From IMG/VR virus record IMGVR_UViG_3300025941_000085, positions 1-27,512 of that record: a DNA stretch of 27,512 nucleotides. One strand, 5' to 3'. The translations under genes were made by a program, and so were the position numbers. The notes under the pieces are model-generated. The model ran no database searches. It was not told the DNA's origin and saw only the letters and a list, made by a program, of their open reading frames with translations. This DNA comes from a virus. This document shows, one piece after another, positions 1 through 27,512 of this stretch (positions are counted from its first letter, which is position 1; every line of letters starts with the position of its first letter).

Positions 1-130
1 TCTTGCATGCGCCGGGGACGAAGTTGTGACCTTGCCCGTTGCAGTCTTCGCAGGCCCACGCTGCACGCAGCATCGCGTAGTAGACTTCATCATTTGAGGT
101 GAGCGTTGGTTTTTGTGAGCTGTCGGTCAT
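1..130 (-). CDS. Small phage protein with CxxC motif, 3' end outside the window
   Basis: Only the first 43 codons are present; the frame runs off the left edge. It starts with MTDSSQKPTLTSNDEVYYAM and contains a Cys-x-x-Cys pair (residues about 28-31, CEDC) followed by Gly and His, and another Cys near the edge, which suggests a small zinc-binding protein. The start is supported by GGGGGA about 7 bases upstream and by an ATGA overlap with the stop of the preceding tiny membrane gene, so it is the next cistron of the leftward operon. I do not recognise the family and the C-terminus is not visible. Confidence 0.6.
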   Translation of the reverse strand, partial: MTDSSQKPTLTSNDEVYYAMLRAAWACEDCNGQGHNFVPGACK

Positions 131-210
131 CGCGTGATCCCCCAAATAACAAAGGCAACCAGCAGACCTACGGCAATGCCGGCTAAATAAGCGCGTTGCT
201 CGTCCGTCAC
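127..210 (-). CDS. Tiny single-pass membrane protein (27 aa)
   Basis: The product is a 27-residue peptide starting from GTG. Residues about 8-24 form one hydrophobic helix (AGIAVGLLVAFVIWGI), and the end is basic. The GTG start is chosen because AGGAG lies 6 bases upstream and because GTGA overlaps the stop of the methyltransferase gene. The same frame stays open further upstream, but that part lies inside the methyltransferase and has no ribosome binding site. The gene then overlaps the next start by ATGA. The function is unknown; tiny membrane proteins are common in phage early operons. Confidence 0.6.
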   Translation of the reverse strand: MTDEQRAYLAGIAVGLLVAFVIWGITR

Positions 211-731
211 GGAGACTCCTTCATGAAGACGCACCAGTGAGTGTTCTTCCCGGTGTGATGGCCGAATAGGGGCTTTTGAGGCGTCAGGGCCAGGATGTCT
301 TGAACCCGGAACTGCGACTCGGCCCACTTGAATACGAGTGTTCCATGAGGCTTCAGCACCCTGAAGCATTCGGCGAAGCCCATGCGGAGCATCTCGCGCC
401 AGTCGCCAGTCAGGTGCCCGTACTTTCGGGTGAGGATGCCGCGGGCCTCTTTGCGCTCAACGTGCGGCGGATCGAACACCACCAAGTGAAAGGATTCGTC
501 CGCGAACGGCATGTCGGTGAAGTCGGCAATCTGATCCGGGTTCACGACGATCGGGCTGCGTCCCACTGTGCCAGGCGTACCCACGTCGATAGCATGGGTC
601 TCGCGCCGCCTGTCGATGAACAGAGCTCGTGCGTCCTTCCGATCGAACCAGAATAGGCGCGGACCGCAGCATGCGTCCAAGACTGCCGGTAGCACGTCGT
701 TCTCTTCCGATGAGACTGCCTCGTGGGTCAT
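207..731 (-). CDS. SAM-dependent DNA methyltransferase-like protein
   Basis: The 174-residue protein has a glycine-containing SAM-binding motif I (residues about 17-30, VLDACCGPRLFWFD) and a DPPH tetrapeptide (87-90). DPPH is the motif IV type found in enzymes that methylate exocyclic amino groups of adenine or cytosine. It is shorter than bacterial restriction methyltransferases and has no obvious target-recognition domain, as is usual for small phage enzymes. A likely role is marking phage DNA against host restriction, but this is inference; the modified base and site cannot be read from the sequence. The start overlaps the upstream stop as ATGA. No cognate restriction gene is nearby, so it appears to be an orphan methylase. 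Confidence 0.75.
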   Translation of the reverse strand: MTHEAVSSEENDVLPAVLDACCGPRLFWFDRKDARALFIDRRRETHAIDVGTPGTVGRSPIVVNPDQIADFTDMPFADESFHLVVFDPPHVERKEARGILTRKYGHLTGDWREMLRMGFAECFRVLKPHGTLVFKWAESQFRVQDILALTPQKPLFGHHTGKNTHWCVFMKESP

Positions 732-916
732 TGAACTAACTCGTCAGATTGAAGACACGCCCGGCCCCACTTATTTCCTGAGTGCGGCGGGAAACGATGC
801 GGCTTGTCACGCATAGGTCGCGCGAAGCCATCGAATTGCGGAAGCAGCAACAAGCGCTTTTTGCACGTCGGACAGTTCGCGTAGCGTGGCTCGACCTTCT
901 CATCTGCAGTGTTCAT
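728..916 (-). CDS. Small zinc-ribbon-like protein (62 aa)
   Basis: The protein has a CPTC pair at residues 15-18, then a Lys/Arg/Leu stretch and a single Cys near residue 54, fitting a small metal-binding protein or half of a zinc ribbon. The ATG at 914-916 is chosen because GGTGGGA precedes it and it begins one base after the stop of the upstream Cys-rich gene. The frame is open upstream for about 100 more codons, but that part is antisense-like Arg/Ser-rich sequence overlapping the next real gene. The stop overlaps the methyltransferase start as ATGA, so the two are probably translated together. No function is known. Confidence 0.6.
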   Translation of the reverse strand: MNTADEKVEPRYANCPTCKKRLLLLPQFDGFARPMRDKPHRFPPHSGNKWGRACLQSDELVQ

Positions 917-917
917 A

Positions 918-1268
918 TCAGTCCCACCCATGGCAGCCACAGTAGAACTTGTCGAATCCACGGTCGCCCTTCGGCTCGAAGTGGCTACAGACGTGCGTGC
1001 CGCGAAGCTCACGCGGATCTTTCTCATGCGCCACTTTGTGATAGCCGCAATGTTTGCAGAGTTCGTCTGCCTCACGCGATCCGGGGCCGCAGAACTCGAA
1101 GAACGGCAAGTCCTTCGATGATGGCTGTTCGCATGTGCAAACCTTGTGGCTGCTCTGCCCATAATTGCATTCGTTGCCACCGCCGTAGCTGCCGCGTGGC
1201 GACGTGCTTTTGCCGTGGTACGCACACCGCGCTTTGCGGCCCTCTAGATCAACCGTGGAAGTGTTCAT
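918..1268 (-). CDS. Cys/His-rich protein, probably multi-zinc-binding
   Basis: The 116-residue protein has about eleven cysteines and many histidines. Visible clusters are a CTC at about 44-46, a CKHCGYHKVAH segment near 71-81, a CSHF at about 94-97 and a CGCHGWD tail. The CxxCGxxxxxH arrangement is typical of small phage zinc modules. I cannot assign a known family. The ATG at 1268 directly follows the TAG stop of the upstream gene. The high Cys and His content means it probably folds around metal ions, perhaps binding nucleic acid; that is inference. Confidence 0.6.
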   Translation of the reverse strand: MNTSTVDLEGRKARCAYHGKSTSPRGSYGGGNECNYGQSSHKVCTCEQPSSKDLPFFEFCGPGSREADELCKHCGYHKVAHEKDPRELRGTHVCSHFEPKGDRGFDKFYCGCHGWD

Positions 1269-1466
1269 CTAGACTGCCTCGTTTGCCCGGATCAGGCGGC
1301 TGACCGCTTTTGCACACGCCTCCGGCACGTACCCCAGCCGCTTGTGTGTCAGGATGTACTCCCGATACTGCGGTGGGACGGGAGGCTCGAAGCCCAACAG
1401 CCGGACCACTCGATTGACGTAGCGGTTCTCGGCTACCTGCTCAGTAGTGAGTGTTCGGTCGTTCAT
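1269..1466 (-). CDS. Hypothetical phage protein (65 aa)
   Basis: The product is a mainly helical 65-residue protein beginning MNDRTLTTEQVAENRYVNRV. An internal ATG is chosen over the one nine codons upstream because AGGAG lies 9 bases before it and because ATGA overlaps the stop of a 40-codon gene just upstream. The longer version would lie inside that gene. Residues 20-45 contain a proline-rich turn (FEPPVPPQY). The family is not recognised. It is part of the tightly coupled leftward series. Confidence 0.55.
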   Translation of the reverse strand: MNDRTLTTEQVAENRYVNRVVRLLGFEPPVPPQYREYILTHKRLGYVPEACAKAVSRLIRANEAV

Positions 1467-1585
1467 CGCTTCTTCTCCTGCCACTCCATCCACGCTCTAA
1501 CCGGAGTGAAGCCCCCGCCGAAAACCGCCTCACGCGGGCCTACCTTGCAGATGTACCAGGCGTTGAATGCGTAACCTTCGCTCAT
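1463..1585 (-). CDS. Small hypothetical protein (40 aa)
   Basis: This short frame encodes MSEGYAFNAWYICKVGPREA and 20 more residues ending in QEKKR. It fills the gap between its neighbours exactly: its ATG overlaps the stop of the upstream 121-aa gene as ATGA, and its TGA overlaps the start of the downstream 65-aa gene as ATGA. The double coupling and the aromatic, protein-like composition argue that it is a real gene, although it is below the length cut-off of most gene finders. The function is unknown. Confidence 0.6.
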   Translation of the reverse strand: MSEGYAFNAWYICKVGPREAVFGGGFTPVRAWMEWQEKKR

Positions 1586-1947
1586 GCTGCCGCCTTGCGC
1601 GCCTGATAGACGGCGTACCAGAGCGAACCCCAGCGCATCTCAGGCTTCCCGGCCCGGTAGTTGATAGCCAGACAGCGCTCGTAGTACGCCGCGGCTTCAC
1701 GGTTCTTTCCGGCGACTATGAGCGCCTTCATCTCCTGCTCCTCGTTGTAGGAGCCGGGCCCGGTGGCGCGCTGCAGCCGCTTGTTGAGGAGACTCTTGAT
1801 AGGAGGCTTCACCTTCGGCACACGGCGCCGGTTATTGCGGACCATCCAGTCGCCCAGCGTGGGGCGTGGAACGACTTCAGCGGACTGGCCCATGCCGGCC
1901 ATCGCGGCGCCAAGGATTGCTGCAGTCGAAAGTATTGTTCTATTCAT
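1582..1947 (-). CDS. Hypothetical protein with possible N-terminal signal or membrane segment
   Basis: The N-terminus (MNRTILSTAAILGAAMAGMG) looks like a signal peptide or weak membrane anchor: one Arg, then about 15 small or hydrophobic residues, then a possible AxA-type site near QSAEV. The rest is basic and helical, with two short helices near residues 70-95 resembling a TPR-like pair (GKNREAAAYYERCLAINY). The start at 1947 has only a weak GAGAG site. An internal Met at position 16 or 19 would give a cytoplasmic protein. The stop overlaps the next gene as ATGA. I do not recognise the family. Confidence 0.55.
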   Translation of the reverse strand: MNRTILSTAAILGAAMAGMGQSAEVVPRPTLGDWMVRNNRRRVPKVKPPIKSLLNKRLQRATGPGSYNEEQEMKALIVAGKNREAAAYYERCLAINYRAGKPEMRWGSLWYAVYQARKAAA

Positions 1948-1973
1948 AGGTATGCTCTCTCAGCGTGTTGACC

Positions 1974-2405
1974 TCAGTCGTGCGAATACTCTTCGACGTC
2001 AATCCCCTCGTTCGTGACGATGACGCGAACGTGATCACCAAACGCTGCTTTCAAATCTGGCTCGGCTCCGCTCAGAGCCTTCTGAAGTTCGAGCAGGTCA
2101 TCCCATGACTTCTGCGAAAACCCTTTTGTCGTCTTGCCGTAGAGATACTCCCAACCGTCGCCGCCCACTTCATCGTCTCGCTCATCGACGAGGGATGCGT
2201 GCAGGTCATTCACACCGAAAACGCATTCCTCACCGTCGTTGAAGTAGGGCGTGTACTGAGTCCACCCAATAGCCTTGACGTCGGGATGCTCGTCCATGAA
2301 TGTCTTCAGTCCCGGCGCCAGAATCGCCTTGGCCTGCTCCTGCGCTGCTTTCTCGATCTCCTGACGCTTGACTGAAAGCTCGCTCAACGATGCTGCAATA
2401 CTCAT
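1974..2405 (-). CDS. Conserved-type phage protein (143 aa)
   Basis: The protein has an N-terminal amphipathic helix rich in Glu and Gln (residues 1-40), a central aromatic segment (GWTQYTPYFNDGEECVFGV, 47-65), then an acidic stretch and a C-terminal beta-like end (DHVRVIVTNEGIDVEEY). The composition is acidic and soluble. I have the impression that proteins with the WTQYTPYFNDG motif recur in phage early regions, but no function is known to me. Its ATG overlaps the stop of the DUF6915-like gene by one base (TAATG), which supports the start and coupled translation. Confidence 0.65.
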   Translation of the reverse strand: MSIAASLSELSVKRQEIEKAAQEQAKAILAPGLKTFMDEHPDVKAIGWTQYTPYFNDGEECVFGVNDLHASLVDERDDEVGGDGWEYLYGKTTKGFSQKSWDDLLELQKALSGAEPDLKAAFGDHVRVIVTNEGIDVEEYSHD

Positions 2406-2761
2406 TAATCAGCTCCTGTGAAAGTGACGACCCGTGTTCTTTTGCGTGTGCCGCTCATCCAGCCCTCAATGGGCATCTTTTCAAGCCAGTCCTGCATCGT
2501 CGGGATGAACCCGAGATCCTGCAGGACGTGCTCCTCACCGAGGTCTCGAACGGAAACCTCCTTCCCATCTGAATTCGTTATCCGATTGCCGAAGATCTTT
2601 TCGAGCAGGTAGATGCCCCAGGCACTGTGCAGCATGGCTCTGTGTCGCACGTCGGCAACTGCGATCTTGCTGGAGTCAAAGAACTCATGGATCGGCAGAT
2701 AATCATCCACGGTCCCCCCGTGAGCCTTGACCGACAGTCGGGCGTGTAAAAATGGCTTCAT
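2405..2761 (-). CDS. DUF6915-like phage protein
   Basis: The 118-residue protein begins MKPFLHARLSVKAHGGTVDD. It contains HSAWGIYLLEKIFG (about 45-58), SVRDLGEEHVLQDLGFIPT and DWLEKMPIEGWM. This order of motifs (histidine-rich N-terminus, VRDxGExHVxxDxGxIPT, then DWL) matches what I recall of the DUF6915 family found in bacteria and phages, whose role is unknown. The ATG at 2761 is preferred over an upstream one at 2791 because the extra ten residues look unrelated and overlap the intergenic sequence. Its stop overlaps the next start by one base. Confidence 0.65.
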   Translation of the reverse strand: MKPFLHARLSVKAHGGTVDDYLPIHEFFDSSKIAVADVRHRAMLHSAWGIYLLEKIFGNRITNSDGKEVSVRDLGEEHVLQDLGFIPTMQDWLEKMPIEGWMSGTRKRTRVVTFTGAD

Positions 2762-2780
2762 TGCGGATACTCTTCGGCCA

Positions 2781-2864
2781 TTACTGATCATCGCGCGGAT
2801 TCAACACGTGAAACATCCGCAGTATGAAAATCATCCACGCGAGCCAGGCGAGGAACCAGATCAC
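2781..2864 (-). CDS. Tiny membrane protein (27 aa)
   Basis: A GTG-started 27-residue peptide, mostly one hydrophobic helix (IWFLAWLAWMIFILRMF) followed by HVLNPRDDQ. The GTG overlaps the stop of the HNH-like gene as GTGA and has GGAG about 8 bases upstream. The frame is open further upstream inside the HNH-like gene, but no credible start is there. It resembles in size and topology the 27-aa membrane peptide at 127-210. The four tryptophan/phenylalanine-rich turns point to a bilayer-embedded peptide. The function is unknown. Confidence 0.55.
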   Translation of the reverse strand: MIWFLAWLAWMIFILRMFHVLNPRDDQ

Positions 2865-3535
2865 TGGAGTGCTCCAAGGCTTTGACCCGCTCGACGCCCG
2901 CGGCGATACGCCCGGGGCGGTAGAAGCAATCGGTCTTCTGGCCAGCGATATCGGATTCGCTGGCATATGGTCCCGGGCTTCAATCCAACCCTGGTCTCCC
3001 ATTGTGCGTAGGTCAGCGTCTCGCCGTTATTCGTGAGAGTGCGACTGCTGCGGCGGTTGTTGCTCTGGATGACCCGCGTCGCCCAGCGACAGTTGGACGG
3101 CTCGTAATTGCCATCGTTGTCGCGTCTGTCAATGGAATGACTCGGCGAGGGCCGCTGCCCCATGTCGGCGATGAAGTTCTCGAAGGCGCCCCAGCGTTCA
3201 CACACTCGAATACCGCGACCGCCGTAATCCTTGTACGCCTTTACCTTTGGATTCTCGCAGCGCTGATGCATCGCCACCCAGGCCATGAATTCGGGCGATG
3301 ATTTCCCACCCACGGTTGCACCATGTGTGCGCTTGTGCTGACCGATGATGCATCCGCAGGACTTCGTTTTACCGCTTACGAGATTTTTTTGAGGCGTGAT
3401 CGTTTGCTTGCCGCAGTCGCATCGACAGTGCCAAGCGCTTTCACGACCGCCTATATAGGGGCGCCACTCTGCCCATGCGATTACCGTGAGCATGTGAAAG
3501 CGTCGACCTTCGAGCTTGCTCCGTGGTGACGCCAT
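2861..3535 (-). CDS. HNH-like / AP2-type phage DNA-binding protein
   Basis: The 224-residue protein has an N-terminal zinc-type module (CRCDCG at 37-42 and SCGC at 59-62) and a central YKDYGGRGIRVCERW segment (101-115). It then has HSIDRRDNDGNYEPSNCRWAT (133-153), the His-x-x-Asp...Asn pattern of HNH nucleases, and a C-terminal repeat-like DNA-binding part (NNGETLTYAQW). This domain order is typical of a very common phage family related to homing endonucleases and AP2 proteins. It may cut or only bind DNA; the HNH-like residues are present but catalysis is not proven. Its ATG overlaps the upstream stop as TAATG. Such genes often behave as mobile cargo. Confidence 0.75.
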   Translation of the reverse strand: MASPRSKLEGRRFHMLTVIAWAEWRPYIGGRESAWHCRCDCGKQTITPQKNLVSGKTKSCGCIIGQHKRTHGATVGGKSSPEFMAWVAMHQRCENPKVKAYKDYGGRGIRVCERWGAFENFIADMGQRPSPSHSIDRRDNDGNYEPSNCRWATRVIQSNNRRSSRTLTNNGETLTYAQWETRVGLKPGTICQRIRYRWPEDRLLLPPRAYRRGRRAGQSLGALQ

Positions 3536-3837
3536 TAGACTTTCCTCACGTGTAGGGTGGGCCGATGCAATGGCTGCACGGTGTCGGCCAGTACGTCCAT
3601 CATGCTCATCTGCTCAGTGGGCATCGCGGCCAGGCGAATACCGCGTGCGACATCCGGTATCAATTTGATGTGGCCCTTGCGCTGAAGGGCTTGCAGATGA
3701 TCATGAGCCGCATTGGCAGAGCGATAGCCCATCGCAGTCGCGATCTCGGCACGTGTGGGCGAATAGTCATTCGCCACGATGTAGGCTCGGATGTAACCCA
3801 AGACGCGGGTTTGAGCCGGCGTAAGTTCTGTGCTCAT
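3535..3837 (-). CDS. LexA-type winged-helix DNA-binding protein without peptidase domain
   Basis: Residues 1-70 match the N-terminal DNA-binding domain of LexA: LTPAQTRVLGYIRAYI, then a YSPTRAEIATAMGYRSANAAHDHLQAL recognition region and KGHIKLIPDVARGIRL. LexA proteins are about 200 residues, with a C-terminal Ser/Lys self-cleaving domain; here the protein stops at 100 residues with an unrelated 30-residue tail. It therefore cannot self-cleave and probably acts as a stand-alone transcription regulator, perhaps competing at host SOS boxes or controlling this operon. That role is inference. The start overlaps the upstream stop as ATGA. Confidence 0.75.
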   Translation of the reverse strand: MSTELTPAQTRVLGYIRAYIVANDYSPTRAEIATAMGYRSANAAHDHLQALQRKGHIKLIPDVARGIRLAAMPTEQMSMMDVLADTVQPLHRPTLHVRKV

Positions 3838-4052
3838 GGCTTGAGCTCCGGCCGGTACTCACAAGACACGCGATCCCCGTGGGGAAAGTCCAACTGATGG
3901 ATCTCGGCATATCCTTTCCAGCCGTATACGCAGCGAGGGTCGGCTGAGCCGCCCTGAATCCAATTGCTTCCACAGCGGTACGCTGATACCAGGAGAAAGC
4001 CCATGGCGAAGCCTGCGAGGATGACTGCAACAAATTGAAGGCTGCGCCGCAT
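3834..4052 (-). CDS. Small membrane-anchored or exported protein (72 aa)
   Basis: The N-terminus MRRSLQFVAVILAGFAMGFL gives two arginines followed by a hydrophobic helix of about 18 residues, so it is a signal anchor or uncleaved signal. The remaining 45 residues hold three cysteines (27, 41, 64), two of which could form a disulfide in the periplasm. The start is taken at 4052 because it overlaps the stop of the upstream gene by one base (TGATG). The same frame stays open far upstream, but there it overlaps another gene. Its stop overlaps the LexA-like gene start. The function is unknown. Confidence 0.6.
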   Translation of the reverse strand: MRRSLQFVAVILAGFAMGFLLVSAYRCGSNWIQGGSADPRCVYGWKGYAEIHQLDFPHGDRVSCEYRPELKP

Positions 4053-4282
4053 CAGTACTCGCTCATGTCGGGGATCTCCCGATACCACAGCGCATCGTTG
4101 AACCACCGCCATTGAATGCGCCTCAGCCACACCCTCCTGCCGCCTTCGAGTAATACGGGGTGCCAGGCAAACCAGACCTTCCAGAGTGTTTCGTGCGGTG
4201 TTGGACGGCGCAGCAGATTTATGACTGCAGCAACTGCTATCGTTAGCACTGCGAACGTTCCAAGCCAGATCAATGTGCTCAT
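4052..4282 (-). CDS. Small membrane protein (76 aa)
   Basis: The protein starts MSTLIWLGTFAVLTIAVAAV, a hydrophobic helix of about 20 residues, followed by a basic, tryptophan-rich cytoplasmic tail (LWKVWFAWHPVLLEGGRRVW). A clear AGGGAG ribosome binding site lies about 8 bases upstream of the ATG. It has the size and topology seen in small phage membrane proteins such as holin accessories or exclusion proteins, but nothing decides between these. It is the first intact gene to the left of the attachment region. Confidence 0.6.
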   Translation of the reverse strand: MSTLIWLGTFAVLTIAVAAVINLLRRPTPHETLWKVWFAWHPVLLEGGRRVWLRRIQWRWFNDALWYREIPDMSEY

Positions 4283-4360
4283 TACGGACTCCCTGTGCAG
4301 CTATGTGAGAAGCGTCGCAGTCGGAGTATAGAGGGGTGATTTCTTGCCCTGCTTCGCAGC

Positions 4361-4523
4361 TCATGGCGTCAGCCCCACCTTCGGCAGATACGCCTCCAGC
4401 GCCTTGAGGGCTTCCGGAATGGACTTGCCCAGCGCGTTGTGGCTGCTCTGAGTAGTGCCCAGCCAGACCCGGGCCAGGTATTCGTCCCAGGAGGGTCTTG
4501 GTGACCTGGAGCTGGCGGCTCAT
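4361..4523 (-). pseudogene. Small phage gene with an apparent single-base frameshift
   Basis: An ATG at 4523 has a strong GGAG site 7 bases upstream and begins MSRQLQVTKT. In that frame the following sequence becomes Pro/Gly/Arg-rich and unlike a protein. In the neighbouring frame, the sequence from about 4488 to the TGA at 4361 reads WDEYLARVWLGTTQSSHNAL and on through SIPEALKALEAYLPKVGLTP, with good codon choice. Dropping one C in the run CCCTCC (near 4487-4500) joins the two into a 53-residue protein. This could be a true mutation, a programmed frameshift, or a sequencing error. The family is not recognised. Confidence 0.5.
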
Positions 4524-4622
4524 GCACGTCTCCGATATACAGGCGCATATGATTGATTCTTATCGTTTGCGTTGATACGTTTTGAGACGTTTCCAGACGG
4601 CCCAAAAGCGCCATAACCCATT

Positions 4623-4738
4623 GATTGTGGAGACGAAATGAGAGTTTTGTTCGTCTGCCTGGGGAGCATATGCCGCTCGCAAATCGCGGCCGAATTTAAG
4701 ATCGTCTCCACAATCCCTCCACTATTTCTCCACAATCC
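4623..4738. repeat. Three GATTGTGGAGA repeats, likely integrase or Xis arm sites
   Basis: GATTGTGGAGACGA occurs at 4623-4636 on the plus strand. Its perfect 14-base inverse complement is at 4702-4715, and a third copy of the 12-base core (TCTCCACAATCC on plus) is at 4727-4738, matching 4705-4716. The two same-direction copies are 22 bases apart, about two helical turns. This fits protein binding on one face of the DNA on both sides of an attP core. Confidence 0.6.
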
Positions 4739-4754
4739 GGCACTCATACAGTGA
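4638..4754 (+). pseudogene. 5' fragment of a low-molecular-weight protein tyrosine phosphatase gene
   Basis: The plus strand encodes MRVLFVCLGSICRSQIAAEF and 18 further residues before a stop. The first 20 residues match the start of bacterial low-molecular-weight phosphatases, whose consensus is VLFVCLGNICRSPxAE, including the Cys-x5-Arg phosphate loop (C7 to R13). The usual Asn and Pro are replaced by Ser and Gln. After residue 20 the family match ends and the rest is phage sequence, so no enzyme can be made. A GGAG site sits 6 bases before the ATG. The fragment is best explained as the attachment-site copy of the host gene's 5' end. It overlaps the end of int on the other strand. Confidence 0.7.
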
Positions 4755-5862
4755 CCTTGATCCGGACCCATTCGGACCCCCGAGGATCGTGGTAGCCGGC
4801 GGTGGTCTCCGGGTCGTTGTGACCCAGTAGCTCCTGGGTGTTCACGCCACCCTGGTCGGAATACAGCCGCTCTGAGAGGCTGCGAATCTCGTGGAAGGTC
4901 GGGGGATCCTTATCGCCCCAGTCCAGCCCCAGCGAGCCGATCACATCGGCGAAGCGCTTGGAGATCGTATCCACAAAGATCGGCCGGCCGGCTGGGCTAT
5001 TGCCGCGGTTCACGGTCTGGTGAATGAGGAATTTGCTGAGCACACCGCTGTGCCGGCACTGGCTGACCACATCGCCGAGACTCATTCCAAAAACCTTCAG
5101 TCTGAGCTCGGCCGGGATGAATATCCGGTGCGGGTCGGCGGACTTCTCGGACTGCTGCTCGCAATACCATCCGCCATCCCGGAAATCGGCGAACTTCGCC
5201 AATGCGATGTCCTCGCGCCGCTGTCCGCTCACCAGCGCGAGGGCCATGGCGTTCTTCAGCCAAATGAGCTTGGCGCGCTCGTACGCCTGCATAAAGGTCT
5301 CGAAGGACAAGCGAGACCGCTGCACGGTGACTTTTACCGAGAGCTTGCTGTCCATGACCGGATTTTCGGCCGTGTACCAGCCCTGAACCCGCGCCTCCCG
5401 AAAGCTGTCGCGCATGAAGTTGCGCAGCGCTTGCGCGGTGCGCGCCTTGCCTTCCGTAACCGCAGTGGTTTCCAGGACCTCCTGGATCTTCAGTGCATTG
5501 ACTCGGGCGAGTAGCATTTGCGGGCCCAGAAGCTGGACCATCCGTTTACCGAAGCTCCTGTATTGGCGCAGCGTGACGGCCGCATATTTGCCGGTAGCGT
5601 CCAGGATCGCCGTATACTTCGTATTCCAGGCCTCGACGGTGCGAGTGGCGTCGCCGGTAATGCGGTCGATCAGCCGCGTCTCGACACCTATCTGGGACAC
5701 TTTCAGATTGGCTTCGACCGCTTGGGCAAACGCCTTGGCCCGATCCCGGCCGAGTCCGTATTCAACGCCGTCGATTGGGCTGCGGTACGAGTAGTAGCCG
5801 TCTCGTTCATACAGGTGTTCTGGCCAGCCCCGTTTGCGGCTATTGCGTCTGCGTGGACTCAC
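4744..5862 (-). CDS. int: Lambda-type tyrosine integrase
   Basis: The 372-residue protein has the lambda Int architecture. The N-terminal arm-binding domain (RRRNSRKRGWPEHLYERDGY, about 4-23) is followed by a core-binding domain and a C-terminal catalytic domain. Catalytic residues are visible: Arg215 (SGQRRED), probable Lys240, His324 and Arg327 (FHEIR), His348 (LLGHND) and Tyr357 (GYHDP). The length is close to lambda Int (356). The GTG at 5862 is chosen because GGGGG lies 7 bases upstream and the protein then begins, as lambda Int does, just before the arginine cluster. It overlaps xis by 23 bases, as in lambda. Its stop abuts the candidate attP. It should both integrate and, with Xis, excise the phage. 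Confidence 0.93.
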   Translation of the reverse strand: MSPRRRNSRKRGWPEHLYERDGYYSYRSPIDGVEYGLGRDRAKAFAQAVEANLKVSQIGVETRLIDRITGDATRTVEAWNTKYTAILDATGKYAAVTLRQYRSFGKRMVQLLGPQMLLARVNALKIQEVLETTAVTEGKARTAQALRNFMRDSFREARVQGWYTAENPVMDSKLSVKVTVQRSRLSFETFMQAYERAKLIWLKNAMALALVSGQRREDIALAKFADFRDGGWYCEQQSEKSADPHRIFIPAELRLKVFGMSLGDVVSQCRHSGVLSKFLIHQTVNRGNSPAGRPIFVDTISKRFADVIGSLGLDWGDKDPPTFHEIRSLSERLYSDQGGVNTQELLGHNDPETTAGYHDPRGSEWVRIKVTV

Positions 5863-6058
5863 GAGAACCCCCAATGAACGATGTATTATTGTAATCGCCG
5901 ACATAGCGCGCATTCGGCTCGAGGAAGTAGGATCGCCCATGCTTCTGCGGCAGAGGAAAAATCTTCCCGTCTCGGCACCAGCGCCGCAAAGTCCCTACGG
6001 TCGGTGCGGATTCGCCGTATCGGTCACGCGCCCACTTTTCGAGAGTTATAAACATCAT
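5840..6058 (-). CDS. xis: Lambda-type excisionase
   Basis: From the ATG at 6058 the product is 72 residues, the same length as lambda Xis. It contains FITLEKWARDRYG, then TVGTLRRWCRDGKIFPLPQK and HGRSYFLEPNARYV. This is the Xis/MerR-like winged helix with the RRW recognition helix and IxPxPxK wing. AGGA lies about 6 bases upstream, and the start overlaps the previous stop as TGATG. A longer version from 6151 is possible but would run through the neighbouring genes. Its product bends attachment-site DNA and directs Int toward excision. The gene overlaps int. Confidence 0.85.
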   Translation of the reverse strand: MMFITLEKWARDRYGESAPTVGTLRRWCRDGKIFPLPQKHGRSYFLEPNARYVGDYNNTSFIGGSRESTQTQ

Positions 6059-6135
6059 TTCATCCTGACTCGGCGCGAGATCCACATCAGCATCCCGTGA
6101 ACATAATGACGCCGATTCCATAGCGCGCGACTCAT
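6055..6135 (-). CDS. Basic micro-protein (26 aa) between YbcO-like gene and xis
   Basis: The frame encodes MSRALWNRRHYVHGMLMWIS followed by RRVRMK. Its ATG overlaps the stop of the YbcO-like gene as ATGA, and its TGA overlaps the xis start as TGATG, so it fits the coupled series exactly. It is very basic (eight Arg or Lys) with two tryptophans. It may be a real small regulator or only a coupling frame that carries ribosomes from one gene to the next. No family is recognised. Confidence 0.45.
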   Translation of the reverse strand: MSRALWNRRHYVHGMLMWISRRVRMK

Positions 6136-6482
6136 AGTCGTCTGGGAACAATCTTCGGCAAACGGATTGGGCGGGAAGGTCGGTCCGGCTGGAACATCAG
6201 AATCCCCTGTTCCTCCAACCACGCCTGCGTGCGCAGCATTCCCTCCAATAGCAAAAGCCGGCGTTGAGCGTAGCTGAGGGTGGTGTGGGTCCTCCCGTCC
6301 ACAAGATCGTGGCAACTGCTGCACGCGATCGCTCCGAACAGATCCGGTGACTTGATACTCATCCCCGATATACCAATAAGTCGCACGTGAGCCCAAACGC
6401 TCGTTTCTGGGTTTCCATTGCAATATGATGGGACCCGGATCAAGCATTCCTGGCCCTTCGCGAGTTTTGTCAGGTCCACCAT
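6132..6482 (-). CDS. YbcO/DUF1364-family phage nuclease
   Basis: The 116-residue protein begins MVDLTKLAKGQECLIRVPSY and continues CNGNPETSVWAHVRLIGISGM, then SPDLFGAIACSSCHDLVDGR. These are the signature blocks of DUF1364, whose DLP12 member YbcO is a metal-dependent, HNH-like DNase. The conserved Cys13, Cys21, His32, the CSSCHD cluster and the DGR motif are all present. The length is slightly above the typical 95-100 residues, through a longer C-terminus. In lambdoid phages this family lies among the nin-region recombination genes; here it lies between DUF1367 and xis. The start immediately follows the upstream TAA. Confidence 0.8.
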   Translation of the reverse strand: MVDLTKLAKGQECLIRVPSYCNGNPETSVWAHVRLIGISGMSIKSPDLFGAIACSSCHDLVDGRTHTTLSYAQRRLLLLEGMLRTQAWLEEQGILMFQPDRPSRPIRLPKIVPRRL

Positions 6483-6944
6483 TTATGCTGCTAGGCGCAT
6501 GCATTTGAGCAACTCCAACTCGATGGACTCGTGCGAAACTCCGGGCATGATCCGTTCCATAACAACGTCCGTGACCTTCGGCCAGAACTTCTCCCAATCG
6601 CTTTGCTCCATGTTCTCGAAGCTGATGCTTTTGGGGATCTGATAGACGGGCTTTCCATCCATGTCGAAAATCGTCGTGCAGTGGCCAGAGCAGATTTTCA
6701 CGGCGTCGCTGACATCCTCTTTCGACTGAATCAACATGACACCGCCGTGTGGCATTTCAATACGCTCACAGTTGTCAGCACACATCGTCATGAGAGCCCA
6801 ATATCGACGTAGATCCTTCGGGCAGCGCACGCGCAGCGGTTTGAACCAGGCAATCTCTCCCTGCTGCAGGCGGTCGCGAACCTTGATCGCGTCATCGCTC
6901 GCTGGAAGAAATCCTTGCCCGCGCCTGAATAGCTCTATGTTCAT
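6483..6944 (-). CDS. DUF1367-like phage protein
   Basis: The 153-residue protein contains KPLRVRCPKDLRRYWALMTM (about 35-54), with the pattern of Arg/Lys, Pro, Arg-aromatic and ALx seen in DUF1367. It also contains VYQIPKSISFENMEQSDWEK (100-119), the most typical DUF1367 block (PKSISFxxMxxxxF). The function is not established; members lie in replication and recombination modules of lambdoid phages. The start ATG overlaps the stop of the zinc-ribbon gene as ATGA. The protein is shorter than the 180-200 residues usual in the family, mainly in the middle. Confidence 0.65.
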   Translation of the reverse strand: MNIELFRRGQGFLPASDDAIKVRDRLQQGEIAWFKPLRVRCPKDLRRYWALMTMCADNCERIEMPHGGVMLIQSKEDVSDAVKICSGHCTTIFDMDGKPVYQIPKSISFENMEQSDWEKFWPKVTDVVMERIMPGVSHESIELELLKCMRLAA

Positions 6945-7240
6945 TGCAGTCTGGCCTGAAGCCGTTTGAATCGCATGTATCTGCGGCAGGTGGCCCGATG
7001 AACCTCGCGGCCGCGCGACGTCAGCCGGTAGGCTTTTCGTTTCGCGACGTTCTCAGGCCTTCGAGACCAGAGGCGTTTGCGCTCGCGATGAAGCTCAAAT
7101 TTCAACTCCTGATTCACGCGGACGTTCTCGCGATGACATTTCTTGCAGGTTTTCATGTAGCCGGTCGCGTAGTTAGGGTGCTTGTAAAACCCTTTCACGA
7201 GCGACATTTCGCGGCCACATTGTTTGCAAACCTGATTCAT
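6941..7240 (-). CDS. Zinc-ribbon protein with basic C-terminus
   Basis: The first 40 residues have two Cys pairs, CKQCG (5-9) and CKKCH (32-36), spaced as in the FYKHPNYATGYMKTC module seen at the N-terminus of some phage HNH endonucleases. The remaining 60 residues are strongly basic (many Arg and Lys), but no HNH motif follows. It is likely a small nucleic-acid-binding protein. It begins directly after the TAA of the ATPase gene and ends overlapping the DUF1367 gene start. Confidence 0.6.
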   Translation of the reverse strand: MNQVCKQCGREMSLVKGFYKHPNYATGYMKTCKKCHRENVRVNQELKFELHRERKRLWSRRPENVAKRKAYRLTSRGREVHRATCRRYMRFKRLQARLQ

Positions 7241-8383
7241 TTACGCCGCTTTCTCCTCAACGGTGTGAGGAATGGCGTCGTCATCGTCAATTGTTTCTGG
7301 AGCTTTTGGCGGGTCGTTTGCGATCGGCTCGGCGCCGAATTCGTGGCCGCGGGTCAGCTTCCATAGTGCGTTGCGTGCCTGCTGGACTTCAGCAAGTCGC
7401 ATTGATTCCAGTCTTGCCCACGCGCGGGTTCCGGAAACCGCTTCCAATGTGGCTGCCTTTGCAGCCTTCGTCGCCTGATCCATGCCGTATCCGTGGTGCC
7501 GCTGCAGTTCCTCCTTGATATCGTCGAGCGCAATATCGCGGCGGCGCATTTCCGCGGCCGCGTTGTCCTCGCCGGCATCGTTGAACACTTCGCGGGAGTC
7601 GCGTTCCTTCATCGAGCCGTGATGCTCGCCGCCGATGTTGAGCGCCTTGAAGTGCGCCTGCAGCTTCTTGAAGTTCGGCATGGGAATCTGCTGGCCATTG
7701 AGGGCATCGGCGCGGTCCTTCTGGACGATGGCCGTGTTGATAATTTTCCCGTCGTCGAGGTCCTTGAACATCTCGATCAGCAGCGAGGGCTCGTAGCCCA
7801 TCTCCTTCTCGGTGGCCATTTTCGTGCCGACCGTGATGAGTTCCTTTTTGCCGCTCCCGTCGTCCTTGTCCTGGTACTCGTATACGTTCCCGGCGCGGCC
7901 GCAGACGATGAAATGCACCTTGCTCGAGAGATACAGATCCGTGAACTCCCCCCACTCGCGTTTGATCGGACCCCAGTGCTGAAACTCCAGGGACGCGATC
8001 GGCCGCTTGTTGTTGCGGCGGCGGCCTTCGTTGATCCTCGCGAGGCACGACTCCTGCAGATCGCGCCAGATGTGCGAGATCGAATCGACGATCAGCACCG
8101 AACAAGCGGATTGCGCTTCCTTCGTCCAATTCATCAGATCGACGAACGCTCGACTCTCGTCGTACACAAACGGCTCGGGGAGACCGGCTTTCTTGATCAG
8201 GGGAAGCAGGAATCCCCATGCCGGCTCGGTATCGAACACTCCTATCGGTTTTTCGAGCTTGTGCGCCTTGATCAGCCCAATTGCGATCTCGGCGGCGGTC
8301 CTCGACTTCCCCGCGCCGGCCTCCCCATACAAACCAACCTTGCCGTATGCCATTTTGTTGGTCGCCTTGATTAACATGCTCAT
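7241..8383 (-). CDS. Phage P-loop ATPase, RecA-like (AAA_24 type)
   Basis: The 380-residue protein begins MSMLIKATNKMAYGKVGLYG. It has a Walker A motif GEAGAGKS (20-27), a Walker B strand SVLIVDSISHIW (95-106) and an EFQHWGPIKREW sensor-like block. This is the phage RecA-core NTPase type often annotated as a nucleotide-binding protein, related to Sak4-like recombination ATPases. It probably acts in recombination or replication on single-stranded DNA. The C-terminal 110 residues are acidic and helical with a DDDDA tail. The ATG at 8383 is chosen because GGGGA lies about 11 bases upstream and it starts two bases after the upstream stop; a longer frame reaches 8440. Confidence 0.78.
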   Translation of the reverse strand: MSMLIKATNKMAYGKVGLYGEAGAGKSRTAAEIAIGLIKAHKLEKPIGVFDTEPAWGFLLPLIKKAGLPEPFVYDESRAFVDLMNWTKEAQSACSVLIVDSISHIWRDLQESCLARINEGRRRNNKRPIASLEFQHWGPIKREWGEFTDLYLSSKVHFIVCGRAGNVYEYQDKDDGSGKKELITVGTKMATEKEMGYEPSLLIEMFKDLDDGKIINTAIVQKDRADALNGQQIPMPNFKKLQAHFKALNIGGEHHGSMKERDSREVFNDAGEDNAAAEMRRRDIALDDIKEELQRHHGYGMDQATKAAKAATLEAVSGTRAWARLESMRLAEVQQARNALWKLTRGHEFGAEPIANDPPKAPETIDDDDAIPHTVEEKAA

Positions 8384-8385
8384 AT

Positions 8386-8604
8386 TCAAATTTCCCCTAC
8401 CAGTGGGATGCCAACGGCATCGGCGTAATCTTTTTTCCAATCTCCAAGCAGTTCCGGCGTCTCAAGGGCGCCCAAGTCGTGGGCGTCATATGCGTCCGCA
8501 CAATCGAGGTGAGCGAACTCACTGTTTACTATCGCGTGCGGCGCAGCCCGATCGAGCGAGCACCGACATAGGCAGCAAATGGCGATTTTTCGCGAAGAAA
8601 TCAT
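8386..8604 (-). CDS. Small Cys-containing protein (72 aa)
   Basis: The protein begins MISSRKIAICCLCRCSLDRA, with four cysteines at 10, 11, 13 and 15, and another Cys with His near 33-35 (HLDCADAYDAHD). This spacing could make one zinc site. The C-terminal half is acidic and helical (DWKKDYADAVG). The start follows the upstream TGA with an overlap of one base or less (TGAATG). The family is not recognised. Confidence 0.55.
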   Translation of the reverse strand: MISSRKIAICCLCRCSLDRAAPHAIVNSEFAHLDCADAYDAHDLGALETPELLGDWKKDYADAVGIPLVGEI

Positions 8605-8802
8605 TCAGTCAGCCTGTCTCTGGAACATCGACGGAAAGCCCTGCGCCCTCATCCAGCGACGAGCCTCGTTCTGTTCAACACGACGGCGCCAGAGCGCTTC
8701 AATGGCGTTGTCCGCATGTGCCTGTTCGATTGCCTGGGCTGCACCCAACAGTGCGGGCGTGCGGCGGTCAATGAACCCCTTAATGTTCATGCGCACCTTC
8801 AT
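8605..8802 (-). CDS. Hypothetical helical protein (65 aa)
   Basis: The product begins MKVRMNIKGFIDRRTPALLG and continues with a long amphipathic helix rich in Ala, Glu and Arg (about 20-52). The start at 8802 has an excellent GGGAGG site 5 bases upstream and overlaps the stop of the preceding gene as ATGA. The frame is open further upstream to 8985, but that part overlaps two other genes and is Arg/Gly-rich. The composition suggests a small soluble, possibly oligomeric protein. No function is known. Confidence 0.6.
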   Translation of the reverse strand: MKVRMNIKGFIDRRTPALLGAAQAIEQAHADNAIEALWRRRVEQNEARRWMRAQGFPSMFQRQAD

Positions 8803-8966
8803 TGAAGCCTCCCACCGATTGCCTGTCGCAACTCCATTCCCACCTGTAGCGCTTCGATCTCCAATGCGCTGGCGTCGGCGCCCGCTGCCTTCAACTCTTG
8901 AATGTCGATCCGCAAGGAAGTCAGCCTGCCCCATAGAAGGGCAACGTCTCCGATAGTGACGATCAC
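8799..8966 (-). CDS. Small coiled-coil-like protein (55 aa)
   Basis: From the GTG at 8966 the protein reads VIVTIGDVALLWGRLTSLRI and continues with heptad-like Leu/Ile spacing through QELKAAGADASALEIEALQV. The GTG overlaps the stop of the lipoprotein gene as GTGA and has GGAGG about 8 bases upstream, which is better than the ATG five codons earlier. It is likely a short helical, self-associating protein. The family is not recognised. Confidence 0.55.
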   Translation of the reverse strand: MIVTIGDVALLWGRLTSLRIDIQELKAAGADASALEIEALQVGMELRQAIGGRLQ

Positions 8967-9280
8967 GGCCGAATCCTCCACTCATAGCCGATGGCGACAG
9001 TAGTCAGTTCGCGGGGCCCGCAAATTCCACCAGGGCAAACCTCTCTCCATCCCGAGCCCATGCCGCTGGAAAGGTTGTAACCCTGGCCAACGTCAACGTA
9101 GGCGCCATGAACCTGCCAACGCGCGATGACTTCGGCGTATTGCGCGCCGTAGTTAGTCTGGCTGCCGCCAAAATGTTGACCGATGTGCGAGAGGTGCCCG
9201 ACTTCGGTTCTGACTGTGTTTGGAGCAAGGGCGCAGCCCGAGAGGCTGAGGACCGCGATGGTGGCAAAAGCGCGGATCAT
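8963..9280 (-). CDS. Phage-encoded lipoprotein
   Basis: The N-terminus MIRAFATIAVLSLSGCALAP has an Arg, a hydrophobic stretch and the lipobox LSGC, so Cys16 is the predicted lipidated residue after signal peptidase II cleavage. The mature part (about 90 residues) is rich in beta-forming sequence with many Gly, Tyr and aromatic residues and ends YEWRIRP, like a small outer-membrane-associated barrel or sandwich. Position +2 is Ala, which does not signal inner-membrane retention. In the leftward early operon, a lipoprotein is a candidate for host-surface alteration or superinfection exclusion, but this is inference. The start overlaps the upstream stop as ATGA. Confidence 0.72.
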   Translation of the reverse strand: MIRAFATIAVLSLSGCALAPNTVRTEVGHLSHIGQHFGGSQTNYGAQYAEVIARWQVHGAYVDVGQGYNLSSGMGSGWREVCPGGICGPRELTTVAIGYEWRIRP

Positions 9281-9504
9281 GATTGCCCGGTTCCCACATC
9301 AGAATGCTTGGCGGCGCGGAGATCCAGGCACGGCGGATTCGCGGTATCTACACCCGTAACCGAGATCCGGCATGCATTGCCGTTCCTGTCGGTGATGGTG
9401 ACCTCGATTCCGCGGATCGGCGGACGCGAGTCGTAGAGATGCTCAAAGCGCGAGACCGTCACGTGCTCGGCGTCAAAGAAGCTCTGTGTGATCCAGCCTG
9501 ACAC
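9277..9504 (-). CDS. First gene of the leftward operon, hypothetical (75 aa)
   Basis: A GTG-started protein of 75 residues, M(V)SGWITQSFFDAEHVTVSR and onward. The middle has beta-strand-like blocks (GIEVTITDRNGNACRISVTG), and two cysteines are present. The GTG at 9504 is preceded by GGGAGAGG. It is the promoter-proximal gene after the PL-like promoter at 9544-9572, the position held by N in lambda, but it is not basic enough to resemble an N antiterminator. No family is recognised. Confidence 0.55.
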   Translation of the reverse strand: MSGWITQSFFDAEHVTVSRFEHLYDSRPPIRGIEVTITDRNGNACRISVTGVDTANPPCLDLRAAKHSDVGTGQS

Positions 9505-9520
9505 TTTCCTCTCCCGTATT

Positions 9521-9534
9521 CGGCCCGTGGGCCG
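9521..9534 (-). promoter_or_regulatory. Leader stem-loop in the leftward transcript
   Basis: CGGCCC-GT-GGGCCG is a perfect inverted repeat of 6 bases with a 2-base centre, located between the predicted PL start and the first leftward gene. In RNA it would form a small hairpin about 17 bases before the GTG. There is no U-tract, so it is not a terminator by itself; it could stabilise the mRNA or serve antitermination. Confidence 0.3.
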
Positions 9535-9543
9535 ATGGGGAGA

Positions 9544-9572
9544 AGGTTACTAAACGGTAATTATGCTGTCAA
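9544..9572 (-). promoter_or_regulatory. Leftward early promoter (PL-like)
   Basis: On the minus strand a perfect -35 box TTGACA (9572-9567) is followed by a 17-base spacer and a weak -10 box TAACCT (9549-9544). One operator-like repeat lies in the spacer and touches the -10 box, and a second lies just upstream and shares one base with the -35 box. A repressor bound at these sites would block RNA polymerase. Transcription would enter the gene at 9504 and the whole leftward operon. Confidence 0.6.
9547..9560. promoter_or_regulatory. Operator, left site 1
   Basis: TTACTAAACGGTAA is a 14-base site of form TTAC-N6-GTAA with dyad symmetry. It overlaps the -10 box and spacer of the leftward promoter. 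The same pattern recurs at 9572-9585 and 10274-10287, which supports binding by the phage repressor and/or the Cro-like protein. Confidence 0.6.
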
Positions 9573-9585
9573 TACCAAATGGTAA
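9572..9585. promoter_or_regulatory. Operator, left site 2
   Basis: ATACCAAATGGTAA matches the TTAC-N6-GTAA pattern with one mismatch (ATAC). Its centre is 25 bases from that of left site 1, and it lies immediately upstream of the -35 box. The pair resembles the multiple OL sites of lambda, where side-by-side dimers cooperate. Confidence 0.55.
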
Positions 9586-9601
9586 TGTTTTATGAATTAT
9601 T

Positions 9602-9817
9602 TCAGCCCCGCGCTGCTGCGGCGCGGTAGTCTTCTAGCGATTCAGGTTTTCGCAGCCTTTCGAGTATGGCTGCCGCGGACGTGGAAATAATGGCGGTGAG
9701 AAGCCAGAGGGGCAGGGCGATCATGTGCAGCGGGTTCGATGACCCGAATACCGCGAATAGGGTGATGGCCGCGATGGCGTAGCACAGACTGCCGATGATC
9801 CAGAGGTATACGGTCAT
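9602..9817 (-). CDS. Two-helix membrane protein in the repressor operon
   Basis: The 71-residue protein has two hydrophobic helices (about 3-24 and 30-50, LWIIGSLCYAIAAITLFAVF and MIALPLWLLTAIISTSAAAI) and a charged C-terminus. AGGGA lies about 5 bases upstream of the ATG. It follows the repressor by 11 bases and is likely co-transcribed with it, so it should be made in the lysogen. In lambda the same position holds rexAB. A lysogen-expressed membrane protein here is a candidate for superinfection exclusion or phage defence, which is inference from position. Confidence 0.6.
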   Translation of the reverse strand: MTVYLWIIGSLCYAIAAITLFAVFGSSNPLHMIALPLWLLTAIISTSAAAILERLRKPESLEDYRAAAARG

Positions 9818-9828
9818 CTTTCCCTGGC

Positions 9829-10215
9829 TTACGCCGATCTGCGCTTCGGTGGTTTAACTGCAAATTCTTGGACGCCGGCCCCGAGGATCAGCTTCTTGAG
9901 CGCGGACTCAATCTCGGTTTGCTGCTCTGGCGCCAGGCGATCCCAATGGGATCGATCGAAAGAGAACGGCCAATCGGTCGGTGGCGGCGTTGGGGCTTCT
10001 TCATCCGTGTCCAGCCAACCGCGCGGCTTGCGGCACTTCGATTCGATATTGCGCGCCACCTTTTCACCGAATGATTTGCGTGGATTGGTAAGCAGCTGCG
10101 ATATGAGATTCGGTTCCGAGTTGAGTGTCTTGGCCAGGGCCACCTGCGACCCAAATTCCTCGACGAGCAGCGCAAGACGCCGCTTTCTGACTCGTTTGAG
10201 CTCGTCCCGATCCAT
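9829..10215 (-). CDS. Phage repressor, HTH only (CI-like)
   Basis: The 128-residue protein begins MDRDELKRVRKRRLALLVEE. It has a helix-turn-helix at about 20-50 (FGSQVALAKTLNSEPNLISQ) and the motif GEKVARNIESKCRKPRGWLD, typical of XRE-type phage repressors. Most relatives continue into a Ser/Lys self-cleaving S24 domain; here only about 60 residues follow and no such domain is present. RecA-driven self-cleavage is therefore not expected. The ATG has no ribosome binding site, but a promoter-like pair places the transcript start at or next to the ATG, as for lambda cI from PRM. The gene lies between two operator regions, diverging from the Cro-like gene. Confidence 0.75.
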   Translation of the reverse strand: MDRDELKRVRKRRLALLVEEFGSQVALAKTLNSEPNLISQLLTNPRKSFGEKVARNIESKCRKPRGWLDTDEEAPTPPPTDWPFSFDRSHWDRLAPEQQTEIESALKKLILGAGVQEFAVKPPKRRSA

Positions 10216-10221
10216 GCAGTG

Positions 10222-10249
10222 ATAGTAGGGAGCTGCTACGCCCGGTAAA
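10222..10249 (-). promoter_or_regulatory. Repressor promoter (PRM-like), likely leaderless mRNA
   Basis: On the minus strand TTTACC (10249-10244) and TACTAT (10227-10222) are separated by 16 bases. The end of the -10 box is 6 bases from the A of the repressor ATG at 10215, so the mRNA should begin at or next to the start codon. No Shine-Dalgarno sequence is present. The -35 region overlaps a degenerate operator half-site (GGTAA on plus), which could give autoregulation. Confidence 0.4.
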
Positions 10250-10273
10250 TGGACAAAGGGTATTGCCAAAAGA

Positions 10274-10287
10274 TTACTATCTGGTAA
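10274..10287. promoter_or_regulatory. Operator, right site
   Basis: TTACTATCTGGTAA fits TTAC-N6-GTAA exactly and lies 10 bases before the start of the Cro-like gene. It covers a possible rightward -10 box TACTAT (10275-10280), paired with TGGACA at 10250-10255, although the 19-base spacer is long. It also lies upstream of the repressor promoter. The position matches OR of lambda. Confidence 0.6.
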
Positions 10288-10297
10288 TGTCCTGAGG

Positions 10298-10561
10298 ATG
10301 GAATCGCTAAGGTCGTATCTCAATTCGCTCGAGCGCGAGGCACAGGAAGCATATGCAGGCCGTTGCGGCACCTCGCTTGGGTACCTGCGGAAAGCTTTAT
10401 CCACAAAGGAACGGATCGCCGAATCGACCGCGATCGCGTTAGATCGGGAAAGCTCCGGGGCAGTACCCGTTGAGGACACTCGTCCAGACGTGGATTGGTC
10501 ATATTTGCGTGGAACATCAGGCAAGTCGTCACGGCTGACAACCAGCCGCAGAGCGGGGTGA
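10298..10561 (+). CDS. Cro/YdaS-like DNA-binding protein
   Basis: The 87-residue protein begins MESLRSYLNSLEREAQEAYA and continues RCGTSLGYLRKALSTKERIA, then ESSGAVPVEDTRPDVDWSYL. This is the pattern of YdaS/Cro-like phage regulators: a helix-turn-helix with GTSxGYLRKA, then the RPDVDW motif. It is the first rightward gene, divergent from the repressor, and an operator lies just before it. It should act like Cro, shutting down repressor synthesis and tuning early transcription. GAGG directly touches the ATG, which is unusually close for a ribosome binding site. Confidence 0.75.
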   Translation: MESLRSYLNSLEREAQEAYAGRCGTSLGYLRKALSTKERIAESTAIALDRESSGAVPVEDTRPDVDWSYLRGTSGKSSRLTTSRRAG

Positions 10562-10632
10562 TTCGTGTTCTTCTTTGCGCACACTATGCCTGCCTTTTTT
10601 TCGGTTGACCCGGAAACTACAGGAAAGAGTTC

Positions 10633-11013
10633 GTGACGACAGTTTCCAAGCTCCAGTTCTCCCTCGACCTCGAGCCCGGAATTACTGAGCAATTCCGGAC
10701 CCTCAAGCAAGTTGTGGCGGCGGTTGTCTACGGTTCCCGAATCGGGCTTTCTGGTGTGGCGAGTCATTGCGATTTGTCCCCTTCCGCGTTGTCGCGGATG
10801 TTGAACGAGAACGAGGCTGATCCTCGTCATCTTCCATTGGATTTACTTCCCCAGATCATTTCGGCAACAGGTGATCTGCGTCCAATTCATTGGCTGAACG
10901 CTAAATTTTTACTCGATGAGGCCACAAAGCAACGAGCTATCGTCGGTGAGCTAGCGTCTCTGCTTCCGCAGCTCACTTCCATGTTGAATTCATTGCAGAA
11001 GTCTCACAAATGA
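10633..11013 (+). CDS. CII-like phage regulatory protein
   Basis: A GTG-started 126-residue protein with AGGAAAGAG just upstream. Its centre, SGVASHCDLSPSALSRMLNE followed by DPRHLPLDLLPQIISATGDL and RPIHWLNAKFL, matches the phage regulatory CII (CP76-type) family. In these, a helix-turn-helix (DLSPSALSRML) precedes the DPRHLPLDLLPxIIxATGD signature. It is placed after the cro-like gene as cII is in lambda. Such proteins activate promoters for lysogeny or control early transcription. The C-terminal helix may form an oligomer. Confidence 0.72.
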   Translation: MTTVSKLQFSLDLEPGITEQFRTLKQVVAAVVYGSRIGLSGVASHCDLSPSALSRMLNENEADPRHLPLDLLPQIISATGDLRPIHWLNAKFLLDEATKQRAIVGELASLLPQLTSMLNSLQKSHK

Positions 11014-11216
11014 GCACAACGATGCCATCCAACAGTGTTGGTGTTGTATCCGAGAGAAGCTATTTGAGCCGTTTGTTCTACTCTCGCAACACGGTTCCCG
11101 CAATCCCAATTTCGCTGTGTGAACAGAAACTTATGATTTCGCGCTGCAGCGTGTTTTGTCCGGTACCGGACATACGGATGAATGTTGCAACGCAGTACAT
11201 GCGCTGGGGTCCCTGA
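11010..11216 (+). CDS. Small protein coupled to the CII-like gene (68 aa)
   Basis: The frame starts with ATG overlapping the CII-like stop (ATGA) and ends 36 bases before an intrinsic terminator, so it is well placed as the last gene of the regulatory operon. Residues 30-68 (AIPISLCEQKLMISRCSVFC, then PVPDIRMNVATQYMRWGP) look like real protein with three cysteines; the first 30 residues are less convincing. A neighbouring frame from about 11120 also looks protein-like but runs through the terminator. The function is unknown. Confidence 0.45.
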   Translation: MSTTMPSNSVGVVSERSYLSRLFYSRNTVPAIPISLCEQKLMISRCSVFCPVPDIRMNVATQYMRWGP

Positions 11217-11251
11217 TGGCATTCCAGGGGGCCAATCGAGAATTACTCAGC

Positions 11252-11274
11252 CCGCGGTCAACCGCGGTTTTTTT
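11252..11274 (+). terminator. Intrinsic terminator after the regulatory genes
   Basis: CCGCGG-TCAA-CCGCGG forms a 6-base-pair GC hairpin with a 4-base loop, followed directly by seven T residues. This is a classic rho-independent terminator in the rightward direction. It separates the Cro/CII block from the replication genes, comparable to tR1 of lambda. Confidence 0.8.
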
Positions 11275-11339
11275 GAACCTGCGTGCTTGTCATAACCCAA
11301 TTCACAGATCCAGCAGCAAGTTTGAGTCCCGGAGGTCCC

Positions 11340-11438
11340 ATGGCCGTTCGCATACGCGCGCTGTCGTACTTCACCTCAATGGGAGTCGTGATCGCGCTCC
11401 CCTGGATTGGGATCCTGGCGCTGTTCAGGTTGATCTAG
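11340..11438 (+). CDS. Membrane micro-protein (32 aa)
   Basis: The frame encodes MAVRIRALSYFTSMGVVIAL and PWIGILALFRLI. It is a basic start followed by one hydrophobic segment of about 20 residues. GGAGG lies 5 bases before the ATG, one of the best ribosome binding sites in the window, which is the main reason to call it. It lies in a stretch of several hundred bases otherwise poor in genes, after a terminator. The function is unknown; toxin-like or signalling membrane micro-proteins are possible. Confidence 0.55.
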   Translation: MAVRIRALSYFTSMGVVIALPWIGILALFRLI

Positions 11439-11492
11439 CGTTGGTGTACGGCGCGGCAATCAAAGTCCCCCTAGATTGCATGCGCTCCCCTG

Positions 11493-11527
11493 GCGGCCGG
11501 TGTCCCGGATATTCCGGGCCCGGCCGC
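11493..11527 (+). promoter_or_regulatory. Strong two-tier RNA hairpin upstream of replication genes
   Basis: GCGGCCGG (11493-11500) pairs with CCGGCCGC (11520-11527). Inside it, CCCGG (11504-11508) pairs with CCGGG (11514-11518) around the loop ATATT. The result is 13 GC-rich base pairs with a small internal bulge. No T-run follows, so a simple terminator is unlikely. It lies about 35 bases upstream of a micro-gene and about 125 bases upstream of the DUF1376 gene and may act as an attenuator, RNA stabiliser or protein-binding element. Confidence 0.5.
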
Positions 11528-11562
11528 ATTCTACTGGAAGCAGTTTCTTGAAGGCACTACTG

Positions 11563-11655
11563 ATGCGGGCGTATGAGGTCCGTCTGCTGTCATTCGACAG
11601 CGTTGAGTGTGTGTCTAAACACCTGCGGCGATATCGCTGGTTCAGAGAAGGTTGA
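11563..11655 (+). CDS. Small basic protein (30 aa) ahead of DUF1376 gene
   Basis: The frame encodes MRAYEVRLLSFDSVECVSKH and LRRYRWFREG. Its stop overlaps the DUF1376 start as TGATG, the same coupling used throughout this phage, and GAAGG lies about 10 bases before its ATG. The composition is protein-like and basic. It could be a short leader cistron for the replication gene. No family is recognised. Confidence 0.42.
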   Translation: MRAYEVRLLSFDSVECVSKHLRRYRWFREG

Positions 11656-12161
11656 TGTCGAGAGAAGCCTACCTACCGATCTTCTTCGGTGATTTTCTGT
11701 CGTCGACAGTGTACTGGCGTGGCGAGGAGAAGGGGCTTTATCTGCTGCTCCTTGGATATCAGTGGAGCAGCGGCCCGCTGCCGGCGGATTTGGAAACTCT
11801 ATCCCAGGTCGTAGGCTACGAGCCCCCACATTTCCGCAAATTGTGGGAAAGAGTCGGTAAGAAATTCATCCAGACAGCGGATGGTTGGATCAATTTGAGG
11901 CTCGAAGAGCATCGAGCGCGGGCCCACCAAATCTCAGGCAAGCGGGCAGCAATTGGTTCAAAAGGCGGGTCTGTTTCGGCAGCAAAGAGAGCGGCAAAGA
12001 GACAAGCAAACGGGCAACCAATTGGTTCAGCTTTGGTTGATTGCTTGGCAAGCAAACGCGCAAGCAAATTTCAACCATCCAATCCAATCCAATCCAATCC
12101 AAACGAAGAGGAAGAGTCAGATGCTTGCCAAGGAGAAGAACGAAGGGAGACTCTGAGTTGA
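11655..12161 (+). CDS. DUF1376 (YdaU-like) replication-module protein
   Basis: The 168-residue protein begins MSREAYLPIFFGDFLSSTVY and continues RGEEKGLYLLLLGYQWSSGP, then LPADLETLSQVVGYEP. This is the DUF1376 domain (about residues 4-85), found in phage proteins that replace lambda O or act in replication initiation. The C-terminal half is a low-complexity Ala/Lys/Arg/Ser/Gln linker ending in acidic residues. The linker DNA carries short direct repeats, which makes it a candidate origin. An ATG at 11655 is used; a TTG just before it is not needed. The gene overlaps the helicase start. Confidence 0.78.
   Translation: MSREAYLPIFFGDFLSSTVYWRGEEKGLYLLLLGYQWSSGPLPADLETLSQVVGYEPPHFRKLWERVGKKFIQTADGWINLRLEEHRARAHQISGKRAAIGSKGGSVSAAKRAAKRQANGQPIGSALVDCLASKRASKFQPSNPIQSNPNEEEESDACQGEERRETLS
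11950..12102 (+). repeat. Iteron-like repeats inside DUF1376 gene (possible origin)
   Basis: Within 150 bases there are two copies of CAATTGGTTCA (11950-11960, 12019-12029) and three of CAAGCAAA (12003-12010, 12049-12056, 12061-12068). There is also an inverted pair TTGCTTG-G-CAAGCAA (12041-12055) and four tandem AATCC units (12081-12100). Lambda has its origin iterons inside the O gene; this arrangement is similar in place and form. Confidence 0.5.
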
Positions 12162-13840
12162 ACTTACAGCAGAACGCAGAATCCGATTTCTTCCCCTTGG
12201 AGAGCGCTCCGCTTCCGGATTCCGCGGCGCGCGATTGGCTCGATGTCCTGCCGCCGCAGGCGAGCGTTCTGCGAACCTACCAGCGCGAACTCGTGGCGCA
12301 GCTTGCCGTCGCGATCAAGTCCGCCCGCTGCGCACTCGTTCAGGCGCCGACTGGCAGCGGCAAAACTCACGTCATCGCGACGATCGTGGCGGCTGCCATG
12401 TTGGCGGGTCTTCGCGTGCTGGTACTGGCGACCCGGACGCGGCTCGTGCGCCAGCTGCACGAGAGGCTCGATACGTTCGAGCTCCCGCACGGAGTGCTCG
12501 CCGCGGCGATTCCGGGTTTGGCGAACTGGTCACGGCCGGTGCAGATCGCGAGCGTCGATACGCTGTACCGGCGCTGCCTGGTAGACCGCAAGATGCCGCT
12601 GCCAGGTGCCGATGTCGTGATTTTCGACGAAGCGCATTTGGCACTCGGGGCATCCCGTCAAGCGTTGCTCGACAGTTTCCCAGGCGCATTCATTTTCGGT
12701 TTCACAGCGACGCCTGCCAAGACCTCCGGTGCGGCGCTCTCGGACCGATTCGAAACTCTGATCCTCGGTCCGTCGGTGCCTGACCTGATCGAAGCCAAGC
12801 AGCTGGTGAAGCCGCGGATCTTCAGCAAGCCGGTGATGACGGCGAGAGAACTCAACGGTATTTCGAAGGACTCCAAGACCGGCGATTTCGCGACGGGCGA
12901 ATTGTCACAGCTCATGTCCCGGCCGAAGTTGGTCGGTGACGTGGTGACCAACTGGCTGCGGATCGCCAATGGCAAACGCACGCTGGTGTTTGCTTGTGAC
13001 AAAGGTCACGGCGCTGAACTGGTGGAGAAATTCAGACAGGCAGGCGTTCCGACTGAGCAGTTGACGGACAACGACGACGAAGACACGCGCGAGGAAGCGA
13101 TAGGACGGCTCGAGACGGGCGTGACGCACGTGCTGGTGAATTGCTTCCTGCTCTCGTACGGAATCGATATCCCGGCTGTGGAATGCGTCGTACTGGCACG
13201 TCCAACGCGATCCGTGGTGCTGTATCTCCAGGCAGTCGGTCGCGGTATGCGCCCGAGTCCCGGCAAGGATCACATGATTCTGATCGACCATGGCCGGGTC
13301 GTCGAGAACCTGGGCATGCCGACGTACGACCGCGATTGGTCGCTGGATGGCAGCAATGTCAACGTTCAGGCGCGCGAGAAACTGGCTGAGTCGCGGCAGG
13401 TTGCCGACGAGAAGCCGCGGCATTGCGCGGAATGTGGGCTAACGTGGATTGTGAGCGAGGACGGTTCCAACTGCTCGAATTGCGGCTGGCATCCAACGCC
13501 AAAGAGCCGCCCGGTTCAGGTGGCGGACGCGGATCTCAACGAGACGCCTGCGGTGCAGCTGGATCTCGCCGGCATCGAGAATTTCTATCGGGAGTCGTGC
13601 GGATGGTACGCAAAGCGGTGGCCCGATCGTTGGCGCGATCGCGAGAAGTCCGGTCGATGGTGGGCGTGGGTTCAAACACGGACCAAATTCAAACGGCCGG
13701 ACGACGAGCGCATGCCATCCAGATTTTGGGAACTGGCACCGCTTCCCAGCGGCTTTGAGACTTCCGGTTGGCTCAAGTCTCAATTGATTCGCTGGGCCAA
13801 GAGTAAACGCAACACTCAGGAGCGGTCGCATGTCGCTTGA
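12158..13840 (+). CDS. SF2 DEAD/DEAH-box replication helicase with zinc ribbon
   Basis: The 560-residue protein has Walker A APTGSGKT (63-70), a DEAH box (157-160, VVIFDEAH), motif III TATP (183-186) and motif VI QAVGRGMR (358-365). C-terminal to these is a four-cysteine zinc ribbon (C423, C426, C439, C442). It is an ATP-dependent DNA or RNA helicase of the type found next to DUF1376 and P4-like primase genes in phages, where it probably serves as the replicative helicase. The TTG at 12158 is chosen because AGGGAG lies about 8 bases upstream and TTGA overlaps the DUF1376 stop. The frame is open further upstream but only inside the previous gene. Confidence 0.88.
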   Translation: MNLQQNAESDFFPLESAPLPDSAARDWLDVLPPQASVLRTYQRELVAQLAVAIKSARCALVQAPTGSGKTHVIATIVAAAMLAGLRVLVLATRTRLVRQLHERLDTFELPHGVLAAAIPGLANWSRPVQIASVDTLYRRCLVDRKMPLPGADVVIFDEAHLALGASRQALLDSFPGAFIFGFTATPAKTSGAALSDRFETLILGPSVPDLIEAKQLVKPRIFSKPVMTARELNGISKDSKTGDFATGELSQLMSRPKLVGDVVTNWLRIANGKRTLVFACDKGHGAELVEKFRQAGVPTEQLTDNDDEDTREEAIGRLETGVTHVLVNCFLLSYGIDIPAVECVVLARPTRSVVLYLQAVGRGMRPSPGKDHMILIDHGRVVENLGMPTYDRDWSLDGSNVNVQAREKLAESRQVADEKPRHCAECGLTWIVSEDGSNCSNCGWHPTPKSRPVQVADADLNETPAVQLDLAGIENFYRESCGWYAKRWPDRWRDREKSGRWWAWVQTRTKFKRPDDERMPSRFWELAPLPSGFETSGWLKSQLIRWAKSKRNTQERSHVA

Positions 13841-14777
13841 CGCTGCGGCCATTCACGCGCAACTCGGCGCAGAAGGTTGGCGCGAGGCGTTGGCCGCCTT
13901 GGGCGTAGACGAGAAATACCTTCGCAACAAGCATGGTCCGTGTCCAGTTTGTGGAGGAAAGGATCGTTTCAGATTCGATAACAAACGGGGACGTGGAGAC
14001 TTCTACTGCAATCAGTGCGGATCTGGAGACGGTTTCAAACTGATCATGCTGACGACTGGGTGTAGCTTCGCAGATGCGCGCAAAAGGGTGATGAATCAAT
14101 CTGGTATAGAACAAACTCAACAATCAACAAGAACTGTTTCACGTGAAACAGAACCAGATGAGGTTGCGCGGCCGACTCGCCGCGTGACAGCTCTTCTGCG
14201 AGAGAGTTGCAAACCCGAAGATTGCGAGCCGGTGATGCGGTATCTGGAGAGCCGTTCATTGTGGCCGATGACGCGCGAGCATGGTTTGAGAGCGCATCCG
14301 TCAGTTGAATACTGGCATGACCGCAGGCGTATTGGCGTGTTCCCAGCATTGGTGGCGCCCGTGAGGGATATCAACGCTGAACTCGTCACGGTGCATGTGA
14401 CCTATCTGGACGGTAACGGTCGCAAGATCGCGGATTATGAGGCTCGCAAACTGCTGTCAGGTCTCGTTGGCCGCGAGGGCTGCGCAGTTCGACTGGGTGA
14501 ATATTCGGAGAGCCTTGGAATCGCGGAAGGGATCGAGACAGCGCTTTCCGCTGAGAAGCTTCACGGAATTACTGTCTGGGCAGCGTTGAATACGTCTCTG
14601 CTCGCGCGATTCACTCCACCTCGAGGAGTGACCAAACTCGTCATTTATGCGGATCGCGATGTGGCCGGTCTAGATGCTGCGTCGAAACTCATGGAGCGGC
14701 TGCAGGGGCGGATTCATTTGCAGATACGTATGCCCCAGTCGAAAGACTGGAACGATGCATTGAGGGCGCCGCTATGA
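13830..14777 (+). CDS. P4-type primase with zinc finger and Toprim domain
   Basis: The 315-residue protein has a zinc-binding domain with C38, C41, C60 and C63 in the pattern CPVCGGKDRFRFDN...FYCNQCGSGDG, as in phage P4 alpha-type primases. A Toprim domain follows, with Glu233 in AEGIETALSA and Asp275/Asp277 in YADRD, the metal-binding acidic residues. No helicase domain is fused; the separate SF2 helicase upstream supplies that function. It makes RNA primers for phage DNA synthesis. The gene overlaps the helicase end by 11 bases and the next gene by ATGA. Confidence 0.9.
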   Translation: MSLDAAAIHAQLGAEGWREALAALGVDEKYLRNKHGPCPVCGGKDRFRFDNKRGRGDFYCNQCGSGDGFKLIMLTTGCSFADARKRVMNQSGIEQTQQSTRTVSRETEPDEVARPTRRVTALLRESCKPEDCEPVMRYLESRSLWPMTREHGLRAHPSVEYWHDRRRIGVFPALVAPVRDINAELVTVHVTYLDGNGRKIADYEARKLLSGLVGREGCAVRLGEYSESLGIAEGIETALSAEKLHGITVWAALNTSLLARFTPPRGVTKLVIYADRDVAGLDAASKLMERLQGRIHLQIRMPQSKDWNDALRAPL

Positions 14778-15019
14778 CCGCAGACGAGATTCGAGCGGCA
14801 ATGAGCGTCGACCCTGAATTATTGGGCCTGGCAGATGCCTTGCGCGCGCAGTTTGGAGCTCGCCTTGTCTGGTTGAAGACTGCCGATATTGATGTTGGCA
14901 GGCGTCCCAGTGAGCCCACAAGCACGGCGGCAGATCCGATCTGGCGAAGTGCTCCGGATGGCGAAGAACAATATGCAGAAGCCGTTCCATGTCCGTCACG
15001 CGCAAGAGCCGGGGCCTAG
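14774..15019 (+). CDS. Hypothetical replication-module protein (81 aa)
   Basis: The protein begins MTADEIRAAMSVDPELLGLA and continues DALRAQFGARLVWLKTADID. It is a helical N-terminal half with a short beta-like block, then a Pro/Ser/Ala-rich flexible tail. The ATG overlaps the primase stop as ATGA. The acidic, soluble composition and coupling suggest a real gene, possibly a small accessory factor for primase or helicase, but no family is recognised. Confidence 0.6.
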   Translation: MTADEIRAAMSVDPELLGLADALRAQFGARLVWLKTADIDVGRRPSEPTSTAADPIWRSAPDGEEQYAEAVPCPSRARAGA

Positions 15020-15363
15020 TGGATACCACAAGTTGTGAAGTAGCTGTAACAACGGATTTCAATGTTGTGAGGTCCGTCAAAACATCCCATGGATGTTCAA
15101 TCTGCGGCGCTGGTGGTCAATTGCGACGCGGCTGGTGCGAGATGCATTACCAGCGCTGGTATCGCACTGGCAACACTGCCAGGCCGAAGGACGAGCGTGA
15201 TGAGGCCACATTCCACTGTAAGGTCGCATTCACGGTTCGAATGTGGAACAAGTGGTTGTTGGAGTTCAACACACCACCGAATCTGGCTGCCGTCGAAGGA
15301 ATCAATTCACTTCGCGACATGATTGAAGAACGGGAATGTCGGCGGCACAAGGGGGAAAGATGA
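14989..15363 (+). CDS. Zinc-binding phage protein (HNH-like N-terminal module)
   Basis: The centre of this 124-residue protein is CSICGAGGQLRRGWCEMHYQ followed by RWYRTGNTARP. It has the Cys-x2-Cys...Cys-x2-His arrangement of small zinc modules often seen before HNH endonuclease domains in phages. No HNH motif follows, so it is more likely a DNA-binding accessory. The ATG at 14989 overlaps the upstream gene by 31 bases. A GTG at 15019, overlapping the upstream TAG as TAGTG, is an equally good start giving 114 residues. The stop overlaps rusA as ATGA. Confidence 0.62.
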   Translation: MSVTRKSRGLVDTTSCEVAVTTDFNVVRSVKTSHGCSICGAGGQLRRGWCEMHYQRWYRTGNTARPKDERDEATFHCKVAFTVRMWNKWLLEFNTPPNLAAVEGINSLRDMIEERECRRHKGER

Positions 15364-15710
15364 TGATTCTGGACATCCCCGAAGCGACACCCTCGCTCAA
15401 CCGCGTATTCCAAGGCCATTGGAGCAGGCGCCATGCGCTGCGTAACAAGTGGGCCTGGCTCGTTCGTGCGGCGCGACTGGAAGCGAAGCTTTTTCCGACC
15501 CAGCCGCTACAGAAGGCGAAGCTGACCATTGAGCGTTGGGGGCCGAAACGGCTCGACCATGACAACTATGTCGCCGGCTGCAAAGGCATGATTGATTCAC
15601 TGAGAGTGGAGGGCTTTATCGTGGATGATTCGCCCGGCCACATTGAGGCGCGGTACATCCAACACATTGGCAAGCGCCGCACACGCGTTTGCATCGAGCC
15701 ATTCACATGA
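15360..15710 (+). CDS. rusA: RusA-family Holliday junction resolvase
   Basis: The 116-residue protein begins MMILDIPEATPSLNRVFQGH and contains RLDHDNYVAGCKGMIDSLRV, then EGFIVDDSPGHIE. This is the RusA signature: the DxDN aspartates, the Lys of GCKG, the Asp of IDSL and the late DD. RusA dimers cut four-way junctions symmetrically; in phages this resolves replication and recombination intermediates before packaging. GGGGGAAAG lies just upstream, and the start overlaps the preceding stop as ATGA. The length agrees with E. coli RusA (120). Confidence 0.9.
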   Translation: MMILDIPEATPSLNRVFQGHWSRRHALRNKWAWLVRAARLEAKLFPTQPLQKAKLTIERWGPKRLDHDNYVAGCKGMIDSLRVEGFIVDDSPGHIEARYIQHIGKRRTRVCIEPFT

Positions 15711-15730
15711 GAATGAAGAATAGGAGACCT

Positions 15731-16312
15731 ATGAACGCAGCGTTGCTTGAGACACAGATTCTGCCCGGGGGCGTTGCCATCAGCGTGGCGCGCGGACGGC
15801 CGCTTCCTGTAGCGATCGTGGAAGTTGCGCGTGAACGTACAAAGGAGCGCGATTCAGCTCTGACGTATAGCCGCAATCGGCTTCTGGCCTGGTCAAAATG
15901 GGCGAAGGAACACCGAGACCAGATTGGCTATCCGACGATCTCCCTTCTCTACCGGGCCATGCAAATGACGAAGGTGGGCATCGTTCGTGGAACGGCTTAT
16001 CCGAGAGCAGTCTCCGACGGGAACGGCATGCAGCACATTGAATACCCCATCAATGCAGACGGGCACGCCACGCGCTCCATGCGTCCGCCAACTATTGGCG
16101 AGGTACCTCCCGAGTTCGTTGAGGTCGACGAAGCAGTGGCTGAAGTGCCTGCCAAACCGCGCCAGGTCGGCATCGCCCACTATTTCACCTACGGCCCGAT
16201 TGAGGAACGAGTAAAGCAGACTCCGTACAAGCGAGCTCGCTACATGCAACTGCTTGAGACATTCGAGTACTCGGTTTTCGTCGCGCTGAAGGCTGCATCG
16301 CCTCATGAATGA
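15731..16312 (+). CDS. Q-like late antitermination protein
   Basis: The 193-residue protein contains RNRLLAWSKWAKEHRDQIGY (about 44-63), like the LLxWxxWxxxxxxxxGYP block of phage Q proteins. Near its end VDEAVAEVPAKPRQVGIAHY and KRARYMQLLETFEYSVFVAL resemble the sigma-70 region-4-like helix-turn-helix of antitermination proteins. Its place after rusA and immediately before two strong terminators and the late genes is exactly that of lambda Q. AGGAG lies 5 bases before the ATG at 15731; upstream in-frame ATGs at 15707 and 15713 have no such site. The family match is by pattern only. Confidence 0.6.
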   Translation: MNAALLETQILPGGVAISVARGRPLPVAIVEVARERTKERDSALTYSRNRLLAWSKWAKEHRDQIGYPTISLLYRAMQMTKVGIVRGTAYPRAVSDGNGMQHIEYPINADGHATRSMRPPTIGEVPPEFVEVDEAVAEVPAKPRQVGIAHYFTYGPIEERVKQTPYKRARYMQLLETFEYSVFVALKAASPHE

Positions 16313-16514
16313 GGCGCCTGACATCGAAGTGTTTGGTCTCGCGCGTCCTGTGATGGCCTACGCAGTCATGCCAGACGGATCTCGCGAAGTGATCCGCGGT
16401 TGGATCTTCCAGCCTGATGAAAATCCAGACACTGACCTCGTGAAGGTATTGAACCGTACGGCCCAATCCATGGGTGGATCTCACGCTGAAATTACTCTCA
16501 CGGATCTGGGTTAA
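16305..16514 (+). CDS. Hypothetical protein after Q (69 aa)
   Basis: The protein begins MNEAPDIEVFGLARPVMAYA and has beta-like blocks (VMPDGSREVIRGWIFQPDEN) and an acidic overall charge. Its start overlaps the end of the Q-like gene by eight bases. It lies directly upstream of the late terminators, so it would be the last early gene of the rightward operon. No family is recognised. Confidence 0.58.
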   Translation: MNEAPDIEVFGLARPVMAYAVMPDGSREVIRGWIFQPDENPDTDLVKVLNRTAQSMGGSHAEITLTDLG

Positions 16515-16592
16515 GGATGGCACACGAAATAAATTAGGCGTCTAGACGATTTTTGATAGAAACTCGCCACACGTGAAATTGTCAGCATCAGG

Positions 16593-16619
16593 AGCCCGGG
16601 CCAAAACCCCGGGCTTTTT
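16593..16619 (+). terminator. Intrinsic terminator 1 of the late control region
   Basis: AGCCCGGG (16593-16600) pairs with CCCGGGCT (16608-16615) around the loop CCAAAAC, followed by a T-run to 16619. It should stop rightward transcription unless antiterminated. Confidence 0.85.
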
Positions 16620-16708
16620 CATTTCCGCGCTCGGGACAACACACGCCCATATTCTGGCCTTTAGCCCGGCACGCGCGGACCTTTTCTCTCACGCTCGCCC
16701 CCTAAGTT

Positions 16709-16740
16709 CCCCGGCGGCTTCGGCCGGGGTTTTCTATTTT
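16709..16740 (+). terminator. Intrinsic terminator 2, just before the GH5 gene
   Basis: CCCCGGC (16709-16715) pairs with GCCGGGG (16723-16729) around a GGCTTCG-type loop, followed by TTTTCTATTTT. It ends about 10 bases before the next ATG, so the late genes lie immediately beyond it. Together with terminator 1 it makes a tandem block for Q to override. Confidence 0.78.
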
Positions 16741-16749
16741 GGAGCCTGA

Positions 16750-18255
16750 ATGAAGTCTGTCGCCGTCTCGGGAAACCATCTGGTCGATGAAACCGGCCAA
16801 CTGGTCCAGTTGCGCGGCGTCAACATCTCAGCGCTCGAGTTCTACCCGATCGACAATGCCCAGGCGCCGCCGGGCGGGAAGGCGTTTGATTATTGGGGCG
16901 GGCAGTCACCGAACCTGAAGTCGATCGCGGGGTGGACCGCCAATGCAATCCGCCTACCGCTGAACGAGCAGAGCTATCTGGGGCAGACCTGCACCGACGC
17001 GAACGGCGCAACCAAGCTGCTCGCCGATCCGCTGGGCACGTATCGCAGCGTGGTAAAGACCACCGTGGACCAGGCGACTGCGCTCGGCATGGCGGTCATC
17101 CTGGACCTGCACAAGAACACGGCCAACGCGACCATCAACGGTGCGCTGGTCACGCCGCTCTCAAATACCTCCGGTCAGTCGGAGATGGCGGACGCGGACA
17201 ACTCGATTGCATTCTGGACCGCGGTTGCGAATGACTACAAGGGATATCCCAACGTCATTTTCGACCTGTTCAACGAACCGCACATCGACAATTTCCAGAA
17301 TCCCACTTCCTTTGCGCCGAACCCCGGCACCAGCATTCCTACTGGTCTGAACCCGGAAGCGTCCTGGGCATGGGCGGTCTGGCGCGACGGCGGCACGGGC
17401 AAGCTGATCTACGGCGACAACGAAGTCTTCCAGCAGCCGTACCAGTCGGCTGGCATGCAGGCGATGTTGAACGCAGTCCGCGCGACCGGCGCGACCAACG
17501 TCATCATGGCCGGCGGCGTCTCTTGGGCGCAGGACAGCTCGCTCTGGCTGCAGTTCCGGCCCATCGATCCGGCGGGCCAGTTGGCGTGCTCGTGGCATGC
17601 GTACCCCTCCCAGCAGGACGCGAGTTACCCCAGCTTCCCGCCGGGTACCTGGTGGGGCATTGCCACGGGCGCGTACGACTGGATCCAGGCGATTCTCGTC
17701 GCAGGGTTCCCCGTCATCATCGGCGAGACGGGCAATGGGGTCTCCAGTCAGTTGTTGCCGAAACTGCTTCCCTGGGCGGATCAACACAACGTGTCGGTCT
17801 TCGCCTGGTCGTGGAATCCCGGCTGGGGATCCTTGGTATCCGATCAGAACGGGACGCCAGTGGGCGACGGTCCGGCGTACAAATCTTGGCTCCAATCCCA
17901 TGCCGCAACCAGCGGCGGAGGCGGCGGTGTGGCTAACCAGTTTACGAAACTCACTCTCTCGGCTCTTCCGACGACGCGGTCGGATGGCACCGCTGTCAGC
18001 GCCAGTGATCTCGGGTCAGCCAACGTCTACAAGAACGGCGCCAAGTACGCCACCATCAACGCCCCCCTGACGGTGGGTGAGACGTGGACTGACACCGCAG
18101 CCGCAGTCACCGGCGACAAGTACACCGTTTCCATCAACGACACGCAGATTCCTGCGGTCGAAGGCGCGCAGTCTGGGCCCTACATCGTCGGATCAGTAGT
18201 GGTGGTGCCGAAGGCGGCGTTGTCTGCTCCGACAATCTCGGGCGTCACGGCGTAA
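16750..18255 (+). CDS. GH5 glycoside hydrolase (cellulase-like) with C-terminal beta domain
   Basis: The 501-residue protein has a GH5 TIM-barrel (about 1-385). Visible family residues are Arg68 (AIRLPL), His121 (LDLH), Asn175-Glu176 (FDLFNEPH, acid/base), His283 and Tyr285 (WHAY), Glu326 (IIGETGNG, nucleophile) and Trp353/355 (FAWSW). All key catalytic positions are present, so it should hydrolyse a beta-linked glucan or similar polysaccharide. A GGGGG linker at about 389-393 leads to a beta-sandwich-like tail (FTKLTLSALPTTRSDGTAVS onward). There is no signal peptide, consistent with a virion-attached enzyme. GGAG lies 6 bases upstream. It is the first late gene; a host capsule or biofilm substrate is inference. 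Confidence 0.88.
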   Translation: MKSVAVSGNHLVDETGQLVQLRGVNISALEFYPIDNAQAPPGGKAFDYWGGQSPNLKSIAGWTANAIRLPLNEQSYLGQTCTDANGATKLLADPLGTYRSVVKTTVDQATALGMAVILDLHKNTANATINGALVTPLSNTSGQSEMADADNSIAFWTAVANDYKGYPNVIFDLFNEPHIDNFQNPTSFAPNPGTSIPTGLNPEASWAWAVWRDGGTGKLIYGDNEVFQQPYQSAGMQAMLNAVRATGATNVIMAGGVSWAQDSSLWLQFRPIDPAGQLACSWHAYPSQQDASYPSFPPGTWWGIATGAYDWIQAILVAGFPVIIGETGNGVSSQLLPKLLPWADQHNVSVFAWSWNPGWGSLVSDQNGTPVGDGPAYKSWLQSHAATSGGGGGVANQFTKLTLSALPTTRSDGTAVSASDLGSANVYKNGAKYATINAPLTVGETWTDTAAAVTGDKYTVSINDTQIPAVEGAQSGPYIVGSVVVVPKAALSAPTISGVTA

Positions 18256-18259
18256 CGAC

Positions 18260-18466
18260 ATGTTGATCAACGTTGACCTGGGCGACGGGGTACTCCGTCA
18301 AATGGATGACTCCGAACTCACGCCCAATCACTCTGTTATCGACAACGATCACGAGCGAACCGCGATCACTGAATTTCAACTCAACGGCAAAGTTGTTCAC
18401 CGCTCCGTGCATGTCCATCTGAAAGAGGGCATCGGCATTGAGGGCGTTCTCGGGAGTATCGGATAA
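18260..18466 (+). CDS. Hypothetical protein (68 aa) after GH5
   Basis: The protein begins MLINVDLGDGVLRQMDDSEL and is acidic with beta-like blocks (RTAITEFQLNGKVVHRSVHV). It starts five bases after the GH5 stop and ends overlapping the next start by one base (TAATG). The ribosome binding site is weak, suggesting dependence on coupled translation. It might be a small virion or assembly factor of the surface cluster. No family is recognised. Confidence 0.58.
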   Translation: MLINVDLGDGVLRQMDDSELTPNHSVIDNDHERTAITEFQLNGKVVHRSVHVHLKEGIGIEGVLGSIG

Positions 18467-18936
18467 TGGCGAACACGCAAGCAATTTGCGGATCCTTCAA
18501 AAGTGAGTTGATGCTCGGCGCCCATCAGTTGGGAACCGTGACCATTGTCTCGCGTACGAGTCTAACCGCTCCAACGACCGACACCGTCAAAGCGGCACTG
18601 TACTTGGCATCCGGCTCTCTCGGAGCAGGCACCACTGCATACAGCGCGACCAGTGAGGTATCCGGCACCGGTTACACGGCTGGCGGTGTCACGGTTACCA
18701 ACGCCACGGCGCCCAGTACCAGCGGTACGACTGGAATCTGGACGCCATCTGCCTCCATCGTCTACTCGAGTGTCACGCTCACTACTTCGTTCGATACCGT
18801 GCTGATCTACAACAGTACGCAGTCGAACAGAGCGATCGGCGTTTATACGTTTGGTGCCCAAACAATCACGGCCGGCACATTCACCCTCACGATGCCCACC
18901 AATGACGCTACGCATGCGCTGATTCAGCTCGCGTAA
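18466..18936 (+). CDS. Ser/Thr-rich phage structural-type protein (156 aa)
   Basis: The protein contains KAALYLASGSLGAGTTAYSA, then SEVSGTGYTAGGVTVTNATA, DTVLIYNSTQSNRAIGVYTF and GTFTLTMPTNDATHALIQLA. I recognise this series of blocks as a widespread phage protein of unknown exact role, rich in beta-strands and usually found among structural genes. Thr, Ser, Gly and Ala dominate and only one Cys is present, as in external virion proteins. No signal peptide is seen. It probably decorates the head or tail, which is inference. Confidence 0.62.
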   Translation: MANTQAICGSFKSELMLGAHQLGTVTIVSRTSLTAPTTDTVKAALYLASGSLGAGTTAYSATSEVSGTGYTAGGVTVTNATAPSTSGTTGIWTPSASIVYSSVTLTTSFDTVLIYNSTQSNRAIGVYTFGAQTITAGTFTLTMPTNDATHALIQLA

Positions 18937-18952
18937 CTGAGTATCACCTGCC

Positions 18953-19495
18953 ATGAAAAACACCTGGAACGGTACACTCATCACCCAGCAGGCCGCCGGC
19001 ACTGCGCTTTCAAATACCACGACACCAACGAGTCTGTTGAATGGTCAAGCGAAATTCACGCTGCCCGCGCAGTTTTTGGACACGATCGGCAGTAAGCTTC
19101 GTGTCAGAGCTTCGGGGCGAATTTCAACGGCCGCTTCGACACCGGGTACGTTAACGCTCGATATCCGCTTCGGATCGGTCGTTGTGTTCAATGGCGGTGC
19201 ATCAGGAACCCTGGCGACATCAGCTACCAATCTGACCTGGAAGTTCGAAGCTGATCTCTACATTCTGACAGTGGGCAGTAGCACCACTGCGACGGCCTAT
19301 GGAACCGGAATTTTGACAAGTGCGGCGCTTTCGGCCACGACCCCCATTATGTTGTTGCCTACCAGCGCGCCTGGAGCCGGGACTGGATTCGATTCGACGG
19401 CTGCATCTGTGGTGGATCTCTTCGGTACCTTCTCCGTAGCGAATGCCAGCAATTCGATCCGTTGCGACGATTACGAACTGATCTCATGCAACTAA
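18953..19495 (+). CDS. Beta-rich phage structural-type protein (180 aa)
   Basis: The protein reads MKNTWNGTLITQQAAGTALS, then PTSLLNGQAKFTLPAQFLDT and GSKLRVRASGRISTAASTPG, with further alternating beta segments to its end. LRVRASGRIST and GTLTLDIRFGSVVVFNGG look like strands of a jelly-roll or lectin-like fold. I have an impression of similar sequences among phage virion proteins but cannot name a family. It is adjacent to, and similar in composition to, its neighbours, so it is probably co-assembled with them. Confidence 0.6.
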   Translation: MKNTWNGTLITQQAAGTALSNTTTPTSLLNGQAKFTLPAQFLDTIGSKLRVRASGRISTAASTPGTLTLDIRFGSVVVFNGGASGTLATSATNLTWKFEADLYILTVGSSTTATAYGTGILTSAALSATTPIMLLPTSAPGAGTGFDSTAASVVDLFGTFSVANASNSIRCDDYELISCN

Positions 19496-20287
19496 ATGGA
19501 TGCCGCGCTGCTGCGCTATCGTTGGACGGTACCCCCTGCGGCCGCAATTCCTGCGCTCGTTCAACAGATTGACGATCGGTGGCCCGGCCAGAATACCGCT
19601 CCTCCTCCGGATAACTCGCAGAGTCTCACGCGCACCATTGCGCTACCCGGCAATATCACGGCAGGCAATTCGATTGTCATACAGGTGTGTCATTTCAATT
19701 CAGCGACCAGTCCAGGCGGAACGGTCTCGTTCGCTGACAATCTGGGGAACACTTTTCCGGCCGCAGTCGGGCGAGTGGATGACCTCGATGCATCGGCCAA
19801 CATGTCGTTGTATCTCTTTTTCATGCCGCGCATCACCACTGGTGGCGCTCAGACGATCACGGCCACATTCCCATATTTGGAATGGCAGAGTTTGCTGGTC
19901 ATGGAATGGTCTGGCCTCGCGAATCAGGCGCCGTTGGATTGGAATGGGAGTGTCCAGACTTCGACTACCACAGCATCAGACTTTCTAACGACCGGTAACA
20001 TTGTCGGCGGGTCCAATGCAGGGATCTTCATTGGACAGTGCCTGAATGGCACTGATCAGAATACGGCCAATGGCGGAGGTGTAGGGTCTCCGAATTGCGG
20101 AACTGGGTTCACGGCAGTCAACAGTGGCACGACCGACTGGAGCGGCATCGAAAATTCATTTGTAGGTCCGGCCTGCCAACCAGAGTACCTATACAGCACG
20201 AATTTAGGTACTCGGGCTATGACCTATACAGCTAAGAAGGCTGCCGAGAGCTATGTCTCGATAGGCATGGCACTCAAGGCAGGATGA
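19496..20287 (+). CDS. Beta-sandwich phage surface-type protein (263 aa)
   Basis: The protein has blocks TIALPGNITAGNSIVIQVCH, GTVSFADNLGNTFPAAVGRV, MSLYLFFMPRITTGGAQTIT and ATFPYLEWQSLLVMEWSGLA. This order (strand, then a VSFxDNLGNTF motif, then a FxxPxxxxGGxxTITxTF strand and EWSG) recurs in phage and bacterial extracellular proteins and is also echoed in the N-terminal domain of the next gene. It therefore probably shares a common domain with its neighbour. The ATG directly follows the upstream TAA and lacks a clear ribosome binding site. It could be an adhesin or tail appendage. Confidence 0.62.
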   Translation: MDAALLRYRWTVPPAAAIPALVQQIDDRWPGQNTAPPPDNSQSLTRTIALPGNITAGNSIVIQVCHFNSATSPGGTVSFADNLGNTFPAAVGRVDDLDASANMSLYLFFMPRITTGGAQTITATFPYLEWQSLLVMEWSGLANQAPLDWNGSVQTSTTTASDFLTTGNIVGGSNAGIFIGQCLNGTDQNTANGGGVGSPNCGTGFTAVNSGTTDWSGIENSFVGPACQPEYLYSTNLGTRAMTYTAKKAAESYVSIGMALKAG

Positions 20288-20288
20288 T

Positions 20289-22451
20289 ATGGCTGTAAGT
20301 GTTCTGCAGGAGCGGCAAAATTCCCTAAATTCGGCTAACGCAGCTTCGATAGCGCTGGCTTTTTCGAATCCGGTTACTCCGGGAAGTTCGATTCATGTCA
20401 TTTGCTCAGGTGTCGATACTGCAACTTCATTCACCTGCTCGGATAGTGTCAATGGGTCGTATGGAGCGGCGCTCGATACGATCGACCAGGCAGGCGATAC
20501 TCAGCGTTTAGCGCATTTCAAGTTTGATAATACGGCTGCCGGTACTCCGACAGTCACGATTACCCCCAATACCTCGATCGGATTCCTCGCGATCTGGATC
20601 CGCGAAATTGGTGGAACCTCCGGGTATGATTCTGCTCACAAGACAGCACTGCAGACTGCGCTCGGGAATGGCACCGACAATATAACCACCGGCACCCAGG
20701 CTCCTAACAATCAGCCTGGACTGTTGAGTGCGCTGGGAGTTTGTACATCCAATTTCGTGATCCCCGCTGCTGGAACCGGATTCACATCCGGAATCAGCGG
20801 CTGGTCATTCACAATCACCAATACTGCGGTCTCAGAAAGTAAGCGCTATACGTCGCTGTCGGCGATTGCGGCCACTTTCTCGAACAGCGGCGGCTCGAAC
20901 AATTTCGCCACGCTGGCTGCCTTCTTCAAGGAATCGGCTTCAGCCGCGGTCGCGATCGGATGCTCAGCGCAAATCGGTCCCGGCGTCTCTCCAGACAGCC
21001 GACAGATGTTCAGGGCGCGACTGCTTTCGAATATCGCAAGCCCGAACGTTACGGTTGGACTGACTGGCCAATCGAGTTCTTTTTCTAGTGGAGCGCTCAC
21101 TGGATCGAGTGATATCGCACTGTCGGGGCAGGCTGCCGCATTTGCAGGTGGCCAGATCACCGCAGTGCTACCTGTGGTGGGCGCCTCGGTTTACAGTGGT
21201 CCGGGTATTTCGCCTGACTATCGGCAGTTGTTTCGAGCGCGTACGCTCTCGAGTAGTGTCTCCGCGGATGTCACTGTCGGACTGACAGGGCAGTCGGCCG
21301 GATTTGGCGCTGGAAGTTTGGGTCCGTCGAGCGCAGTCGCAGCGACAGGAACTTTAATCACCTCATCTGCCGGCAGCGTATTTGCGGCCTCGCAGATTAT
21401 TGTCACCGGCCAGCCGGCCAGTACTTCGGCGGGATCGGTTGCGATTTCGTCGCAGGTTGCGGTTACAGGGCTGTCGGCTTCGTTCAGCGCCGGCACAGTT
21501 AGTCCGTCTGGGGCTGGATCAGCAACGCTGACCGGTCAGGCAGCAACATTCGCGCCCGGTACTGCTGTCGTGGTATCCACGTTGGCTCTCACGGGTCAAC
21601 GATCCACCTTTGCCAGTGGCACTACCGCTGCGGGATTGAATGCGGGGCTGATAGGCCAAGCATCTACATTTAGCGCAGGGTCGCTCAGCGCGAATATCAC
21701 AGTTGGTCTGACTGGGCAGAGTTCGACCTTTTCGGCTGGCAACGTCTCGGCGCCGAACACAGTTTTCGCCGCGCTGACGGGTCAATCGAGCACTTTCAGC
21801 ACCGGTTCGCTGATTACGAGCTCGGTGGCAGTGGCAGTTGGTCAGGCTATTACCTCGAGCGCTGGGACTCTCGCTGCTGCAAAGAGTGTCGCGCTGACTG
21901 GCTCTGGAATCACCAGCGCACCGGGAACATTGCTCGGTAGCTACGCGGTTGGATTGACGGGCCAATCGGCCACTTTTGCGGCCGGTCTCGTTCTTCCGCC
22001 TGGTGATAAGACAGCGTCCTTAACCGGATCGGTGGCGACGTTTCGCACGGGTGCGATTCTTCCGATCGGCGCGGTATTGAGTGGAACACCACGCTACGTC
22101 GTCAGAAGACTGAAAAAGCGCATCTTTACGGTGAGTGCAGTGAGCTATTTGGAATTCCCTCCGAAAGACAGCGCCGAAGCGGTCAAACTGGAATTCGATT
22201 TCGCAGTTGATCTGGATACCGGCGTAACGCTGTCGGGCACCCCGATTGTATCTGTTACGGTGAGTGGCGCCGATCCTGCGCCAAGCAACATACTCAATGG
22301 CTTGCCGCGATTCGATTTGACTTCGACGCAGGTGATCGTGCCTGTAAGCGGTGGAGTGGCAAATTGCGACTATGACATCAAGGTTGTGGTGCCCACAACT
22401 GATTCGCTGACCGTCTTGGCGCTCAACGGGATTCTGCCGGTCCGAGCATGA
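20289..22451 (+). CDS. Large repeat-rich surface protein (720 aa)
   Basis: Three parts are visible. Residues 1-215 form a beta-sandwich domain related to the previous gene's product (TFTCSDSVNGSYG, TPTVTITPNTSIGFLAIWIR). Residues 225-590 hold 15 copies of a LTGQSxTFxAG unit, mostly 20 residues apart, and a longer duplicated block SPDxRQxFRAR at about 234-244 and 308-318. Residues 600-720 are a basic, then beta-rich end (KDSAEAVKLEFDFAVDLDTG), like the Ig-like domains at the ends of phage proteins. The regular Gly/Ser/Thr repeats suggest a long rod or stalk. It is probably a tail fibre or head fibre; no trimerisation or enzymatic motif is evident. AGGA lies upstream. Confidence 0.7.
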   Translation: MAVSVLQERQNSLNSANAASIALAFSNPVTPGSSIHVICSGVDTATSFTCSDSVNGSYGAALDTIDQAGDTQRLAHFKFDNTAAGTPTVTITPNTSIGFLAIWIREIGGTSGYDSAHKTALQTALGNGTDNITTGTQAPNNQPGLLSALGVCTSNFVIPAAGTGFTSGISGWSFTITNTAVSESKRYTSLSAIAATFSNSGGSNNFATLAAFFKESASAAVAIGCSAQIGPGVSPDSRQMFRARLLSNIASPNVTVGLTGQSSSFSSGALTGSSDIALSGQAAAFAGGQITAVLPVVGASVYSGPGISPDYRQLFRARTLSSSVSADVTVGLTGQSAGFGAGSLGPSSAVAATGTLITSSAGSVFAASQIIVTGQPASTSAGSVAISSQVAVTGLSASFSAGTVSPSGAGSATLTGQAATFAPGTAVVVSTLALTGQRSTFASGTTAAGLNAGLIGQASTFSAGSLSANITVGLTGQSSTFSAGNVSAPNTVFAALTGQSSTFSTGSLITSSVAVAVGQAITSSAGTLAAAKSVALTGSGITSAPGTLLGSYAVGLTGQSATFAAGLVLPPGDKTASLTGSVATFRTGAILPIGAVLSGTPRYVVRRLKKRIFTVSAVSYLEFPPKDSAEAVKLEFDFAVDLDTGVTLSGTPIVSVTVSGADPAPSNILNGLPRFDLTSTQVIVPVSGGVANCDYDIKVVVPTTDSLTVLALNGILPVRA
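21060..22052 (+). repeat. Fifteen coding repeats of about 60 bases
   Basis: Units of the form LTGQSxTFxAG start at residues 258, 278, 332, 352, 372, 392, 414, 434, 454, 474, 496, 516, 536, 556 and 578 of the 720-aa protein. The spacing is 20 residues with occasional 22 and one 54 that spans the second SPDxRQxFRAR block. The 20-residue step suits a beta-solenoid or repeated beta-hairpin stalk. DNA copies have diverged, so recent slippage is unlikely. Confidence 0.8.
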
Positions 22452-23233
22452 TCGGCATCAAGGTCACGGCGGACATCTCGAAGGTAGAGCGGCTTTTCGA
22501 CAATCTGCGCAAGGATCAAGTGCCATTTGCTACCGCGCTCGCCCTGACGAAGACAGCACAGTACGTTCAGGGTGAGCTCACCAAGGTGATGGATACGGCG
22601 TTTGATCGACCGACGCCCTATACGAAGGATGCGCTTTACGTAAAGCCCGCGACGAAGCAGGTACAGGTAGCGATCGTCAAAGTCAAGGACGTGACTTTCA
22701 AGGGAAATCCAGCAGTTCGCTATCTATTTACGGGCATCACCGGAGGAACCCGGAATCTCAAGGGATTTGAGAAGTTATTGCAGCGGGCTGGGGTAATGCC
22801 TGGTGGCTGGTATGCCGTCCCGACTTCGGCAGCTCCACTCGATAGCTATGGCAATGTCCCTGGCAGCGTAATCATGAAGATTCTCTCTCAGTTGCAAGCT
22901 GCTCGTGACTCGCTGACCAATGAGAGTGCTGCCCTAAAGGCGCGGCGTAATCGCAATCGCACCACGGGTCGTTACTTTGCTGTGATGCCCAATACCGAGA
23001 GAGGAAAGCTGAAGCCCGGCATCTACGAGCGGCTCAACTTTCGAGCATCTGCTGGGAAAGGCGCTGTCGGAACTGGTTCAGGCAGTATTCGGCCCATCTT
23101 TATCTATTCGCAGAAGGCCCCCAATTACTCAGCGCGGTATGACTTCTATGGAATGGCGCGCCGCCTTGCTGCCGAGCGATACCCCATCGAAGCCGAGTCG
23201 GCGATCAAGAGAGCATTGGAGACAGCACGTTAG
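22448..23233 (+). CDS. Conserved phage tail-associated-type protein (261 aa)
   Basis: The protein begins MIGIKVTADISKVERLFDNL and contains ATALALTKTAQYVQGELTKV, then FDRPTPYTKDALYVKPATK, RNLKGFEKLLQRAGVMPGGW and GIYERLNFRASAG. I recognise the FDRPTPxTxxALYVKPATK, LQRAGVxPxGxYAVP and LxPGIYER series as a common protein of proteobacterial siphoviruses, sometimes compared with lambda minor tail protein Z. A role in tail or head-tail joining is possible but unproved. The ATG overlaps the repeat protein's stop as ATGA. Basic residues are frequent. Confidence 0.6.
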   Translation: MIGIKVTADISKVERLFDNLRKDQVPFATALALTKTAQYVQGELTKVMDTAFDRPTPYTKDALYVKPATKQVQVAIVKVKDVTFKGNPAVRYLFTGITGGTRNLKGFEKLLQRAGVMPGGWYAVPTSAAPLDSYGNVPGSVIMKILSQLQAARDSLTNESAALKARRNRNRTTGRYFAVMPNTERGKLKPGIYERLNFRASAGKGAVGTGSGSIRPIFIYSQKAPNYSARYDFYGMARRLAAERYPIEAESAIKRALETAR

Positions 23234-23282
23234 AAGACTCCATATGCAAGCCTCTACGGCGCGTTTATAGAGGCGTGTTATA

Positions 23283-23312
23283 TTGGCAGTCTCATACACG
23301 TCATTATATAAC
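23283..23312 (+). promoter_or_regulatory. Promoter candidate for the packaging genes
   Basis: TTGGCA (23283-23288, five of six bases of the -35 consensus) and TATAAC (23307-23312, five of six of the -10 consensus) are separated by 18 bases. The -10 box lies between the arms of a 7-base inverted repeat, ACGTCAT (23298-23304) and ATGACGT (23313-23319), so a symmetric DNA-binding protein could block it. Confidence 0.5.
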
Positions 23313-23363
23313 ATGACGTCCTTTGGCCTCCCAGAGCCCACATGTGGCATGTGTAGAAGTTAC

Positions 23364-23406
23364 AAACCAACATCGCGGGTCCTCAAAACCAACACGGTTT
23401 GCGGGT
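23364..23406 (+). repeat. Paired AAACCAACA / GCGGGT repeats before terminase
   Basis: AAACCAACA occurs at 23364-23372 and 23386-23394, 22 bases apart. Each is followed by GCGGGT (23375-23380, 23401-23406). A shorter ACCAACA recurs at 23462-23468, over the terminase start. Repeats two helical turns apart beside a Nu1-like gene resemble the R sites that small terminase binds in lambda cosB. Confidence 0.4.
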
Positions 23407-23467
23407 AAGTCGAACCCCGTATGTTGCGGATGTACAACGAAAAAAGCCGCCTTAACCGAACACCAAC

Positions 23468-24049
23468 ATGAAGGTTAGCGCGCAGGAGTACGCAGAGCTT
23501 CGGGGCCATACAAAGCCTTGGGTCAGCCAGCAGATTGATGCCGGAATGCCCGTCAAGCGCCTCAAGGGTCGCAAAGTGGCCTACGAAATCGACACGGCCA
23601 CAGCCATTCAGTGGGAAATCGACCGGATCAGGGAGGGCTCGAAGCCTGGTTCGCAGCGGGAGCGGCTTGCCAAGGAGCAGGCAGACAAATTCGAGCTCGA
23701 GAATGCGCGCCGGCGCGGCGAACTCATCCTGTCCTCACAGGTGGCCGAGGTGCTTTCGACGCTCGGGGCAGATCTGGCCCAGCGCCATGATGGGTTGCCG
23801 GGACGTCTAGCCAATGAACTTGCAGGAATCAGCGACGCCGCCCAAATCCGAGAACGACTCCTCGACGAGCTCCGGATCGTCCGCGGCGCCTTCGCCGATG
23901 CCGTCGATAAGCTCGCGGACGCTCTCGGCGAAGGTGCGGATGCTGGCCCAGATAAGCCGGCCTCCCCGAAAGAGAACGCCAAACGAGTGGGCGGACGAAA
24001 GCCGCGTGCTGCCGGCCGGAAGCGCCGAGCCCGGGCCGTGGAACAGTAG
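23468..24049 (+). CDS. terS: Terminase small subunit (Nu1-like)
   Basis: The 193-residue protein has an N-terminal winged helix-turn-helix (MKVSAQEYAELRGHTKPWVS, then QQIDAGMPVKRLKGRKVAYE), as in lambda Nu1, which binds cos. A charged helical middle (RLAKEQADKFELENARRRGE LI) and helix-rich oligomer region follow, ending in a basic tail (KRVGGRKPRAAGRKRRARAV) not typical of Nu1. It should recognise the packaging site and load the large subunit. The ATG has no clear Shine-Dalgarno sequence. The gene overlaps the large-subunit gene by about 110 bases, an unusually long overlap that is nevertheless common in this terminase type. Confidence 0.82.
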   Translation: MKVSAQEYAELRGHTKPWVSQQIDAGMPVKRLKGRKVAYEIDTATAIQWEIDRIREGSKPGSQRERLAKEQADKFELENARRRGELILSSQVAEVLSTLGADLAQRHDGLPGRLANELAGISDAAQIRERLLDELRIVRGAFADAVDKLADALGEGADAGPDKPASPKENAKRVGGRKPRAAGRKRRARAVEQ

Positions 24050-25874
24050 CCGCACTCCGTATTGTCTTCCGATATTCGCTGCTCTACGCACGTACAAGCG
24101 CGTGGTGGCTGTCATGGGCAGCCAAATGGGCAAGACCGAAGGGCTATTCAACGTCATCGGTCACAAACTGGATGACGATCCGGCGCCAGTTCTGTACATC
24201 GGACCGACGAAATCGAACATTGATGGTGTGATTGAGCCGCGCATCGCACAGATGTTGCGATCGGCGCCACGGCTGTGGGCGAAGACGGAGAAAGGCCGCA
24301 AAGCGCACAAGCTCGTCAAGCGAGTGGCCGGTGTGACATTGCGCCTGGCGTGGGCGGGCTCGCCGACAGAACTCGCATCGCAGCCCGCGCATACCGTGCT
24401 GGTCGACGAAGTCGATCGTATGGAGCCGATTCCGGGCGAGGGCGATGCGGTCACGCTGGCCGAGGCGCGCATTGCGACTTATCCGGATGGTCGATTGATC
24501 ATTACCTCGACGCCGACCGAGGGGAACGTTGAGGTGGAGAAGCATCCCGAGACCGGCACTGAGCATTGGAAAGTCGCCGAGACAAAGGATCTGCTGAGCA
24601 CGGTCTGGAAGCTCTTCCAGGAGGGCACGCGGTACGAGTGGGCCGTTCCCTGTCCGCATTGCAACGATTATTTCGTGCCGCGGTTCCGTCAACTGTGGTG
24701 GCCGGATAAAGCGACAGCCCAGCAGGCGCGACGGGAAGCGCGGCTGATCTGCGCTTCGTGTGGCGTGCAGATTCCAGATTCGGACCGCTCGCGGATGAAT
24801 GCCCGCGGCGTCTATCTGGCGCCTGGACAGAAGGTGGTTGACGGCGTGGTTGTTGGAGCCGTCCCCGAATCGGACACCGCCACCTTCTGGGTGTCAGGGA
24901 TCATGTCGCCGTGGCGCACGTTGGGTGCGCTAGCTTCATCGTGGGTCCGGGCCGTTGCGAGTGGTGATCAAGGCCGGATACGAGCGGTCATCAACACTGG
25001 ATTTGGCGAGCCCTTCGCCTTTCGCGGTGAAGCGCCGCCGGCTGCCGCCGTGCGCGCCTGCGCTGGTGTGTATGCGCAGGGTCAGCTTCCGGCCGGCATC
25101 AAGGTTTTGACCTGCGGTGTCGACGTTCAGAAGGCGCGTCTCGTCTTTGCGGTCCGGGGATGGGGCTATGGAATGGAGTCCTGGCTCATCGACTACGGGG
25201 ATATCTGGGGCGAGACCTCGGAGCCTGCCGTTTGGAACGAATTGGAGCAGTTACTCGAGCGCGAATATGGCACGGAGAAGCCGATCCGGATTCGGCGGAT
25301 GGGGATCGATTCGGGGTACCGCCCGGGGGACAAGTGGCGCCGGCCAGATAACCTGATTTACGACTTTTGCTTGGCGCACCGACGCGCCTTGCCGACGAAG
25401 GGCCGCGACCGGTTGTTGAAACCGCTGCAGCCATCGCTAATTGACGTGACCTTCCGCGGCCAGGTGCACAAACAGGGTTTGCAGCTCTGGCACATCGATA
25501 GCGACTATTTCAAGAGTTGGGTGCAGAACGCGCTGGTAGTCGCAGACGGTCAACCGCGGCGATTCTGGGTGCCGAGCGATGTTACGGATGATTACTGCCA
25601 GCAGTTGACCTCGGAAGCGCGAGTTCCGAAACCCTCCGGGTTAGCAACCTGGGTGAAGATCCGCAGCGAAAACCATTTCCTGGATTGCGAGGCGATCAAC
25701 GTCGCTATGGCGCAGTCTCTGGGCGTGCATCGCAAGCGCGTGAAGACAGCGTTGCCGCCTGCTGAAGACAAGCAAACCTCACCCGAGGTAGTTGAAAAGG
25801 CGCCGGCATTCAATGCGCCAGTGATGCCCCGGGCGAACCGATTTCGCAGCCGGAATTGGACCAAGCAATGGTGA
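23940..25874 (+). CDS. terL: Terminase large subunit (GpA-like)
   Basis: The 644-residue protein belongs to the lambda GpA family. It has ISRPPRKRTPNEWADESRVL at the start, Walker A-like GSQMGKT (60-66), Walker B VLVDEVDRM (153-161) and a coupling motif ITSTP (188-192). A zinc-type pair of CPHC (238-241) and CASC (271-274) lies between the domains. The nuclease part has Asp395 (GVDVQ) and Asp457 (GIDSGY). It cuts concatemers at the packaging site and drives DNA into the head using ATP. The ATG at 23940 is chosen because GAAGG lies nearby and it places the family N-terminus correctly; the frame is open back to 23814 inside the small subunit. Confidence 0.92.
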   Translation: MLAQISRPPRKRTPNEWADESRVLPAGSAEPGPWNSSRTPYCLPIFAALRTYKRVVAVMGSQMGKTEGLFNVIGHKLDDDPAPVLYIGPTKSNIDGVIEPRIAQMLRSAPRLWAKTEKGRKAHKLVKRVAGVTLRLAWAGSPTELASQPAHTVLVDEVDRMEPIPGEGDAVTLAEARIATYPDGRLIITSTPTEGNVEVEKHPETGTEHWKVAETKDLLSTVWKLFQEGTRYEWAVPCPHCNDYFVPRFRQLWWPDKATAQQARREARLICASCGVQIPDSDRSRMNARGVYLAPGQKVVDGVVVGAVPESDTATFWVSGIMSPWRTLGALASSWVRAVASGDQGRIRAVINTGFGEPFAFRGEAPPAAAVRACAGVYAQGQLPAGIKVLTCGVDVQKARLVFAVRGWGYGMESWLIDYGDIWGETSEPAVWNELEQLLEREYGTEKPIRIRRMGIDSGYRPGDKWRRPDNLIYDFCLAHRRALPTKGRDRLLKPLQPSLIDVTFRGQVHKQGLQLWHIDSDYFKSWVQNALVVADGQPRRFWVPSDVTDDYCQQLTSEARVPKPSGLATWVKIRSENHFLDCEAINVAMAQSLGVHRKRVKTALPPAEDKQTSPEVVEKAPAFNAPVMPRANRFRSRNWTKQW

Positions 25875-25937
25875 GCGACATGTGTGCTCGCTTTTTGAAC
25901 TCATTCCGACACATAGACGACGGAGATTGACGTATTC

Positions 25938-26507
25938 ATGTTGAGTTCGCGCATTCCGTCGCAGATTCTGCAGGGCGATTCAGCGAGCTGGGTGGATTCT
26001 GCATTTACGAATGACAGCGGAAACTCATTCAATAGTTCGAATGCGGCGCTCAAATACACGATTTCCGGTCCCTCGACTCCGCTGGTGCTGACAGCCACGG
26101 CCAGCGGGACTGATTGGACAACGACACTGACGACCGTCCAGAGCGCGGCGCTCCTGCCCGGCACGTACTGGTGGCAGATGCAGACATTTGCCACCGGAGT
26201 GCGCTTCACCGCCGCTCAGGGCGAGCTCATCGTCAAACCGGATCTGGCTACGGTCAGTGCAAACTATGACGGTCGCTCGGTAGCAGAGATTGCCCTTGCG
26301 CAAGCCCGCGCAGCCTATGCCACATTTTCAGCGAGTGGCGGCGTGATGAAGATGTATCGCATCGGCAGTCGCGAAATGTCGTTCCAGGATCTGAGTCAGA
26401 TTCGCGAACAGGTGGATTATTGGAGTGCGCAAGTAGCCGCGGAGCAGGCTACCGCGGATGGTTCCAAGAGTCGCCGGCTCCATATCCGTTTTGATCGAAT
26501 CCGATGA
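25938..26507 (+). CDS. Head-tail connector-like protein, gpW/DUF6148-like C-terminus
   Basis: The 189-residue protein has an N-terminal beta domain (residues 1-105, with WTTTLTTVQSAALLPGTYWW) and a helical C-terminal part (110-170: DGRSVAEIALAQARAAYATF, then YRIGSREMSFQDLSQIREQV). The C-terminal part, with GSRxMSFxDLxxIRxQVxYW, resembles gpW or DUF6148 head-tail proteins normally encoded between terminase and portal. A fusion of a beta domain with this module may adapt it to the portal. The ATG overlap with the portal gene (ATGA) supports the boundary. The ribosome binding site, GGAG, is somewhat far upstream. Confidence 0.6.
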   Translation: MLSSRIPSQILQGDSASWVDSAFTNDSGNSFNSSNAALKYTISGPSTPLVLTATASGTDWTTTLTTVQSAALLPGTYWWQMQTFATGVRFTAAQGELIVKPDLATVSANYDGRSVAEIALAQARAAYATFSASGGVMKMYRIGSREMSFQDLSQIREQVDYWSAQVAAEQATADGSKSRRLHIRFDRIR

Positions 26508-27512
26508 ACGTCGAACAGATTCTCAAAGGCATCGCACGATTGCGCGGTGAAAAGCCGGCGGCGCGCGTGGCTGCGCCTTCGTTCAGCCGTATGTACGCGA
26601 ATGCGCGCCCGACGATGGCGCGGAGTGGGTTTGCGAGCCCAAACACGTCGGCCGACGCTGAACTGATTTCCAGCCTGCTCGGGCTGCGCGCAAAGTCGCG
26701 ACAGCTCGTGCGGGATGCGGCATTTGCGAAGAATGCGCGCCGCATCATTCAGAACAACGTCATTGGCACGGGCATTCGGCTACAGAGCTTCGTGCAGACA
26801 GCCCGCGGCACGCTCGCGACTCGTGTGAACGATGCGGTAGAGGCTGCGTGGGAAGACTGGTGCTGCGCTGAGAATTGCCACACCGGCGGGACAGTCCATT
26901 TCCACGACCTCGAGCGCTTGGCTGTCGGACAGGTCTTTGAAGCGGGCGAGATCTTCATCCAGATTCATCGGAGCGCTTTCGGCAAGTCGAAAGTGCCGAT
27001 CGCGCTCGAGATCATTGAGGCCGAGCGCGTTCTGGATGGCTTCACGCAGCCAACCATGGGCCCACAGACGGGAAACACGATCCGGATGGGCATCGAGCAC
27101 GACCGATTCGGTCGGCCCATTGCTTATTACGTGCGTGACCTCCATCCCGGCGACCCGCGCACGATGGCAGGAACCAACGAGTTCATCAGGCGCATTCCGG
27201 CCGAGGACATGTTTCATCTGCGCGTGGTGGACCGCTGGCCGCAGACGCGCGGGGAACCGTGGTTGCACGCTGTGGCGGGCAAGCTTGGTGACATGAACGG
27301 CTATAGCGAGGCGGAGATTATCGCCGCCCGCGGCGGCGCCAATTACCTAGCCACGATCGAGACGCCGGACAGTACCGAATCATTGGGCGAGAAGCAGGAC
27401 GACGGCTCCTATGATATTTCGCTCGAGCCTGGCACCGTCGAGCGACTGAACCCCGGTGAGAAGCTGACCTTCGTTGCACCGAACCGGCCAAATTCTGCGC
27501 TCGACCCGTTCA
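26504..27512 (+). CDS. Lambda-type portal protein, 3' end outside the window
   Basis: The first 336 codons are present and open to the right edge. Blocks include AKSRQLVRDAAFAKNARRII, QNNVIGTGIRLQ, VGQVFEAGEIFIQIHRSAFG, PIALEIIEAERVLDG, IRMGIEHDRFGRPIAYYVRD and PAEDMFHLRVVDRWPQTRGE PW. This is the lambda gpB (Phage_portal_2) family, which forms the dodecameric ring through which DNA enters the head. The gene follows terminase and the connector-like gene, the normal order. The ATG overlaps the preceding stop as ATGA. Confidence 0.9.
   Translation, partial: MNVEQILKGIARLRGEKPAARVAAPSFSRMYANARPTMARSGFASPNTSADAELISSLLGLRAKSRQLVRDAAFAKNARRIIQNNVIGTGIRLQSFVQTARGTLATRVNDAVEAAWEDWCCAENCHTGGTVHFHDLERLAVGQVFEAGEIFIQIHRSAFGKSKVPIALEIIEAERVLDGFTQPTMGPQTGNTIRMGIEHDRFGRPIAYYVRDLHPGDPRTMAGTNEFIRRIPAEDMFHLRVVDRWPQTRGEPWLHAVAGKLGDMNGYSEAEIIAARGGANYLATIETPDSTESLGEKQDDGSYDISLEPGTVERLNPGEKLTFVAPNRPNSALDPF

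Follow-up and report, generated by a model that had tools for sequence, protein, structure and literature searches.

What use a phage has for a cellulase is the question raised by a gene that lies where early and structural genes meet in IMG/VR record IMGVR_UViG_3300025941_000085. The record was analysed over its whole length of 27,512 bases (the window); it is classed as viral and is a genome fragment. Its leftward genes include those for a DNA methyltransferase, an HNH endonuclease, a lambda-type integrase and a repressor. In the rightward direction, a CII-like regulator is followed by replication genes (primosomal protein, helicase and primase), a RusA-like resolvase and the GH5 gene, and then by a block of five genes, a minor tail protein, TerS, TerL and a lambda-family portal (Table 1). 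Since both an integrase and a repressor are present, the phage looks temperate, and its layout looks lambda-like. The nearest relative of the gpA-type terminase was that of Vibrio phage VP882 (41%). The TerS and TerL frames overlap by 236 nt, and VP882 is annotated with a similar overlap.

Table 1. Positions of the features of the window that are discussed in the text.
Feature	Position	Strand	Evidence or occurrence
Terminator-like hairpin and T run, between early genes and GH5	16594..16619	+	Sequence, RNA fold
Second terminator-like hairpin and T-rich tail, abutting the GH5 ribosome-binding site	16709..16739	+	Terminator scan, RNA fold
GH5 (cellulase-like) gene, 501 aa	16750..18255	+	ORF, ribosome-binding site, Pfam PF00150 (E 4e-33)
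GH5 catalytic domain, residues 12-357	16783..17820	+	Pfam match; named residues checked; alignment of 40 sequences; fold similarity
Beta-rich C-terminal tail of Ig-like appearance (residues 389-501), preceded by a Gly-rich linker	17914..18252	+	
68-aa block gene, 4 nt after GH5	18260..18466	+	Homologue in 81/87 viral loci
156-aa phrog_644 protein	18466..18936	+	Found in 212 viral stretches
180-aa block protein	18953..19495	+	91-95% identity in five other viral contigs
263-aa block protein	19496..20287	+	85-95% identity in six viral contigs; also in L002
720-aa block protein	20289..22451	+	Conserved N-terminal ~215 aa, TGQ-type repeats
Minor tail/tail-completion protein (phrog_1924)	22448..23233	+	E 7.7e-69
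Terminase small subunit TerS (Nu1-like)	23468..24049	+	PF07471
Terminase large subunit TerL (gpA)	23814..25874	+	PF05876, PF20454, phrog_15
Portal protein (lambda family), truncated by record end	26504..27512	+	PF05136

The GH5 reading frame was found to span exactly 16750-18255, with an ATG start and a GGAG ribosome-binding site just 5' of it. The ATG is preceded by an in-frame TGA at 16747; there is therefore no upstream extension of the frame and no missed signal peptide. The barrel begins at the very N-terminus of the protein, and this end is not hydrophobic, in agreement with the original prediction that the enzyme lacks a signal peptide. The only Pfam family detected was PF00150 (Cellulase), which matched over profile positions 1-270 of 272 with 115.5 bits (cut-off 23.5); NCBIfam and PHROGs held no model for the enzyme. 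The original prediction had also listed nine active-site residues, and all of them (R68, H121, N175, E176, H283, Y285, E326, W353 and W355) were present at those numbers. In an alignment of 40 GH5 homologues eight of the nine were invariant, and the other, H121, was conserved in more than 90% of the sequences. The acid/base glutamate of the Asn-Glu-Pro motif corresponds to N175-E176-P177, and the nucleophile, a glutamate late in the barrel, to E326.

A (beta/alpha)8 barrel was predicted by AlphaFold, with the GH5 part of the model mostly confident (pLDDT of at least 70 for 282 of the 501 residues). The best PDB matches obtained with Foldseek were GH5 endo-glucanases, among them 4HTY, CjCel5C and SdGluc5_26A (E down to 6.5e-17, probability 1.00), with about 15-24% identity to the nearest solved structures. 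These sequence-based analyses confirmed that the ORF encodes a GH5 glycoside hydrolase with a predicted intact active site. Its proposed beta-glucan-type relationship was upheld by the endo-glucanases among the nearest structures and by relatives that carry a CBM2 domain.

A single-sequence search of genome contigs for relatives of the enzyme found nothing. A profile search of GTDB genomes gave 188 GH5 relatives, of which 80 were kept. These had 31-52% identity to the window enzyme and were mostly actinobacterial, at 31-36%; one, at 52%, lay on a gammaproteobacterial MAG contig. Most had a hydrophobic N-terminal extension (70 of the 80, with six of the remaining ten running off a contig edge), and a CBM2 cellulose-binding domain was found in eight of the ten that were scanned. 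The actinobacterial secreted CBM2-GH5 cellulases, of which that of Streptantibioticus cattleyicolor pSCAT is an example, have a homologous catalytic domain, with 31-36% identity over nearly the whole barrel, but differ from the window enzyme in having a signal peptide, mostly a CBM2 and no phage-type tail. In contrast, both the window enzyme and its closest GH5 relative (68%), encoded on a 106-kb phage contig (L002) that is mostly unrelated otherwise, start at the barrel and have neither CBM2 nor a signal-type extension.

These two enzymes formed a strongly supported clade (100/99) with the 52% relative on the gammaproteobacterial contig (L007, JANYIY010000406.1). The latter differs from the window enzyme in its proline-rich N-terminal extension, and its gene adjoins one for a 2OG-Fe(II) oxygenase on a contig of 4.2 kb, which may be bacterial or viral. 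Six viral GH5 sequences did not form one group in the tree, so the GH5-type barrel would appear to have been acquired by viruses more than once, although several of the branches concerned are long or weakly supported. The third-position GC of the GH5 gene was 0.80, compared to 0.55-0.74 in six other window genes, which hints at a recent acquisition.

The C-terminal beta domain that had been predicted was recovered in part. Residues from about 389 to 501 were modelled as beta strands, with low confidence (pLDDT about 30-70); such a domain is therefore plausible rather than established. Pairwise alignment with the L002 enzyme, which has the same barrel-first design, ended at residue 390, and the two tails differ. 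No match to the window tail was found in the phage or viral-contig collections. Two clues bear on how such tails might dock. In its block region L002 itself encodes a small protein similar to the tail of its GH5 enzyme (phmmer 2.7e-4; for hhalign 9e-5, with no shuffle as good in 100), and the window tail gave a weak match, of 20 aligned columns only, to a stand-alone 113-aa protein in L108, another viral contig; this short match beat 100 shuffles and was one of several comparisons made.

The enzyme had been proposed to be the first late gene. Gene order is in agreement with this proposal, since the rightward structural run begins here, and the two upstream hairpins fit it. Terminator-like sites in the region were not above chance, being about as frequent in shuffled sequence, and the hairpins thus agree with late antitermination-type control and go no further. 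From the replication genes to TerS (16515-23468) no recognisable holin, endolysin or spanin was found. In Pseudomonas phage MD8, with which the window shares the phrog_1924 gene, the corresponding stretch is occupied by the lysis cassette, and the lysis genes of the window phage may lie beyond the record end. The gene at 15689-16312 was considered by eye as a Q-type antiterminator; it matched no family.

The genes that follow GH5 recur in other phages. Across 87 loci, most of which had been retrieved with the 156-aa gene as query, homologues of the 68-aa and 156-aa genes were present in 81 and 85, respectively, and in most of the fetched loci the former precedes the latter. All five genes (18260-22451) occur together in four contigs (L102, L103, L105 and L108) and in part in two others (L106 and G001). 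In the four complete cases the 68-aa gene was 50-57% identical to that of the window, the three genes after it 73-95% and the 720-aa gene, over the matched parts, 63-72%. The contigs that bear the block have different portals (phrog_12082 in L102, P22-like in L103, SU10-like in L108 and lambda-family in the window) and unrelated terminase families, and the block itself is variously placed after the portal gene, before TerL or before a tail-completion gene. In Roseobacter phage CRP-603 the homologue of the 156-aa gene has the coat gene on one side and a putative tail-fibre gene on the other. Because of this placement and the recurrence of the genes, we infer that the block is virion-associated, its products probably being particle parts.

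The 720-aa protein contains many degenerate TGQ-type repeats that vary between phages, and its first ~215 residues are 74-87% conserved. Its C-terminus weakly matched the Gp77 fibre-tail adaptor. The protein had no match in named phages, and its matches in the larger locus set, which were obtained with low-complexity filtering off, may be repeat-driven. No close viral contigs were found for the adjoining minor tail gene; our searches of sequence collections were pattern-based and miss distant relatives.

A profile scan of the 87 other loci, most of them with block genes, found no GH5; the block therefore does not need the enzyme. Beside its portal gene, L002 carries homologues of the 263-aa (88%) and 720-aa genes, as well as a phrog_644 gene related to the 156-aa one. 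Since L002 has both GH5 and block homologues and is otherwise unlike the window, the enzyme and the block genes have both reached two otherwise unlike phages. Beyond these, one further small shared gene was detected. At 8963-9280 on the minus strand the window encodes a 105-aa small protein, of which a 44% homologue is found at the far end of L002.

The surroundings of GH5 genes differed between viral contigs. In L002 the gene is about 40 kb away from the block genes and is flanked by an HD/vWA-like gene and a tRNA array. GH5 was found two genes before TerL in L088, one small ORF after the major capsid gene in L089 and beside a tail-fibre-like gene in L090. In L091, a 34-kb viral contig, a 1,124-aa protein (1227-4601) joins GH5 to a malectin-like stretch, Fn3 and BNR repeats; it has tail-protein-like matches, and its gene lies some genes upstream of TerL. 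The N-termini of the GH5 proteins of L090 and L091 look like those of secreted proteins or lipoproteins, which suggests that these two are exported and not assembled into the particle; viral GH5 proteins therefore need not all work alike.

Only three of 50,697 named-phage records matched the window enzyme; two of them were the same phage and one looks bacterial. This scarcity accords with the original prediction that GH5 is unusual in phages, but the surprise was overstated, since such enzymes have already been described (PMC9544554, PMC6786970, PMC10465536). Erwinia phage S6 (Schitoviridae) requires bacterial cellulose for infection, and its gp095 is a GH5 cellulase shown to degrade carboxymethylcellulose, its location in the particle being left open in that study (PMC9544554). 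Like the window enzyme, S6 gp095 and its relative cel of Erwinia phage PEp14 are phage GH5 proteins that have beta domains in addition and whose genes lie amid those of the virion, a likeness that rests on description for S6 and on alignment for PEp14. In PEp14, cel comes after the run of portal-to-tail genes and before a gene for an EPS depolymerase. Both phages are of a different type from the window phage, and cel has only 26% identity to the window enzyme over about 200 residues. The domain order also differs: the GH5 domain of PEp14 is C-terminal, behind choice-of-anchor D-type domains, whereas that of the window is N-terminal and is followed by a tail. A GH5 endomannanase of a permafrost-soil virus (Bog_ctg_46288) was expressed, found to be active and treated as an auxiliary metabolic gene (PMC6786970); by description its gene, like that of the window, has viral genes on both sides, in this case on a viral contig from soil, but the enzyme, unlike the proposed glucanase, acts on mannan. 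A rumen virus GH5 cellulase, active on carboxymethylcellulose and likewise interpreted as an auxiliary metabolic gene (PMC10465536), is by its description also encoded on a viral contig with viral genes on both sides, its source being the rumen. Phage and viral GH5 enzymes are thus already known, and the window enzyme adds one more.

We favour the reading that the window enzyme is a virion-associated depolymerase directed at a cellulose-like host polysaccharide, and put its probability at roughly 0.55. The protein would be a retaining endo-beta-glycanase, most likely an endo-beta-1,4-glucanase, which the phage took from a lineage of secreted bacterial cellulases of the CBM2 type and remodelled to fit the virion. 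The Ig-like-looking tail would have replaced the lost signal peptide and CBM2, and would probably attach the enzyme to some part of the virion (fibre, neck or tail) that the neighbouring block encodes. On host contact, the cellulose-like exopolysaccharide would be hydrolysed, with E176 as acid/base and E326 as nucleophile, and the enzyme, presumably expressed late, would by opening this layer at adsorption give the phage access to the cell surface.

Such a coat-cutting role is probable because GH5 adjoins recurrent phage genes that probably encode particle parts. The five block genes begin 4 nt after GH5, and the enzyme gene is co-directional with them and with the minor tail, terminase and portal genes. 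That the protein is part of the virion, as had been proposed, is indicated indirectly by this adjacency, by its lack of the signal peptide and CBM2 of the bacterial homologues and by other viral contigs in which GH5 lies close to a terminase or capsid gene. Also in favour of the depolymerase reading are the presence of both enzyme and block homologues in L002, the likeness of the L002 tail to a block-region protein and the example of S6, a phage that depends on host cellulose and carries a GH5 enzyme. Against the depolymerase reading count the distance between GH5 and block in L002, the 87 loci that lack GH5, the weak and short match of a tail modelled with low confidence, and the export-type N-termini in L090 and L091.

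The main rival, which we regard as the strongest alternative but still as unlikely, is release at lysis: a soluble enzyme, made late and held in the cytoplasm, would be freed with the progeny and, unbound to particles, loosen a biofilm or plant-derived matrix for their spread. A protein that lacks a signal peptide and whose docking domain is uncertain would suit this role, as would a gene that sits where MD8 has its lysis cassette and that is unlinked from structural genes in L002. These points are set against the direct, co-directional abutment of GH5 and a recurrent phage gene block, the sharing of block genes as well as the enzyme by the window phage and L002, and three further contigs (L088, L089 and L091) in which a terminase or capsid gene is close to GH5. 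Improbable, in our estimate, is the alternative that a temperate phage supplies its lysogen with a cellulase for feeding on plant polysaccharide. The integrase, repressor and CII-like genes are consistent with it, as are the publications in which the GH5 genes of soil and rumen viruses were taken to be auxiliary metabolic ones (PMC6786970, PMC10465536). Host-gene relatives pointing to a secreted metabolic cargo had been named beforehand as a result that would count against a virion role, and the wider family does consist of secreted cellulases, but the phage copy lacks the secretion and binding parts. With neither signal peptide nor CBM2 there is no evident route from a living lysogen to an extracellular polymer, and the gene starts a presumed late operon rather than occupying the position of an independently transcribed moron.

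Phages reuse enzyme folds as binding domains, and the barrel might accordingly be a catalytically idle one kept as a carbohydrate-binding adhesin; we consider this very improbable, since every catalytic and subsite residue that was checked is retained. Hardly credible is a misjoining of a bacterial cellulase gene to a phage contig during assembly. The raised third-position GC would fit such an artefact, but phage genes in the same direction flank GH5 on both sides, the next only 4 nt away, and the 68% homologue lies in an independent phage contig that also carries genes of the neighbouring block.

If the depolymerase reading is correct and the enzyme is virion-bound, GH5 barrels have been taken up by phages as depolymerases on more than one occasion, here with a domain order unlike that of S6, and hosts with a cellulose-like surface polymer are to be expected. 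Host entry rather than metabolism is suggested by the missing secretion and cellulose-binding parts together with the virion-gene setting, a caution that viral glycosidases are not by default "auxiliary metabolic genes" of the carbon cycle. The less expected part is the association of GH5 with a block that crosses between phages with unrelated heads. A speculative and rather doubtful extension is that the approximately five virion-surface genes (18260-22451) form a portable host-entry module, moving between phages with unrelated heads, portals and terminases, into which exchangeable hydrolases plug: GH5 in the window and possibly a TIM-barrel enzyme with Fn3 domains in L108 and L105. Docking would be through C-terminal Ig-like tails derived from the block's own small proteins. 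If true, this would be a way for phages to swap the glycan that they cut other than by tailspikes. Searches that start from the recurrent block could also bring to light other phages whose entry enzymes are exchangeable.

Stretches in L108 (786-2444) and L105 (2-1078) precede the block, close to the place that GH5 takes up in the window. The C-terminal part of a 552-aa Fn3-containing protein of L108 may be a TIM-barrel hydrolase; its single-sequence model had a pLDDT of 43, and the fold matches, mostly to glycosidases, are a lead only.

A gammaproteobacterial host was considered for the window phage. Within the sample of that class, a close GH5 was found in the MAG of L007 only, and a close terminase neither in this MAG nor in the 368 other genomes; no host is therefore claimed. 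The record MT835565.1 (L004, "Bacteriophage sp.") was rejected as a phage precedent, as the ORFs around its GH5 gene read as ordinary gut-bacterial genes. They include a topoisomerase-like pair and a formate-tetrahydrofolate ligase-like gene, and the record looks like a mislabelled bacterial contig. The tRNA array directly beyond the GH5 homologue of L002 (9788-16711) comprises 23 tRNA genes.
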